From assembly GCA_018713285.1 (NCBI GenBank), contig DVFK01000080.1, positions 1-58,835 on the forward strand: a DNA stretch of 58,835 nt, read 5' to 3'. Source of the stretch: Candidatus Faecousia excrementigallinarum. GTDB taxonomy: Bacteria > Bacillota > Clostridia > Oscillospirales > Oscillospiraceae. Below, one piece after another: positions 1 to 58,835 of this stretch. The position numbers were made by a program, and so were the translations under genes. The notes under the pieces were generated by a model. It did no database searches. It saw only the letters and a list, made by a program, of their open reading frames with translations, and was not told the DNA's origin. Each line of letters opens with the position of its first letter. Within the stretch, counting starts at the first letter, position 1.

Positions 1-150
1 TATCTAACTGATTAACAAATCTGTAAAGGGCTGTGGTTGGAGCCTTAAGAAAACCGTCTTGCGGTAGGGGGAAACTACCAATCCACAGCATCCTCTACAG
101 TGTAGCATACGTCCTTGCAAAAGGACACTGAAAACTACTACTCTATAATA
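1..150. other. Structured stretch at left edge, unidentified
   Basis: No credible protein gene. The stretch contains an imperfect long-range inverted repeat (GCTGTGGTTGG near 31-41 against CCAATCCACAGC near 88-99), an internal GGTAG/CTACC hairpin near 64-80, CTACAGTGTAG near 104-114 and GTCCTTGC/AAAAGGAC near 112-127. This looks like a folded RNA or the end of a mobile element cut by the window edge. I do not recognise the family or the strand. Confidence 0.3.
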
Positions 151-151
151 C

Positions 152-193
152 AAGGGGGGAACAATTCGAGCGGGAGCGAGTTGTTCCCCCCTT
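152..193. repeat. Perfect 13-bp inverted repeat
   Basis: AAGGGGGGAACAA at 152-164 is repeated exactly in inverse orientation at 181-193, with a 16-nt loop. It could act as a bidirectional terminator or be a repeat module of the intergenic mosaic that follows. Confidence 0.7.
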
Positions 194-208
194 AAGCCGG
201 CTTCTTTG

Positions 209-238
209 CTTCCTTTCTTGCCGGAGCAAGAAAGGAAG
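209..238. repeat. Perfect 13-bp stem hairpin
   Basis: CTTCCTTTCTTGC at 209-221, loop CGGA, then the exact complement at 226-238. No T-tract follows directly, so it is more likely a dispersed palindromic element than a terminator. Confidence 0.7.
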
Positions 239-240
239 GC

Positions 241-551
241 CCCGGCGGGCAGTGCCCGCAGCCAATTTCGCACGGTGGCTTTTTACTACTCGTCACTTCC
301 CTGACCCGCCCGGTATCGTTCCTGCGGTGCATGGTTGGGTATCGACAACCGCCAGCAAGTACCACCCCCAAAGAAAACCGGAACTGCACCGCCCGCCGGC
401 TCCCTCAGTCACCTGCGGTGACAGCTCCCTCCCGGAGGGAGCTATGGACTGGTGCCTTTCCACATAGGTTTGTGCTTTTGGGGAAGTGCCTGCTGTGAAT
501 CCCTCAGTCACGCCTCCGGCGTGCCAGCTCCCTTTGGCAAGGGAGCCTTTG
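241..551. repeat. Intergenic repeat mosaic, copy 1
   Basis: Modules in order: a GGCGGGCAGTGCCCGCAGCC module (about 243-282), a CTTCCCTGACCCGCCCGGTATCG-type module (about 296-322), a hairpin module built on CTCAGTCACCTGCGGTGACAG and CTCCCTCCCGGAGGGAGC (about 387-442), and a module ending CTTTGGCAAGGGAGCC with a CACGCC/GGCGTG stem (about 487-547). The same modules recur near 2380-2825, 7142-7410, 13633-13702, 19455-20100 and 57915-58785. From 552 to 700 I see nothing recognisable. Confidence 0.85.
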
Positions 552-701
552 GCTTTTCCCCTTTACGCACCCATATCATCTCGTTGGCGAAGTACCCGCC
601 GTCAATTTACGGCGCCCTTTCACAAGGCTTCCTTTTTGAAGCTGGGGTTTAGAATTGCCTGGACTGGGGAAAAATGGAAAGGATGGGTTTGGGGGCAAAA
701 G

Positions 702-730
702 AAAACGCCTCCCAAAAGGGAGGCGTTTTG
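702..730 (-). terminator. Terminator of pheB
   Basis: CGCCTCCC-aaaa-GGGAGGCG flanked by A and T runs, just downstream of the stop of the minus-strand ACT-domain gene. Confidence 0.85.
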
Positions 731-739
731 GAAAGTGAA

Positions 740-1180
740 TCAGCCGGCCAGAATCTCGGCCTTGATCACATAGGGGGTGTCCCGCAGGAGCCGCAGAAGC
801 TCCTCCAGCTGCACCGTCAGACCGATGGTCTCGGCGGAGATGGTCACCACGGCACAGCCGTTGGTGGGGACGATGGAATTGATGGTCATAAGGTTTGCGT
901 GGTAGTCAGCGAAGATGGATAGAATCCCGGACAGGGCACCAGGCTCATCCTGCAAAATCAGCTGGAAGGTTATTACCCGACCGGTCATCATACTCTGAAA
1001 GGGGAGCACCGAATCCCGGTATTTATAAAAGGCGCTGCGGCTGATATTGGTCATCCGGGTGGCCTCGTTCACGGTGGTGGCTTCCCCGGTGGAGAGCAGG
1101 CGCTTGGCCTCTGCAACCTTGAGGAAAACCTCCGGCAGGGCGCTGGCTTCTACAATATAGTATTTGGGCGAATTTGCCAT
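740..1180 (-). CDS. pheB: ACT domain-containing protein PheB (UPF0735)
   Basis: A protein of 146 residues. The N-terminal half (about 1-65) holds a short helical region with the family-typical SRSAFYKYRD segment. The C-terminal half (about 70-145) is an ACT domain (FQLILQDEPGALSGILSIFA), which normally binds an amino acid. Length and arrangement match the PheB/UPF0735 family; in Bacillus pheB lies beside pheA (prephenate dehydratase), but no aromatic-biosynthesis gene is nearby here. The exact function of the family is unsettled; an amino-acid-sensing regulatory role is inferred. It is transcribed alone, divergently from the permease gene at 1298. Confidence 0.88.
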   Translation of the reverse strand: MANSPKYYIVEASALPEVFLKVAEAKRLLSTGEATTVNEATRMTNISRSAFYKYRDSVLPFQSMMTGRVITFQLILQDEPGALSGILSIFADYHANLMTINSIVPTNGCAVVTISAETIGLTVQLEELLRLLRDTPYVIKAEILAG

Positions 1181-1231
1181 TGTGGACCTCCTGTGTCCTG
1201 AAAATGGGAAAATGTTGCTATAACTGCGTTA

Positions 1232-1260
1232 ATTATACAGCAAACGAAACAAGATTGCAA
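1232..1260 (-). promoter_or_regulatory. Sigma-A promoter of pheB
   Basis: On the minus strand TTGCAA (1260-1255), a 17-nt spacer and a perfect TATAAT (1237-1232), about 50 nt upstream of the pheB start. Confidence 0.75.
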
Positions 1261-1297
1261 GAGTAGATGAAAAAACTTTGGAGAATAGGAGGAAAAT

Positions 1298-2341
1298 ATG
1301 GAAAAGCAGCTGCGGGGAGTCTGGATTGCCGGGGCGGTTTTGCTGGGACTTTTCCTGTGTACCCGGTATCTTCTGGTGCTGGCAAAGCCCTTCCTGGCGG
1401 GGCTTTTGCTGGCTCTGGCGGCAGAGCCGGGGGTTCGGCTTCTGGATAAGCGGTGCCGCCTGGGCAGGTGCTGGGGGGCAGGCATCGGGGTGACACTGAC
1501 GCTGCTGCTCTCTGCCGGGATCCTGGCGGCGCTGCTTACCTGGGGGGTGCAGGAGCTGGGGAAGCTGGGGGCACTGCTTCCTCAGATGGGGCGGCAGGTG
1601 CAGCAGGGACTGGGCAGCCTGCGGGTGTGGATCATAGAGCTGTCCCAGGAGGCCCCGGAGGGGGTGCAGCAGGTGGTGAAGCGGACGGTGGACAAGAGCT
1701 TTTCCAGCGGGGAAATGCTTTTGGAACAGGTGATTAACCGGGCGCCCCAGTGGGCGGCGTCTTTCCTTGGAGGGGTGCCGGACGGCCTGCTGACGGTGGG
1801 CACGGCTCTGCTGTCCGCCTACCTGATTTCCGCCCGGCTGCCCCGGATGAAGCAAGCCCTTCGCCGCCGGATTCCTCAGCAGTGGCAGGAGCGGTATATC
1901 CCCGCCTGGAAGCGGGGGAAGAAGGCGGTGGGTGCCTGGTGCAAGGCCCAGGGAAAGCTGATGCTGGTGAACTGGGGAATCGTGACCCTGGGCTTTTTCC
2001 TGCTGAAAATCTCCCCGGCTCCCCTGTGGGCCCTGGGGGTGGCGGTGGTGGATGCCCTGCCGGTGCTGGGCTCCGGGACGGTGCTCATTCCCTGGACGCT
2101 GCTTCTCCTGATTCAGGGGCAGTATGGCCAGGCTCTGGGGATGGGGCTGCTGTACCTGGCGGCGGTGGTGGTGCGGTCGGTACTGGAGCCCCGCCTGGTG
2201 GGGCGGCAGCTGGGGCTGGACCCTTTGGTGACCCTGGCGGCCTTCTACGCCGGCTACCGCCTGTGGGGGATTCTGGGGATGATCCTCGCCCCCATCTGCG
2301 CCGCCGCCGCCCGCAGCTTCTTTGTGGAGACGGAAAGCTGA
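1298..2341 (+). CDS. ytvI: AI-2E/YtvI-family membrane protein (sporulation-type)
   Basis: A 347-residue polytopic membrane protein. Two N-terminal hydrophobic segments (about 9-45), a third (about 63-85), an amphipathic middle region (about 90-160) and further hydrophobic segments from about 160 to 340 give the layout of the AI-2E/PerM family. The segment VVDALPVLGSGTVLIPW is typical of the YtvI branch, annotated as sporulation integral membrane protein in Firmicutes. The start is supported by AGGAGG a few bases upstream. The transported substrate is unknown; the tie to sporulation comes from the family, not from this sequence. A repeat mosaic follows its stop. Confidence 0.82.
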   Translation: MEKQLRGVWIAGAVLLGLFLCTRYLLVLAKPFLAGLLLALAAEPGVRLLDKRCRLGRCWGAGIGVTLTLLLSAGILAALLTWGVQELGKLGALLPQMGRQVQQGLGSLRVWIIELSQEAPEGVQQVVKRTVDKSFSSGEMLLEQVINRAPQWAASFLGGVPDGLLTVGTALLSAYLISARLPRMKQALRRRIPQQWQERYIPAWKRGKKAVGAWCKAQGKLMLVNWGIVTLGFFLLKISPAPLWALGVAVVDALPVLGSGTVLIPWTLLLLIQGQYGQALGMGLLYLAAVVVRSVLEPRLVGRQLGLDPLVTLAAFYAGYRLWGILGMILAPICAAAARSFFVETES

Positions 2342-2380
2342 GAAGCCTTGTTTCTTCCTCATACAGAAGGCTTCCGTTTA

Positions 2381-2825
2381 TACCTCCCTCCGGGAGGGAG
2401 GTGTCTTGGGGCGCAGCCCCAAGACGGAGGGAGCCAGCGGGCGCAAAGCCCATTTGACCACCAGAGGCGGAACCTCCCCAAAGCTATCCCATTTCCTATG
2501 CCCATGATACTATCAGCAAGTACCACCCCCAAAGCAAACCCCAACTGCACCGCCCGCAGGCTCCCTCAGTCACGCCTCCGGCGTGCCAGCTCCCTCCCGG
2601 AGGGAGCTATGGGCTGCTGCGTTTCCACATGAGTTGGTGCTTTGGGGAAGTGCCTGCTGTGAATCCCTCAGTCACGGCTGCGCCGTGCCAGCTCCCTTTG
2701 GCAAGGGAGCCTTTGGTGCGGCGCTTGGGCTTTTGGGGCAGTGACGATACCGGGCGGGTCAGGGAAGTAATGAAATGTAGAAAGCTGCCGTGCGAAATTG
2801 GCTGCGGGCACTGCCCGCCCGGGAG
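2381..2825. repeat. Intergenic repeat mosaic, copy 2
   Basis: Fills the gap between the YtvI-like gene and recJ. Modules: CCTCCCTCCGGGAGGGAGG with CTTGGGGCGCAGCCCCAAG (about 2382-2440), the CTCAGTCA hairpin module with a CACGCC-GGCGTG stem (about 2547-2612), a second CTCAGTCA module with a CACGGC-GCCGTG stem ending in CTTTGGCAAGGGAGCC (about 2660-2712), the CGATACCGGGCGGGTCAGGG module (about 2745-2768) and the GCTGCGGGCACTGCCCGCC module (about 2802-2821). No gene is seen. Confidence 0.85.
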
Positions 2826-2843
2826 ATTTTTTACCACTTAGTA

Positions 2844-2872
2844 TTGTGAAACTGCCGCAGGTTTGGTATAAT
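2844..2872 (+). promoter_or_regulatory. Sigma-A promoter of recJ-relA
   Basis: TTGTGA, 17-nt spacer, perfect TATAAT at 2867-2872, about 23 nt before the recJ start. Confidence 0.75.
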
Positions 2873-2894
2873 AGTGAGAAAATGATACAAGTGG

Positions 2895-4955
2895 ATGTGG
2901 AATGCTTTGAAATACGGAATTTGGAATGCGGCGGTGCCGCAGATGGAGGGAGTCAACGCTTTGGCAGGGGCCGGATATGCCCCCTTGGCTGCTATGATTC
3001 TGTCCGCCCGGGGCCTGAACACCCCCCAGGCGGCCCACAGGTATCTGGATTGCAGCTGCCCTCTGGATGACCCCTTTTTGTTGACGGATATGGATTTGGC
3101 GGCAGGCCGGGTGGGGCTTGCCATGGCAAAGGGCGAGAAAATTGCGGTGTTCGGAGACTACGATGTGGACGGCATCACCGCCACCTGCCTGCTGACGGAT
3201 TTTCTCCGCTCCTGGGGCTGTGACTGCGTGCCCTACATCCCCGGACGGCTGGAGGAGGGCTACGGCCTGAACCCCATGGCCATCCGCCAGCTCCATGACC
3301 AGGGGGTGAACCTGATTGTCACCGTGGACTGCGGCATCACCGCCATGGAAGAGGCGGAGCTTTGCCGGAGTCTGGGAATGGACTTGGTCATCACCGACCA
3401 CCACGAGTGCAAGGGGACACTCCCCCAGGCGGTGGCGGTGGTGGACCCTCACCGTCCCGACGGAGGGTATCCCCACAAAAACCTCTCCGGTGTGGGTGTG
3501 GCATTTAAGTTAGCTGCCGCCCTCTCCGGAAGCCAGGAGGAAATTCTTATCCGGTACGCCGACATGGTGTGTCTGGGAACTGTGGCGGATGTGATGCCCC
3601 TGGTGGGAGAAAACCGGGTGTTTGTGAGCCGGGGTCTTTCCATGCTGCGCCACAATCCCCGTCCCGGCATTGCTGCCCTCATGGCGGAGGGTGGCTGTCA
3701 GCCGGAGCAGATGAACGCCTCCGCCGTGGGGTATGTGCTGGCGCCCAGAATCAACGCCGCCGGACGGATGGGAAGAATCCCTGTGGCGGTGGAGCTGTTC
3801 CTTACCCAGGACCCGGACAGAGCCCGGGTGCTGGCGGAAGAGCTGTGCCGGATGAACCGGGAGCGGCAGAGCGTGGAATCGGAGATTTACGCCCAGGCGG
3901 TGCAGATGCTCCCCCAGGGAGCTGCCCCTGCCGCCATTGTGCTGGCGGAGGAGAGCTGGCACCAGGGTGTGGTGGGTATCGTTGCCAGCCGGATTGCAGA
4001 GGAATACGGCTGCCCCACTTTCCTTATCTGTCTGGATGGGGACCGGGGCAAGGCCAGCTCCCGGAGTTTTGGGGGCTTCAACCTCTTTACCACCCTTACC
4101 GCTTTGTCTGACCTGCTGGAAAGCTACGGCGGTCACGAGCTGGCGGCTGGCTTTACCATCGCCCGGGACAAGATTCCTGCCTTCCGGGAGGCGGTGTGCC
4201 GCCTGGCGGAGGACTACTACACCCAGGACGCCCCCCGGACGGTGCTGGATACGGACTGTGTCATCCCGCCGGAACTGCTCACCCTTTCCAATGTGGACGC
4301 TTTGGAGGTGCTGGAGCCCTGCGGCAACGGCTGTCCCAAGCCGGTGCTGATGATGGAGCGGCTGCAAATCCAGCGAATGAACCCGGTGGGTGGGGGAAAG
4401 CACCTGCGGCTGCGGCTGCAGCAGGGTCACTACGGCTTCAACGCCATCTACTTCTCCTGCGGGGAGGAGGCTGCCTCCCTGGCCCAGGGGGATCTGGTGG
4501 ATGTGGCCTTTTTGCCCCAGGTAAACGACTACCGGGGAGAGCGGACGGTGCAGATGAACATTGTGGATATCCGTCCGTCCTGCTCCGCCCCCTGCGACTG
4601 GGGCATCACCCCCTACCATGCCCTTACCGCCGACCGGCTGGAGCCCCAGATGGTGCCCTTGCTTCTGCCGGACAGAGCCCGGCTGGGGCTTGTGTGGCGG
4701 TATCTGTCCCAGGAACCCTCCGGGGTGGTGCGGGAGACCCCCATGTGCCTGTGCCGGAAGATTGTCAGATGGTCGGATAGTCCCATGAGCGTAGGAATGC
4801 TTCTGACCTGTCTGGATATTTTTGCCGATGTGAAGCTTTTGGAGCTTTCCCGGCAGCATAAATACATAACCATTCGCCTGCTGCCCTGGGAGAAAAAGGC
4901 AGACATTTCCAAGAGCAGAACCATGCAGCGGCTGATGAGGGCGAAGGAGGAATAA
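2895..4955 (+). CDS. recJ: Single-stranded-DNA-specific exonuclease RecJ
   Basis: A 686-residue DHH/DHHA1 nuclease. The DHH phosphoesterase domain carries GDYDVDG at residues 87-93 and the signature DHH at 168-170, with the DHHA1 domain around 340-450 and the RecJ OB domain after it. The length exceeds the E. coli enzyme (577) and fits Firmicutes RecJ with a C-terminal extension. RecJ degrades single-stranded DNA 5' to 3' in recombination and repair. The ribosome-binding site is weak, so a nearby alternative start is possible. relA begins 4 nt after the stop; apt, which often sits between recJ and relA in Firmicutes, is absent. Confidence 0.96.
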   Translation: MWNALKYGIWNAAVPQMEGVNALAGAGYAPLAAMILSARGLNTPQAAHRYLDCSCPLDDPFLLTDMDLAAGRVGLAMAKGEKIAVFGDYDVDGITATCLLTDFLRSWGCDCVPYIPGRLEEGYGLNPMAIRQLHDQGVNLIVTVDCGITAMEEAELCRSLGMDLVITDHHECKGTLPQAVAVVDPHRPDGGYPHKNLSGVGVAFKLAAALSGSQEEILIRYADMVCLGTVADVMPLVGENRVFVSRGLSMLRHNPRPGIAALMAEGGCQPEQMNASAVGYVLAPRINAAGRMGRIPVAVELFLTQDPDRARVLAEELCRMNRERQSVESEIYAQAVQMLPQGAAPAAIVLAEESWHQGVVGIVASRIAEEYGCPTFLICLDGDRGKASSRSFGGFNLFTTLTALSDLLESYGGHELAAGFTIARDKIPAFREAVCRLAEDYYTQDAPRTVLDTDCVIPPELLTLSNVDALEVLEPCGNGCPKPVLMMERLQIQRMNPVGGGKHLRLRLQQGHYGFNAIYFSCGEEAASLAQGDLVDVAFLPQVNDYRGERTVQMNIVDIRPSCSAPCDWGITPYHALTADRLEPQMVPLLLPDRARLGLVWRYLSQEPSGVVRETPMCLCRKIVRWSDSPMSVGMLLTCLDIFADVKLLELSRQHKYITIRLLPWEKKADISKSRTMQRLMRAKEE

Positions 4956-4959
4956 AGAT

Positions 4960-7137
4960 ATGGAGAGTTTTGCTGCCCATTACGGTTCCATGTACCAGGC
5001 GATTCAGCGGTATATGCCGGGAACCGACATGACCATGATTGACCGGGCGGTGGAGTACGCCCGGGAGAAGCACAAGGACCAGAAGCGGAAGGACGGCTCC
5101 CCCTACATCATCCACCCCCTGGCGGTGGCGGAGATTGTGGCGGAGATGGGGCTGGATCTGGATGCGGTGCTGGGAGCCATCCTCCACGACTGCATCGAGG
5201 ACACCGACGCTTCCCACGACGAGATTGCCAAGCTTTTCGGCAACACCACCGCCGAGCTGGTGGAGGGCGTCACCAAGCTGACCCGTGCCAACTTCTCCAG
5301 CACCGAGCAGGCCCAGATGGAGAACCTGCGGAAGATGTTTATGGCCATGTCCAAGGACATCCGGGTGGTGCTGATCAAGATTGCCGACCGGCTCCACAAT
5401 ATGCGCACCATGCAGTACCAGTCCCCCGCCAAGCAGATTTCCAAGTGCCGGGAGACCATGGACATCTATGCACCTCTGGCCCACCGGTTAGGTATGCAGA
5501 AGATGAAGTGGGAGCTGGAAGACCTTTCCCTGCGGTACCTGGACCCCAAGGGCTACGAGGAGATTATGGAGTACCTGAACGCCCACAAGGAGCAGGACGA
5601 GGCTTTCATGGCCACCATCCAGGACAAAATCAAGGAGCGGCTCCAGGGTGTGGGGATTGCCAACACCACCTACGGCAGAATCAAGCACGTGTACTCCATC
5701 TACCGGAAGATGCACGCCCAGGACAAGTCCATCGAGGAGCTGTACGACATCTATGCCTTCCGGGTGATTGTGGACACCATCCCAGACTGCTACAATGTGC
5801 TGGGACACGTCCACGACCTGTTCAACCTGGTGCCCGGGCGGTTCAAGGACTATATCTCCACCCCCAAGCCCAATATGTACCAGAGCTTGCACACCACCGT
5901 CATCGGCAGTCAGGGCATCCCCTTTGAGGTGCAGATCCGTACCTGGCAGATGCACGAGACGGCGGAGTACGGCATCGCCGCCCACTGGAAGTACAAGCAG
6001 GGCACCGGCGCCGGAAACGAGAAGGACTTTGAGTGGGTCCGCCGGCTCCTGGAAAGCCAGCAGGATACGGATGCGGAGGACTATGTTCACTCCCTGAAAA
6101 TCGATATGTTCGACGACGAGGTGTTCGTCTTTACCCCCAAGGGTAAGATTGTGTCCCTCCCTGCCGGCTCCACACCCATTGACTTTGCCTACGCCATCCA
6201 CTCCGGGGTGGGCAACGCCCTGGTAGGCGCCAAGGTGAACAACCGGATTACAAACATTGATACCCCCCTGACCAACGGCGACATTGTGGAGATTATCACC
6301 TCCAAGTCCGCCAAGGGTCCCAGCCGGGACTGGCTGAATATCTGCAAGTCCAACCAGGCCCGGACCAAAATCAAGCAGTGGTTCAAGAAGGAGAAGCGGG
6401 AGGAAAACGTGGCTCACGGCAAGTCCAGCTTTGAGGCGGAGATGAAGCGGCTGATGCTGCCCCTTTCCGCCCTTTCCGACCCGGAGCTTGCTCCCCAGCT
6501 GCTGAAAAAGCTGTCCTTTGACAACTGGGACGATATGTACGCCGCCATCGGCTACGGCGGTCTGACCGCAGCCAAGGCGGTGGGCCGGATTCGGGACGAC
6601 ATCAACAAGGCGGTAAAGGCTCAGAACGAGGAAAAGCAGCTGCTAAAGCCCATGGCAGAGGCAGGAAAGGTGAGCCGTCACGCTGCCAACGGCGTGATTG
6701 TGGAGGACATCGGCTCCTGCATGATTAAGTTTGCCAAGTGCTGCACCCCGGTGCCGGGAGACGACATTGTGGGCTTTATCACCAAGGGCTTCGGCGTGTC
6801 TGTCCACCGGACAGACTGCCCCAACGCCCAGGGAAGAAACGACCCCCGGCAGTCCGGCCGTTGGGTGCGGGTCAGCTGGGCAAACCAGGAGGAGCAGCCC
6901 TTCGACACCACCCTGGAGCTGGAATGCCAGACAAGAGACGGTTTGCTTCTGGATTTGGCTACGGTGATGACCAGCACCCGGGTGCGGGTGAAGGAGCTTA
7001 ACGGCAAGGATCTTCCCGACGGCCACAGCATTTTCACCGTCCGCTTTGAGGTGAAGAATGTCCAGGAGCTGGAAGCCATAAGAAACCGCCTGATGAATGT
7101 CCGCTCCGTCTTAGGCTCCCGGAGAGGACAGAATTAA
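4960..7137 (+). CDS. relA: Bifunctional (p)ppGpp synthetase/hydrolase
   Basis: A 725-residue long RSH protein controlling the stringent response. The HD hydrolase domain has H76-D77 in HDCIED. The synthetase domain (about 235-350) contains RFKD at 294-297, the RXKD form that marks bifunctional enzymes, plus EVQIRTWQMHETAEYGIAAHWKYK, split here only by the domain edge. A TGS domain follows (about 385-450), then a helical and cysteine-containing region (CCTPVPGDDIVGF) and a C-terminal ACT domain (about 650-725). It is translated from an AAAGATATGG context directly after recJ, so the two are co-transcribed. Confidence 0.96.
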   Translation: MESFAAHYGSMYQAIQRYMPGTDMTMIDRAVEYAREKHKDQKRKDGSPYIIHPLAVAEIVAEMGLDLDAVLGAILHDCIEDTDASHDEIAKLFGNTTAELVEGVTKLTRANFSSTEQAQMENLRKMFMAMSKDIRVVLIKIADRLHNMRTMQYQSPAKQISKCRETMDIYAPLAHRLGMQKMKWELEDLSLRYLDPKGYEEIMEYLNAHKEQDEAFMATIQDKIKERLQGVGIANTTYGRIKHVYSIYRKMHAQDKSIEELYDIYAFRVIVDTIPDCYNVLGHVHDLFNLVPGRFKDYISTPKPNMYQSLHTTVIGSQGIPFEVQIRTWQMHETAEYGIAAHWKYKQGTGAGNEKDFEWVRRLLESQQDTDAEDYVHSLKIDMFDDEVFVFTPKGKIVSLPAGSTPIDFAYAIHSGVGNALVGAKVNNRITNIDTPLTNGDIVEIITSKSAKGPSRDWLNICKSNQARTKIKQWFKKEKREENVAHGKSSFEAEMKRLMLPLSALSDPELAPQLLKKLSFDNWDDMYAAIGYGGLTAAKAVGRIRDDINKAVKAQNEEKQLLKPMAEAGKVSRHAANGVIVEDIGSCMIKFAKCCTPVPGDDIVGFITKGFGVSVHRTDCPNAQGRNDPRQSGRWVRVSWANQEEQPFDTTLELECQTRDGLLLDLATVMTSTRVRVKELNGKDLPDGHSIFTVRFEVKNVQELEAIRNRLMNVRSVLGSRRGQN

Positions 7138-7141
7138 AGCA

Positions 7142-7410
7142 ACGATACCAGGCGGGGCAGGGAAGTAATAGCTCCCTCCGGGAGGGAGCTGTCACCGCAG
7201 GTGACTGAGGGAGCCTGCGGGCAGTAAGCTGACGGTTTGCCTTTGGGTTGGTGCTTGCCGCAGGTTCTACATACCTCCGGGGAGGTACCACCCCTATCCG
7301 TGGAATTGGCTATGTGCCCGCTGGCTCCCTCCGTCTTGGGGCTGCGCCCCAAGCCACCTCCCTCCCGGAGGGAGGTATTTTCGGCAGCCTTCCGGGAAGA
7401 TTCGCCGTCG
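7142..7410. repeat. Intergenic repeat mosaic, copy 3, between relA and dtd
   Basis: Contains the ACGATACCAGGCGGGGCAGGG module (7141-7165), the AGCTCCCTCCGGGAGGGAGCT plus TCACCGCAGGTGA hairpins (about 7169-7207), a variable middle, and the CTTGGGGCTGCGCCCCAAG and CCTCCCTCCCGGAGGGAGG hairpins (about 7333-7377). It ends right before the dtd ribosome-binding site and splits an otherwise conserved operon. Confidence 0.85.
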
Positions 7411-7424
7411 TAAGGAGAAATGAT

Positions 7425-7892
7425 ATGAAAGCAGTATTGACACGGGTAAGTTCTGCCAGTGTTTCCATTGATGGGAAAGTCGTGGGAAGCATCGGCAGGG
7501 GATTTTTGATTTTGCTGGGGGTTGGCCCGGAGGATACCCGGGAACACGCCCGGTACTTAGCGGAGAAGGCCCTGGGGCTGCGGGTGTTTTCTGACGAAAA
7601 CGGAAAGATGAACCGCTCTTTGGAAGATGTGGGGGGACAGGTACTGGTGGTGAGCCAGTTCACCCTTTACGGCAACTGCCGCAAGGGCCGCCGCCCCAGC
7701 TTCACCGATGCCGCTCCGCCCCAGCTGGGGGAGGAGCTGTACGAGGCTTTTTTGCAGGACTGTGCCGATTTGGGATTCGTCCCCCAGCACGGAAGCTTCG
7801 GGGCAGATATGCAGGTGGAATCCGTCAACGACGGCCCCGTGACCCTGATTTTGGACACGGAGCAGCTGATGGACACCCCCAGAAGAAAGTAG
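7425..7892 (+). CDS. dtd: D-aminoacyl-tRNA deacylase
   Basis: A 155-residue Dtd. It hydrolyses D-amino acids (and glycine on tRNA-Ala) off mischarged tRNAs. The N-terminus MKAVLTRVSSASVSIDGKVV and the conserved SQFTLYGNCRKGRRPSF and NDGPVTLILDT segments match the family along the full usual length. The start at 7425 is chosen over an upstream in-frame ATG at 7248 because TAAGGAG lies 7 nt before it and the longer N-terminus would be encoded by repeat DNA. Confidence 0.95.
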   Translation: MKAVLTRVSSASVSIDGKVVGSIGRGFLILLGVGPEDTREHARYLAEKALGLRVFSDENGKMNRSLEDVGGQVLVVSQFTLYGNCRKGRRPSFTDAAPPQLGEELYEAFLQDCADLGFVPQHGSFGADMQVESVNDGPVTLILDTEQLMDTPRRK

Positions 7893-7898
7893 GTTTTT

Positions 7899-8492
7899 AT
7901 GCTGAAGATTTTTACCATGGCCTTAGGGGCCTATCAGACCAACTGCTACCTGGTGTGGCAGGAGGGTTGCAAGGAGTGCCTGGTGATTGACCCGGGGTAT
8001 GAAGCCCAGACGATTGCCGCCCAGGCAGAAAAGCGGGGGCTGGAAATCGCCGGGGTGCTTCTGACCCACGGACACTTTGACCATGTGGGAGCTGTCCGGG
8101 AGCTGGTGATGGATCGGGACATTCCGGTGTACCTGAATGCCCAGGATACCGCCATGCCTCCCCAGATGACCGCCGGGCCTTTGTACTATACGGATAACTA
8201 TGGGGACACGGTGACCCTGGCAGGCATTACTTTCCGGGTCATTCCCACCCCGGGACACACTCCCGGCTCTGTATGCCTGCTGACGGAAAACCACCTGTTC
8301 TCCGGGGATACCCTGTTCCGGGGCTCCTGCGGCAGAACCGACCTGCCGGGAGGCAACTGGCAAGAGATGCAGGCATCTCTGAAAAAGCTGGCGGCACTGT
8401 CCCCCGATACCCGGGTGTACCCCGGCCATGGGGCTGCCTCCCTTCTGGCGGATGAGCTGGAATATAACCCCTACCTGAAAGGCGCACTATGA
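7899..8492 (+). CDS. Metallo-beta-lactamase-fold hydrolase (glyoxalase II-like)
   Basis: A 197-residue single-domain MBL hydrolase. Metal ligands are visible as THGHFDH at 56-62, H120 in PTPGHTPGS, D137 in SGDTLF and H178 in YPGHG. The small size and the position between dtd and hemZ are typical of the clostridial proteins annotated as hydroxyacylglutathione hydrolase-like. The physiological substrate is not known. The gene starts 7 nt after dtd and overlaps hemZ by 4 nt (ATGA), indicating translational coupling. Confidence 0.9.
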   Translation: MLKIFTMALGAYQTNCYLVWQEGCKECLVIDPGYEAQTIAAQAEKRGLEIAGVLLTHGHFDHVGAVRELVMDRDIPVYLNAQDTAMPPQMTAGPLYYTDNYGDTVTLAGITFRVIPTPGHTPGSVCLLTENHLFSGDTLFRGSCGRTDLPGGNWQEMQASLKKLAALSPDTRVYPGHGAASLLADELEYNPYLKGAL

Positions 8493-9934
8493 AACTGACC
8501 CTTCTTGGACATACAGATAATTACGCCGTGGAGCAGCTGCAAATGGCTCTCTTTCCGGAAAATCCGGAGGGGGAGGCAGTATCCACCCTCCATCGGGGGA
8601 AAACCTGGCTCACCGCCACAACGAAAATCACCATAAACGGCAAAACCACCCAGAGTTCCAAGCGGCTGAAAGCGGAGGCGGAGACGGTGCCTCTCCGGCG
8701 GCGGATTTTGCAGCAGAGCTACTACTTAGCCGCCCTTCCCCACCTGCCGGAGGCTCCCGCCTGGGGTGCTTTGGCGGGGGTGCGCCCCACCAAGCTCACC
8801 ACCCGGCACCTGCTGGAAGGGGGGACGGTGGATTCCGCCCGGAAGCTTATGGAGCGGGTTTACTATGTATCCCCCAGAAGAAGCCGCCTGGCGGCGGAGT
8901 GTTCCGAATCCACCGCGGCGGCTGCCCGGCTTTTGGAGCCCACAGACATCTCCTTGTATGTGGGGATTCCTTTCTGCCCCACCCGGTGCGCCTATTGCAG
9001 CTTCGTCAGCCGTACCGTTGGCAAGCACACGGAGCTTTTGGAGCCTTATTTGCAGGCGCTCATGGAGGAAATTGCCTTTACGGGAAAAGCCCTGGAAACT
9101 TCCGGCTTTCGGGTGCGTACCCTATACATAGGAGGCGGCACTCCCACCACCTTGTCCGCCGCTCAGCTGAAAACCCTGATTGGAGCCCTCCAGGACAATT
9201 TTGACCTGAGCCGCTGTCTGGAATTTACGGTGGAGGGCGGCCGTCCCGATACCCTGAATCCGGAGAAGCTCCAGACCCTCTTTGATCTGGGGGTGGGGCG
9301 GATGAGCATCAACCCCCAGACCATGAACGACCGGGTGCTGAAAGCCTGCGGCCGTCCCCACACCGGGGCGGATGTGGTGCGCTCTTACCAGGAAGCGGTG
9401 GCGGCGGGCTTCCGGGACATCAATATGGATTTGATTGCGGGGCTGCCGGAGGACAATTACGAGGATTTCTGCCGCTCTCTGGACACCGTGGCGGCGCTGG
9501 AGCCTGCCAATATCACCCTGCACACCCTGGCTCTCAAAAAGGGAGCAGACCTGTTTGAAAAGCGGGGAAATCTTCCCAGCCGGGAGGAGGTATCCCGGAT
9601 GGTGGACTACGGGGAGCAGGTGTTTAGGAGTCTTGGCTACAAGCCCTATTATCTTTACCGGCAGAAATATATGTCCGGCAGCTTTGAAAATGTAGGCTGG
9701 AGCAAGGACGGACGGGACTGTCTGTATAATATCTATATGATGGAGGAGCTCCACTCCATTTTGTCTCTGGGTGGGGGCGGCATGAACAAGGTGAATCTGC
9801 CCGACGGAACCCTCCAGCGGTTCCACAACCCCAAGTTCCCGGAGCAGTACATAGGCCAACTGGATAGTGTGCTGGAGCAGAAAAAGACCCTCTTTGAACG
9901 GATGAAAGGAAGCAAATCATGTTGGACACCCTGA
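8489..9934 (+). CDS. hemZ: Coproporphyrinogen dehydrogenase-like radical SAM protein HemZ
   Basis: A 481-residue HemN/HemW-type radical SAM protein. The CX3CX2C cluster motif is C163-P-T-R-C167-A-Y-C170, followed by the SAM-binding YIGGGTPTTL segment; the roughly 150-residue N-terminal extension is characteristic of HemZ. Family members are annotated as oxygen-independent coproporphyrinogen oxidases; no other heme genes are seen here, so a strict role in heme synthesis is not proven. It overlaps both neighbours, consistent with one operon. Confidence 0.9.
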   Translation: MKLTLLGHTDNYAVEQLQMALFPENPEGEAVSTLHRGKTWLTATTKITINGKTTQSSKRLKAEAETVPLRRRILQQSYYLAALPHLPEAPAWGALAGVRPTKLTTRHLLEGGTVDSARKLMERVYYVSPRRSRLAAECSESTAAAARLLEPTDISLYVGIPFCPTRCAYCSFVSRTVGKHTELLEPYLQALMEEIAFTGKALETSGFRVRTLYIGGGTPTTLSAAQLKTLIGALQDNFDLSRCLEFTVEGGRPDTLNPEKLQTLFDLGVGRMSINPQTMNDRVLKACGRPHTGADVVRSYQEAVAAGFRDINMDLIAGLPEDNYEDFCRSLDTVAALEPANITLHTLALKKGADLFEKRGNLPSREEVSRMVDYGEQVFRSLGYKPYYLYRQKYMSGSFENVGWSKDGRDCLYNIYMMEELHSILSLGGGGMNKVNLPDGTLQRFHNPKFPEQYIGQLDSVLEQKKTLFERMKGSKSCWTP

Positions 9935-11247
9935 TTTCCAATGTTACCATTGTGACCATGGATGAGAGAATGCAGGTGCTTTTCGGTGCCTGCCTGGGGA
10001 TTTCCCAGGGGAAAATCTCCTACATAGGCAAAAAACCCCCGGAGGAAAAGCCGGAGGTGATTGTGGACGGTACCGGCATGGTTGCCATGCCCGGCCTTAT
10101 CAACTGCCACACCCATCTTCACACCACGCTTCTGCGGGGCCTGGTGGACGATGTATCCAACCGGGAGGCTTTGGAGGTTCTTTTGCAGAAGGAGAGTAAG
10201 CTGGACAACCGCAGCGCCAAGGCTTCTGCTCTTTTAGGCATTGCGGAGTGCCTGCGCTTCGGCGTCACTTCTGTTTCGGATCTGACCCTCTTTCCCCAGG
10301 CGGTGGCGGAGGCGGTGGATGAGACCGGCATCAAGGCAAATATTGCCTTGGCAGCCCAGCGCTTTGCGGATGAAAATGAAGAATTTGACTTTGAAACCGA
10401 TCCCCAGTGTCAGGAGCTTTGCCGGATGAAGGAAGCCTGGCATGGGCATGATAAGGGCAGAATCCGGGTAGATGCCGGACTTTATGCCCAGTATACCAGC
10501 AACTCTCCCCTGTGGGAGGGGCTTTCTGACTACACAGCAGAAGCGGGGTTGGGGATGCAGCTCCACCTCTCCGAGACGGAAGGGGAGGTGCAGGACTGTG
10601 AGGACCGGACGGGACTGACCCCGGCGGAACTTCTTTCCTGCCACCGGGTGTTCCGGGTGCCGGTGACGGCGGCGGACTGCGCTTATCTTACGGAGGAGGA
10701 GCGGAAGCTCCTGGGCCAGCACCATGCCTCGGCGGTGGCTCTGCCCATCGCCTCTGCCAAGGCCGGAAAAATTTCCACCCCCATCTCCCAGAGTGTCAGG
10801 GCCGGGATGAATGTGGCCCTGGGCACCGGCGGAGCGGTGGAGAGCGGAAACCTGGATATGTTCCAGGTGATGCGGGCCGCTGCCCTTTCCCAGCGGGTGG
10901 CAGACGGGGCCCCGGAGACCATGCCGCCCCAGGCGGTGCTTATGATGGCGACGGTCTGCGGTGCCCGGGCTCAGGGCAGAAGCCGGGAGACCGGTATGCT
11001 GAAAGAGGGGATGGATGCGGACATCATCTTAGTGGACTTCACCGCCCCCCATCTTATGCCCTGCCACAATGTGCTCTCCGGTCTTGTGTTCTCTGCCAAT
11101 GGTGCGGATGTGGCCATGACCATGGTGCAGGGAAAAATCCTGTACCAGAACGGCAAGTTTACCACCATCGACCTGGGTGCCGTGGTGCAGGAGCTGACAG
11201 AGTATGCCATTGACCGGGCATTTTCGGAGGAAAACCATGGAGCATAA
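9919..11247 (+). CDS. Amidohydrolase (MTA/SAH deaminase/Atz-Trz-like) with altered active site
   Basis: A 442-residue cytosine-deaminase-like amidohydrolase. The HxH pair is present (H64, H66 in NCHTHLH), as is the HxxE motif (H216-L-S-E219). Two further positions conserved in functional deaminases are changed: the strand-6 histidine of the usual AAHCVHL is D253 (AADCAYL), and the strand-8 metal-binding aspartate of the usual GTDGA is G304 (GTGGA). The fold is intact and the frame is open to the end, so this is not a decaying pseudogene but may have lost or changed its deaminase activity. It overlaps hemZ by 16 nt and the flippase gene by 11 nt. Confidence 0.85.
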   Translation: MLDTLISNVTIVTMDERMQVLFGACLGISQGKISYIGKKPPEEKPEVIVDGTGMVAMPGLINCHTHLHTTLLRGLVDDVSNREALEVLLQKESKLDNRSAKASALLGIAECLRFGVTSVSDLTLFPQAVAEAVDETGIKANIALAAQRFADENEEFDFETDPQCQELCRMKEAWHGHDKGRIRVDAGLYAQYTSNSPLWEGLSDYTAEAGLGMQLHLSETEGEVQDCEDRTGLTPAELLSCHRVFRVPVTAADCAYLTEEERKLLGQHHASAVALPIASAKAGKISTPISQSVRAGMNVALGTGGAVESGNLDMFQVMRAAALSQRVADGAPETMPPQAVLMMATVCGARAQGRSRETGMLKEGMDADIILVDFTAPHLMPCHNVLSGLVFSANGADVAMTMVQGKILYQNGKFTTIDLGAVVQELTEYAIDRAFSEENHGA

Positions 11248-12880
11248 AAAGCAAAACTTTTTGCAGGGTGCTGCCATGCTGGCGGCGGCTACCGTCCTGG
11301 TAAAGGTCATCGGCGCCCTGTATAAAATCCCTTTGAAGCTGGCCATCGGCGACCAGGGATACAGCTATTTTATTACCGCTTACGACATTTACTCCGTGCT
11401 TCTCATGATTTCCACCGCCGGACTGCCGGTGGCTATGAGCCGGATGATCAGCCAGGCTACTGCCCTGGGGCATTACAACCGGGTGCGCAGAATCTATGAG
11501 ACCTGCCGGATGATTTTCCTCATTGTGGGGATTCTTAGCAGCCTTCTGATGATGGTGCTGTGCCGCCAGCTGGCGGAGCTTCTGAATCAGCCGGATGCCT
11601 GGGCTGCCATTTTGTTCTTAGGACCCTGCGCCCTCCTTATGGGTGTGCTTTCCACCTACCGGGGCTTCTTCCAGGGACAGGGGAACATGGCCCCCACCTC
11701 TGTCAGCCAGGTGCTGGAGGCGGTGTTTAAGCTGGTTGTGGGTCTGGCGGTGGCTTATGCCGTCCTGCGGTACACCCAGAGTGTGCCTCTGGCTGCCGGT
11801 GGTGCGATCTTAGGCGTTACCATCAGCTGTCTGGTATCTGCCATTTACCTGCGGCGGAAGCTGGCCCCTGCCTACCGGGCGCTGCCCCGGACCACCGAGG
11901 CGGTGGAGAGCTACGGCGCCACCGCAAAGCAGGTGCTGTCCATTGCCATTCCCATTACCATCGGTGCGGCAGGCTTGCAGCTTCTGACGGTGGTGGAAAG
12001 CGGCCTTTATATGGGGCAGCTTCTGGACATCATCGGCGGCGGCCTCTACATGAAGGAGATGGTCACCCCCCAGATGGATGCCCAGGCGGTGGCGGATACC
12101 CTCAAGGGTATCTACAACATGACCCAGACCATTTTCAATATGCCCTGTGCCTTTATGATTCCCATTACCACCAGCGTTCTGCCTGCCATCACCTCCTACA
12201 TCACCTTGAATAATCACAAGGCGGTGAAGGCTACGGAGGAGTCCGCTGCCCGGATTGCGGGGCTTCTGGCTCTGCCCTGCACCGTGGGTCTGATTCTCCT
12301 GGCGGAGCCTGTGATGGCGCTGCTGGGCGGCTATCGGGGTGTGCGGCTGGAGCTGGCAGGACAGCTCATGCAGATTCTGGGTCTGTGCGTGTTCCTCTAC
12401 GCCATTATCCAGTACACCAATGTGGTGCTCCAGTCCCACGGCTATGCCCATGTGCCGGTGATCAATATGCTGGTGTGCGGGGTTGTGAAGCTGATTGTGG
12501 TGTATGTGCTGGTGGGCAATCCCCAGGTGGGTGTTCTGGGCGCTCCCATCGGTGCGGCGTTGTGCTACTTCTTTATCGGTGCTTTGAACCTCATCGCCAT
12601 TGCCCGTCTGGTGCCCCAGAAGCCCAGGATTCTCACCAATATGCTCCGGTCTTTCATCCCCGCTGCCGTCATGGGTGTGGCGGTGTGGGGCACCACCTAT
12701 GTACTGACCCAGGTGCTTTCCATCTCCAGCTGGGTGCTGCTGTGCGGTGTGCCGGTGGGTGTGGGTGCTGTGGTGTATGCCATTTGTGTGGTGTTTTTCC
12801 GGGGAATCACCCGGGAGGACTGCCTGCTCCTGCCCAAGGGAGAAAAGTTGGCACGGTTTTTTAAGGGAAACTCTGAATAA
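11237..12880 (+). CDS. Polysaccharide flippase of the MOP family (SpoVB/YabM-like)
   Basis: A 547-residue membrane protein with about 14 hydrophobic segments, the two-bundle layout of MOP exporters such as MurJ, SpoVB and YabM. The start at 11237 (MEHKKQNFLQGAAMLAAATV) is preferred because CGGAGG lies 7 nt upstream. Family members flip lipid-linked cell-wall precursors or oligosaccharides. In Bacillus yabM lies near spoVT and the rqcP (yabO) gene; here rqcP follows two genes downstream, supporting a YabM-type assignment. The exact substrate is unknown. Confidence 0.85.
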   Translation: MEHKKQNFLQGAAMLAAATVLVKVIGALYKIPLKLAIGDQGYSYFITAYDIYSVLLMISTAGLPVAMSRMISQATALGHYNRVRRIYETCRMIFLIVGILSSLLMMVLCRQLAELLNQPDAWAAILFLGPCALLMGVLSTYRGFFQGQGNMAPTSVSQVLEAVFKLVVGLAVAYAVLRYTQSVPLAAGGAILGVTISCLVSAIYLRRKLAPAYRALPRTTEAVESYGATAKQVLSIAIPITIGAAGLQLLTVVESGLYMGQLLDIIGGGLYMKEMVTPQMDAQAVADTLKGIYNMTQTIFNMPCAFMIPITTSVLPAITSYITLNNHKAVKATEESAARIAGLLALPCTVGLILLAEPVMALLGGYRGVRLELAGQLMQILGLCVFLYAIIQYTNVVLQSHGYAHVPVINMLVCGVVKLIVVYVLVGNPQVGVLGAPIGAALCYFFIGALNLIAIARLVPQKPRILTNMLRSFIPAAVMGVAVWGTTYVLTQVLSISSWVLLCGVPVGVGAVVYAICVVFFRGITREDCLLLPKGEKLARFFKGNSE

Positions 12881-12923
12881 ATCGTCTGCGGCTGGACAGC
12901 GGATCTTTTTCGCCATCCATGCA

Positions 12924-12973
12924 GAATGAAAAACAGGAAATACATATAGTATTCCGCTGTTTTCCATTCTTTT
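12924..12973 (+). terminator. Terminator after the flippase gene
   Basis: A long imperfect hairpin: GAATG-AAAAACAG-GAAATAC against GTATTCC-G-CTGTTTTC-CATTC, followed by TTTTG. Confidence 0.7.
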
Positions 12974-13057
12974 GCCTGACGAAAAATCTCTCGCTGCCAG
13001 CTCTTGCCGATTTAATCAGAGCTTCCCAAATAATTTCCCGAAAAACCACACTTTTCC

Positions 13058-13086
13058 TTGCAATCCCCGGTTTTTTATGTTACTCT
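13058..13086 (+). promoter_or_regulatory. Promoter of hup-rqcP
   Basis: TTGCAA, 17-nt spacer, TACTCT, 35 nt before the HU start. The -10 is imperfect. Confidence 0.5.
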
Positions 13087-13120
13087 ATATTTCCCAATTC
13101 TATAAAAAGAGGTATTTTCT

Positions 13121-13396
13121 ATGAATAAAACAGAACTGATTGCCCAGGTTGCGGAGAAAACCGGGCTGTCCAAGAAGGATACGGAGAGCATCATCAACGC
13201 CGCTGTGGACACCATTGCCACCACCATGGCTCAGGGTGACAAGGTGCAGCTGTCCGGCTTCGGTATTTTCGAGGTGAAGGACCGTCAGGCTCGGGTGGGC
13301 CGGAACCCCAAGACCAAGGAGGCCATTGAGATTCCCGCCAGCCGTCAGCCTGTGTTCAAGCCCAGCAAGGCTTTGAAGGACATTGTGGCAGAATGA
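13121..13396 (+). CDS. hup: HU family DNA-binding protein
   Basis: A 91-residue HU protein: MNKTELIAQVAEKTGLSKKD start, dimerisation helices, the GFGIFEV segment and the DNA-clasping arm around RVGRNPKTKEAIEIPA, ending in FKPSKALKDIV. HU is an abundant nucleoid protein that bends DNA. It has its own promoter and AAGAGG ribosome-binding site, and rqcP starts within its stop codon (ATGA). Confidence 0.96.
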   Translation: MNKTELIAQVAEKTGLSKKDTESIINAAVDTIATTMAQGDKVQLSGFGIFEVKDRQARVGRNPKTKEAIEIPASRQPVFKPSKALKDIVAE

Positions 13397-13632
13397 GACT
13401 GGACAAGTATTTGAAGGTTTCCCGGCTTATCAAGCGCCGCACCGTTGCCAACGAAGCCTGCGACAACGGCCGCATCAGCGTCAACGGCCGGGTGGTCAAG
13501 GCCAGCTACGAGGTAAAGGACGGAGACCGGATTGAGATTAACTTAGGACCCCGCACCCTGGCGGTGGAAGTGGTTCAGGTGGCAGACAACGTCCGCAAGG
13601 ACGATGCCGGCGCCATGTACAAAGAAGTATAG
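13393..13632 (+). CDS. rqcP: S4-domain RNA-binding protein RqcP
   Basis: A 79-residue S4-domain protein (MRLDKYLKVSRLIKRRTVAN) of the YabO/RqcP family, which in Bacillus assists C-terminal alanine tailing by RqcH on stalled 50S ribosomes. The S4 domain spans roughly residues 1-60. It overlaps hup by 4 nt, so its translation is coupled to an abundant messenger. The hup-rqcP pairing matches the gene neighbourhood seen in many clostridia. Confidence 0.9.
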   Translation: MRLDKYLKVSRLIKRRTVANEACDNGRISVNGRVVKASYEVKDGDRIEINLGPRTLAVEVVQVADNVRKDDAGAMYKEV

Positions 13633-13702
13633 GCGGGCAGTGCCCGCAGCCAATGCGCACGGTGGCTTTCAGCGAATCGTTACTTCCCTGACCCGCCCGG
13701 TA
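13633..13702. repeat. Intergenic repeat modules, copy 4
   Basis: GGCGGGCAGTGCCCGCAGCC with GCACGGTGGCTTT (13632-13670), then ACTTCCCTGACCCGCCCGGT and ATCG (13681-13702). The stretch 13703-13825 holds a few shorter pieces of the same families and no gene. Confidence 0.8.
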
Positions 13703-13826
13703 TCGTTACCGGGCAGGATGGGAACGAAAAAGTATGCAGTGTGCACGCATGGACAGCGGTGGCACACCGCCCCGCCCGGTATCGGGGGCTTGACCGCCGA
13801 ACTGCTTATTGATTCATACTGCATGA

Positions 13827-13868
13827 AAAACGCCCGGTATCGTTTTCTGGTACGATACCGGGCGTTTT
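13827..13868. terminator. Repeat-derived bidirectional terminator
   Basis: A perfect 16-bp stem AAAACGCCCGGTATCG, 10-nt loop, exact complement ending in TTTT. The stem core is the CGCCCGGTATCG repeat module, so it appears to be a repeat pair recruited as terminator for hup-rqcP. Confidence 0.75.
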
Positions 13869-13923
13869 CCGGCTTTCCATCCGCAGTGGGGATGAAAGGG
13901 AAGGGCTATGGTGGGGAAGAAGA

Positions 13924-13958
13924 AAAGAGCGGTCCGCCGTTGGGGGACCGCTCTTTTT
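13924..13958 (-). terminator. Terminator of the minus-strand ribokinase operon
   Basis: AAAGAGCGGTCC, 9-nt loop, GGACCGCTCTTT, with A and T runs on both sides, 6 nt beyond the ribokinase stop. Confidence 0.85.
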
Positions 13959-13964
13959 GGCTAT

Positions 13965-14855
13965 TTATCCGCCGTAGGTCAGGGTTTCTGCCCGGCTGGG
14001 GATGCTGGGGGCGGCGCCTTTTCGGGAGATGGCGATGGCGGCGGCTTTGGTGGCTTCCTCCAACGCCGTGGAAACGTCCTCCCCGGCGGCGATTCCGGCG
14101 ATGAAGAAGCCGGTGAAGGTGTCCCCGGCGGCGGTGGTGTCCACCGGCTGCACCGGGCAAGCGGGTTGGTGGATGCTCAGGTGGGCATCCCGGTACAGGC
14201 AGCCCTGGCTGCCCAGGGTCAGGACAAATTTTCCCTGGGGGAATTGGGCCACCAGATGGTCAAGGCAGTCCTCCGGGGACTTGTCCTCCCCGCACAGGTC
14301 CGCCGCCTCCACCTCGTTGAGAAGAAAATAGGAGACCTTGTGCAAAGGCAGCCGGAGAATCTCCTCCGACATGGGGGAGGGGTTCAGGACGATGGTCATG
14401 CCCTTGGCATAGGCCAGGTCGATCAGCATATCCAGGCCGTTGATTTCGTTTTGCAGCACCAGGTAGTCCCCCGGCTTAAAATCTGCCAGGGTGCGCTCCA
14501 CCTGCTCCCGGGTAATCTGCTGGTTTGCGCCCCCGTAAAGGAGGATGCAGTTCTGTCCATTGGGGTCCACCTGGATGATGGCGTGTCCGCTGGGGCAGGG
14601 CAGCTGGGAAACATAGGAGGTGTCCACCCCCTTGCTTTGAAGCATTTGAAGAAGCATGCCTCCGTCCTCTTTTCCCACTGCACCGGCATGGAACACCCGG
14701 GCTCCTGCCTGGGCCAGGGCTACGGACTGATTCAGACCCTTGCCGCCGCAAAACTCCTCCATTTTCTGAGAGGCTACCGTCTCTCCCGCCCGGACGAAGT
14801 GGGTCACGGAGTAGACCTTGTCAATGTTGAGAGAGCCAAAGCTGAGAATTTTCAT
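13965..14855 (-). CDS. rbsK: Ribokinase (PfkB family)
   Basis: A 296-residue PfkB sugar kinase. The substrate-binding GGKGLNQ near residue 40 and the catalytic/anion-hole DTTAAGDTFTGFF near residue 240 are clear, and the C-terminal AIAISRKGAAPSIPS is typical of ribokinases. It phosphorylates ribose or a related pentose at O-5. The start at 14855 (MKILSFGSLNID) is chosen because the conserved N-terminus begins there and an AGGGGGG-type ribosome-binding site precedes it. It is the last gene of the minus-strand glycan operon, 14 nt after the preceding stop. With rbsD, fucI and a lyxose isomerase in the other operon, D-ribulose is also a possible substrate (inference). Confidence 0.9.
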   Translation of the reverse strand: MKILSFGSLNIDKVYSVTHFVRAGETVASQKMEEFCGGKGLNQSVALAQAGARVFHAGAVGKEDGGMLLQMLQSKGVDTSYVSQLPCPSGHAIIQVDPNGQNCILLYGGANQQITREQVERTLADFKPGDYLVLQNEINGLDMLIDLAYAKGMTIVLNPSPMSEEILRLPLHKVSYFLLNEVEAADLCGEDKSPEDCLDHLVAQFPQGKFVLTLGSQGCLYRDAHLSIHQPACPVQPVDTTAAGDTFTGFFIAGIAAGEDVSTALEEATKAAAIAISRKGAAPSIPSRAETLTYGG

Positions 14856-14869
14856 TCCGGCACCCCCCC

Positions 14870-16120
14870 TTAACCCAGCTCCTGGCGTACCAGGGTCACA
14901 AAGTCCTCCAAAGCCTGGGGGTTGCAGGTGCGGATGTCCTTGAGAATCACTTCCGTGAAGCACCGTCCGGCGGTGGCGTCCTTTACCCGGCCCAGAAGCT
15001 TCCGGATTTCCCCTTCCTCAAAGCCGGAGCAGATGAGGGCGGGGTTGGGCTTCCAGGAGTAGATGGCTTTCTTGCCGATGTTCTCCGCCGCAATTTCGAT
15101 GTTGCTCCAGGGGCTGACGCTGAGGCGGCGGATGTTGGGGAGAAACTCAAAAATCATCTCGTACTTGTCGTCCAGAGGCTCACAGCAGCCGTAGCAGGCC
15201 ATGCCGAACTTGGTCAGACCCATGGCCTGATAGGGGAGGGCAAACTCCCGGAGCATGGCCGGGGAGACCTGGGAGAACTCCTGGGAATCGGCAAAGCCCC
15301 ATAGATCGGAAAGGCGGATATGGGCAGGGTCTTTTACCGGGTCCGGCAGGTATCCCAGTCCGCCGGAGCCGGTGTAGATGTTGGTGCGGTTGTCAAAGAG
15401 GCGGTTTTCCTGCTCCAGCCGATCCAGCAGCCGCACCTTGGACTGGGCCATGTGGGAGAGAATCTGGTGCAGAAGCTCCGGCTCGTCATACAGGTCGTAC
15501 ATCAGCTGTTCCAGTCCCCGGAGGTGGACAAGTTCAATCAGCAGGCTCTGCACCAGTACCACATAGGGAAGAACGAAGTCAATCCGCACAAGACCGTCCA
15601 CCGCCTCATCGTAAAGGGCTTGCAGCTCCCGGATGCGCTGGGTGTCGGGGATGAAGTCCACCTCGTGCTCCAGCAGCCGACGGATATTTTCCGGGTCGTC
15701 CAGGTGGTTATTCAGGTGGTAGGCGTTCTTGGAAACCCCCTGTCCCTGCATGGGAATCCCCCAGGCACTGGTCTGGCTGGCGTTTCCATAGGCGTAGCCC
15801 GTATACTCGCCGGGCATTTCAAACCGCACCAGAGGTTCCAGAACGAAGTCATCGGCAAAGTGCTGGTGGTGGTACAATAGCTTTCGCAGCTGCCGCTCCA
15901 AAATCCGCAAATCCTTGTGGGTGGTGCGCAGGCTCTCCTCCGGCACCAGTTCCAGCCAGCCTCCGTCCTCGTCAGGGCAAATCCACAGCAGGGGGCGCTG
16001 GATTTCTACCAAACCATTGTGAGCCTGCCAGCGGCGGCGGTTTTCTGCATACCGGGGCTGGGCAGCGGCCTCTGCCAGCTGGGCAGCCAGCTCCCGGATA
16101 ATGGCAAATTGTTCTTTCAT
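14870..16120 (-). CDS. URO-D superfamily protein A
   Basis: A 416-residue protein that I place in the uroporphyrinogen decarboxylase-like fold from its C-terminal half (KFGMACYGCCEPLDDKYEMI, then SVSPWSNIEIAAENIGKK, then YSWKPNPALICSG). The HemE substrate motif RQAGR is absent, so it is not a heme enzyme. A CC pair in YGCCEPLDD sits where related corrinoid/thiol methyltransferases have metal ligands. The reaction is unknown. It overlaps the GH31 gene by 4 nt (ATGA) and is followed by ribokinase, so it belongs to sugar metabolism by context. Confidence 0.7.
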   Translation of the reverse strand: MKEQFAIIRELAAQLAEAAAQPRYAENRRRWQAHNGLVEIQRPLLWICPDEDGGWLELVPEESLRTTHKDLRILERQLRKLLYHHQHFADDFVLEPLVRFEMPGEYTGYAYGNASQTSAWGIPMQGQGVSKNAYHLNNHLDDPENIRRLLEHEVDFIPDTQRIRELQALYDEAVDGLVRIDFVLPYVVLVQSLLIELVHLRGLEQLMYDLYDEPELLHQILSHMAQSKVRLLDRLEQENRLFDNRTNIYTGSGGLGYLPDPVKDPAHIRLSDLWGFADSQEFSQVSPAMLREFALPYQAMGLTKFGMACYGCCEPLDDKYEMIFEFLPNIRRLSVSPWSNIEIAAENIGKKAIYSWKPNPALICSGFEEGEIRKLLGRVKDATAGRCFTEVILKDIRTCNPQALEDFVTLVRQELG

Positions 16121-18156
16121 GCTCTATCCTTCCCTTCTTCAATCCACTGGGGCTTGGTATCGTCCATGGGCAGGGGGCGGTCTGTCCGCCAGAATACCGG
16201 CAGGGTTTCCAGGGGGCATTTCAAGGTGTGCCAACGGCCGCCTTCATAGGCAAGGCCGTCCTCCAGTCCCTGCCAGCTGCCCTCTGGTAGGTACACCCGG
16301 CGGGTTTCGTTGTCACCGCCGAACACCGGGGCCACCAGCAGGGCGGGTCCGAAGTAATACTCATCCCAGATGGTGGAAACGGTGGGGTCCTGGGGGTGCT
16401 CCAGCACCAGAGGCCGGAGGAAGGGCAGGCCCTCCCGGACACACTGCCGGGCGGTTTCCAGAATGTAGGGCATGAGGCGGTACCGCAGCCGGATGTAGTG
16501 GGTGAGGATGGCCTCGGCTCTGGGGCCGTAGGCCCAGGGCTGCCGGTCGCTGGTGCCGTGGAGACGGCTGTGGGAGGTGAAGAGGCCAAACTGGCACCAC
16601 CGGACGAACACATCCTCCCGGATTTCTCCGTAGAAGCCCCCCATGTCGTGGCTCCAGAAGGGAACGCCGCTCATGGCCATGGAAAGACCGGCCCGGAGGG
16701 TGCCTGCCATGCCTTCATAGCAGGAGCGGGGGTCTCCCGACCAGCACACCGGGAATTTCTGCATTCCGGCGGCGCCGCTTCTGCCCCACACCAGGGCTTT
16801 TCCTGTGACCTCCTTTACCACGGAGCTTACCAGCTCGTTGTAAAGGACGGAGTAGAGGTTTCGCATCTGGGCACCGGTGCAGCCGTTGGAAAACAGGGCG
16901 TCCACCGGGATGTCCTCGCCGAAGTCGGTTTTCAGCACGTCCACCCCTTCTCTCAGCACAGTCCGGAGCTTATCGGCAAACCAGCCGCAGGCCTGGGGGT
17001 TGGTTACGTCCAAAATGGCACAGTAGGGGAGAAGGCCGTGCCACAAATCGGCGGTGTAGGGCTCACCCTGGGCATTCTTGGCAAAGTACCCTTGGGCAGC
17101 ACCCTCCTGATACATTTCCGTGCAGATGGTGACATAGGGGTTCATCCACAGGCAGACCTTGAAGCCGTCTTCATGGAGAAGCCGGAGCATCTCCTGGCGG
17201 TTGGGGTACTGGGCGTCGTCCCACACAAAGTCGCACCACATATTCTCCCGGAGCCAGTAGCAGTCAAAGTGGAGCACGTCACAGGGAATCTGCTTCTCCC
17301 GGAAAATCCGGGCGTCGGTCATCACCGCTTCCCGGCTGGCGCCCTGGAAGCCGGTGGAGTACCACAGACCGAAGGACCAATCCGGGGGCAGCACCGCAGG
17401 GCCGGTGAGCTGCATGAAGCCGCTTACCACCTGGGCGGGGGTTCCCACAAAGAAGTAATACTCGCAGGAGGTGCCGGGGGTCTGGACATACAAGGAGGCG
17501 TTGGAAAGCTCCCCGATGGAAAATACCACCTTCTGACGGCTGTTGACGAAGAGGCCGTAGCCCCGGCTGCTCACATAAAAGGGGATGTTCTTGTAGCTGG
17601 CCTCGTCCCGGCAGCCCAGGGTGTCCCGGTTCCACATGGCAATCCGCTGACCTCTCCGGTCAAATTCTCCGAACCGCTCTCCCAGGCCGTAGATGTGCTC
17701 GTCATAGTGGAGCCGGGGACACAGGGCAGCGGCAGTTCCTTCCGGGGTTTCCACAAAGCCCACCGGGGGAATCTGCTGCATTCCCTCTCCCACCGAGTCC
17801 ACATCCTCCGTCTGCTCCCGGTAGACCAGCTGTCCCTGGGCGTTTTCCAGGGTGAGGGAGAAGGGGGCATGGGTAAGGCGCAGGGAGAAGTCCTCCGTTT
17901 TCAGAAGAGACCCGGTATCATCCTGGGAAAGCTGGGCGGTGACAGGGGCTTTTTCTCCCACTGCGTCACCCAGGGGCGGCTCATAGGCATTTTCGTACAC
18001 CCGGAGCCGGAGAATCCGGCTGTCTACCGGGGTAAATTCCAGGAAAAAGGGCTTGTCCCCCGTTTCCCCCCGGAACAGGAGGCACCCTTCCGGGGCCTTC
18101 TGGGGGGTGAGGGTCTTGGGGAAGCGGCAGGTGTTTTCCAAATACAGGTTCTGCAT
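16117..18156 (-). CDS. Alpha-xylosidase-like glycoside hydrolase GH31
   Basis: A 679-residue GH31 enzyme. The nucleophile is D411 in VLKTDFGEDIP, the KTDFGE form typical of YicI-type alpha-xylosidases; the probable acid/base is D475 in CWSGD. The N-terminal beta-sandwich (about 1-250), TIM barrel (about 255-590) and C-terminal beta domain follow the family plan. There is no signal peptide, so it acts in the cytoplasm on imported oligosaccharides. An AAGGAG ribosome-binding site lies 7 nt before the start. Alpha-xylosidase activity is inferred; alpha-glucosidase activity is possible. Confidence 0.88.
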   Translation of the reverse strand: MQNLYLENTCRFPKTLTPQKAPEGCLLFRGETGDKPFFLEFTPVDSRILRLRVYENAYEPPLGDAVGEKAPVTAQLSQDDTGSLLKTEDFSLRLTHAPFSLTLENAQGQLVYREQTEDVDSVGEGMQQIPPVGFVETPEGTAAALCPRLHYDEHIYGLGERFGEFDRRGQRIAMWNRDTLGCRDEASYKNIPFYVSSRGYGLFVNSRQKVVFSIGELSNASLYVQTPGTSCEYYFFVGTPAQVVSGFMQLTGPAVLPPDWSFGLWYSTGFQGASREAVMTDARIFREKQIPCDVLHFDCYWLRENMWCDFVWDDAQYPNRQEMLRLLHEDGFKVCLWMNPYVTICTEMYQEGAAQGYFAKNAQGEPYTADLWHGLLPYCAILDVTNPQACGWFADKLRTVLREGVDVLKTDFGEDIPVDALFSNGCTGAQMRNLYSVLYNELVSSVVKEVTGKALVWGRSGAAGMQKFPVCWSGDPRSCYEGMAGTLRAGLSMAMSGVPFWSHDMGGFYGEIREDVFVRWCQFGLFTSHSRLHGTSDRQPWAYGPRAEAILTHYIRLRYRLMPYILETARQCVREGLPFLRPLVLEHPQDPTVSTIWDEYYFGPALLVAPVFGGDNETRRVYLPEGSWQGLEDGLAYEGGRWHTLKCPLETLPVFWRTDRPLPMDDTKPQWIEEGKDRA

Positions 18157-18168
18157 AGCGATGCTCCT

Positions 18169-19260
18169 TTACGCTTTGAAATGGGCGGCGGTGTAGGCAA
18201 TGAGGCGCTCTGCCTCCTGCTGGCTCTCCGCTTCTGTGTGGATATACAGGCCCCGGGCGGAGAGGCTGTCCAGCAGCTTGGGCAAATCCTCCGGGGGCGT
18301 CATGACAATCAGTCCCACACCGGCCTTCTGAATCCGCTGGAGGGTGTCCAGGTAGTGGACCGGGGAGGGCTGGCCTGCCACATTGGTCCATTGGATGGCT
18401 TTCAGGCCGGGAAGGCTCAGAATCATATCCAGGTGGCGGATCTGCTCGGCGCCGTCAAAATGGTACACCGGGTAATCCAGCCAGGCGCATTGCTCCTCCA
18501 GCTCCGGCATCACCACCTGGGCGTACATGGCGGGAGAGAGCATGACGGACAGGTCGCACTGCATCTGCATGAGCTTTCCCGGCGCCCACAAATCCATCCA
18601 GGCGTGGACGGTGCCGCCGCAGTCCTCCCGGCTGATGTCATAAAACTTCTGACAGGAGTCCTTCCAGCCGGCGTTTACGATTTTGATGGCTTCCAGCACC
18701 TGGTCCGGGTCGTCTGCCAGATCCATCAGCACGTTTTCTGTGCCGCACAGGTGGCAGATGGCGTCCAGGGTGCCGCAGCTGTCGGGCATTCCCACAAAAT
18801 ACCGTCCCTCCGCCTCGTCCACCAGCCGCTGGGCAATTTCCAGGTGGGGCCGCAGCCGCTCCGGCTGATACCGGAAGCCCTCCGGGGCGGTGTCCGGGAG
18901 AATGGGGTTAAACCAGATGGTGTCCCGCCCATATTCCGGCTGGGCGCCGAAGTAGTTGCAGTGGCCGCTGGTGCCGTAGTTCTGGAAAACCGCCGGCAGA
19001 GCCTCCCCTCCGAAGAAGGTCTGGCTCATCTCCTCCACCCGCTCCCGGCAGATGGTCTCCGGGTCCGTCCAGTGGCGGACAAGGGCGGCTTTGTCGCCGT
19101 GATACTCCCGGGTATTCAGGAAGGGGGACACGTTGGCGCCGGGGATTTTGGGGGCTTTGATGGAGATACAGGGACGGTCCACAATTTCCCGCTCCCAGAA
19201 AGCCCCCAGCCGCTCCAAGGCCTGGGGCAAATCCGGCTTCCACAAGGTAGGCTGAATCAT
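18169..19260 (-). CDS. URO-D superfamily protein B
   Basis: A 363-residue protein of the uroporphyrinogen-decarboxylase-like family, judged from the barrel segments PVYHFDGAEQIRHLDMIL and LKAIQWTNVAGQPSPVHYLD. It lacks the RQAGR motif of HemE and the HxC...C zinc motif of cobalamin methyltransferases; YHFDG stands where HxCG occurs in relatives. Function unknown. It is the first gene of the minus-strand operon, with AAAGGAG before its start and a LacI-type operator 23-38 nt further upstream. Confidence 0.65.
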   Translation of the reverse strand: MIQPTLWKPDLPQALERLGAFWEREIVDRPCISIKAPKIPGANVSPFLNTREYHGDKAALVRHWTDPETICRERVEEMSQTFFGGEALPAVFQNYGTSGHCNYFGAQPEYGRDTIWFNPILPDTAPEGFRYQPERLRPHLEIAQRLVDEAEGRYFVGMPDSCGTLDAICHLCGTENVLMDLADDPDQVLEAIKIVNAGWKDSCQKFYDISREDCGGTVHAWMDLWAPGKLMQMQCDLSVMLSPAMYAQVVMPELEEQCAWLDYPVYHFDGAEQIRHLDMILSLPGLKAIQWTNVAGQPSPVHYLDTLQRIQKAGVGLIVMTPPEDLPKLLDSLSARGLYIHTEAESQQEAERLIAYTAAHFKA

Positions 19261-19282
19261 AAAAGGACTCCTTTCTATGATA

Positions 19283-19298
19283 GATAAAACGCTTTATC
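19283..19298. promoter_or_regulatory. LacI-type operator 1 (minus-strand glycan operon)
   Basis: GATAAAACGCTTTATC, a near-perfect palindrome upstream of the URO-D B gene. On the minus strand TTTGTT lies 17 nt before GATAAA, so the operator may overlap the -10 element. A CCCGAAT sequence immediately upstream is shared with operator 2. Confidence 0.75.
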
Positions 19299-19454
19299 AA
19301 AATTCGGGAAGAAAAAACAAAGCGCCGAAGGGCGGCCTTGTATCCAAGTAAAATATACCATTTTCCCAAGGCGATGTAAAGATTTTTCCTGTTCCCCGAA
19401 GCATTTTCATGGAAATGCTGAAAATCAGCCCCCAATTTTGTATAAACTGCCCCA

Positions 19455-20100
19455 GCGGGCAGGCGGCGGCCAATGCCCGCCGGGGTGCCCCCGGTGGCAA
19501 TGCGCACGGTGGCTTTCAGCAAATCGTTACTGCCCCTCCAGCGCCCGGTATCGGCGGGCAGTGCCCGCAGCCAATTTCGCACGGTGGCTTTCTACTACTC
19601 GTCACTTCCCTGACCCGCCCGGTATCGTTACTGTGGTGGAGGTCGGGGTGTTGATAACCTCTATCAAGTACCACCCCAAAATCAAACCGTCAGCTTACCG
19701 CCCGCTGGCTCCCTCAGTCACCTGCGGTGACAGCTCCCTCCCGGAGGGAGCTATAGGGCTTGTACCTTGTTACATTGGTTTGTGCTTTTGGGGAAGTGCC
19801 TGCTGTGGAATCCCTCAGTCAAAAATCAAAGATTTTTGCCAGCTCCCTTTGGCAAGGGAGCCTTTGCGGGCAGTGCCTGCTGACAATTTTGCACGGTAGC
19901 TTCCTACTACTCGCTACTTCCCTGACCCGCCCGCCGGGGTGCCCCCGGTGACAATACGCACGGTAATCTTCAGCAAATCGTTACTGCCCCTCCGGTGCCC
20001 GGTATCGGCGGGCAGTGCCCGCAGCCAATTTCGCACGGCAGCTTTCTACGAATCGTTCTTTCCCTAACCCGCCCGGTATCGTTCTATGGTGCGATACCGG
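19455..20100. repeat. Intergenic repeat mosaic, copy 5
   Basis: The largest repeat field between genes. It contains several GGCGGGCAGTGCCCGCAGCC and GCCCGGTATCG modules (about 19450-19640 and 19870-20100), the CTCAGTCACCTGCGGTGACAG hairpin module (about 19708-19752) and a CTCAGTCA module whose stem is CAAAAATC-AAA-GATTTTTG (about 19818-19842) before CTTTGGCAAGGGAGCC. No gene is seen between 19300 and 20155. Confidence 0.85.
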
Positions 20101-20106
20101 ATTTTA
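20073..20106 (+). terminator. Repeat-derived hairpin with T-tract
   Basis: CCGGTATCG, 10-nt loop, CGATACCGG, then ATTTTA. Same module as at 13827 and 26276. Confidence 0.5.
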
Positions 20107-20117
20107 CTATAAAGGAT

Positions 20118-20149
20118 AACTGCCGACCCATTTTCATGGGCCGGCAGTT
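20118..20149 (-). terminator. Terminator of the giant surface protein
   Basis: AACTGCCGACCCA against TGGGCCGGCAGTT with one mismatch, 6 nt beyond the stop of the surface protein gene. The T-tract on the minus strand is short. Confidence 0.6.
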
Positions 20150-20155
20150 TGGGGA

Positions 20156-23100
20156 TTAGTGGGTGTTGTGCTTGCGACGCTGGAGAACCAGCAGGATGGT
20201 CACAGCAGATGCAGACATAAACATCAGCAGCAGAACCGTGGCCAGGGCGAAGGTTTCGCCGGTCTGGTCGGGGCCGTCAGGATCGGTGGGCTCCTTGGTG
20301 TCCTCGGGCTTGGTGGTCTCCGTGGGGTTGGAGGGATCGGAAGGCTCGGAGGGCTCGGAGGGATCCGTGGGCTCAGAAGGATTGGAGGGATCGGTGGGCT
20401 GGGAAGGATCGGTAGGATCGGTGGGTTCGGAAGGATCGGTAGGATCAGTGGGATCAGTGGGGTCCACCGGGTCCGTGGTCTCTTCCGGTACCTGGAAGAT
20501 CTCCACCTCGTAAATGTCCGCAGCGCCGGTGATTTCCAGCCGGATGGTGTCAGCGGTGGTTTCGGAGAAGGAAATCAGGTTGAAGCCCTGGCTCAGCTCC
20601 GTAACCTCGGCCACCTGGTCATCCCCCAGGAACACTTTGACGCTCTCGGGCACCTGGTCCCCAATCCATACCTGCACGCCGGAGATTACTTCCCCGGATG
20701 CCAGCTGGAAGGTGACGGATTCGGTGCCGCCGGGTACCACCCAAGCCTTGCCGTCGTCCAGCTTGCCGTCTACCATGTTGTATACGGTGTCGGCGGTGGC
20801 GGTGAAGGTCTGGTAACGGCCGGGCTCACCCACGTGGCCCAGGCCGAAGCCTGCGGTGGGCAGGGGCTCCCAGCTAAAGTCCACGGTGGCCTTGTCCCCT
20901 CTGTCCTGGTCGGTGTGGACCTTCATCCAGCCGGTGCCCAGGTCTTCAATGTGTCCCGTCAGGTTGTCCGGGTTGGTGTCGTCCACCTTGCCGAAGAACT
21001 CGTCGGCTCCGGCGGAAATGCTGCTGCTGGTGGCCCAGCGGTAGTGGGCACCTGCCACCTGTCCGGGAACCTTATCCGGGTTCACGGTCTCCTGGGTGGC
21101 GCAGACGGCGTAACGCTTGCCGGCTTCCAGGACGAACCGTCCGCCATCGGCGGTATACATCTGGATTTCATAGGGGATACCGAAGCCGCCCTCGGTAATC
21201 TCCTCCTTGGTCAGGGTGCCGTAGGCCAGAGCCTTCCCCACGGGAGTGCTGCCGTCGGCGCTGACCTCGCTCAGGTATACCTTGAAGTCGTGGTAGTCCT
21301 GAGGCCAGCAGGACTGGTCGTTTACGTTGATCATCAGCTCCACAGACTCCAAAGTGGCATTGGCGTCGATGGTGGAAGAGATGACCGTGAGGTTCTTGCC
21401 CTCGAAGGTGGTTTCTGCTGCGTAGTTGCCGGTGTTCAGGGTGGCAAAGCCATACAGGGCTACGGCGCTGTTGCCGCTGTGCTGGAATACCACCCGGACA
21501 GCCTCGGCGTTCACCATGTCAAAGGCGATGGTGTTCTTGCCGCTGGTGATGTTCACCGCCCGGCGGACATTGGCGGCGTCCTTCCAGGTGCCGTCTTCCA
21601 GATACTGGACGGTGTAGTCCTGGGGAAGGGCCACGGCGGAGTTGCCGTTGAGGGAAGCCAGCAGGCTCAGCTCAATCCGGTTTACATAACGGCTTTCGGG
21701 GTACTGCACGCCGTAGTAGCTGGTGGTGCCGGTGGCAGATACCCAGTAGGCGTTGGGATTGATGGTCTCGCCCACAGGTGCGGAGGCGTTGGCTCCTTCT
21801 CCTGCTTCGCTGGAGACGGCGGTGCCGGTGGTGGACAGGTTGGGTCCGTAGACCGGAGCCACCTCGCCGGTGTAGACGGATTTCAGGCCGTCCACCCACA
21901 GGTAGGTGCCGTCGCCGCTGGTTTCGGCAATGATTTCAATGTAGTTGATGTTGGAAAGGTCCGGCTCACCGGTGCGGGTCATGGTCCAGTTGGCATCTCC
22001 GGCGTAGGGGATGTACATGGGAACCCACTCGGTACGCCACTGACCGGCCTTGATGTCCGCAAAGTTCAGGGGGGACAGGAAGGTGTCGTTGGCCTGGTAG
22101 GTGAAGTAGTTGTTCTCGTCGGTGTAGAGCTTCACGGTGGGGGAGTTGGCGGAGAACCAGTTCCGCTCGTCGTGAATCCGGGCGCTGAAGGCAAGGGCTG
22201 CATCCTGGCTGAAATCTGCACCCAAATCCTTGGTGGCGGGGTAGGTCAGGGAGTTGACGCCCTTGTGGGAGGTGACGGAAATGGAGTGGTCGCCGTCAAT
22301 GTTGTAGTAGGTCTTGAAGGTGGCCCATTCCTTTACCTCCGGGATGATGGCCTCCTGGACACCGCCCCGGTCGTCCTGGCCGCCGTTGACGCCGGAACCG
22401 AAAATCCAGTTCTCGGAGCTGTCCTCGGTGCCGATTTCCTCGCCCTCTGCCACCACATTGATGTTCACCCAGGCAATGTCGGACCACTCGCCATCGGTGA
22501 CGGTGAGGCCCACGTCATAGTAGCCGGGCTTTTCAAAGGAGAAGGTGACGGTCTCGGTGGTAAATACGGTGGCCTTGGAGCCAAAGTCGTCGCCCATGCT
22601 CCAGCGATAGGTGAGGTTGCCGCTGGCGGACTGGGAGTCCTTGGCGGAGAAGGTAATCTTCTCGCCCACCTGGAACTGGGTCTTGTCCACGGAAATCACA
22701 GCGGTGGGAGCGGTGGCTTCGTAGGTCTCCCGGTCGGCAATGTAGGTGCCCTCATGTTCGAACACATTGGTCACAGGATACTTGCCGTTGGGGTTGGCGT
22801 ATACGCCGTCAATCACGTTGCCCTCCAGCTTGTTGCCGGACAGGTCCACCCAGTCCACAGAGTCCAGATAGATGGCTGCGCCTTCACCTGCACCCTTGGC
22901 GGTGTTCTCGATGATGTTGTTCTGGATGAGGATGTGGCCTGCCACATACCCATCGGTGCGCTTGCTCACGTCGTAGCGGATGGCGATGCCGGAGCCGTTG
23001 TTGTTGTGGATGTGGTTGCCCACCAGCTCCACGTGCTCGGCGGTGCCGTTGAGGTACACGAGACCTCCGTTACCGGCACCCCGCTCGGCGGCGTTTGCCG

Positions 23101-25942
23101 GCATAATGCCGTTGTAAGCCACCTCGTTGTAGTAGAGGCTGGACTCATCGGTGCCGCCCATCCAGAAGCCGTAGCTGGAGTAGTTGGCCTTGTTGCCGAT
23201 GAAGTAGTTCCGTCCGGCCCAGCTCTCCACGGCGTTGTTGTTGGCAAAGGAGGTGTCGTTGTTTGCAAATACGTTGCCTTCGCAGGACCAGCCGTTGCCT
23301 ACCCGGATGAAAATGCCGTCGCCGCCGTGGGTGAAGTCATTGTCATAGAAGTAGTTGTAGTTGGAGCCTGCCTCCATCAGCTGGCTGGTGGAGTCCCGGG
23401 CGTGGACTTCGTCGTAGGCATCAATCCGGATGCCCCAGCTGAAATTGTTGCTGCGGATGTCGTTGTGGCTGGAATTCCACATCTCCAGACACACATCGGA
23501 GCAGACGGAGAAGTCGTTGTTTACAATGGTGTTGCCGTTGCTGTACTTGAGGTACAGGCCGTTGGCGTTGTTGTTGGCAATGTTGTTCCGGATGGTGGAG
23601 TTGTGAACGGATACCAGGGTCACAGCGCCGCCCAGCTGGTCACCCCAGCCGCCGTTGGGGTCGGTAAAGTTGTTGGACAGGTTGTTGTCCTCAATTACCA
23701 GACCGGAGGAGTTGGTGATATACATGGCATCGTGGAAGCCGCTGATGGTGAAGCCCTTGATGGTTACATTGGAAACACCGTCGGCCTGGATGCCCACGCC
23801 CTGGAACCGGGAAGTGGGGATGGCATAGGTGGTGCGGTCGAAGGGCTTGTTCTTCATGCCGTTTTCTACCCGGACGCCGTCGCCGTAGGACACATCCCAC
23901 CAGTAGTAGACCTTGGACTCTGCCAGGTCGCTGAAGGTCCGGACCCCGTCCTCAAAAAGCTCTATGGTGTCGATTTTCAGACCCAGGTCCCCAGGAACGG
24001 CACCGCCTGCCTCATAGGCAATGCGGATTTTCACGGTCTTGCCGGAATAGGCGGACAGGTCAGCGGTGAGGGTGCTCCACTCGCTGGTGACGTCGGTCTT
24101 GGAGGCCACCTGGGTGAAGTCCGTGCCGTTTTCAGATACGTACACCTTCATGGCGCCGGAGAAGTTGTCGGCCTTTACATCCAGGCTCAGGCGGATGGTG
24201 CCGGCGCTGCCCATATCCCAGGAGCGGGTCAGCATGTAAACCTGCTGGCCGTCTGCGGCGTTGAGCTGGTAGGCGTAAGCGCCGGTGGTCACGTTCTCAA
24301 GGAGGGTTTCCGGGGCGGCGTTCTGGATGACCACGCCGGTGCCGTCTACGGTGATGTTGCTGCCGGCAATGAGGATGCCTTCCTCGGCACCGCCAAAGTC
24401 ATAGACGCCGGGCTTGAACACCGTATCCTGGGTGATGACCATGCCGGGAACGGGGATGACCTTGCCGTCCTCGTCCAGGATGGACAGGCTGACGGTGCCG
24501 GTGGCGCTGCCGCAGGTGGCCTGAATCTGCACCACGCCGGGGCCCACTGCGGTGACGGTGCTGCCTTCCACGGTAGCCTTGGTCTCATCCAGAGAGGTAT
24601 AGGTGACGGTCTGACCCTCCATCACTTCCCCGTACTGGTCGGTGACCACGGCGGAGAGCTCTGTGGTGCCGCCGATTTCCAGCATGGAGGACTCTGCCTT
24701 TACGGTGATGGTGGTGGGTTCCGGCTCGGGAGGCAGAGCCTCGCCGTAGTTGACCTTCATCCGGCCGGTGCCCAGGTCTTCCACCACCCAGTTATTCTCG
24801 GTGATGTTGTTCACATCGGAGCCGTTGGCGGTCTTGCCGAACTGCTCCCCGGTCTCATCGGCAGCAGCCACGCTGCCGGTGGCCCAGCCATAGCAGTCAT
24901 AGCCGCCGTGGAGGGACAGGGGCGTTTCCATGGTCATGGCCACAGCGTACCGCACGCCTTCTTCCAGCTCGCAGGAGATGGGGACGTTGAAGGGCTCGTT
25001 GGAGGTGATGTTCTCCGCCGGGACGGTGGTCTGCACCAGGGGATCCCCGGTGGGCAGGCCTTCGTCGTTGGTGGCAAAGACTGCCACAATCAGGTCGTGA
25101 ATCTCCTCCAGGCCGCTTTCGCCGCTGTGGTCAAACTTGGCTACCCGCAGATCCAGGGAGCGGAGGTCTGCGGTCTGGTTGGAGGTGAAGGACTGCCAGC
25201 GCCATTCGTTGCCGGTGGCACCGAAGCCGAAGCCGTTGGCAGAGGTTTCAAAGGAGTAGTCGATGGTCATGGGGGCTCTCTGGTAGTACACCTTCATCCA
25301 GGCGGTGCCCAGGCCGCTTTCGTCTACCCAGTTGATGGGGTCTACGCCGCTGGTCTTGCCGAAAAATTCAGCCTCGTTCCGGGTGCCGCAGAACCAGTCG
25401 TAGCACTGGCCTTCGCCGGTGGTGTCGCCGCCGTTGCCGGTGACCTTGCTGGATTTGAGCACCACGGCATACTGCTTGCCGGCTTCCAGCTCATAGGTCA
25501 GCTCCAGGCGGGTAATCATGTCGTCGGTGACGGTCTGTCCGGCTACGGCGGTGTTCACCTGGTTGCCGGAGAGGGTGGTGCCTACCGCCAGAGGTTCGCC
25601 GGTGGGCATACCGTCTGCCACGGCGTAAAGTTCTGCGTGGAGGTCAATGAAGGCTTCCGTTACCGCATCCTTCTTCAGGAGCACCACTTCCACAGCCTCC
25701 ATGGTGCCGTCCTTGGTGGCGGTGAAGGTCTGCCAGCGGTACTCGTTGCCGGCCAGGGCGAAGCTGTAGCCCCAGTCCGCCAGCTGGTCAAAGGAATAGT
25801 CGATGACATTGGGGTCGTATCCTGCGGGGGGCGCATTTTGGGGGGAGGCATCGGTGCCCACGGCTGCCACGGAGGTCAGACCGCCGGATGCCAGACACAG
25901 CTCCAGCAGGATTGCCAGAAAGCGTGTAAATGCGTTTTTCAT
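20156..25942 (-). CDS. Giant multidomain surface protein with beta-helix, PKD, Big and discoidin-like domains
   Basis: A 1928-residue secreted protein. Order (approximate residues): signal peptide 1-27; two copies of a 170-residue domain (GNEYRWQTFTA ... LGTAWMKV) 45-415; Big-type Ig domain 420-505; galactose-binding-like sandwich 545-660; right-handed parallel beta-helix 690-1060 rich in NNxxSNN-type turns; PKD 1080-1165; second sandwich 1180-1350; F5/8 type C-like domain 1365-1490; third copy of the 170-residue domain 1500-1665, and a shorter fourth near 1670; Pro-Thr-Asp/Ser spacer; C-terminal transmembrane helix and RRKHNTH tail. PDQTGE replaces a standard LPXTG. The start at 25942 gives AAAGGA a 7-nt spacing. 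Probable role: binding, and possibly cleaving, an extracellular glycan; the beta-helix could be a lyase or hydrolase, but no catalytic motif is identified. Confidence 0.82.
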   Translation of the reverse strand: MKNAFTRFLAILLELCLASGGLTSVAAVGTDASPQNAPPAGYDPNVIDYSFDQLADWGYSFALAGNEYRWQTFTATKDGTMEAVEVVLLKKDAVTEAFIDLHAELYAVADGMPTGEPLAVGTTLSGNQVNTAVAGQTVTDDMITRLELTYELEAGKQYAVVLKSSKVTGNGGDTTGEGQCYDWFCGTRNEAEFFGKTSGVDPINWVDESGLGTAWMKVYYQRAPMTIDYSFETSANGFGFGATGNEWRWQSFTSNQTADLRSLDLRVAKFDHSGESGLEEIHDLIVAVFATNDEGLPTGDPLVQTTVPAENITSNEPFNVPISCELEEGVRYAVAMTMETPLSLHGGYDCYGWATGSVAAADETGEQFGKTANGSDVNNITENNWVVEDLGTGRMKVNYGEALPPEPEPTTITVKAESSMLEIGGTTELSAVVTDQYGEVMEGQTVTYTSLDETKATVEGSTVTAVGPGVVQIQATCGSATGTVSLSILDEDGKVIPVPGMVITQDTVFKPGVYDFGGAEEGILIAGSNITVDGTGVVIQNAAPETLLENVTTGAYAYQLNAADGQQVYMLTRSWDMGSAGTIRLSLDVKADNFSGAMKVYVSENGTDFTQVASKTDVTSEWSTLTADLSAYSGKTVKIRIAYEAGGAVPGDLGLKIDTIELFEDGVRTFSDLAESKVYYWWDVSYGDGVRVENGMKNKPFDRTTYAIPTSRFQGVGIQADGVSNVTIKGFTISGFHDAMYITNSSGLVIEDNNLSNNFTDPNGGWGDQLGGAVTLVSVHNSTIRNNIANNNANGLYLKYSNGNTIVNNDFSVCSDVCLEMWNSSHNDIRSNNFSWGIRIDAYDEVHARDSTSQLMEAGSNYNYFYDNDFTHGGDGIFIRVGNGWSCEGNVFANNDTSFANNNAVESWAGRNYFIGNKANYSSYGFWMGGTDESSLYYNEVAYNGIMPANAAERGAGNGGLVYLNGTAEHVELVGNHIHNNNGSGIAIRYDVSKRTDGYVAGHILIQNNIIENTAKGAGEGAAIYLDSVDWVDLSGNKLEGNVIDGVYANPNGKYPVTNVFEHEGTYIADRETYEATAPTAVISVDKTQFQVGEKITFSAKDSQSASGNLTYRWSMGDDFGSKATVFTTETVTFSFEKPGYYDVGLTVTDGEWSDIAWVNINVVAEGEEIGTEDSSENWIFGSGVNGGQDDRGGVQEAIIPEVKEWATFKTYYNIDGDHSISVTSHKGVNSLTYPATKDLGADFSQDAALAFSARIHDERNWFSANSPTVKLYTDENNYFTYQANDTFLSPLNFADIKAGQWRTEWVPMYIPYAGDANWTMTRTGEPDLSNINYIEIIAETSGDGTYLWVDGLKSVYTGEVAPVYGPNLSTTGTAVSSEAGEGANASAPVGETINPNAYWVSATGTTSYYGVQYPESRYVNRIELSLLASLNGNSAVALPQDYTVQYLEDGTWKDAANVRRAVNITSGKNTIAFDMVNAEAVRVVFQHSGNSAVALYGFATLNTGNYAAETTFEGKNLTVISSTIDANATLESVELMINVNDQSCWPQDYHDFKVYLSEVSADGSTPVGKALAYGTLTKEEITEGGFGIPYEIQMYTADGGRFVLEAGKRYAVCATQETVNPDKVPGQVAGAHYRWATSSSISAGADEFFGKVDDTNPDNLTGHIEDLGTGWMKVHTDQDRGDKATVDFSWEPLPTAGFGLGHVGEPGRYQTFTATADTVYNMVDGKLDDGKAWVVPGGTESVTFQLASGEVISGVQVWIGDQVPESVKVFLGDDQVAEVTELSQGFNLISFSETTADTIRLEITGAADIYEVEIFQVPEETTDPVDPTDPTDPTDPSEPTDPTDPSQPTDPSNPSEPTDPSEPSEPSDPSNPTETTKPEDTKEPTDPDGPDQTGETFALATVLLLMFMSASAVTILLVLQRRKHNTH
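20320..20475 (-). repeat. Tandem codon repeats for the PT-rich wall spacer
   Basis: Short degenerate GGATCNGTNGG/GGNTCNGAAGG units encode DPTDPTDPSEPTD-type repeats near the C-terminus of the surface protein. Copy number is likely to vary between strains. Confidence 0.8.
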
Positions 25943-26010
25943 AGCCATGTCCTTTCTTGTGTTTTGTTTCGTTCCGCAGCCAAACAGATAGAAACAATGG
26001 TTTTTCTTTG

Positions 26011-26028
26011 TGATAAAACGGTTTATCA
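26011..26028. promoter_or_regulatory. LacI-type operator 2 (giant surface protein)
   Basis: TGATAAAACGGTTTATCA, 70-86 nt upstream of the surface protein start and almost identical to the sites at 19283 and 35519. On the minus strand a TTTGCT-16-GATAAA promoter would overlap it; an alternative promoter TTTACA-17-TATGCT lies further upstream (26103-26131). Confidence 0.8.
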
Positions 26029-26029
26029 T

Positions 26030-26263
26030 TCGGGAATAAGAAAAGCAAAGCGTAAATACACAGCTAAGACCATGGATGCGCTTTGTTTCTTTAAGGAAAG
26101 CATAACATTTTTAGAACTTTTTGTAAATAACCATTGTGATACGGATTGAATTTTCGTGCAATGCGTCTAAAATTAAGTAGATTAGTTGTGCACAATGGCG
26201 AAAAAGAAAATGGGGAAAAGTAAAAGGCATTATCACGGAAAAGCGACATAATTCAGAAGTTTT
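26030..26263. other. AT-rich non-coding stretch
   Basis: The stretch between the surface protein promoter region and the terminator of the YesL-like gene is AT-rich. Apart from the possible promoter of the surface protein at 26103-26131 (minus strand) I see nothing in it. Confidence 0.5.
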
Positions 26264-26264
26264 T

Positions 26265-26297
26265 TGACAAAAAATCGCCCGGTAAAGCTACCGGGCG
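26265..26297 (-). terminator. Terminator of the YesL-like gene
   Basis: On the minus strand CGCCCGGTA-GCTT-TACCGGGCG followed by ATTTTTTG, a strong intrinsic terminator built on the CGCCCGGTA repeat core. Confidence 0.85.
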
Positions 26298-26374
26298 AGG
26301 GGAGGCTCCCAATTATGGGGAGCCGGCAATTCAATTTTGGGGAATTTACGGCAGGCGTTGCTTTCTGCCCGCTT

Positions 26375-27004
26375 TTACCCTTCTTTTTCCAGCATGGGAA
26401 GAATGACCGGCCGCAGCAGAAGGCTGTTCAGGTAGGCACCGCCGGAGAAGGCGAAGAGCACCAGAAACCATCCGAACTGCATGGCAAGACCGGGGAACAG
26501 TCCCACCAGGAGGAAGGGGAACAGGTTGATTACGGCCATCACCAGGGTTCTGGGGAAGTAGCCCACGGCCATGAGAAGGGCGTTTTTCAGGGTGCCCCGG
26601 AAGCTGTTCCGGAACAGGCTCACCAGAATGATGGCGTAGCTGTAGGTAAAGAGGCCCACGGAGCCCAGGAAGCAGAACACCACCGCAAAATAGTTCAGGG
26701 GCTCGGTCTGATAAAAGAAAAACCAGATGTCAAACAGGCTGATGGCCATGAACGCCACAAAGGCCAGCCAGATGAGGGTGGCTTCCTTGAAATCCCGGGC
26801 AAAGGCGTGGAAGTAGGCCTTCACGTACCCGGACTCCTCCTGCCGGTGCCACCGGAAGAACACGCTGTAAAGGGCGGAGGCGGAGGCGCCAATGGTCACA
26901 ATGGGAATACTGGTAATGAGAAACAGCAAATTCAAAAGGACAAGATCCGTCATCCGGGACAGACCCCGCATGAATCCCGAGTCGGCATTAAACAATCTGT
27001 TCAT
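26375..27004 (-). CDS. YesL-family membrane protein (DUF624)
   Basis: A 209-residue protein with about five transmembrane segments. The N-terminus MNRLFNADSGFMRGLSRMTDLVLLNLLFLITSIPIVT, spread here over the first 37 residues, is typical of DUF624/YesL proteins, which accompany carbohydrate ABC transporters and glycan loci in Firmicutes. The biochemical role is unknown. The start at 27004 has AAGGAG 8 nt upstream. It has its own consensus promoter, and no LacI-type operator is seen near it. Confidence 0.85.
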   Translation of the reverse strand: MNRLFNADSGFMRGLSRMTDLVLLNLLFLITSIPIVTIGASASALYSVFFRWHRQEESGYVKAYFHAFARDFKEATLIWLAFVAFMAISLFDIWFFFYQTEPLNYFAVVFCFLGSVGLFTYSYAIILVSLFRNSFRGTLKNALLMAVGYFPRTLVMAVINLFPFLLVGLFPGLAMQFGWFLVLFAFSGGAYLNSLLLRPVILPMLEKEG

Positions 27005-27057
27005 GGGTATTTCTCCTTGGTGAAACCTTTTCCCCCGGAACAAGGGGAATTTTCTTC

Positions 27058-27086
27058 ATCATACCCCATCCCGGTGATTCTGTCAA
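27058..27086 (-). promoter_or_regulatory. Promoter of the YesL-like gene
   Basis: Minus strand TTGACA (27086-27081), 17-nt spacer, TATGAT (27063-27058). The -35 overlaps the last codons of the antiporter gene. Confidence 0.8.
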
Positions 27087-28285
27087 GGATTCTCCCGGCT
27101 TAAGAATTTTCCGTAGGTCAGCTCCATTCCCAGGCTTCCCAGAGGGGTGGTAATGAGGATGGCCAGCACCGCTGTGGAGAGAATCAGCTGTCCGCAGGGC
27201 AGACCCATCGCCAGGGGCACGGAGCCGATGGCTGCCTGCACCGTGGCCTTGGGGCAGTAGGCGATGATGCAGAACAGCCGCTCCTTAGCCGTAAGCCCGG
27301 TGCCCAGCAGGCACAGCCACACCCCCACGCCCCGGAACACCAGCGCCAGGGCAATCATGGCAATGGCCAGAGGCCCGGCGGTGAGGGTATAGGAAATATC
27401 CACCGCTGCGCCCACCAGGACGAACAGCAGCACCTCCGCTCCCAGCCAGAGCTTCCCGAATTTCTCCGACAGCCGTTTACTCACCGCAGCCACGGACTTG
27501 ATTTTGATGGTACAGGCCATGCTCATCACTGCCAGAAGGCCGGACACCGCCACGGTGCCTTTTGCCCATTCCTCCACCGCCATGAGAAGGAAGGACACCC
27601 CCAGCACCACAATCACCTTCATGCTGTTGCGCACCGGCTGACGGTGTGCCCAGGCCCTTTCAAAAAACCAGGAAAGCCCCAGTCCCACCACTGCGCCCAG
27701 GGCGATGCCCAGGACAATGGAGATGGGGATGTTGAGAAAATCCCCCATATGGACGCTGCCGCCCTGGACCATGGACAAAAAGGTGGTAAAGAGGACAATG
27801 ACGAAAATATCGTCGCAGGAAGCCCCCGCCAGAATCATCTGGGGGATACGCTTCCCGGTGCCGTAGCCCCCTTCCATCAGCTGCACCATTTTGGGCACCA
27901 CCACCGCCGGGGACACCGCCCCCAGCACCGCCCCCATGAGGGCTGCCTCCATCCGGTTCACTCCCAGAAGCCAGGGGGCAAAGAGGGTAAAGGCCAGAAT
28001 CTCACAGCTGGCAGGCACAAAGGACAAAAGCACCGCAGGCCGCCCCACCTGCTTCAAGTCCCGCAGGTTCAGGGAGAGTCCCGCTTTCAGCAAAATGATA
28101 ATGAGGGCCATCTGCCGAAGCTGGGCGGAAATGGACAAAATGGAGGGGTCCAGCAAATCCAGCACATAGGGCCCCAGCACCACGCCGGTAAAGCGCATCC
28201 CCACAATCCGGGGCAGCCGCAGCTTCCGGCAAATCCCGCCCAGGGACAGCCCCACCAGGAAAATATAGCCCAAAGATGTTAACAT
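27083..28285 (-). CDS. Kef-type cation:proton antiporter (CPA2), fluoride-riboswitch controlled
   Basis: A 400-residue membrane protein with about 12-13 transmembrane segments and no C-terminal RCK/TrkA domain. Segments such as LILLKAGLSLNLRDL, here seen as IILLKAGLSLN, and AVLGAVSPAVVVPKM place it in the Na+/H+ exchanger (Pfam family) CPA2 group. The start at 28285 follows CAGGAGG. Its leader carries a probable fluoride riboswitch, so its expression should rise with fluoride. Some antiporters of this superfamily are known members of the fluoride-riboswitch regulon. Whether it moves fluoride, or protons and Na+/K+ to offset fluoride stress, cannot be read from sequence. Confidence 0.85.
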   Translation of the reverse strand: MLTSLGYIFLVGLSLGGICRKLRLPRIVGMRFTGVVLGPYVLDLLDPSILSISAQLRQMALIIILLKAGLSLNLRDLKQVGRPAVLLSFVPASCEILAFTLFAPWLLGVNRMEAALMGAVLGAVSPAVVVPKMVQLMEGGYGTGKRIPQMILAGASCDDIFVIVLFTTFLSMVQGGSVHMGDFLNIPISIVLGIALGAVVGLGLSWFFERAWAHRQPVRNSMKVIVVLGVSFLLMAVEEWAKGTVAVSGLLAVMSMACTIKIKSVAAVSKRLSEKFGKLWLGAEVLLFVLVGAAVDISYTLTAGPLAIAMIALALVFRGVGVWLCLLGTGLTAKERLFCIIAYCPKATVQAAIGSVPLAMGLPCGQLILSTAVLAILITTPLGSLGMELTYGKFLSRENP

Positions 28286-28324
28286 AAAAAATACCTCCTG
28301 TTTCTCTTTTCTCCCCCGAAAAAC

Positions 28325-28405
28325 AAAAAAATGACCTCTGCACAAGTGCAGAAGTCATTAGCGTTTCAGGCGGTTCCGGCATGGCCGAGGGAGAACTTCA
28401 TTCCC
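28325..28405 (-). ncRNA. Fluoride (crcB-motif) riboswitch with expression-platform terminator
   Basis: On the minus strand the leader begins GGGAATGAAGTTCTCCC, matching the GG(N)GATGRNG...CC first stem of the crcB motif. A small CGGC-CAT-GCCG stem is followed by AACCGCCTGAAACGC and then TAATGACTTCTGC, the counterpart of the conserved CTGATGACNCCTGC end. That end also forms the left arm of a terminator, AATGACTTCTGCAC-TT-GTGCAGAGGTCATT plus a T7 run, as expected for a transcriptional on-switch. The call rests on motif memory; a covariance-model search would decide it. Confidence 0.8.
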
Positions 28406-28420
28406 AAACATATTGGGGCT

Positions 28421-28449
28421 ATTCTACCAGCTTTCCTCATAAATGTCAA
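28421..28449 (-). promoter_or_regulatory. Promoter of the fluoride leader and antiporter
   Basis: Minus strand perfect TTGACA (28449-28444), 17-nt spacer, TAGAAT (28426-28421), placing the transcript start a few bases before the riboswitch. Confidence 0.88.
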
Positions 28450-28495
28450 CAGGAAATACCGACACGGTTCTACCCTCCCTTTTCCTCCATAAGCG

Positions 28496-28524
28496 TTGAC
28501 ACAGATGGCAGTTTTTGCTATAAT
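28496..28524 (+). promoter_or_regulatory. Consensus promoter of the surface-polymer cluster
   Basis: Perfect TTGACA, 17-nt spacer, perfect TATAAT, 45 nt before the first gene. It predicts strong constitutive expression. Confidence 0.92.
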
Positions 28525-28569
28525 TGACAAAATTCTAATGGAAACACCCATACTTTTTGGAGGGATACC

Positions 28570-29439
28570 ATGGCAAAGGTTGACAACGCAGTGATGATTG
28601 TGGCCGGGACTTCCAGCCGCTTTGCCCCTCTGTCTTACGAGCACCCCAAGGGGCTGACCCGGGTGCGGGGAGAGGTTCTCATTGAACGGCAGATTTCCCA
28701 GCTCCGGGCGGCAGGCATCCGGGACATTTACCTGGTGGTGGGATACATGGGGGACCGGTTCTCCTACTTACAAAAGAAGTTCGGGGTGCATATTCTGGAA
28801 AATTCCCAGTATGCCCATCGGAACAACCACGGAAGCATCTATGCCGCCCGGGAGGTGCTGGGCAATTCCTACGTGTGCTGCGGGGACAATTATTTTGCCA
28901 GCAATCCTTTTGAACCGGAGGTGGCGGAGAGCTACTACGCCACGGTGTTCGCCCAGGGGCCGACCCAGGAGTGGTGCGTCTACACGGACAAAGAGGATGT
29001 GATTAACCGGGTGGAAATCGGGGGGAGGGATGCCTGGTATATGCTGGGACATACCTACTGGGATAGGGACTTCTCCCGGACGTTTCTGGATATTCTGGAA
29101 AGGGTCTATGACCTGCCGGAAACCAGGGACAAGCTGTGGGAAGGGATTTATGCCGACCATCTGGATAAGCTTTCCATGAAGCGCCGGTGCTACCCGGATG
29201 GGACGATTTTTGAATTTGACACCCTGGACGAGCTGCGGGAGTTTGACCCCTCCTACTGGGAGGACAGCCGCTCTGTTATCTTAAAGGATGCGGCGGCCCA
29301 GCTGGGCTGCCAGGAGAGAGAACTCACCCGGCTTCGGGCTCTGCGGGGCAGCACCAATGCGGCGGAGGGCTTTTCCTTCTGCTGGCAGGGTAAGCACTAC
29401 TACTACAACTATCAGGAAAGAATTGTGAGGGAAGGGTAA
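28570..29439 (+). CDS. LicC-like nucleotidyltransferase (probable CTP:phosphocholine cytidylyltransferase)
   Basis: A 289-residue NTP-transferase with a GT-A fold. The N-terminal nucleotide-binding segment is VAGTSSRFAPLSYEHPKGL, a variant of the usual GxGxRxxPLTxxxPKxL; the CGDNYF segment holds a metal-binding aspartate. About 50 residues after the core domain are family-specific. Coupling to a choline-kinase-like gene (1-nt overlap) points to activation of phosphocholine or a similar phospho-alcohol to a CDP-linked form. A sugar-1-phosphate nucleotidyltransferase is the alternative. The gene opens the four-gene surface-polymer cluster behind a consensus promoter. Confidence 0.8.
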   Translation: MAKVDNAVMIVAGTSSRFAPLSYEHPKGLTRVRGEVLIERQISQLRAAGIRDIYLVVGYMGDRFSYLQKKFGVHILENSQYAHRNNHGSIYAAREVLGNSYVCCGDNYFASNPFEPEVAESYYATVFAQGPTQEWCVYTDKEDVINRVEIGGRDAWYMLGHTYWDRDFSRTFLDILERVYDLPETRDKLWEGIYADHLDKLSMKRRCYPDGTIFEFDTLDELREFDPSYWEDSRSVILKDAAAQLGCQERELTRLRALRGSTNAAEGFSFCWQGKHYYYNYQERIVREG

Positions 29440-30347
29440 TGGCAAGACAGATTGAGACCCGGGACATCCCCCGGATTCGGGAGCTTTTGCAAAGGGTTTT
29501 GGGGGCGGAGGACTATGCCCGGCTGGAACGTCTGGGAGGACTGACCAACCGCACCTACAAGACCGTGCTGGAAAACGGCGAAATCTATGTGGTGCGGATT
29601 CCCGGGGAGGGAACCGGGGACATGATTTGCCGGGCCGATGAGAAAATCAGCACCACCCTGGCCTGCTCCCTGGGGGTGGACGCTCCACTACTGTACTTTG
29701 GAGACGGGGGTGAGAAGGTCAGCCGGTACATTCCCAAAGCCCAGACTTTGTGCGCCGCCGCCCTGCAAGAGCCGGAGCGGATTGCCCAGGCGGCAGAGCT
29801 TCTTCGCCGGGTACATACCTGCGGCAAAGACACCGGGGTGCCCTTCCAGGTGTTCTCCATGGCAGAATCCTATGAGGGGATTATCAAGAATAAGGGCGTG
29901 CCTATGTACGCCGATTACCCAGAGATTAAGGAAGCGGTGGCGAAAATCCGGAAAAGTCTGCCGGAGCCCTCCCTGGTCCCTTGCCACAACGACCCCCTGT
30001 GTGAAAACTGGGTACAGGGGGCGGACAAGCTGTACCTGCTGGACTGGGAATACGCTGGAATGAATGACCCCATGTGGGATCTGGCGGATGTGTCCATCGA
30101 GGCTGGCTACACCCAGGAGCAGGACAACCGGCTGCTGGAAAGTTATCTCCAGCGGAAGCCCACCGGGGAGGAACAGCGGCGGTTTTTAGCCAACAAGATT
30201 TATGTTGACTATCTGTGGACCCTGTGGGCCAAGACCCGGGTCCCCTATGACGGACAGCCCATGGAGGACTGGGCGGCGGAGCGGTATACCCGGCTGAAGG
30301 GCTTTTTGGCGGAATTCGGGAGGCTGGAAGCGGCGGTATGCAGGTAA
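29439..30347 (+). CDS. Choline/ethanolamine kinase-like phosphotransferase (LicA-like)
   Basis: A 302-residue APH/choline-kinase-fold protein. The Brenner-type catalytic loop is CHNDPLCENW (residues about 183-192) and the metal-binding segment is LLDWEYAGMNDPMWDLAD, both close to LicA and choline kinases. It should phosphorylate choline, ethanolamine or a related alcohol to feed the upstream cytidylyltransferase. It is coupled at both ends (1-nt and 10-nt overlaps). No choline transporter (LicB) or LicD is visible in the window. Confidence 0.85.
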   Translation: MARQIETRDIPRIRELLQRVLGAEDYARLERLGGLTNRTYKTVLENGEIYVVRIPGEGTGDMICRADEKISTTLACSLGVDAPLLYFGDGGEKVSRYIPKAQTLCAAALQEPERIAQAAELLRRVHTCGKDTGVPFQVFSMAESYEGIIKNKGVPMYADYPEIKEAVAKIRKSLPEPSLVPCHNDPLCENWVQGADKLYLLDWEYAGMNDPMWDLADVSIEAGYTQEQDNRLLESYLQRKPTGEEQRRFLANKIYVDYLWTLWAKTRVPYDGQPMEDWAAERYTRLKGFLAEFGRLEAAVCR

Positions 30348-31576
30348 TTCTTTACATCGACCCGGGCACCGGGAGTATGCTCTTTACGGTGCTCATTGGC
30401 ATTTTGGGAGCCTTTGTCTACACACTGCGGATGCTGTGGATTCGGCTTCGGTTCCGCCTCTCCGGCGGCAAGAGCAAGGACACCCGGGAAAAACACCCCT
30501 TTGTGATTTTCTCCGACGACAAGCGGTACTGGAACATCTTTGCCCCCATCTGCCGGGAGCTGGGCAGCCGGGGCATTGACACCGTGTATATGACCCAGTC
30601 CCCCGACGACCCGGCTCTCACCCAAAAGGACCCCCACATAAAGGCAATGTGCATCGGCAAGGAAAACCGGGCCTTTACCAAGCTGAACTACCTCCGGGCG
30701 GACGTGCTCCTTTCCACCACCCCGGGTCTGGACGTGTACCAGTGGAAGCGCTCCCCGGATGTGAAGTGGTATGTCCACATCCCCCACGCCCCCAGTGACA
30801 TTACCCTCTACCGGATGTTCGGCCTGGACTACTATGACGCCGTGCTTCTCTCCGGCGACTATCAGATTGAACAGCTCCGCCAGCTGGAAGCCCAGCGGGA
30901 GCGTCCCCCTAAGGAACTGGTGAAGGTGGGTATTCCCTATATGGACGGGATGGCAGAACGTCTTGCTCAGGCTGGACCGGTTCCGGAGCATCCCACCACG
31001 GTGCTGCTGGCACCCTCCTGGGGCAAAAGCGCCCTGTTTTCCGTGTACGGCGGGGAGATTCTCCGGGTGCTGCTGAATACCGGCTACCATGTAATTGTCC
31101 GTCCCCACCCCCAGTCCTTCGCCTCGGAAAAGGAGCTGATGGATTCCCTCCAGCGGGAATTCCCGGAGAGCGACCAGCTGGAATGGAACCGGGATACGGA
31201 TAACTTCCAGGTGCTGCGCCGTTCGGACATTCTGATTTCCGACTTCTCCGGGGTGATTTTTGAATTCTCCCTGATTTACGACAAGCCGGTGATTTACACC
31301 GACCCCAACTTCGATTTGGGGCCATATGACGCCTGGTGGCTGAAAGACCCCCTGTGGACGGTGGGGGCTCTGCCCCGGATTGGCGAGGCGCTCACCCGGG
31401 AGAATATGCCCAACCTCAAGTCCCTGATTGACGCCTGCCTCACCGATGCCCGGTACGAGGAAGGACGCCACCAGGTAATGGCAGAGACCTGGGCCTATCC
31501 GGGTCAGGGAGCCAAGCTGGCTGCGGATTATATAGAGAAGAAGCTCCGGGAGCTGAACGCCGGAGAGGAGGGGTGA
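30338..31576 (+). CDS. CDP-glycerol glycerophosphotransferase family protein (TagB/TagF-like)
   Basis: A 412-residue protein with an N-terminal membrane segment (about 8-32) and a GT-B-like teichoic-acid polymerase domain. Conserved pieces include HIPHAPSD, LLAPSWGKSA, VIVRPHPQS and the SDILISDFSGVIFEFSLIYDKPVIY stretch, split here at its ends, which contains the nucleotide-binding region. Family members transfer glycerol- or ribitol-phosphate from CDP-alcohols to a wall polymer. In this context CDP-choline or another CDP-alcohol may be the donor (inference). Confidence 0.87.
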   Translation: MQVILYIDPGTGSMLFTVLIGILGAFVYTLRMLWIRLRFRLSGGKSKDTREKHPFVIFSDDKRYWNIFAPICRELGSRGIDTVYMTQSPDDPALTQKDPHIKAMCIGKENRAFTKLNYLRADVLLSTTPGLDVYQWKRSPDVKWYVHIPHAPSDITLYRMFGLDYYDAVLLSGDYQIEQLRQLEAQRERPPKELVKVGIPYMDGMAERLAQAGPVPEHPTTVLLAPSWGKSALFSVYGGEILRVLLNTGYHVIVRPHPQSFASEKELMDSLQREFPESDQLEWNRDTDNFQVLRRSDILISDFSGVIFEFSLIYDKPVIYTDPNFDLGPYDAWWLKDPLWTVGALPRIGEALTRENMPNLKSLIDACLTDARYEEGRHQVMAETWAYPGQGAKLAADYIEKKLRELNAGEEG

Positions 31577-31580
31577 AACC

Positions 31581-34208
31581 ATGTCTTTCTTATCCATTCT
31601 GGAAACCATTCTGATTGGGCCGCTGAAACTGGTATTTGAAATGGTCTTTACCCTTTCCTATCAGCTTACCGGCAATCCCGGCCTCTCCATTGTGTTTTTG
31701 AGCCTGGTGATGAACATTCTGGTGCTGCCCCTTTACAAGCGGGCGGACGCCATGCAGGAGCGGGCTCGGGATGTGGAGGCAAAGCTCTCTGCCGGGGTGG
31801 GACACATCCGCAAGACCTTCACCGGGGACGAGCGGATGATGATTCTTCAGACCTACTACCGCCAGAACCACTACAAGCCTACAGATGCCATGAAAGGCTC
31901 TGTGTCTTTGCTTCTGGAGATTCCCTTCTTCATGGCGGCCTATCAGTTTCTGTCCCACCTTTCCATCATGGAGGGGACGCCTCTTGGCCCCATTGAAAAC
32001 CTGGGCGTGCCCGATACCCTTCTCACCATCGGGGGACTGAGCATCCATGTGCTGCCCTTTGTGATGACCGGTATCAACATCTTGTCCAGCGTTTTGTACC
32101 TGAAAGGTTTTCCCTTGAAGAGCAAAATCCAGGTGTACGCCATGGCGGCGTTCTTTCTGGTATTTCTGTATAACTCTCCTGCCTGTCTGGTGTTCTACTG
32201 GACGCTCAACAACGTCTTTTCTCTGGGGAAGAACATCTGCTACCGGATTTTCCGGGGAAGAAAGCCTGCCCCGGCCAAGAAAGTCCGGGCGAAAAAGGAA
32301 TGGCAGCCGGACAAAAAGACCTTCTACACCGGCTGCGTGTTTCTCACGGTGCTTATCGGTGTGCTGATTCCCTCTGCCTACTTAGCCGCCTCTCCCCAGG
32401 AGTATGTGGACCTTACCCACTTTGTCCATCCTTTGTGGTTCCTGGTGGCTTCTGCCGCCATGGCAACAGGTACTTTTCTTCTGTGGCTGCCGGTGTTCTA
32501 CGGCCTGGCAAAGCCCGGGGGAAAGGTATTCCTGGAGCGGAGCCTCTTTGCCCTGGGTGGGGTGATGCTGGCTACCTACCTGTTCTTCGGCAGCAAGCTG
32601 GGGGTCATCTCCTCGGATTTGCAGTACGAAACCGGCCTGTGGTTCCCCTATGCCGAGCAGTGGGGAAACATCGCCCTGTGGGTGGTGCTGGGGGGAGTCC
32701 TCTTTTTCCTGGCAGCCAAATTCCGGAAAATGCCTGCCCTGGTGCTTTTGGTGGCAGCCCTCAGCCTGGGGTGCATGGCAGGCGTTAACACCCTGCAGGT
32801 GTACCGGTCGGTCAAGTCCCTGGAAGCGACCCCTGCCCAGGACCGGCAGTTCCGGATTCCTCTGAGCAAAGAGGGAAAGAACGTGGTGGTCATCATGCTG
32901 GACCGGGCCCTGGGAGAGTATGTCCCCTTTATGGTGGCGGAGAAGCCGGAGCTCGTAGCCCTGTTTGACGGCTTTACCTACTACGGCAACAGCGTCTCCT
33001 TCGGCGGCCACACCAATTTCGCCAGCCCCGCCCTGCTGGGGGGCTATGAGTACACCCCGGTGGAGCTGAACCGCCGGGAGGACAAGACCATGGTGGAAAA
33101 GCACAACGAGGCTTTGAAGCTTATGCCCACCCTCTTTTCCCAGGCGGGCTACCAGGTGACGGTGGCCAATCCCCCCTATGCCAACTACCAGTGGGTGCCG
33201 GATTTGAGTATTTTTCAGGACATCCCCAACTGCAACGCCTACATCGCCCAGTGGAAGCCCGGACAGCGGGAGAAGTACAGCGGCACCCAGGAGCGGAATC
33301 TGCGGAATTTCTTCTGCTTCTCCCTGATGAAAACCCTGCCTCTGCCTGCCCAGTTCCTGGTGTATGACGGGGGTCAGTACCTCCGTGCCCCCGGCGGGGA
33401 CAAGAAGGAATACGGCAATCAGAGCCTTTGGAGCAATACCAGCGCTTCCGGCTACCGCCGGGGCTTTATGATGCACTATCAGGTGCTGGAGGGTCTGCCG
33501 GAGGTGACCCAAATCCGGGAGGGAGAGGAAAATACCTTCCTGTTTCTGGGGAACGACACCACCCATGAGCCCATGATGCTCCAGCTTCCCGGTTATGTGC
33601 CCCAGGAGGAAGTGGACAACTCCGCCTTCGGGGATCTGCTCCAGAACCGCCGGGATGAGGCTGGGCGGGTGCTGAAAATGAACAATGTGAGCCAGATTAT
33701 CCACTATCAGTCCAACATGGCGGCACTGCTCAAAATCGGTGCCTGGCTGGACTACCTCCGGGCGGAGGGGGTGTATGACAACACCCGGATTATTCTGGTA
33801 TCCGACCACGGCTCAGAGCAGTGGCAGATGGATGCCCTGGCCACCCAGGGCAACGGGAAGCTCCAGGATTTGGAGCGGTTTGTGCCCCTTCTGATGGTGA
33901 AGGACTTTGGGGCCCAGGGCTTTACCCAGTCCCAGGACTTTATGACCAACGCCGATGTGCCTTTCCTGGCTTTTCAGGGACTGGTGAAGAATCCTGTAAA
34001 TCCCTTTACGGGAAATCCCGTCACCACGGAGGAAAAATCTGCCCACAAGCAGTATATCCCCCTGTCCTTCCAGTGGCAGCTGAGTAACCAACTGGAAAAC
34101 AGCTTCGCCCCCTCTCAGTGGGTGGCGGTGCAGGACAATATCTGGGATATGGACAACTGGGAATTTTTCCCGGAGGAAACGGTACTAAGAAGCCACAGCG
34201 CCCCCTAA
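31581..34208 (+). CDS. YidC/Oxa1-like domain fused to an alkaline-phosphatase-superfamily (sulfatase/LtaS-like) domain
   Basis: An 875-residue protein in one uninterrupted frame. Residues about 1-235 match the YidC/Oxa1/60KD-IMP core: PLYKRAD after the first helix, a hairpin loop, SVSLLLEIPFFMAAYQ, then ACLVFYWTLNNVFSL. About 245-425 hold further transmembrane helices. From about 432 follows an alkaline-phosphatase fold: D441 in VVIMLDR, probable nucleophile T478 in GGHTNFASPALLGG, and D742-H743 in VSDHGSEQW as metal ligands. LtaS, OpgB and phosphoethanolamine transferases share that fold. Probable role: a membrane-bound transferase or phosphodiesterase that modifies a surface polymer, with the YidC-like part as membrane scaffold or insertase. 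It ends the cluster 4 nt after the previous gene. Confidence 0.85.
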   Translation: MSFLSILETILIGPLKLVFEMVFTLSYQLTGNPGLSIVFLSLVMNILVLPLYKRADAMQERARDVEAKLSAGVGHIRKTFTGDERMMILQTYYRQNHYKPTDAMKGSVSLLLEIPFFMAAYQFLSHLSIMEGTPLGPIENLGVPDTLLTIGGLSIHVLPFVMTGINILSSVLYLKGFPLKSKIQVYAMAAFFLVFLYNSPACLVFYWTLNNVFSLGKNICYRIFRGRKPAPAKKVRAKKEWQPDKKTFYTGCVFLTVLIGVLIPSAYLAASPQEYVDLTHFVHPLWFLVASAAMATGTFLLWLPVFYGLAKPGGKVFLERSLFALGGVMLATYLFFGSKLGVISSDLQYETGLWFPYAEQWGNIALWVVLGGVLFFLAAKFRKMPALVLLVAALSLGCMAGVNTLQVYRSVKSLEATPAQDRQFRIPLSKEGKNVVVIMLDRALGEYVPFMVAEKPELVALFDGFTYYGNSVSFGGHTNFASPALLGGYEYTPVELNRREDKTMVEKHNEALKLMPTLFSQAGYQVTVANPPYANYQWVPDLSIFQDIPNCNAYIAQWKPGQREKYSGTQERNLRNFFCFSLMKTLPLPAQFLVYDGGQYLRAPGGDKKEYGNQSLWSNTSASGYRRGFMMHYQVLEGLPEVTQIREGEENTFLFLGNDTTHEPMMLQLPGYVPQEEVDNSAFGDLLQNRRDEAGRVLKMNNVSQIIHYQSNMAALLKIGAWLDYLRAEGVYDNTRIILVSDHGSEQWQMDALATQGNGKLQDLERFVPLLMVKDFGAQGFTQSQDFMTNADVPFLAFQGLVKNPVNPFTGNPVTTEEKSAHKQYIPLSFQWQLSNQLENSFAPSQWVAVQDNIWDMDNWEFFPEETVLRSHSAP

Positions 34209-34210
34209 AC

Positions 34211-34245
34211 AAAACCGCCCTGCCGAAAAACGGCAGGGCGGTTTT
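34211..34245. terminator. Bidirectional terminator
   Basis: AAAACCGCCCTGCCG-aaaaa-CGGCAGGGCGGTTTT, a 15-bp stem between the convergent polymer cluster and lacI. Confidence 0.92.
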
Positions 34246-34260
34246 TGCGTGGTGGGGATG

Positions 34261-35298
34261 TTATTTCTTGGGGCCGGCGGAGGAGCGGATGACCAGGCCG
34301 GGGGTGAAGCGGATTTCCTGGGCGCCGTAGGCGCCGGCGTCGGAGGGCTTCCGGCTCTGGCGGATGCGCTTGATTACCAGGCGGCAGGTCTCCTTGCCCA
34401 TATCGTAGATGTTCTGGTCCACGCTGGTCAGAGGGGTTTCCAGGTATTCACAGAAGGGGTTGTTATCGAAGCCCACCAGGCCGAAATCCTCTCCCAGCCG
34501 GTAGTGATACTTCTTCAAAGCCTTGATGACGCCAATGGCCATCAGGTCGTTGCAGGCGAAAATGCCGTCGCAGCCGTTTTCCAGCAGGGGCTGGGCCTGA
34601 AGGAGGCCCGACTGCAAGGTAAAGTCCCCGGAGGCAATCAGGGCGTCGTTTTTGGGGATGTTGTATTCCCGCAGGGCGTCCAGATACCCCTCCAGCCGGT
34701 CCCGGGAGAAGGAGCGGTTCAGAGGGCCGGTGATGCAGCCGATGGAGCGGTAGCCCTGGGACAGGAGGAACCGGGTGGCAAGATACCCGCCCATCCGGTG
34801 ATTGACGCTCACAATGTCGTAGCTGCTGCCGATGAGCTGCCGGTCAAACTGCACCACCGGCACCCGGCTCCGGGCAGCCAGGGCGTTGAACTCGTTGGCC
34901 AGGGGAATTTCGTCGTCGGAGATGGAGCTTACCAGCACCACCCCGTCCACCTGCCGGTTCAGAAGCAGCTGCAAATTCTCCACGTCCTTCTTGCCCTGGT
35001 CGTTGGAGTTGCAGAAAATCACAAAGTAGCCCTGCTTGTGGGCTTCCCGCTCGATGCCCTTGGCCAGCTCTGAGAAGTAGGGGTTGGAGATGTCGGGCAT
35101 GATAAGCCCCAGGGTGCGGGTCTGCTTGGTGACCAGGGCCCGGGCGGAGTAGTTGGGGGCGTAGTTGTGCTCCTTGGCCACATCCTGGATGCGTTTTCTG
35201 GTTTCGTCGGAAACCCGGCAGGGGCGCTTGTTCAGTACCAGGGATACGGTGGTGGGGGAGACGCCCACCTCGTTGGCAATATCCTTGATGGTATACAT
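34261..35298 (-). CDS. LacI-family transcriptional regulator of the glycan regulon
   Basis: A 345-residue LacI/GalR repressor. The N-terminal helix-turn-helix is YTIKDIANEVGVSPTTVSLV with the hinge helix near RKRIQDVAKEHNY; the periplasmic-binding-like effector domain spans about 60-340. The start at 35298 is set by GGAGG and by the conserved N-terminus. Matching palindromes in front of three nearby glycan transcription units make it the likely regulator of the locus, and a weaker palindrome behind its own promoter suggests autoregulation. The effector sugar is unknown. Confidence 0.93.
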   Translation of the reverse strand: MYTIKDIANEVGVSPTTVSLVLNKRPCRVSDETRKRIQDVAKEHNYAPNYSARALVTKQTRTLGLIMPDISNPYFSELAKGIEREAHKQGYFVIFCNSNDQGKKDVENLQLLLNRQVDGVVLVSSISDDEIPLANEFNALAARSRVPVVQFDRQLIGSSYDIVSVNHRMGGYLATRFLLSQGYRSIGCITGPLNRSFSRDRLEGYLDALREYNIPKNDALIASGDFTLQSGLLQAQPLLENGCDGIFACNDLMAIGVIKALKKYHYRLGEDFGLVGFDNNPFCEYLETPLTSVDQNIYDMGKETCRLVIKRIRQSRKPSDAGAYGAQEIRFTPGLVIRSSAGPKK

Positions 35299-35345
35299 GG
35301 CAAATCCTCCTTTGGGGGGCTGCATACATTAAATAAAGTAAAATT

Positions 35346-35351
35346 ATTATA
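35346..35351 (-). promoter_or_regulatory. -10 element of the lacI promoter
   Basis: Perfect TATAAT on the minus strand, 48 nt before the lacI start. No good -35 box is seen at the expected distance. Confidence 0.6.
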
Positions 35352-35380
35352 GCACAGGATTCCCAAAAAGGAAAGAGATA

Positions 35381-35396
35381 GATAAAGCGAGTTACC
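35381..35396. promoter_or_regulatory. Possible LacI-type operator 4 (autoregulation)
   Basis: GATAAAGCGAGTTACC agrees with operator 3 at 13 of 16 positions and lies just upstream of the lacI -35 region. Confidence 0.45.
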
Positions 35397-35475
35397 ACTT
35401 TTTAACATGGCAAAATACACAAAAAATGGGGGCGTTTTTTTACGATGCAAAAGCAGATAATACGAGAATAATGGG

Positions 35476-35504
35476 TTAACATTTGAAAAATTCGTGTATA
35501 GAAT
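35476..35504 (+). promoter_or_regulatory. Promoter of the binding-protein operon
   Basis: TTAACA, 17-nt spacer, TAGAAT. The downstream operator begins 15 nt after the -10 box, so bound repressor would block initiation or early elongation. Confidence 0.8.
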
Positions 35505-35518
35505 AAAGACAGCCAAAC

Positions 35519-35535
35519 GGATAAAACGGTTTACC
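35519..35535. promoter_or_regulatory. LacI-type operator 3 (binding-protein operon)
   Basis: GGATAAAACGGTTTACC, sharing its ATAAAACGGTTTA core with operator 2, in the 5' leader of the 19.5-kb glycan operon. Confidence 0.8.
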
Positions 35536-35581
35536 GAAAGCGACCCCGAAACCCAAACAAAAAACCAAGGAGGAAAAAACA

Positions 35582-36937
35582 ATGAAAAAGGTTCTTAGCG
35601 TACTGCTTGCGGTCCTGCTGCTGTGCGGCCTGTTTACCGGCTGCGCCCAGAAGGAGCAGGGCGGCAACGAAACCACCACCACCCCCACCGGTGACAGCAC
35701 CGACGGCACCACCCAGGGCGGTTCCCAGGATGTAATCGAAGTGATCCTGCCCACCTACCGTACCGGTGAGGACGCCGGTGCCAAGTTCTTCGAGGCACAG
35801 GTTGAGCGCTTCAACAAGGAATACGAGGGCAAGTACAAGATCATCATCGAGGAATCTCCCTCCAACACCCACACCGACCGGATCAAGCAGCTGGCTCTCC
35901 AGGGCGAGCTTCCCACCATCTTCCAGTGCAGCGATTCCAAGTGGGTTGAGGACTACCTGATTGCCAACAACATGCTGGAAGACCTGAGCAGCTTCATCTC
36001 CTCCGATCCCGAGATGGAGAAGCTGTTCATCCAGGACTCCGTGGACTTCTGCACCAAGGACGGCAAGGTGGTTGCCCTGCCTCTGACCGTGCTCAGACCC
36101 ACCGGCCTGTACTACAACACCACCATGATCGACCTGGGCGGCAAGAAGGTCACCGAGATGACCTGGGATGAGTTCACCACTGCTCTGGGCGACACCAAGA
36201 TCGCTTTCCAGACCGCTGAAGGCGGCTGGACCACCAGCCTGCTGCTCACCGCTATCATCGGCAGCATCGAGGGCGGTCCCGAACTGCTGAAGGCCGGCGT
36301 ATCCGAGAAGATCACCGACTTCAACAACCCCATCCTCATTGAGGCTTTCGGCAAGCTGCAGGCTCTGTACCAGTCCAACGGCTGGGAGAACGCTGTGGGC
36401 GCTACTTACCCCGATGCCGCTACCGGCTTCTACGGCAAGCAGAGCTCCGTCCTGCCTGACGGCACCTGGATCATCGACAAGGTTCTCGATCCCACCGACT
36501 GGTCCAACGGCTTTGACGGCACCACCGTCGCCGGCGACTACTACCCCGAGAATGTGGCCATTGCCAACCCCTACGTTTACGACTGGATGATGCCCGCTGG
36601 TCTGCCTGAGGATCAGAAGGAAGCCGGCCTGGCCTTCTTCGCCTTCATGTGCCGTCCCGAGGAAGTCGAGGCCTACATCCTGGCTGAGGGCGGCTCCGCT
36701 CCCAACCTGACCTACTCCGACGAGTTCAACGCCTCTCTGTCCGAGAAGAAGCTGCTGGCTGACTTCGCTACCGGCCTGAACAGCGACACCACCTACATCG
36801 TCAACTGGAGCGATGCCATCAGCGCCAGCCTGTTCACCGGCGACTTCTCCAACATGCTGCCCATGCTGCTGAAGGGCGAGTGGACCCCCGAGCAGTTCGC
36901 CGCTGAATTGACCAACGCTGCGGCAGCCCTCGGCTAA
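35582..36937 (+). CDS. ABC transporter sugar-binding lipoprotein (family 1)
   Basis: A 451-residue extracellular solute-binding protein. Signal peptide with lipobox LFTGC (lipidated Cys21), a short Thr/Gly-rich linker (about 25-48), then the two-lobed family-1 binding fold. An oligosaccharide ligand is expected from the operon. The start has AAGGAGG upstream. Its codons are strikingly uniform (CTG, AAG, GAC, ATC, GGC), unlike most neighbours, which suggests very high expression. It is first in the operon under operator 3 and followed by an intercistronic hairpin. Confidence 0.93.
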   Translation: MKKVLSVLLAVLLLCGLFTGCAQKEQGGNETTTTPTGDSTDGTTQGGSQDVIEVILPTYRTGEDAGAKFFEAQVERFNKEYEGKYKIIIEESPSNTHTDRIKQLALQGELPTIFQCSDSKWVEDYLIANNMLEDLSSFISSDPEMEKLFIQDSVDFCTKDGKVVALPLTVLRPTGLYYNTTMIDLGGKKVTEMTWDEFTTALGDTKIAFQTAEGGWTTSLLLTAIIGSIEGGPELLKAGVSEKITDFNNPILIEAFGKLQALYQSNGWENAVGATYPDAATGFYGKQSSVLPDGTWIIDKVLDPTDWSNGFDGTTVAGDYYPENVAIANPYVYDWMMPAGLPEDQKEAGLAFFAFMCRPEEVEAYILAEGGSAPNLTYSDEFNASLSEKKLLADFATGLNSDTTYIVNWSDAISASLFTGDFSNMLPMLLKGEWTPEQFAAELTNAAAALG

Positions 36938-36985
36938 GGGAATACTCCCCCGCGGGGGCGAACCGTTCCGTAAGTAAGTCTCAAC

Positions 36986-37046
36986 AACGAACAAGTTTGT
37001 GCCGGCGGCTGTGGAAAACAACGCCGCACATACTTGTTCGTTTTCT
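36986..37046 (+). terminator. Intercistronic hairpin after the binding-protein gene
   Basis: AACGAACAAG at 36986-36995 pairs with CTTGTTCGTT at 37033-37042, with an inner GTGCCGGCG/CGCCGCAC stem, followed by TTTTC. It probably acts as a partial terminator or 3'-end stabiliser that makes binding protein more abundant than the permeases. Confidence 0.75.
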
Positions 37047-37064
37047 ATGTCTGCCAATTATAGA

Positions 37065-37160
37065 GGTGAAACGAAAATGAAACGACTGAAAGCACCTGCA
37101 CTACGCACCAACGGTGAAACGAAAAAGAAAAGACTGAAAGCACCTGCACTTCGCACCAAC
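37065..37160 (+). repeat. 48-bp tandem duplication at the permease start
   Basis: GGTGAAACGAAAATGAAACG at 37065 recurs at 37113 with the ATG changed to AAG. The unit is exactly 16 codons and contains the ribosome-binding site and start codon. Confidence 0.92.
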
Positions 37161-38018
37161 AAGGCCCAGCTGTATTTCTGGATTTATCTGTTCCTGCTGC
37201 CTTGCGTGTTTATCTTCCTGGCCTTTTATCTCATGCCCATTGTGACGGTGGTGGTCACTTCCTTCTGCCAGTGGGATGGCTTCAATGCCCCCAAGTTTGA
37301 CGGACTGGCCAACTACACCAAGATGTTCCAGAACAAAATTTTCTACCAATCCCTTTGGAATCTGCTGGGCTGGGCTTTTATTGCGGCGACTCTTCATGTA
37401 GGCTTTGGCATCCTCATGGCCTTCATCTTCCGGGAGAAGCCCAAGGGCTGGCGGTTCACCCAGGTGGTCTTTATGATCCCCAACGTGATTTCCGTGGCTG
37501 CCTGGTCCATGATCTATAAATATTTCTTCCGCAACGACATCGGTATGCTCAACAGCATCATCCGTATTTTTGATCCGGACTTTGCCTGCGACTGGTTCTT
37601 CCAGAAGCCGGAGGCCTTCTGGGCCATTACCCTTACCTGGCTGTTTTACGCCGTGATTGTGACTTTGCTGGTGCAGGGCGACCTGATGGCCATTCCCGAG
37701 CAGCTCCATGAGGCGGCCACTCTGGACGGCGCTTCCAAGTGGCAGCAGATTATGCGCATTGACCTGCCTTTGTGCCGCAACGCCATCGGTACCGGCGTCA
37801 TCTGCTCCATCACCGCAAGAATTGCCATGTATGAGGCCATTTACCTCACCACCAACGGCGCCGGCAAGACCATGAACCTGCCGGTGATGCTGGTCCGGGC
37901 CATTCAGGACGGCAAATACGGCGTGGCCAACGCCTATGGCGTTGTCATGCTGGTGCTGGGCCTGCTGACCCTGCTCATTGTCAACAAGCTGTTCCGCATG
38001 GACGACCCGGTGTATTAA
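37077..38018 (+). CDS. ABC sugar permease 1 (UgpA/LacF type)
   Basis: A 313-residue permease with six transmembrane segments and the EAA loop HEAATLDGASKWQQIMRIDLP, seen here from residue about 217. The start at 37077 lies in the first of two 48-bp direct repeats, so the protein begins with KRLKAPALRTN twice. An upstream GTG in frame at 36999 would put the N-terminus inside the intercistronic hairpin and is rejected. It pairs with the next permease. Confidence 0.92.
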   Translation: MKRLKAPALRTNGETKKKRLKAPALRTNKAQLYFWIYLFLLPCVFIFLAFYLMPIVTVVVTSFCQWDGFNAPKFDGLANYTKMFQNKIFYQSLWNLLGWAFIAATLHVGFGILMAFIFREKPKGWRFTQVVFMIPNVISVAAWSMIYKYFFRNDIGMLNSIIRIFDPDFACDWFFQKPEAFWAITLTWLFYAVIVTLLVQGDLMAIPEQLHEAATLDGASKWQQIMRIDLPLCRNAIGTGVICSITARIAMYEAIYLTTNGAGKTMNLPVMLVRAIQDGKYGVANAYGVVMLVLGLLTLLIVNKLFRMDDPVY

Positions 38019-38034
38019 GAAGGAGGGAATACTC

Positions 38035-38868
38035 GTGAAGCTGGTGAAAAAAATAAGCGTGAAAACCATCATGTATTTTCTTCTGATTTTTACTGTGGTG
38101 GTCTCCGTTTTCCCCATTTTGTGGGTGATTATGTCCTCGTTCAAGACCAATGGCGAGATTATGAGCGGCCCTTTCGTGCTGCCCTCCCAGATTAACTTCG
38201 ACGCCTACCGGTATCTGTTTGAAAACTATGATTTTCTCACCTATACCCTCAACTCCATCTATGTGAGCTTCGTGCCCACCATCCTGGCTCTGGTCATTTA
38301 CACCGCCGCCGCCTATGTCATTGCCAAGTACAAGTTCCCGGGCAAGATTCTCTTCTATGCCCTCTTTACCATGACCCTGCTGGTGCCTGCCCACTCCCGG
38401 ACCCAGCCTATTTTCAGCCTGATTATCGATCTGGATTTGTATAACACCCGGGAAGGACTGGCCCTTGTGTATCTGTCCACCGGCATGGCCATGTCCATGT
38501 TCATCCTGAAAGCCACCTTCCAGGCCATCCCCGACGAGCTGAGCGAGGCGGCTACCATTGACGGCGCCAGCTTCGTCCAGGTGTTTACCAGAATCAATAT
38601 GCCCCTGGCTAAGAACGGCCTGGTGAGCGCCGGCGTGCTGATGCTCCTGGCCAACTGGAATGAGTTCTACTACGCAAACCTGCTGGTGACCTCTTCCCAG
38701 AACCGGACCTTGCCTGTGGTTACCATTTTGTTCAACTCCATGTTCTCCTACAACTACACCAACACCTTCGCTGCCCTGACGGTGGTGGTGCTGCCCGGAA
38801 TCCTGTTCTATGCCCTGGCTCAGAAGCAGGTTCAAAACAGCATTGCCGCCTCCGGTATTAAAGGATAA
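38035..38868 (+). CDS. ABC sugar permease 2 (UgpE/LacG type)
   Basis: A 277-residue permease with six transmembrane segments and the EAA loop SEAATIDGASFVQVFTRINM. The start is probably GTG at 38035, 7-8 nt after AGGAGGG; an upstream in-frame TTG lies inside the previous gene. It forms the membrane channel with permease 1. No ATP-binding subunit gene is present in the window, as in many Firmicutes sugar operons that share MsmX/MsmK. Confidence 0.92.
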   Translation: MKLVKKISVKTIMYFLLIFTVVVSVFPILWVIMSSFKTNGEIMSGPFVLPSQINFDAYRYLFENYDFLTYTLNSIYVSFVPTILALVIYTAAAYVIAKYKFPGKILFYALFTMTLLVPAHSRTQPIFSLIIDLDLYNTREGLALVYLSTGMAMSMFILKATFQAIPDELSEAATIDGASFVQVFTRINMPLAKNGLVSAGVLMLLANWNEFYYANLLVTSSQNRTLPVVTILFNSMFSYNYTNTFAALTVVVLPGILFYALAQKQVQNSIAASGIKG

Positions 38869-38880
38869 GGAGGAAACCCT

Positions 38881-41532
38881 ATGCGCACCATTGCCCTGGA
38901 CGGCCTCTGGCAGGGTACCCTGCCGGGTTCCCAGCCCCAGCCCATGCAGGTTCCCGGCTGCTTCGACAGCTATACGGAGCAAAAAGACATTGCCCAGCCT
39001 GTGATTTTTGAGCGGCAGTTTGACCTTGCCCTGGAAAAGGATATGCACTGTGCTCTGTCTTTCGAGGCGGTGAGCTACTATTGCGAAATTTATGTAAACG
39101 ACCAAAAGGCCGGAACCCACGAGGGAATGTGGGACAGCTTCCTGCTGGATGTGACAAAGCTTCTCCGGGACGGTGAAAACCGGCTGCGGCTGGCAGTCAC
39201 CAAGCCCGGCTACCAGGATTCAGACCCCTTCCCCCTGCGGCAGGTGCTCAGCGGCTTCATCCCCGACGTGCTCCACACCTTCGGCGGCATCTGGGGCAGC
39301 GTGAAGCTGCTGGAAAGCAAAAACGTATTCTGCGAATACCACTTTGCCAACGGCGACGCCGACGGCACCTTCCGATTTGAGGCAGGACTTCTGGAAAAGC
39401 CTTCCCGGGAGGTGGAACTGACGGTGACCCTTCTGGAGGGGGACGGACGGCAGGTCAAGACCTTCCAAAAGACCTTCGGCCCGGAGAAGACCATCCTCCG
39501 GTTGGAGGGGCAGGTGGAAAATCCCCGGCTCTGGTGCCCGGAAAGCCCGGCAGTGTATACGGTGCTGGGAGAGCTGACCTGCGACGATGAGAAAATTCCC
39601 CTGCACACCACCATGGGCTTTCGCACCGTGGAAGGAAAGGGAAGCCGCCTGCTTCTCAACGGCAAGCCCCTGTACCTCCGGGGAGCCCTTCACTGGGGCT
39701 ACTATGACGACAAGCTGATTCCCGTCCCCACCGGGGAGGAGATTGACCGGGAGATTTCCGGCATCCGGGAATACGGCATGAACGCCATCAAGCACTGCCT
39801 GTATATCCCCCGGCAGAATTACCTGAACAAGGCCGACCGGGAAGGTGTCATTTCCTGGGTGGAGCTGCCTTTGTGGCTGCCTGACCCCACTCCCGAGCTT
39901 CCCCAGCGGATTCGCCGGGAGTATCCCCGGATTCTCCGGCAGCTGGCAGGACACCCCTCCATTTTGCTCACCACCTTAGGCTGCGAGCTGAACGACGGGG
40001 TGGGAAGCGATATACTTTCCCAGATGTATACCCTGGTGAAGGAGACCACCCACACCCTGGTAAAGGACAATTCCGGCTCCGGGGAGTGCTACGAGGGATT
40101 GCAGGAGGAGTATGCCGACTACTACGACTACCACTTCTATGCGGACCTGAACCACTTTGAGCAGCTGGTGGAGACCTTTACCCCCACCTGGCGGAACACC
40201 ATGCCCTGGTTCTTCGGAGAGTTCTGCGACAGCGATGTGCTGCGGAACCTGGGCGACGTGCGGAAGGCCTACGGGGTGAAGGAGCTGGCCTGGGAGACCA
40301 ACGACCCCCACAAAAACCCCATCAGCGTCCTGAAACCCGATTTCTACGCCCACAACCACGACCGGAATGTGCTTCTCAGCGGCATTGATGAGGATTTTGA
40401 CCGGAAGATTCAGCGCTCCGTGAATCACTCCATGGTCCACCGGAAGGTGACCCTGGAGGCTACCCGCAGCGAGGAGATTATCAGCGGCTACAACATCACC
40501 ACCCTCCGGGACGTGCCCCTGTGCCCCAACGGCCTGTTTGACGACATGGGCAAGCCCAAGTTTGACACCGCCCGGTTCCGCCAGAGCAATGACGATGTGG
40601 TGCTGTGCCCCGCCTGGGATTTGACCCGTATCTGGATGACCTCCGACCGGGTCCAGTACCGGGAGCGGTACAACTTCTACGGCGGCAGCACCTACCGGCT
40701 GCGGGTGCTTATGTCCAACTACGGCGGCAAGACCTGGGAGCGTCCGGTGCTGTGCTACACCCTGGAGCAGGACGGCCACACGGTGCTGCAAAACATGGTG
40801 GAAGGTGCTCCGGCGGTGGAGCACGGACAGGTGCGGCAGCTGGGCATCATCCAGTTCACCCTGCCCCAGGTGGCGGCTCCTGTGACCTACGTATTGAAGG
40901 TAAGAGCCTGCGACCAGGGAAAGATGGTCTCCAACGAATGGCCCATTTTCGTGTACCCTCCCAGAGTCCGTCCCAATATGACGGTAGGCATTCTGGATCT
41001 TGCCGGATGCCTGGACACGGCGGAAGAAGTTTACAACACCAAAAAGCTCACCTTGGGGCAGAAGGTGGAAGGCTGCGACGCCGTGATGACCACCTGCCTG
41101 ACCCCGGAGATTCTGGACTACGCCCGCTCCGGCGGACGGGTTTTGTACCTTCCCAGAGGGGAGGAGGATTATCTTCTTAAGTGCCCCTTCTGGCGGGAGG
41201 GTATGCTGTGGCGGAATTACCCCTCCTTCCTGGAAAAGCTGGACGACCGGTGCTGGATGGACGACTTGCGCTTTTACAGCGTGACGGCGGACAGCGCCCT
41301 GGAGCTTCGGGAGCTGCCCACGGAGCTGCGGCGGGACTACACCCCCATTCTCCGGCGGTATGACTGCCGTCAGTGGCTGACCCATGACTATCTGGGCGTT
41401 TCCCGGGTAGGGGAGGGGAGAATCTACACGACCACCCTCCGGGTGGAGGGCGGACAGGGCAAGCAGCCCAAACTGCTTATGAACAACCGGATGGGACTTT
41501 ATCTTCTGGACGAAATGCTTACAGAAAAGTAA
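38881..41532 (+). CDS. Glycoside hydrolase family 2 protein
   Basis: An 883-residue GH2-type enzyme: sugar-binding jelly roll (about 1-145), Ig-like sandwich (about 150-255), TIM barrel (about 258-560) and a long C-terminal part (about 560-883) with sandwich and Rossmann-like pieces. Probable acid/base E369 in GCELND and nucleophile E447 in FFGEFCD. No signal peptide, so cytoplasmic. Beta-galactosidase, beta-glucuronidase or beta-mannosidase activity cannot be separated from sequence alone. AAGGAGG precedes the start. Confidence 0.85.
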   Translation: MRTIALDGLWQGTLPGSQPQPMQVPGCFDSYTEQKDIAQPVIFERQFDLALEKDMHCALSFEAVSYYCEIYVNDQKAGTHEGMWDSFLLDVTKLLRDGENRLRLAVTKPGYQDSDPFPLRQVLSGFIPDVLHTFGGIWGSVKLLESKNVFCEYHFANGDADGTFRFEAGLLEKPSREVELTVTLLEGDGRQVKTFQKTFGPEKTILRLEGQVENPRLWCPESPAVYTVLGELTCDDEKIPLHTTMGFRTVEGKGSRLLLNGKPLYLRGALHWGYYDDKLIPVPTGEEIDREISGIREYGMNAIKHCLYIPRQNYLNKADREGVISWVELPLWLPDPTPELPQRIRREYPRILRQLAGHPSILLTTLGCELNDGVGSDILSQMYTLVKETTHTLVKDNSGSGECYEGLQEEYADYYDYHFYADLNHFEQLVETFTPTWRNTMPWFFGEFCDSDVLRNLGDVRKAYGVKELAWETNDPHKNPISVLKPDFYAHNHDRNVLLSGIDEDFDRKIQRSVNHSMVHRKVTLEATRSEEIISGYNITTLRDVPLCPNGLFDDMGKPKFDTARFRQSNDDVVLCPAWDLTRIWMTSDRVQYRERYNFYGGSTYRLRVLMSNYGGKTWERPVLCYTLEQDGHTVLQNMVEGAPAVEHGQVRQLGIIQFTLPQVAAPVTYVLKVRACDQGKMVSNEWPIFVYPPRVRPNMTVGILDLAGCLDTAEEVYNTKKLTLGQKVEGCDAVMTTCLTPEILDYARSGGRVLYLPRGEEDYLLKCPFWREGMLWRNYPSFLEKLDDRCWMDDLRFYSVTADSALELRELPTELRRDYTPILRRYDCRQWLTHDYLGVSRVGEGRIYTTTLRVEGGQGKQPKLLMNNRMGLYLLDEMLTEK

Positions 41533-41543
41533 GGGGAATGGCT

Positions 41544-43565
41544 ATGGACTTTTCCATCACAAAAGAGAAATTTATCATCAACGGACAGGAGCAGCCCCTC
41601 CTGTCCGGGGAGATTCACTACTTCCGGATGCCGGTTTCCGCCTGGGAACCGGCTCTGGACAAGCTGGTGGAGGCGGGGTGCAATGCGGTTGCCTACTATG
41701 TGCCCTGGTTTGTCCACCAGCCCCAGGAGGATGTGTTTGACTTCCGGGGCACCTTGCGGGAGAGTAATGACCTGCACAAGTGGATTGCCCTGACTCAGAA
41801 AAAGGGCCTCATCGGGATTCTTCGTCCCGGCCCCTATGTCTATGCGGAAACCCGGGATCTGGGACTGCCCCGGTGGTTTACCGCCAAGTACCCCCAGTCC
41901 CACCCCACCCGCTTTTCCCAGGGGGAATACCAGAACTACGGCTTTGAACGGTATGCCTCCCACAATAACCCGGACTTCCTGGCCTGCACCCGGCGGTGGT
42001 ACCAGGCGGTAATGGCGGAAATCCGGCCCTACCTGGCGCCCCAGGGAAATGTGTGGATGATTCAGCTTTGCAATGAGATTCCCGGGGACGACAACATGGA
42101 CGAAAATCCTCTGAACCTGGGAATTGGCGATAAAAATGGGCTTTTCCCCACCTATCTGGCCAAAACCTACCAGGATGCCCAGGGGCTGTCCCGGGCTTAT
42201 GGCAAAGCCTTTGAGGCATTGGAGCAGGTGCACCCCCACGAGCTTCGGGAGGCAGACCCCAAGCGCTGGGAGCGGGATAAGCTTGCCTACTACTATACCC
42301 ACTATTACCCCATTTACTTCCAGCGCCTCCGGGCGTACCTGGGAGAGCTTCCCAAGGAAGTGACATTGTTTCACAATGCCTACAACCCCAAGGCCATATC
42401 TTTGCATGTGCAGAACCAGCAGGAAAACCCCTGGCTGAATGTGGGTGTGGACAACTACTATTCCCTGTTTGGGAATCTATCCCTCCGGGAAGGGGTTTAC
42501 TTCTGCGAGTACGGCGCTCAGTACGCCAAGGCAGTGCTTCCCGGCAATCCCCCCTGGGTCATTGAGCAGGAGTGCGGCTACTGGCACGACTATCCCCAGG
42601 CCTACGGCCCGGAGCTGTATATTTACAACCTGTGGACCTTCGCCGGGGGCTGGAAGGGCATCAATATGTACCTGTTTGCCGGAGGCGTGAACGACCCGGA
42701 CATGGGCTTCTTCGGAACCGCCCACAACTGGCAGGCCCCGGTGGACAAGACCGGAGCCCCCACGGAGACCTATGCCTCCATCCAAAAGAGCCTGGCAGAT
42801 ATCCAGAAGGATTACCCGGTGCTGTCCGCCGAAAACCGGTATGACATCGCCCTGGGCATTCCCACCGACCCGGGTCTTATCTGGACGCCCCTGGCAAATG
42901 CCGCCAAGGAGGCTTACTTTGCCCTGCGGATGGCTGGCTTTACCCCCCGGGTGGTGGACTGCAATACCCTGCCCTTAGAGGCCCTGAAGGCCCTCCCCGG
43001 ACTGTTTCTGGTGAGCGGGGAATGTATGCCCCGCAAGACCCAGGAGAAAATCGCCGCCGCCATCGCCGCCGGACTGCCGGTGGTGCTGAATGGCCGGATT
43101 CCCACCCGGGACGAACACCGGAATCCCTGCACAGTTCTTGCCCAGGCCCTTCATCTGGAGGCAGAGGAATGTGCCTTCGGCCCGGCAGAGCAGGAGCAGA
43201 TTCTGTGGGACGACACCGTTTACTTCCTGGGCCAGACTGTCCAGCCCTTCCGGGGAGAGGGGACGGTGCTGGGGGTGGAGACCAGGGAGAACGCCCCGGC
43301 AATCCTTCTGGGGAAGAACTGGGCCGTTGCCCCCTTCGCCCTGGAAAACCTCTTTGTGACCCTGGCAGAGCTTACCGGAAAGCTTATGAAGAAGCTGGGA
43401 GTGACCCCCTTGTGCCGCACCGGGCGGTATCTTCTCCCCATCCCCAAGGCATCGGGACACACGGTGGTGCTCAACCCCCACCCCTGCCAAGTGACAGAAA
43501 CCATCGGGCTTCCCGGAGGCCAGGTTACCTGCACCCTGGAGCTCTATTCCTATCAAATCCTGTAA
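41544..43565 (+). CDS. GH35-type beta-galactosidase-like hydrolase
   Basis: A 673-residue enzyme with a clear GH35-like barrel: SGEIHYFRMP at the start, YYVPWFVHQP, ILRPGPYVYAE, and IQLCNEIPG holding the probable acid/base glutamate. The C-terminal half carries a Rossmann-like domain and a small beta domain. The second ATG (41544) is preferred because AAGGGGA would be too close to the ATG at 41538. Cytoplasmic. Some GH35 members act on glucosamine or arabinose linkages rather than galactose. Confidence 0.82.
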   Translation: MDFSITKEKFIINGQEQPLLSGEIHYFRMPVSAWEPALDKLVEAGCNAVAYYVPWFVHQPQEDVFDFRGTLRESNDLHKWIALTQKKGLIGILRPGPYVYAETRDLGLPRWFTAKYPQSHPTRFSQGEYQNYGFERYASHNNPDFLACTRRWYQAVMAEIRPYLAPQGNVWMIQLCNEIPGDDNMDENPLNLGIGDKNGLFPTYLAKTYQDAQGLSRAYGKAFEALEQVHPHELREADPKRWERDKLAYYYTHYYPIYFQRLRAYLGELPKEVTLFHNAYNPKAISLHVQNQQENPWLNVGVDNYYSLFGNLSLREGVYFCEYGAQYAKAVLPGNPPWVIEQECGYWHDYPQAYGPELYIYNLWTFAGGWKGINMYLFAGGVNDPDMGFFGTAHNWQAPVDKTGAPTETYASIQKSLADIQKDYPVLSAENRYDIALGIPTDPGLIWTPLANAAKEAYFALRMAGFTPRVVDCNTLPLEALKALPGLFLVSGECMPRKTQEKIAAAIAAGLPVVLNGRIPTRDEHRNPCTVLAQALHLEAEECAFGPAEQEQILWDDTVYFLGQTVQPFRGEGTVLGVETRENAPAILLGKNWAVAPFALENLFVTLAELTGKLMKKLGVTPLCRTGRYLLPIPKASGHTVVLNPHPCQVTETIGLPGGQVTCTLELYSYQIL

Positions 43566-43580
43566 GGGAGTGGCAAAACC

Positions 43581-45731
43581 ATGATCAGCTGCTACAAAAA
43601 CCCCAATAAGCTCTGGTGTCTGGAAGAAGAAGGATACCGGCCTGAGAAAACCAAGCATTACGAGGGACTGCTCACCCAGGGAAGCCAGGGCCTGCACCTG
43701 CGGGCTTCCTACGAGGAAGGTCTGGCGGCAGCCCCCCAGGACGAAAGCTATATGCGCCTGCCTGCCAATGTGACGGTGGAAAAGCCCCGTCACCCCCGTT
43801 CCAAGGCGGGCTGCTACATCCCCGGTGTCACCGGAATCCACCCCCTGCTCAACGAAGTGGTGGTAAATCTTCCCAATCCCCTGACCATCAGGCTGTGGGC
43901 AGAGGGAGAGCCGGTGGATATGGACAGCCCCCAGATGGGGGACTATGCCCGGCACCTGGATATGCGGGATGGGGTGCTGTATCGCAGCTTCAGCTGGAAA
44001 ACCGACAAAGGACTGGTGTCCTGGGGGATTTCCCGGTACGTATCCCGGGCGGTGCCCGGCCTAATTGTCCAGCGTTTGGAAGTCTCCGCTGATTACGAGG
44101 CAAACATCCGGCTGGAGGCGGCGGTGGATACCAAGGTCACCACCAACGGCTACAACCACTTTACCGACCGGGAAGAATTCCGGGTGGCGGGCTGCTTTGG
44201 CGCAGCGGTGGACACGGACAACGGCGACCATGTGGAAATGGTGTCTGTCCTCTCTCCCAACGCCGGAGAGCCGGAAACCTGGGAGGGGGTGCTGACCCCC
44301 GGTAAGACCATGGAAGTCTGGCGGCTGACCCTGGCGGCTTCCAGCCGGGATGAAAAGGCTCCATGCCGGGAGGAAATGTGCCAGAAGCTGAACAGCCTCA
44401 TTGTCAATCCCTCCGCCCTCTATGCTCCCCACGCCGCTGCCTGGGATGCCCTCTGGGAAAAGGGCAGGGTGGAGATTCAGGGGGACGAGGAAGCCCAGCG
44501 GGCGGTGAATATGGCCCTTTATCACCTTCTTCGCTCCGCCAACCCCCGGGACAGCCGGGTGGCGGTGTGCGCCAAGGGCTATGCAGGAGAGGCCTATTTC
44601 GGCCACTTCTTCTGGGATACGGAGATGTATCTGCTGCCCTACTTCCTCTACACCAACCCGGAGACCGCCAGAGCCCTGGTGGGCTTCCGGCTGAACACCC
44701 TGGAAGGTGCCAGGAAGAATGCCGCCCATTACGGCTATCCCGGCGCCCGGTATCCCTGGGAATCCTCCCTTACGGGAGAGGAGCAGTGCCCCAACTGGCA
44801 GTACTGCGACCATGAGGTCCACGTGACGGCGGATGTGGCCTTCGGCATCTGGCACACCTACACCGCTACCCGGGATTTGGAATTTCTGAAAAAAGCCATG
44901 CCGGTGCTGGCGGAAACCGCCCGGTACTGGCTGGCAAGATGCCATTTTGACGCAGACGGCTCCGTCCATATCAACGGCGTCATGGGCCCGGACGAGTATA
45001 TCTGCTTCTGCGACGACAACGCCTACACCAACACCCTGGTAAAGAAGGCCCTGGGCTACACTTTGGAAAGCTGCCGCCTTACCGGAAGCGAGTTACTCAG
45101 CCAGCAGGAGCAGGAGAAAATCCGTGCCTGCATGGAAGGGCTGACAGTTTTCCGGGACAGCCGGGGGATTTTGCAGCAGTGCCGGGACTTTGACCGGTAC
45201 GAGGAGCCGGACTTTGAAACCCTGTGGCCGGACAGATCCCGCCCCTTCGGCGGCACCGTGTCCCAGGAGCGGAACTACCGCACCAAGGCTTTGAAACAGG
45301 CGGATGTGCTGATGCTTCCCTACCTGTTCCCGGATAGCATGGGGCAGGAGGAGCTGGAAAAGACTTACGCCTACTACTATCCCTACACCACCCACGACAG
45401 CTCCCTGTCTTACATCATCCACGCCATCCTGAAAGCCCGGATGGGCCATGGGGACGAGGCATTGACCCTGTTCCGCAAGTCCCTGGGGATCGATTTGGAC
45501 GGCGGCGCGGCAGAGGGCATTCACATTGCCAACTGCGGCGGCATCTGGCAGGGGGTGGTGCTGGGCTTTTGCGGCATGGGGTGCAGCTACCAGCAGGAGA
45601 AGCTCACCTTTGCCCCCCATCTGCCCGCCCACTGGCGGAAGGTATCCTTCCCGGTGGTGTGGCAGGGACAGGAGCATTTTGTGGAAATCACCCACGAGGG
45701 TGTGGTCATTGACGGGGAGAAGCAGAAATGA
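43581..45731 (+). CDS. GH65 disaccharide phosphorylase
   Basis: A 716-residue GH65 protein: N-terminal beta-sandwich (about 1-260), helical linker, (alpha/alpha)6 barrel (about 310-650) and C-terminal beta domain. The catalytic acid is E472 in GVMGPDEYI and the phosphate-binding site is THDSSLS. GH65 enzymes split alpha-glucosides such as maltose, kojibiose, nigerose or trehalose with phosphate, releasing beta-glucose 1-phosphate; the linkage is not predictable here. The beta-phosphoglucomutase gene downstream supports phosphorolysis. It overlaps the next gene by 4 nt. Confidence 0.9.
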   Translation: MISCYKNPNKLWCLEEEGYRPEKTKHYEGLLTQGSQGLHLRASYEEGLAAAPQDESYMRLPANVTVEKPRHPRSKAGCYIPGVTGIHPLLNEVVVNLPNPLTIRLWAEGEPVDMDSPQMGDYARHLDMRDGVLYRSFSWKTDKGLVSWGISRYVSRAVPGLIVQRLEVSADYEANIRLEAAVDTKVTTNGYNHFTDREEFRVAGCFGAAVDTDNGDHVEMVSVLSPNAGEPETWEGVLTPGKTMEVWRLTLAASSRDEKAPCREEMCQKLNSLIVNPSALYAPHAAAWDALWEKGRVEIQGDEEAQRAVNMALYHLLRSANPRDSRVAVCAKGYAGEAYFGHFFWDTEMYLLPYFLYTNPETARALVGFRLNTLEGARKNAAHYGYPGARYPWESSLTGEEQCPNWQYCDHEVHVTADVAFGIWHTYTATRDLEFLKKAMPVLAETARYWLARCHFDADGSVHINGVMGPDEYICFCDDNAYTNTLVKKALGYTLESCRLTGSELLSQQEQEKIRACMEGLTVFRDSRGILQQCRDFDRYEEPDFETLWPDRSRPFGGTVSQERNYRTKALKQADVLMLPYLFPDSMGQEELEKTYAYYYPYTTHDSSLSYIIHAILKARMGHGDEALTLFRKSLGIDLDGGAAEGIHIANCGGIWQGVVLGFCGMGCSYQQEKLTFAPHLPAHWRKVSFPVVWQGQEHFVEITHEGVVIDGEKQK

Positions 45732-46834
45732 ACAAAGGACACAGCCTGGAAGATTTGTATTTGCTGGACAACAGCCGCCGGCGGCGGCTTTCCAGCTATG
45801 ACCGCACCGGGGGCAACCGCGACTGGATGGACCTGCCCGCCGGGAAGACCAAAACCATCGGGGAAATTCATGGTTGCGGCATTATCCGCCACATCTGGAT
45901 GACCCACTGGACCGGAGACGAAAACTGGCAGGAGGAGCCTTACGCCCTGCGGAAGCTGATTCTCCGGATGTACTGGGACGGAGAGGAAACTCCCAGCGTG
46001 GAGGTGCCTCTGGGGGACTTCTTTGCCATTGGCTTCGGCATGGCCACCCCGGTCAATTCTGCGGCCCTGTGTGCCAACCCGGAGGACGGCAGGGGTATGA
46101 ACTGCTTTTTCCCCATGCCCTTCCGGAAGGGTGCCAGATTCACCATCGAAAGCCAGTGTGAAAATCACACCAATTTTTACTACTACATCGACTATGAGGA
46201 AGTGGCGGAGCTTCCCCAGGAGGCCGGGTACTTCCACGCCTGCTGGCACCGGGAGGACAACACCCGGGGCTGGGCACCCAAGGAAATCGGACTTCTGGAC
46301 CGGGAGAAAGCCAATGTGCCGGAGGAACCGGCCTGGGTACCCAAGGCCTGGCTCACCAAGAACACCACCGGGGAGGATAATTATGTCATCCTGGATGCGG
46401 TGGGAAAGGGAAAGTATGTGGGCTGCTGCCTCCATGTGGATGTGTTTGAGCCCCAGTGCAACGAGTGGTACGGAGAAGGGGACGACATGATTTTCATTGA
46501 CGGAGAGCTGGCGCTGAACGGTACCGGCACGGAGGACTACTTCAACACCGCCTTCTGCCCCACCCAGGTATACTGCACCCCATACAGCGGCCTGACCCGG
46601 TACAGCGGGGACAAAACCCGCCCGGGGTACAAATTCGCCGGGAAGAACAGTATGTACCGGCTCCACATCTGCGACCCCATCCAATTTGAAAAATCCATCC
46701 GGGTGACCATCGAGCACGGCCATGCCAACAAGCTGTCCAACGATTACAGCAGCACGGCCTACTGGTATCAGACCGAACCCCACGCACCCTTTGCCCCCCT
46801 GCCCCCGGTGGAGGGACGCTTGCCCAGAGAATAA
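45728..46834 (+). CDS. GH172 (DUF2961) furanosidase-like protein
   Basis: A 368-residue DUF2961 protein with the double jelly-roll signature segments CGIIRHIWMTHW, EVPLGDFFAIGFG and LNGTGTEDYFNTAF. GH172 members cleave alpha-D-fructofuranosides, D-arabinofuranosides or related linkages and form oligomers. Cytoplasmic by absence of a signal peptide. The presence of FucI, RbsD and ribokinase in the same regulon would fit D-arabinose release and use (inference). Confidence 0.87.
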   Translation: MNKGHSLEDLYLLDNSRRRRLSSYDRTGGNRDWMDLPAGKTKTIGEIHGCGIIRHIWMTHWTGDENWQEEPYALRKLILRMYWDGEETPSVEVPLGDFFAIGFGMATPVNSAALCANPEDGRGMNCFFPMPFRKGARFTIESQCENHTNFYYYIDYEEVAELPQEAGYFHACWHREDNTRGWAPKEIGLLDREKANVPEEPAWVPKAWLTKNTTGEDNYVILDAVGKGKYVGCCLHVDVFEPQCNEWYGEGDDMIFIDGELALNGTGTEDYFNTAFCPTQVYCTPYSGLTRYSGDKTRPGYKFAGKNSMYRLHICDPIQFEKSIRVTIEHGHANKLSNDYSSTAYWYQTEPHAPFAPLPPVEGRLPRE

Positions 46835-46847
46835 AGGAGGAATTTCC

Positions 46848-47942
46848 ATGACTTCAAAGGAACGGATGCTGCTGGCAATAAACAAGCAGACCCCTGACCG
46901 TCTGCCTGTGACCATTCACCAGTGGCAGGACTATCACCTGAATAGCTTCATGGGAGGCATGACCGCCCTGGAGGCTTTTACCGCCTGCGGACTGGATGCA
47001 GCCCTCAACTACTACGAAGCAGATACCCCGGAGTCCTCCCAGTGGCGGGTGGAGGCCAAGACCACCAAGCTCCCGGACTATATCCGCACGGACTACACCA
47101 TCCACACCCCGGAAGGTGATCTCACCACCGCCGAGGGCAGCAACCCCATGACCACCTGGGTGGTAGAGCACCTGATCAAGGAGAAGGAGGACATTTACCT
47201 CTATCAGAAGTACGCCCCAGTGCCTGTGCTGCGAAAAGACGGTGCCAAAGCCATGTATGACCAGCTGGGGGACAAGGGAATCCTCCGGACCTTCCTCTGC
47301 GGGAAACAGGGCGGCTGCTGGCAGGATGCCTGTGAGCTGTACGGTGCGGAGAATCTGATTCTGGAAACCTATGACGACCCGGACTGGGTTCACGAGTTTC
47401 TCTCCATTTTGCTGGAGAAGAAGCTCCAATACATTGAGCAGAGCCTTACCGGTGCTCCCTTTGATTTGATTGAAACCGGCGGCGGTGCTGCCAGCAACAC
47501 CCTGATTTCCCCGGCGATTCACGAGGAATTTTGCCTGCCCTATGATATCAAGACCCACGATGCCATCCACAGCCTGGGCTTCCCGGCGGTGTATCACACC
47601 TGCGGCGGTATGTCCAAGATTACCCATCTGATTTCCCAAAACCACTGCGACGTGTCCGAAACCCTGTCCCCCACCGGGGTGGGCGGCGATATTGCCAACG
47701 ACGACATTGCCCGGCAGGTGTTCTCCGATTTGCGGCCCCATGTGGCTCTTATCGGCGGCATGGATCAGTTCAATGTGCTGCAAAGCGGCACGAAGGAGGA
47801 AATCCGCCGGGAGGTGGAGCGGCTGTTCCGGATTTTCGGCAGCCAGGGGGGCTACATCCTCTCCGCCTGCGACCACTTCTTCACGGTCCCCAAGGAAAAT
47901 CTCGTTTATTTTGCAGAAGCGGCCAAGACCTGCCGCTATTAA
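46848..47942 (+). CDS. URO-D superfamily protein C (HxC...C zinc motif)
   Basis: A 364-residue URO-D-fold protein starting MTSKERMLLAINKQTPDRLP after AAAGGAGG. The HemE motif RQAGR is absent. It has H250-T-C252 in YHTCGG and C341 in ILSACDHF, the HxC-Xn-C arrangement that binds zinc in MtaA/MtbA-type thiol methyltransferases. This favours a methyl- or alkyl-transfer reaction over decarboxylation. No corrinoid protein gene is seen in the window. It sits between GH172 and GH38. Confidence 0.78.
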   Translation: MTSKERMLLAINKQTPDRLPVTIHQWQDYHLNSFMGGMTALEAFTACGLDAALNYYEADTPESSQWRVEAKTTKLPDYIRTDYTIHTPEGDLTTAEGSNPMTTWVVEHLIKEKEDIYLYQKYAPVPVLRKDGAKAMYDQLGDKGILRTFLCGKQGGCWQDACELYGAENLILETYDDPDWVHEFLSILLEKKLQYIEQSLTGAPFDLIETGGGAASNTLISPAIHEEFCLPYDIKTHDAIHSLGFPAVYHTCGGMSKITHLISQNHCDVSETLSPTGVGGDIANDDIARQVFSDLRPHVALIGGMDQFNVLQSGTKEEIRREVERLFRIFGSQGGYILSACDHFFTVPKENLVYFAEAAKTCRY

Positions 47943-47954
47943 AGAAGGTGCACT

Positions 47955-50621
47955 ATGGGAAACATTCGAGCTTACCTCATCAGCCATACCCACTGGGACA
48001 GAGAATGGTACCTGACCCAGCAGGAATTTCAGAGCAAAATGGTCCGTCTGGTGGACAGCGTGCTGGAAAGTGTGGAGGGGAACCCCGACCTTTCCTTCAT
48101 GCTGGACGGACAGAACATTGTGCTGGAGGACTATTTGCAGATTCGCCCGGAGAACGAGGAGCGGCTGAGAAAGGCCATCTCCGGCGGTCGGCTGTGTGTG
48201 GGCCCCTGGTATATTCTGCCGGACGAGCTGCTGGTCAGCGGCGAGGCTCACATCCGCAACTATCTCACAGGACAAAAGATTGCCAAGCGTTTTGGCGGCG
48301 GCATGAATGTGGGGTATTTGCCTGACTCCTTCGGCCATCCCCAGCAGATGCCCCAGATTCTCTCCGGCCTGTCCATGGACACGGCGGTGTTCTGGCGGGG
48401 CATTCCCAATGACATCACCGAAGGGGAGTTCCGGTGGGATTCCGCCTGCCCGGGGAAGGGCGTGCTGGCGGTGAATATGCCCCACGGCTACGGCAACAGC
48501 GCCCGGCTCACCCGGAAGGATTCTCTTTCCCGGCTGAAAGCCATGATGGGACAGCTTTCCGCCTGCTCCCGGGGAGATGTGGTGCTGCTGATGAACGGCT
48601 CCGACCACATCCTCAACCAGAAGGATATTTGTGAGATTGTGGAGGATTTCAACCGGGAGGCTGGGCCTGACTACCACATCACCATCGGCACCATGGAGCA
48701 GTTTCTGGGTGAGCTGAAACAGGGTCTCAAGCCCCTGTCCACCTGGGCCGGGGAGCTGCGCAGCGGCGACCGCTCCATGCTCCTGTCCGGCACCATGTCC
48801 ACCCGGGTGTACCTGAAGCAGCGCAACAGCCAGGTGCAGCGGGGCATGGAGCGGTACTTAGAGCCGGCGGCGGTGCTGGAGAAGCTGGCAGGACTGTGCA
48901 GCGGCTTTGCCGGATACCAGCGCTTCCTTTGGAAGAAGATTCTGGAGAATCATCCCCACGACAGCATCTGCGGCTGCAGCGTAGACCCGGTCCACGCCGA
49001 GATGATGACGAGATTCAACCGGGTGGAGCAGGCGGAAAAAACCGTATTTTCCGACATCCTGGGCGCCATCAGCAAGAAAGCAGCGGCGGGGGACAAGCCC
49101 CAGGGGGTGGAGCTTCTGTGCTTTGAGCCTTGCCAGGACAGCCTGCCTGCTGTCATCGAAACCCAGGTGGACTTTGACCCGATGCTTGTGCAGCGGGTGA
49201 ACTTTGCCAAGTCCACCATTGACGAATACGAAGGCCAGATTTGCCATCCGGCGCTTCCCTGTGCCGTCAATGCCTATGACGAGGCTGGCAACCCCATCCC
49301 CGCCAGACTTTTGCAGGCGGAGAAGGCCTACTACAACCATTTGCAGGACGCCACCGCCCCGGAAATCTACAAGGTAAACCGGTGCAAGGTCGCCCTGTCC
49401 CTCCCGGCCATGAGCTATGGCCTGCACACCATCACCCTGGTGCCGGAATACAATCCCCAGGGGACCGGGGTGCTTCCCAAGTCCGGCATCGAAAACCGGT
49501 GGTATGCCATCACCGGGGGAGAGTCCGGCAGCTTTACCGTCACGGACAAACGTACCGGACGGGTTTACGAAGGCTTTGCCAAGCTGATTGACGGGGGCGA
49601 CGCCGGTGACGAGTACACCTACTCCTGGCCGGTTCAGGACCGGGAGTACACCCTGGACGGGGCGGCAGTGGTGCGCAGCTGCGTACCGGGAATCTCCCAG
49701 AGCTTACGGCTGGAGGGTGTCCTCCGGCTGCCCCGGGGACTGACCGCCGACCGGAGCCGCCGGGAAGATACGCTGGTTGACAACCCGGTGTCCATCACCC
49801 TGACCCTTTCCGAAAACAGCCCCTATGTGGACATTTCTGTGGAAGTAGAAAACCGGGCAAAGGATCACCGGCTCCAGCTGGAGATTCCCACCGGCGTGAA
49901 CGCCCGGTTCCACGATGCTTCCTCCGCTTTCGCCCTCACCCGCCGGCCTATGGAATTTTCCCAGCCGGAGGAATGGATGGAGCGGCGGCTGCCCACCTAT
50001 CCCACCCACGGCTATGTCCAGGTGCAGGAAGGGGAGCAGGGGGTGGCAGTGGTCTGCCCCGGCATTTACGAGTACCAGGCGGACAACGACCAAGGAGAAA
50101 GCCGTCTGCGCCTGACCCTGCTGCGGTGCGTGGGCTGGCTGTCCCGGGTGGATTTGCTCACCCGGAAGGGCAACGGCGGCTGGTGCTATGAAACCCCCGA
50201 GGCCCAGTGCCTGGGGAAGCACACCTTCCGGGTTGGGGTCCTTTATCCCAAGGCTGGGGACAACCCCTATGGCTGGAGCGACCGGATTGCCCATCCCCCG
50301 GTGGTGCAGCAGGTATTCGCCGTGGATGGAAAGGTCACCCCGGAGAATCCCCTGGCATTTTTGTCCCAGCTGCCGGAAAATGTGCGGCTGTCTGCCTGCA
50401 AGCCCTCGGAGGATGAAAAGGGCGTTGCCCTCCGGCTGTTCTGCCTGGGAGAGAAGGAAAGCAGCTTCACCCTTACAGGCCTGCCCTTTGAAAAGGCTTA
50501 CCTTTGCGATTTGCGGGAGGAAAACCGGGTCCCGGCGGACTACCAGGAGGGCGTTCTGAACCTGACCCTGGCAGGGGGCGAGATTCAGACCCTGTATTTC
50601 CCCTGGGAGGCGGAAGCATGA
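47955..50621 (+). CDS. GH38 alpha-mannosidase
   Basis: An 888-residue GH38 enzyme. HTHWD at 11-15 supplies zinc ligands (H13, D15) and GYLPDSFGH contains the probable nucleophile D124. The helical middle domain (HPHDSICGCSVD) and large C-terminal beta domains are complete. Cytoplasmic. Released mannose could be taken up by the D-lyxose/D-mannose isomerase encoded downstream (inference). pgmB overlaps its stop by 4 nt. Confidence 0.92.
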   Translation: MGNIRAYLISHTHWDREWYLTQQEFQSKMVRLVDSVLESVEGNPDLSFMLDGQNIVLEDYLQIRPENEERLRKAISGGRLCVGPWYILPDELLVSGEAHIRNYLTGQKIAKRFGGGMNVGYLPDSFGHPQQMPQILSGLSMDTAVFWRGIPNDITEGEFRWDSACPGKGVLAVNMPHGYGNSARLTRKDSLSRLKAMMGQLSACSRGDVVLLMNGSDHILNQKDICEIVEDFNREAGPDYHITIGTMEQFLGELKQGLKPLSTWAGELRSGDRSMLLSGTMSTRVYLKQRNSQVQRGMERYLEPAAVLEKLAGLCSGFAGYQRFLWKKILENHPHDSICGCSVDPVHAEMMTRFNRVEQAEKTVFSDILGAISKKAAAGDKPQGVELLCFEPCQDSLPAVIETQVDFDPMLVQRVNFAKSTIDEYEGQICHPALPCAVNAYDEAGNPIPARLLQAEKAYYNHLQDATAPEIYKVNRCKVALSLPAMSYGLHTITLVPEYNPQGTGVLPKSGIENRWYAITGGESGSFTVTDKRTGRVYEGFAKLIDGGDAGDEYTYSWPVQDREYTLDGAAVVRSCVPGISQSLRLEGVLRLPRGLTADRSRREDTLVDNPVSITLTLSENSPYVDISVEVENRAKDHRLQLEIPTGVNARFHDASSAFALTRRPMEFSQPEEWMERRLPTYPTHGYVQVQEGEQGVAVVCPGIYEYQADNDQGESRLRLTLLRCVGWLSRVDLLTRKGNGGWCYETPEAQCLGKHTFRVGVLYPKAGDNPYGWSDRIAHPPVVQQVFAVDGKVTPENPLAFLSQLPENVRLSACKPSEDEKGVALRLFCLGEKESSFTLTGLPFEKAYLCDLREENRVPADYQEGVLNLTLAGGEIQTLYFPWEAEA

Positions 50622-51259
50622 AATACAAAGCCGTGATTTTTGATTTGGACGGGGTGCTCTGCCACACAGACCACCTGCACTACCGGGCCTGGAAGCAGCT
50701 GGCAGACCGGCTGGGGATTCCCTTTGATCAGGAGCTGAACAATCAGCTCCGGGGAGTCAGCCGGATGGAAAGCCTGGACATTGTTCTCCGGGCTGGTGGG
50801 GTGGAAGCAGACCTTCCCCAGCGGGAGCAGTGGGCTGCGGAGAAAAATACGGTGTATGCCAAGAGCCTTGACACCCTGACCCCCCAGGATCTGGAGCCTT
50901 CTGTCCTTTCCACTTTACAGACCCTTCGCAGCCGGGGACTGCTTCTGGGGGTGGGTTCTTCCAGCAAGAACGCCCCCAGGATTTTGGAGCGGCTGGGGCT
51001 GGGAGACTTCTTTGATACGGTGGTCAGCGGCCTGGACATCCGCAATTCCAAGCCCGACCCGGAGGTGTTCCTCCTGGCGGCGAAGAATTTGGGCACCCCT
51101 CCCAAAGACTGCCTGGTGGTTGAGGATGCGGTAGCCGGGGTGGAGGCTGCCCACCGGGGCGGCATGGACGCCGCCGCCATGGGAGACGCCGCCCGCAGCG
51201 GGGCCGGGGAGTACACCCTGAACGAGTTTTCGGAACTTTTGAACATTACAGCTGCATAA
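50618..51259 (+). CDS. pgmB: Beta-phosphoglucomutase (HAD superfamily)
   Basis: A 213-residue HAD phosphomutase: DLDG with nucleophile D9 and acid/base D11, the family-specific LRGVSRMESLD, SSSKNAPRILE, SKPDPEVF and VVEDAVAGVEAA. It converts beta-glucose 1-phosphate to glucose 6-phosphate and so completes the GH65 phosphorolysis route. The start at 50618 overlaps the GH38 stop (ATGA). Confidence 0.93.
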   Translation: MKYKAVIFDLDGVLCHTDHLHYRAWKQLADRLGIPFDQELNNQLRGVSRMESLDIVLRAGGVEADLPQREQWAAEKNTVYAKSLDTLTPQDLEPSVLSTLQTLRSRGLLLGVGSSSKNAPRILERLGLGDFFDTVVSGLDIRNSKPDPEVFLLAAKNLGTPPKDCLVVEDAVAGVEAAHRGGMDAAAMGDAARSGAGEYTLNEFSELLNITAA

Positions 51260-51284
51260 TTTTCCAGGTAGGGAGAGGTTTTAC

Positions 51285-51680
51285 ATGAAAAATGCCAATA
51301 TTTTGAACCCGGAGCTGATTTCCGCCATTGCCGCCATCGGCCATACGGAGCTGTTTGCCATTGCCGATGCAGGCCTGCCCATCCCCAAGGGGGTGCAGGT
51401 GGTGGACCTCTCTTTGGTGGCGGGAGTTCCCAGCTTCTTACAGACGCTCCAGGCCGTTTGCAGCGAGCTGGTGGTGGAAGGGGCTACCGTTGCCCTGGAA
51501 ATGGAGGAGGTTAGCCCCACCCATTACGAAAAAACCCGGGCCCTTTTGCAGGGAATGCCCATGGAAAAGGTTTCCCACGAGGAATTCAAGGCGCTGCTGC
51601 CGAAGGTTCGGACGGTGGTGCGGACAGGGGAGACCAGCTCCTACTGCAACGTGATTCTTCGTGCCGGTGTGAATTTCTGA
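51285..51680 (+). CDS. rbsD: D-ribose pyranase RbsD
   Basis: A 131-residue RbsD/FucU-fold mutarotase. H20 in IGHTELFAIADAGLPIP and RTGETSSYCNVILRAGV match RbsD; it interconverts pyranose and furanose forms of ribose or similar sugars. Its partner kinase is encoded at 13965 in the other operon of the same proposed regulon. Confidence 0.9.
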   Translation: MKNANILNPELISAIAAIGHTELFAIADAGLPIPKGVQVVDLSLVAGVPSFLQTLQAVCSELVVEGATVALEMEEVSPTHYEKTRALLQGMPMEKVSHEEFKALLPKVRTVVRTGETSSYCNVILRAGVNF

Positions 51681-51701
51681 TTTTGAAGGAGGAACATAGC
51701 C

Positions 51702-52241
51702 ATGACGCAGCAGCAGTATCTGGAAGCCCGGCAGCAGGCCCTTGCCTATTTTGAGAAGGCGGGGATTGTGCTGACGGAGGAAGAAGTGGAACATTTTGAG
51801 GTGGCGGACTTCGGTCTGGGGGACTGGCGGAATGTAGGCCTGAATCTGGTGACCTATGTGAACACCCAGCGGTGCTGCGCCAAGGAGATGGTGCTGCTTC
51901 CCGGGCAGACCTGCCCCCAGCACACCCATGTGCCCTTCGGGGACTACCCCGGCAAGGAGGAGACCTTCCGCTGCCGCTGGGGCCAGGTGTACCTGTATGT
52001 GGCAGGAGAGCCTGCTTCCCCCATCCGTGCCCAGGTGCCGGAGACCGGGAAGGACAGCTACACGGTGTTCCACGAGATTGTGCTGAAACCCGGTCAGCAG
52101 TATACCCTCACCCCCAACACCCCCCACTGGTTCCAGGGCGGCCCGGAGGGTGCGGTGGTCTCCGAGTTCAGCACCACCAGCTATGACGAATACGATGTGT
52201 TCAACGACCCGGCCATCCGCCGGATTCCGGAAATCGGATAA
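51702..52241 (+). CDS. D-lyxose isomerase
   Basis: A 179-residue cupin of the D-lyxose isomerase family. Metal ligands H74, H76 (QHTHVPFGDYPGKEE), E87 and H142 (TPNTPHWFQGG) are in place. Family enzymes interconvert D-lyxose and D-xylulose and also D-mannose and D-fructose. With GH38 in the operon, mannose is a plausible substrate. AAGGAGG precedes the start. Confidence 0.9.
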   Translation: MTQQQYLEARQQALAYFEKAGIVLTEEEVEHFEVADFGLGDWRNVGLNLVTYVNTQRCCAKEMVLLPGQTCPQHTHVPFGDYPGKEETFRCRWGQVYLYVAGEPASPIRAQVPETGKDSYTVFHEIVLKPGQQYTLTPNTPHWFQGGPEGAVVSEFSTTSYDEYDVFNDPAIRRIPEIG

Positions 52242-52303
52242 CCTCCGCAATCAGCCGCCAGCCGGGTTGCCGGAGGGCGGCTGTTTGAGAAAGGAAGAAA
52301 ACC

Positions 52304-53326
52304 ATGACCAGCAGAGAAAAGGTGCGCAATGTTTTTGACCGGGTCTCCCCGGAGGCGGTGATGTGGACCGGTCACCCCAACGAAAAGACCATCCCCATTT
52401 TTGCCAAGGCTTACGGCGTGGAGCCGAAAGCAGAGGCAATCTTTCAGTACCTGGGGGACGACTGCCGGTGGATTCCGGCGGACCGGGGCTACCACCATCC
52501 CCAGGGGGCTCCCATGTTCGACCCGGCCTGGGGGACGGAGCGGAAAACCCTCAGCGCCGAGGGGTGCTTTGCCCATATTGAGGATTGGAAGGAGCTGGAC
52601 GAGTACCCCTGGCCCAACCCCGACTACCTGGACTTTACAGAAATTTATGAGGAAATCGACCGGCACCAGGACAAGATGGTGTTTACCGGGGTATGGAGCC
52701 CCTTTTTCCATGACCTGACCAACTTCCTGGGGATGGAAAACTGCTTCATTCTGTGCTACGAGGAGCCGGAGCTGGTAAAGGAGATTACCCGGCGGATTGT
52801 GGACTTCTATGTGGAGGCCAACGACCGGTTCTTCCGGGGGCTGGGAGACCGGGCGGATGTGATGTTCTTCGGCAACGACTTCGGCTCCCAGCAGGATTTG
52901 CTGGTGTCCCCGGAGCTGTTCCGGGAGTTCTTCCTCCCCTCCATCCGGCGGCTCATCGCCGTGGGCAAGAAGTACGGCAAGCGAATTATGCTCCATTCCT
53001 GCGGCTCCATTTACCGGGTGCTGCCGGATTTGATTGAAGCCGGAGTGGAGATTCTCCATCCCATCCAGGCTCAGGCCCGGGGAATGTCCGCCCGGGAGCT
53101 GACGAAGTATAAGGACAAGCTGATTTTTGTGGGGGGCATTGATGCCCAGACCTTCTTCGTAAACGCCACCCCGGAGGAAATCCGCCGGGAAGTGTCCCGG
53201 GTGCGAAGCCTTTTGGGGCCGGGTCTGGTGGTGTCTCCCAGCCATGAGGAAATCCTGCCCAATGTGCCCCCCGGGAATATTTTGGCGATGGCCCAGGCAG
53301 CCCATACAAAGGAGGAATGGAAATGA
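52304..53326 (+). CDS. URO-D superfamily protein D
   Basis: A 340-residue URO-D-fold protein. H231-S-C233 (MLHSCGSI) is the HxC half of the zinc motif; the distal cysteine is replaced in [17 protein letters not shown], a form common in the uncharacterised branch found in gut Firmicutes sugar loci. No HemE motif. The reaction is unknown. It overlaps fucI by 4 nt, so the two are translated together. Confidence 0.75.
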
Positions 53327-55107
53327 CCTATCCCAAAATCGGAATCCGCCCGGTGATTGACGGCCGGTGGGGCGGAATCCGGGAATCCCTGGAAGAAAAG
53401 ACCACCACCATGGCCATGCTGGCGGCGGAGCTGATTGAAAGCCGCCTGCGATACCCCGACGGGACACCTGCCCAGTGTGTGGTGGCACCCTTTACCATCG
53501 GCGGGGGAGCAGAGGCTGCCCGGTGTGCGGAGCTGTTTTCTTCTCAGAATGTGACTGCCACCCTCACCGTCACCCCCTGCTGGTGCTACGGCAGCGAAAC
53601 CATGGATTTGGACCCCAAGACCCTGAAAGCGGTGTGGGGCTTCAACGGCACGGAGCGGCCCGGTGCGGTGTACCTGGCGGCGGTGATGGCGGCCTATGCC
53701 CAGAAGGGACTGCCGGCTTTCTCCATTTACGGCCGGGATGTGCAGGATGTGGGAGACAACTCCCTGCCTTCTGACGTGGCGGAGAAAATCCTCCGGTTTG
53801 CCCGGTGCGCCATTGGGGTGGGCTGGATGGAGAACAAGGCTTATGTAAACCTTGGCAGCGTGTCCATGGGCATTGCCGGCAGCCAGTGCGATGCAGCTAT
53901 GTTTCAGAAATACCTGGGCATCCGGGCGGAGTTTGTGGACATGACGGAGATTCTCCGGCGGATTACCCTGGAAATCTATGACCCGGAGGAATACCAAAAA
54001 GCCCTGGCCTGGGTGCAGGAGAATTGCCGGGAGGGTTTCGACTGCAACGCCGGAAAGACCTTGCCTGCCATCATTCGCAGGTCCAAGGTGGTGCCTCCGG
54101 AAAAGGACTGGGAATTTGTGGTGAAGATGACCCTGGTGATGCGGGACATTCTCTTTGGCAATCCCAAGCTGGCGGAACTGGGCTGGCACGAGGAAGCTCT
54201 GGGCCGGAACGCCGTGGCGGGAGGCTTCCAGGGTCAGCGGATGTGGACGGACTGGCTCCCCAACGGTGACTTTGCCGAGGCGATTCTCGCCTCCACCTTT
54301 GACTGGAACGGCGCCAGAATGCCCATCCCCTTTGCCACGGAAAACGACACCCTCAACGGCGTTTCCATGCTTCTGGGGACTCTCGTGAGCAACACCGCTC
54401 CCTGCTTCCACGACGTGCGCACCTACTGGAGCCCGGAGGCCTGCCGCCGGGTGACGGGGAAGCTGCCGGAGGGGGTGGCTTCCCGGGGCTTTATCCACCT
54501 GATTAACTCCGGGGCAACGGCTCTGGACGGCGCCGGGGCGGTGAAAAATGCCGCCGGGGAGAGCGTGATGAAGCCCTTCTGGGAGATGACCGAGGCCGAC
54601 CAGAAGGCCTGTCTGGAAGCTACGGACTGGTGCCGGGCGAACCTGGAATACTTCCGGGGGGGCGGATTTTCCAGCCACTTCCGGTGCCGGGGTCAGATGC
54701 CGGTGACCATGCTCCGGGTGAACATGGTGGACGGCGTTGGGCCGGTGCTCCAGCTGGCGGAAGGTTGGACGGCGGTGCTGCCGGAGGACATCCACACCGC
54801 CCTGGACAGCCGGACAGACCCCACCTGGCCCACCACCTGGTTCGTCCCCCGGCTCACAGGAGAGGGGGCGTTCCGGGATGTGTATTCCGTCATGGCCAAC
54901 TGGGGAGCAAACCACGGCGTCACGGTCTACGGTCACGTGGGCGGGGATCTGATTACCCTGGCTTCCATGCTGCGGATTCCGGTGAATATGCACAATGTGC
55001 CCCGGGAGGCGGTTTTCCGTCCCCACTGCTGGGCCTCCTTCGGCACGGAGGACGCCCAGGCGGCAGACTACGCCGCCTGCAAGGCTTACGGCCCCCTCTA
55101 CGGATAA
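53323..55107 (+). CDS. fucI: L-fucose/D-arabinose isomerase
   Basis: A 594-residue FucI with the family N-terminus [20 protein letters not shown] and probable metal ligands E319 (DFAEAIL), D342 (TENDTLNG) and H531 (NWGANHG). It converts L-fucose to L-fuculose and also D-arabinose to D-ribulose. No fuculokinase or fuculose-phosphate aldolase is in the window, whereas ribokinase and RbsD are, so the D-arabinose route is attractive. The start at 53323 is preferred over 53317 for spacing from AAAGGAGG. Last gene of the long operon. Confidence 0.94.
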
Positions 55108-55112
55108 TTCCC

Positions 55113-55141
55113 TTGCAAAACCCCGGGGGTTCTGGTATAAT
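55113..55141 (+). promoter_or_regulatory. Promoter of the DUF1622 gene
   Basis: TTGCAA, 17-nt spacer containing CCCCGGGGG, perfect TATAAT. Confidence 0.75.
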
Positions 55142-55188
55142 TCCCTTGAGAATGCCGGCTTTTGGGCAGGCTAAGGAGGATTTTTACT

Positions 55189-55590
55189 TTGGAACAGTTT
55201 GCGGCTTTTATGGAGGAACTTCTCAACTCTCTGGTAAATACCGCCATCCACCTCTTTGAACTGGTGGGCGTGGTGGTGCTGATTGTGGCAGGCGTGTGCG
55301 GTGTGGTGAACTACATCCGCCAGGACCCCATGGTGCGGCTGAAACTGGCCCAGGGGATGGCCCTGTGCCTGGAATTCAAGCTGGGCAGCGAGATTCTCCG
55401 CACGGTAGTTGTGCGGGATTTGAAGGAAATCGCCATTGTGGGTGCCATTATCGCCCTTCGTGCCGCCCTGACCTTCCTGATTCACTGGGAAATCAAGAAC
55501 GAAAAAGGGGAGTCCGAGGCCATTCTGGAGGAGAAAGAACGCCGCAAGTCCCTGGGGGAGAAGCCCCATCAAGAAGAAACCCACAAGTAA
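55189..55590 (+). CDS. DUF1622 membrane protein
   Basis: A 133-residue protein starting with TTG at 55189, 9 nt after AAGGAGG; this start avoids translating the ribosome-binding site. Two to three transmembrane segments (about 15-37 and 75-98) with LAQGMALCLEFKLGSEILRT between them, the typical DUF1622 core, and a charged tail. Function unknown. Own promoter and terminator. Confidence 0.82.
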   Translation: MEQFAAFMEELLNSLVNTAIHLFELVGVVVLIVAGVCGVVNYIRQDPMVRLKLAQGMALCLEFKLGSEILRTVVVRDLKEIAIVGAIIALRAALTFLIHWEIKNEKGESEAILEEKERRKSLGEKPHQEETHK

Positions 55591-55595
55591 ACCCA

Positions 55596-55638
55596 GCCGC
55601 CGTTTCCCTTTCCGGGAGACGGCGGCATTTTGATTTTT
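55596..55638 (+). terminator. Terminator after DUF1622
   Basis: GCCGCCGTTTCCC-tttcc-GGGAGACGGCGGC followed by ATTTTGATTTTT. Confidence 0.85.
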
Positions 55639-55645
55639 GGCAGAA

Positions 55646-55674
55646 TTACAGAAAATCCTCTGTTTTGGTATAAG
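55646..55674 (+). promoter_or_regulatory. Possible promoter of spoVT
   Basis: TTACAG, 17-nt spacer, TATAAG. No convincing sigma-G type promoter is visible although SpoVT is forespore-specific in Bacillus. Confidence 0.45.
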
Positions 55675-55735
55675 CTGGCTGAATTTGCAGAAAATACGGT
55701 TGGTACTCAGGAAAAACCAATGGAGGAGATAGAAT

Positions 55736-56275
55736 ATGAAAGCAACAGGCATTGTTCGCCGGGTGGATGACCTGGGGCGGATTGTGATACCGAAGGAAAT
55801 CCGCAGAACGCTGAAAATCCGGGAGGGGGACCCTCTGGAAATCTACACCGAGAAGGACGGGGGCGTGATTTTCCGGAAATACTCTCCTATGGGGGAGTTT
55901 CAGGAATTTGCGGAGCAGATGTGTCAGTCCATGGGCTCCAATTTTGGGCGGATTGCCGCCATCTCTGACCGGGACTCAGTGATTGCCCTGGCCGGCGCTC
56001 CCAAGCGGGAGCTGATGGACAAGCCCAACTCCCGGGAGCTGGAAACCCTCATGGAGCAGCGGAAAAGCTACCGCTATACCCCGGGCAATCCCCGGCTTCC
56101 TGCCGCCCAGGGTCAGGATAAGTACTTTCTGGCAGCGGCTGCCCCCATTGTCAGCCAGGGGGATCTGATGGGCTGCGTGATGCTTCTGTCCACCCAGGAG
56201 GAAAAGGTGGAGGAGGCGGACCAGAAGCTGGTGCAGACTGTCGCCGGGTTTCTGGGACTGCAAATGGAAAGCTGA
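55736..56275 (+). CDS. spoVT: Stage V sporulation protein T
   Basis: A 179-residue regulator: AbrB-type swapped-hairpin DNA-binding domain (ATGIVRRVDDLGRIVIPKEI at 3-22) followed by a GAF-like domain (about 55-178). Size and arrangement equal Bacillus SpoVT (178 residues), which adjusts forespore gene expression late in sporulation. The start follows GGAGG. It is a single-gene unit ending at a hairpin. Confidence 0.93.
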   Translation: MKATGIVRRVDDLGRIVIPKEIRRTLKIREGDPLEIYTEKDGGVIFRKYSPMGEFQEFAEQMCQSMGSNFGRIAAISDRDSVIALAGAPKRELMDKPNSRELETLMEQRKSYRYTPGNPRLPAAQGQDKYFLAAAAPIVSQGDLMGCVMLLSTQEEKVEEADQKLVQTVAGFLGLQMES

Positions 56276-56277
56276 GA

Positions 56278-56325
56278 AAAAACGCTTTCAAACTGCCTGT
56301 TTCAGGGGTTTGGAGGCGTTTTCTT
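56278..56325 (+). terminator. Terminator after spoVT
   Basis: AAAACGC-TTTC-AAAC pairs imperfectly with GTTTGGAGGCGTTTT, followed by CTTTG. Confidence 0.7.
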
Positions 56326-56327
56326 TG

Positions 56328-56355
56328 TTGCATTTTGGGAGAAAGGTGCTATAAT
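56328..56355 (+). promoter_or_regulatory. Promoter of the MATE gene
   Basis: TTGCAT, 16-nt spacer, perfect TATAAT. Confidence 0.7.
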
Positions 56356-56375
56356 ATGATATGATGCAAGTGTTG

Positions 56376-56405
56376 GGCCAAATTTCCGGTTTGGCCTGCT
56401 TTTTT
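56376..56405 (+). terminator. Leader hairpin with T-tract before the MATE gene
   Basis: GGCCAAA-TTTCCGG-TTTGGCC then TGCTTTTTT, about 14 nt into the predicted transcript and 34 nt before the start codon. It has the form of an attenuator. Confidence 0.6.
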
Positions 56406-56438
56406 GTGGAAGAAAGAGAAAGGAATCCAAGGTGAATC

Positions 56439-57827
56439 ATGGAAGAAAAGAAAGAACCCAAGCTGGATGAGAACAAAATGCGAACCCGGCCTGCGGGACG
56501 GCTGCTGTTTACTATGGCCCTGCCCCTCATCCTGTCCATGCTGGTGCAGGCGGTTTACAATGTGGTGGACAGCGTCTATGTGTCCCAGATTTCTGAGAGT
56601 GCCGTAACGGCTCTGTCTTTGGCTTTCCCGGTGCAGAATCTGCTCATCGGCTGCGCCATCGGTGTGGCGGTGGGTGTGAACAGCCTTTTGAGTAAGTCCC
56701 TGGGTGAGGGAAACCGGGACCATGCCAACATCGCCGCCGGAAACGGAATCTTTCTGGCTGCCATTGTGATGGCGCTGTTCATGGCCTTCGGCATCCTGGG
56801 CTCCCGGCCCTACTACACCATCCAGTCCACCGTGGCGGAGACCATCGAGGGAGGCACCAGCTATGTGTATATCTGCTGCCTGTTCTGCGGCGGCCTGCTC
56901 ATTGAGGTGCTGGGAGAACGGCTTTTGCAGGCTACCGGCCGGACCATCTACACCCTCTTTACCCAGGGTACCGGCGCAATTCTCAATATCATTCTGGACC
57001 CGGTGTTCATCTTCGGCTTTGAGCCTCTGGGCATCGCCCCCATGGGCGTGGCCGGCGCTGCGGTGGCTACGGTCATCGGTCAGTGGGTGGCCGGCATCAT
57101 GGCGGTGATTTTCAACCTGAAATGCAACAAAGAGGTGGAGTTTGGCCTTCAGTATATCCGGCCCCACGGCAAGGTGATGAAGCTGATTCTGGCGGTGGGC
57201 ATCCCCTCCATGGTGATGATGGCCATTGGCTCCGTGATGAACTTTGCCATGAACCAGATTCTTCTGGGCTTTACCCAGTACGGAGAGACCCCGGCGGCGG
57301 TGTTCGGCGTGTATTTCAAGCTCCAGAGCTTCGTGTTCATGCCGGTGTTCGGCCTGAACAACGCAGCCATCACCCTGGTGGCCTACAACTACGGCGCAAG
57401 GCTTCCCCAGCGGATTACCAAGGTGCTCAAAGCCTCCGTCACCGGTGCGTTTGTATTTATGGTGGCAGGAACCCTGCTGTTCCAGTTTGCCCCTAATCTG
57501 CTCCTGATGCCCTTTGACCCCTCTGCCGACTTTATGGATATGGGCATGACTGCCCTGCGGATTATCAGCTTCCACTTCCCCCTGGCGGCCATCGGCATTG
57601 CCCTCAGCGCCAGCTTCCAGGGCCTGGGGAACGGCAGCTATTCCACCATCATCTCCTTGTGCCGGCAGCTGATTGTGCTGGTGCCGGTGACCTATCTGCT
57701 GAGCCTCTCCGGAAACATCCACCTGGTTTGGTGGGCGTTCCTGATTTCCGAGGTGGTGAGCCTGGCTCTGACCCTGCTGTTCTTCCGCAGAATCTACAAA
57801 GCCAGAATCAAGCCCCTGTACACATAA
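56439..57827 (+). CDS. MATE family efflux transporter
   Basis: A 462-residue protein with twelve transmembrane segments in two homologous bundles of the MepA/NorM-like MATE group (MALPLILSMLVQAVYNVVDS, and the matching second-bundle start VGIPSMVMMAIGSVMN). It should export cationic drugs or metabolites by Na+ or H+ antiport; the substrate is not predictable. Single gene with AAGGTGA ribosome-binding site, its own promoter, a terminator-like leader hairpin and a strong terminator. Confidence 0.9.
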   Translation: MEEKKEPKLDENKMRTRPAGRLLFTMALPLILSMLVQAVYNVVDSVYVSQISESAVTALSLAFPVQNLLIGCAIGVAVGVNSLLSKSLGEGNRDHANIAAGNGIFLAAIVMALFMAFGILGSRPYYTIQSTVAETIEGGTSYVYICCLFCGGLLIEVLGERLLQATGRTIYTLFTQGTGAILNIILDPVFIFGFEPLGIAPMGVAGAAVATVIGQWVAGIMAVIFNLKCNKEVEFGLQYIRPHGKVMKLILAVGIPSMVMMAIGSVMNFAMNQILLGFTQYGETPAAVFGVYFKLQSFVFMPVFGLNNAAITLVAYNYGARLPQRITKVLKASVTGAFVFMVAGTLLFQFAPNLLLMPFDPSADFMDMGMTALRIISFHFPLAAIGIALSASFQGLGNGSYSTIISLCRQLIVLVPVTYLLSLSGNIHLVWWAFLISEVVSLALTLLFFRRIYKARIKPLYT

Positions 57828-57831
57828 CCCC

Positions 57832-57863
57832 AAAACCGGAAGGGAACCCCCTTCCGGTTTTTT
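57832..57863 (+). terminator. Terminator after the MATE gene
   Basis: AAAACCGGAAGGG-aaccc-CCCTTCCGGTTTTTT, approximately 13-bp stem. Confidence 0.88.
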
Positions 57864-57914
57864 GTATCGACACAAGGCAGTGTCAGAGAATAGGGAAAAA
57901 TTCGGCGGAACGCC

Positions 57915-58227
57915 GCAGCTCCCTCCGGGAGGGAGCTGTCACCGCAGGTGACTGAGGGAGCCTGCGGGCGGTGCAGTTCCGGTTTGCTGATGGGTTGGTA
58001 CTTGCTGGTGGTTGTCGATACCCTACCCCAATTTTCCGGGCAGCTTCGTGGAATCGGGGCAAGAAATACAACAGTCTTAGGGAGGCACCATCTCCGGCAG
58101 TCAAATGGGCTTTGCGCCCGATGGCTCCCTCCGTCTTGGGGCTGCGCCCCAAGCCACCTCCCTCCCGGAGGGAGGTATAAACGGAAGCCTTCTGCAAGGT
58201 AACGTTACCGGGCGGGTCAGGGAAGGA
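57915..58227. repeat. Composite repeat unit, copy 6 (tandem pair, first)
   Basis: Order: AGCTCCCTCCGGGAGGGAGC and TCACCGCAGGTGA hairpins, GCGGGCGGTGCAGTTCCGGT, GGGTTGGTACTTGCT, a divergent middle (about 58015-58115), GGCTCCCTCCGTCTTGGGGC with its GCCCCAAG partner, CCTCCCTCCCGGAGGGAGG, GAAGCCTTCTGCAAGG and the TACCGGGCGGGTCAGGGAAG end. No gene is present. Confidence 0.85.
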
Positions 58228-58267
58228 ACGAGTAGTAGAAAGCTATCGTGCGCATTGACAGCGGCGG

Positions 58268-58580
58268 CACGCCGCAGCTCCCTCCGGGAGGGAGCTGTCA
58301 CCGCAGGTGACTGAGGGAGCCTGCGGGCGGTGCAGTTCCGGTTTGCTTGTGGGTTGGTACTTGCTCATAATTGCCCATACCCTATGCCCGTTATACCGAG
58401 ATTTTTCTTGGAATGGAGCATAGGAAATTTTAACCCTGGGGAGGTTCCTCCTCTGGTTGTCAAATTGGTTTCCTGCCCGCTGGCTCCCTCCGTCTTGGGG
58501 CTGCGCCCCAAGCCACCTCCCTCCCGGAGGGAGGTATATACGAAGCCTTCTGCAAGGGAACGATACCGGGCGGATTTAGG
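58268..58580. repeat. Composite repeat unit, copy 7 (tandem pair, second)
   Basis: Same order of modules as the unit at 57915, in the same orientation and starting about 350 nt further on. Outer 100 bp are nearly identical, the middle (about 58370-58470) differs. Confidence 0.85.
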
Positions 58581-58599
58581 GAATAGTGAATAGGGAATA

Positions 58600-58785
58600 T
58601 GTAATAGGTTCGGCGGCAAGCCGCCGATACCGGGCGGGGCGGCGTGCCGCCGCAGTCAATGCGCGCACAGTGCAGAAGTTTTCGTTCCCCATTTTGCTCG
58701 GTAACGATACCGGGCACTGGAGGGGCAGTAACGATTTGCTGAAGATTGCCGTGCGAAATTGGCTGCGGGCACTGCCCGCAAATGT
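58600..58785. repeat. Right-edge repeat modules
   Basis: GGCGGCAAGCCGCC and GGCGGCGTGCCGCC palindromes (58610-58652), GATACCGGGC (about 58706) and the GCACGGTGGCTTT-type module in reverse (GTGCGAAATTGGCTGCGGGC, about 58751-58780). From 58786 to the end nothing is recognised. Confidence 0.75.
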
Positions 58786-58835
58786 TAAAAAGAAATTTAC
58801 AAATACCCCTTGCTTTTTTCCGGGGTTTGGGCTAT

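What the first reader, a model, noticed from the sequence alone, without database searches (positions are those of the whole stretch)
20156..25942. 1928-residue surface protein with triplicated unknown domain and non-standard anchor
A roughly 170-residue domain (GNEYRWQTFTA ... GTxWMKV) occurs three times, with a shorter fourth, around a beta-helix, PKD, Big and discoidin-like domains. The C-terminus has a PT-rich spacer, PDQTGE, a membrane helix and a basic tail but no LPXTG. Regulation by the glycan LacI operator marks it as the outer capture or depolymerising component.
Basis: partly seen in the sequence, partly recalled or inferred. Interest (0 to 1): 0.6.

Follow-up and report, generated by a model that had tools for sequence, protein, structure and literature searches.

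The report
Surface-anchored sugar-degrading β-helix protein
A bacterium related to gut anaerobes carries a very large cell-wall protein, switched by the same sugar sensor as a neighbouring sugar-uptake operon, that probably grips and cuts a complex glycan outside the cell; its repeated domain and its cutting core belong to no named sugar-enzyme family.

Summary
The 1928-residue protein (20156-25942, minus strand) contains three homologous ~175-aa domains (R1, R2, R3; pairwise E 6e-24 to 9e-12) and a 32-40-aa fourth piece. It also has Big_2, a right-handed β-helix with a MAM-like insert, PKD and F5/8C domains, a proline-rich spacer, PDQTGE, a membrane helix and a basic tail. A perfect LacI-type operator lies 69 bp upstream. 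In the whole 1.98-Mb assembly that operator matches (two mismatches or fewer) only here and at the adjacent GH31 operon; weaker copies flank the LacI/ABC-importer/GH35/GH65 locus. A full-length orthologue in another family of the same class (55-60% identical) has the same operator upstream and a class B sortase gene next door. In that genome a paralogue without a signal peptide sits inside the orthologous importer-GH35-GH31 operon. The β-helix body is the best-conserved module (80%; 48% to the paralogue). I therefore read it as a catalytic core with R and discoidin binding modules; activity is inferred, not shown. The repeat is a rare, undescribed domain, remotely related to 'choice-of-anchor R'. 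The anchor is ordinary for its genus: QTGE/xPxTGD signals are widespread there, and the assembly has two class B sortases. Substrate unknown.

The parts
20156..25942 (-). Gene for the 1928-aa cell-wall-anchored multidomain protein
   Evidence: ORF, start site after AAAGGA, orthologue begins at the same place
25859..25942 (-). Signal peptide (MKNAFTRFLAILLELCLASGGLTSVAAV)
   Evidence: Read from sequence
25280..25807 (-). R1 domain
   Evidence: E 6e-24 to R2; profile match
24740..25267 (-). R2 domain
24488..24715 (-). Big_2 Ig-like domain
   Evidence: Pfam PF02368, 22.9 bits, cut-off 22.8
24305..24463 (-). N-terminal turns of the β-helix (before the insert)
   Evidence: Aligns with the start of the paralogue L055, which has no insert
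23885..24304 (-). MAM-like β-sandwich inserted in the β-helix
   Evidence: Pfam PF20773 at residues 639-705; absent from L055
22742..23818 (-). β-helix body, proposed catalytic core (GIRID..EVHARDS, THGGDGIFIRV, NKANYSSYGFW)
   Evidence: Pfam PF13229 77 bits; best-conserved module, 80% and 48% identity; invariant polar cluster
22457..22714 (-). PKD domain
   Evidence: PF18911/PF00801
21860..22447 (-). Jelly-roll-like module of unassigned family
   Evidence: Conserved with orthologue, 57%; no Pfam match
21464..21823 (-). F5/8 type C (discoidin) domain
   Evidence: PF00754 34.4 bits, PF22633
20909..21427 (-). R3 domain (lacks the RWQTFTA start)
20768..20884 (-). R4: isolated R-type leader strand
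   Evidence: E 3.8e-6 to R1; profile E 1.7e-5
20480..20788 (-). C-terminal jelly-roll-like module
   Evidence: Present in orthologue and paralogue at 26-28% identity
20279..20479 (-). Pro/Thr/Asp/Ser-rich wall-spanning spacer
   Evidence: Read from sequence
20156..20272 (-). Sorting signal: PDQTGE, hydrophobic helix, RRKHNTH tail
   Evidence: Same signal in other proteins of the genome and genus
26011..26028 (.). LacI-type operator TGATAAAACGGTTTATCA, 69 bp upstream of ATG
   Evidence: 0.07 expected in window; only two places in the genome
19282..19299 (.). Second operator, in front of the GH31 operon
35380..35397 (.). Operator-like site between LacI gene and SBP operon
   Evidence: 3 mismatches
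35519..35536 (.). Operator-like site between LacI gene and SBP operon
   Evidence: 3 mismatches
34261..35325 (-). LacI-family regulator
   Evidence: PF00356 and PF13377
14870..19260 (-). GH31 operon: 363-aa unknown, GH31 (α-xylosidase-like), 416-aa unknown
   Evidence: 57% and 54% identical genes in L055
35582..55107 (+). Importer/catabolic operon: SBP, two permeases, GH2, GH35, GH65, DUF2961, UroD, GH38, HAD, RbsD/FucU, lyxose isomerase, UroD, FucI
   Evidence: Pfam; SBP, permeases, GH35 47-69% identical in L055

Best explanation
The gene encodes the outer, cell-wall-attached glycan-degrading protein of a LacI-controlled utilisation locus. When the inducer sugar is absent, LacI represses three transcripts: this gene, the GH31 operon and the SBP/permease/GH35/GH65/fucose-isomerase operon. 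When induced, the protein is exported by its signal peptide and probably linked to the wall by a class B sortase at PDQT|GE. The Pro/Thr spacer holds it clear of the wall. The R domains and discoidin modules bind the polymer, and the β-helix cleaves it into oligosaccharides, which the ABC importer takes up for the cytoplasmic GH35, GH31, GH65 and GH38 enzymes. Shown by sequence: domain order, homology of the repeats, operators, conserved gene partners, and presence of class B sortases. Inferred: repression by this LacI, sortase use, glycan binding by R, catalysis by the β-helix, and substrate.
For: Operator: exact at this gene, one mismatch at the GH31 operon, and nowhere else at two mismatches or fewer in 1.98 Mb. 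The orthologue in another family (L050, 55-60% identity) has an operator with two mismatches upstream, and the partner operon L055 has one with one mismatch. Six partner genes are 47-69% identical between the window and L055, and the L055 operon itself contains the β-helix paralogue without a signal peptide. The β-helix body is the best-conserved module (80% against 28-76% elsewhere; 48% against 24-45% in the paralogue), with invariant D/E/H/R/W/Y clusters. R domains also occur in S-layer-anchored proteins of four other genomes, each beside an SBP-permease-permease-GH65 set. Other QTGE proteins and class B sortases are present in this genome.
Against: No catalytic family matches the β-helix in Pfam, NCBIfam or PDB sequences; the only PDB match is weak and confined to generic β-helix turns. 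The paralogue lacks the insert and has no evident signal peptide, so its β-helix may act in the cytoplasm, which does not by itself prove hydrolysis. No structure of useful quality was obtained. The motif PDQTG does not fit the strict (S/P)PXTG rule, and C. difficile SrtB did not cleave NVQTG (PMC4155245). The class B-like sortase beside the orthologue adjoins a protein without a sorting signal.
Confidence: 0.6

Rival explanations
1. A capture protein without enzyme activity: the β-helix is an inert scaffold or binding surface, and R and discoidin domains hold the glycan while separate enzymes cut it.
For: No catalytic family assigned; many non-enzymatic domains; R copies are position-conserved in the orthologue (70% and 64%).
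Against: The β-helix body is the most constrained module, and it survives in a paralogue without signal peptide inside the importer operon, where surface capture makes no sense.
Confidence: 0.25
2. A host or inter-bacterial adhesin that binds a protein or mucosal surface, with the LacI link reflecting habitat sensing rather than glycan feeding.
For: Large sortase-type surface protein with Big, PKD and discoidin domains, as in many adhesins.
Against: Operator and gene partners are conserved across families; R-domain proteins recur next to sugar importers and GH65; paralogue without signal peptide.
Confidence: 0.1
3. The β-helix is a divergent GH141-type enzyme (fucosidase, fucanase or xylanase): the operon has L-fucose isomerase and mutarotase, I saw no GH29, GH95 or GH151 enzyme among its annotated genes, and the GH141 enzyme BT1002 also carries a β-sandwich insert near the N-terminus of its helix. 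This is a narrower form of the best explanation.
For: FucI and RbsD/FucU in the operon; insert position like that described for BT1002, residues 109-295 between 1-108 and 296-619 (PMC10154630).
Against: No detectable sequence similarity to any solved chain other than 8wm1 at E 10; the paralogue lacks the insert; fucosidases elsewhere in the genome were not searched for.
Confidence: 0.15

Closest known systems
choice-of-anchor R domain (NCBIfam NF041539)
   Same: Profile-profile match of the R family with Bacillota members found by that model: probability 95.4%, E 1.9e-8, 94 columns; one R relative matches the model directly at E 1.8e-4
   Different: The window copies do not match the model; R adds a GNEYRWQTFTA leader and a C-terminal Y-W...FGK...LGTGWMKV half mostly outside the aligned core
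GH141 β-helix glycosidases (BT1002, PDB 5MQP)
   Same: Parallel β-helix with a β-sandwich inserted near its start; fucose-related gene context
   Different: No detectable sequence similarity; catalytic Asp pair could not be placed
Class B sortase substrates of Clostridioides difficile ((S/P)PXTG)
   Same: Signal peptide, xxxTG[DE], hydrophobic helix and basic tail; class B sortases in the genome; genus members with NPKTGD, SPKTGD, PPKTGD
   Different: PDQTGE has Asp where Pro is expected; the sortase used is not identified
SLH-anchored R-domain proteins beside SBP-permease-GH65 operons (L016, L051, L052, L053)
   Same: One R domain, large surface protein, same type of importer and GH65 neighbours
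   Different: S-layer instead of sortase anchor; a different ~780-aa central region; no β-helix

Membership tests
Right-handed parallel β-helix (Pfam PF13229) | Score above the curated cut-off | tested here: met
   77.4 bits against 25.9
choice-of-anchor R (NF041539) | Score above 30 bits | tested here: not met
   No match in this genome; R1 no match and only 1 of 11 relatives matches
choice-of-anchor R (NF041539) | Remote homology of the core | tested here: met
   hhalign 95.4%, E 1.9e-8 over 94 columns
GH141 | Detectable sequence similarity to the solved member | tested here: not met
   hmmsearch of the PDB with the β-helix profiles gives only 8wm1 at E 10; presence of 5MQP in the library was not checked separately
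GH141 | Catalytic Asp pair (D523/D564 in BT1002) | not testable with these tools
   No alignment or usable model
GH141 | β-sandwich inserted in the helix near its N-terminus (seen in BT1002; whether the family requires it is not known) | tested here: met
   MAM-like match at 639-705 between helix parts 523-575 and 738-1096
Sortase-anchored wall protein | Signal peptide, xxxTG motif, hydrophobic stretch, basic tail | tested here: met
   Sequence; shared signal
Class B sortase substrate, (S/P)PXTG type | Pro at the second motif position | tested here: not met
   Motif is P-D-Q-T-G
Class B sortase substrate, (S/P)PXTG type | Class B sortase encoded in the genome | tested here: met
   TIGR03064: 199.6 bits (over cut-off 153.75) and 126.6 bits (below)
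LacI regulon member | Operator shared with the regulator's own locus | tested here: met
   0- and 1-mismatch sites here and at GH31; 3-mismatch sites at the LacI/SBP intergenic region
LacI regulon member | Co-expression or LacI binding | not testable with these tools
   Needs expression or binding data

The most novel reading that the evidence does not exclude
The β-helix body and its paralogue found a new glycoside hydrolase or lyase family that exists in a wall-anchored and an apparently cytoplasmic form inside one regulon. R is a new glycan-binding module family used with either sortase or S-layer anchors.
Probability: 0.3. Interest if true: 0.65.

Novelty: new variant of a known kind. Interest (0 to 1): 0.42.

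Why it matters
If right, it links an undescribed repeat domain and an unassigned β-helix to one regulated glycan pathway, with a natural control (the paralogue without signal peptide) that lets surface binding be told apart from catalysis. It also supplies a defined set of QTGE-type anchors against which the lineage's class B sortases can be assayed. The overall kind, a regulated surface glycan-degrading protein of a Gram-positive bacterium, is familiar.

Tried and rejected
Two scans of 84,980 species genomes with R alignments found nothing confirmed, and a viral-contig scan found nothing; short-peptide patterns are insensitive here, while HMM searches of sampled genomes did find relatives. 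Searches with the full protein mostly matched other proteins' Pro/Thr spacers, so the spacer was dropped. L013 (G250, E 7.5e-5) read as an unrelated lipoprotein and was discarded. The R1 model (pLDDT 52) is all-β; its fold matches (gingipain adhesin K3, CBM35, meprin) are not significant and carry no weight. The single-sequence β-helix model failed (pLDDT 33). The 1996-aa antisense ORF 20159-26149(+) was rejected as a gene: it follows from the absence of TTA, CTA and TCA codons (0 in 1929; about 1% chance at the local rate), and the orthologue has 50 such codons. The idea that R4 is a decaying copy was rejected because it is conserved in L050 and L055.

Full report
What is there. The gene runs from 25942 to 20156 on the minus strand; a longer ORF starts at 26029, but the second of two near-adjacent ATGs has the better spaced AAAGGA. 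Numbering below follows the 1957-residue ORF. Domain order: signal peptide; R1 75-250; R2 254-432; Big_2 439-514; β-helix 523-575 plus 738-1096 with a MAM-like insert between; PKD 1106-1191; a jelly-roll-like module 1195-1390; F5/8C 1403-1522; R3 1535-1707; an R-type leader 1716-1754 opening a final jelly-roll-like module; Pro/Thr spacer; PDQTGE; membrane helix; basic tail. The repeats are real: pairwise E-values 6e-24, 9e-12 and 6e-12, far above shuffled controls.

The repeat. R occurs three times in this genome, all in this gene. Among 301 genomes of the same family one other convincing case was found, in an S-layer-type protein (the second hit, L013, was discarded), and among 391 genomes of the class five others matched (one of them, G740, weakly at 5e-5 and not examined further). 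Pfam has no model for it. One distant relative matches NCBIfam choice-of-anchor R at E 1.8e-4, and a profile-profile comparison with Bacillota members of that model gives 95.4% and E 1.9e-8 over 94 columns. R is thus a divergent, undescribed relative of that family, not a member by its cut-off.

Relatives. Genome G992 (same class, different family) encodes a full-length orthologue, L050 902-7663: four R domains, the same Big_2, helix with insert, PKD, F5/8C and final modules, 55-60% identical. It ends in Ig-like repeats instead of a sorting signal, and a class B-like sortase gene follows (29% identical to each of the class B sortases of the window genome). The same genome has L055 5565-8822, a 1085-aa protein with β-helix, PKD, jelly-roll, F5/8C and R3-like parts but no insert and no evident signal peptide. 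No orthologue appeared in 295 genomes of the order, in 13 genomes of G992's family apart from G992, or in a 255-genome sample of the class with the helix profile. The protein is therefore sporadic.

Regulation. TGATAAAACGGTTTATCA lies 69 bp before the ATG, and a one-mismatch copy lies 22 bp before the GH31 operon. Allowing two mismatches, these are the only two places in the assembly; the reversed control pattern gave one match per strand. Two three-mismatch sites lie between the LacI gene and the SBP operon. In G992 the orthologue has TGATAAAACGTTTTACTA upstream, and the importer operon has TGGTAAATCGTTTTATCA before its SBP gene. That operon's SBP, two permeases, GH35, 371-aa protein and GH31 are 47-69% identical to the window's SBP, permeases, GH35, 363-aa protein and GH31. 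So the window's three separate transcripts correspond to one operon plus one surface gene elsewhere, tied by the same operator. This is the strongest evidence for shared function.

Enzyme or adhesin. The helix body is 80% identical to the orthologue and 48% to the paralogue; other modules are 28-76% and 24-45%. Invariant stretches include FTDP, GIRID, EVHARDS, THGGDG, FIRV, NGW, NKANYSSYGFW and GIAIRY. A paralogue without signal peptide inside an importer operon is hard to explain for a pure surface binder. This is why I prefer catalysis, but no catalytic family matches and no usable model was obtained. The operon contains L-fucose isomerase and a mutarotase, and I saw no fucosidase of GH29, GH95 or GH151 among its annotated genes, so a fucose-releasing role is attractive but unproven; the rest of the genome was not searched for fucosidases.

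Anchor. Four other proteins of the assembly end in QTGE signals (C64, C57, C63, C81). Across 31 genomes of the genus nearly all have matches to the anchor profile at a loose threshold, and those read in full show motifs such as PDQTGE, PAKTGD, PSQTGD, NPKTGD, SPKTGD. The assembly encodes two class C sortases beside an LPQTGG pilin, one class B sortase in a pilus-like cluster, and one solitary class B-like sortase. Class B sortases are known to read LPXTG variants: C. [quoted passage not shown] The solitary sortase on C59 is my candidate for PDQTGE; this is inference.

Wider pattern. In four further genomes a single R domain sits in a large SLH-anchored protein next to an SBP, two permeases and a GH65 gene. 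The window's operon also has GH65, 26-43% identical to theirs. This supports R as a glycan-related surface module.

Limits. The assembly is 88% complete in 121 contigs. Genome samples are partial. Co-expression, sortase use, binding and catalysis were not tested.

Noticed in passing
window 28342-28414 (-): Fluoride riboswitch (RF01734, 36.9 bits, over its cut-off) in front of the sodium/hydrogen exchanger gene 27083-28345(-).
   Followed up: no
window 20159-26149 (+): Uninterrupted 1996-aa antisense ORF mirroring the gene; explained by absence of TTA, CTA and TCA codons.
   Followed up: yes
window 14870-16120 (-) and 18169-19260 (-): Two proteins (416 and 363 aa) in the GH31 operon without Pfam or NCBIfam match; the 363-aa one has a 57% identical partner in L055, and its end looks UroD-like.
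   Followed up: partly
window 46722-47942 and 52304-53326 (+): Two UroD-family proteins inside a glycan operon with fucose isomerase and α-mannosidase.
   Followed up: no
L016 2317-7404, L051 5931-11375, L052 5864-12991, L053 7532-14425: SLH-anchored proteins with one R domain share a ~780-aa central region (37-43% identical between L016 and the other three) without Pfam match, beside GH65.
   Followed up: no
L018 1188-6983 (contig C57): Another 1931-aa QTGE-anchored protein; the sequence holds a PHP-like phosphoesterase motif (HSHTTYSDGSG), but Pfam matches are weak.
   Followed up: no
L022 3600-10788 (contig C81): Pilus-like cluster with a class B sortase: two proteins with a DTGI type end, one with IPQTGES, and what reads as a signal peptidase.
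   Followed up: partly
window 28570-34208 (+): Cluster of nucleotidyltransferase, choline kinase, CDP-glycerol glycerophosphotransferase-like and 60KD_IMP-domain proteins; possibly phosphocholine or teichoic-acid decoration.
   Followed up: no
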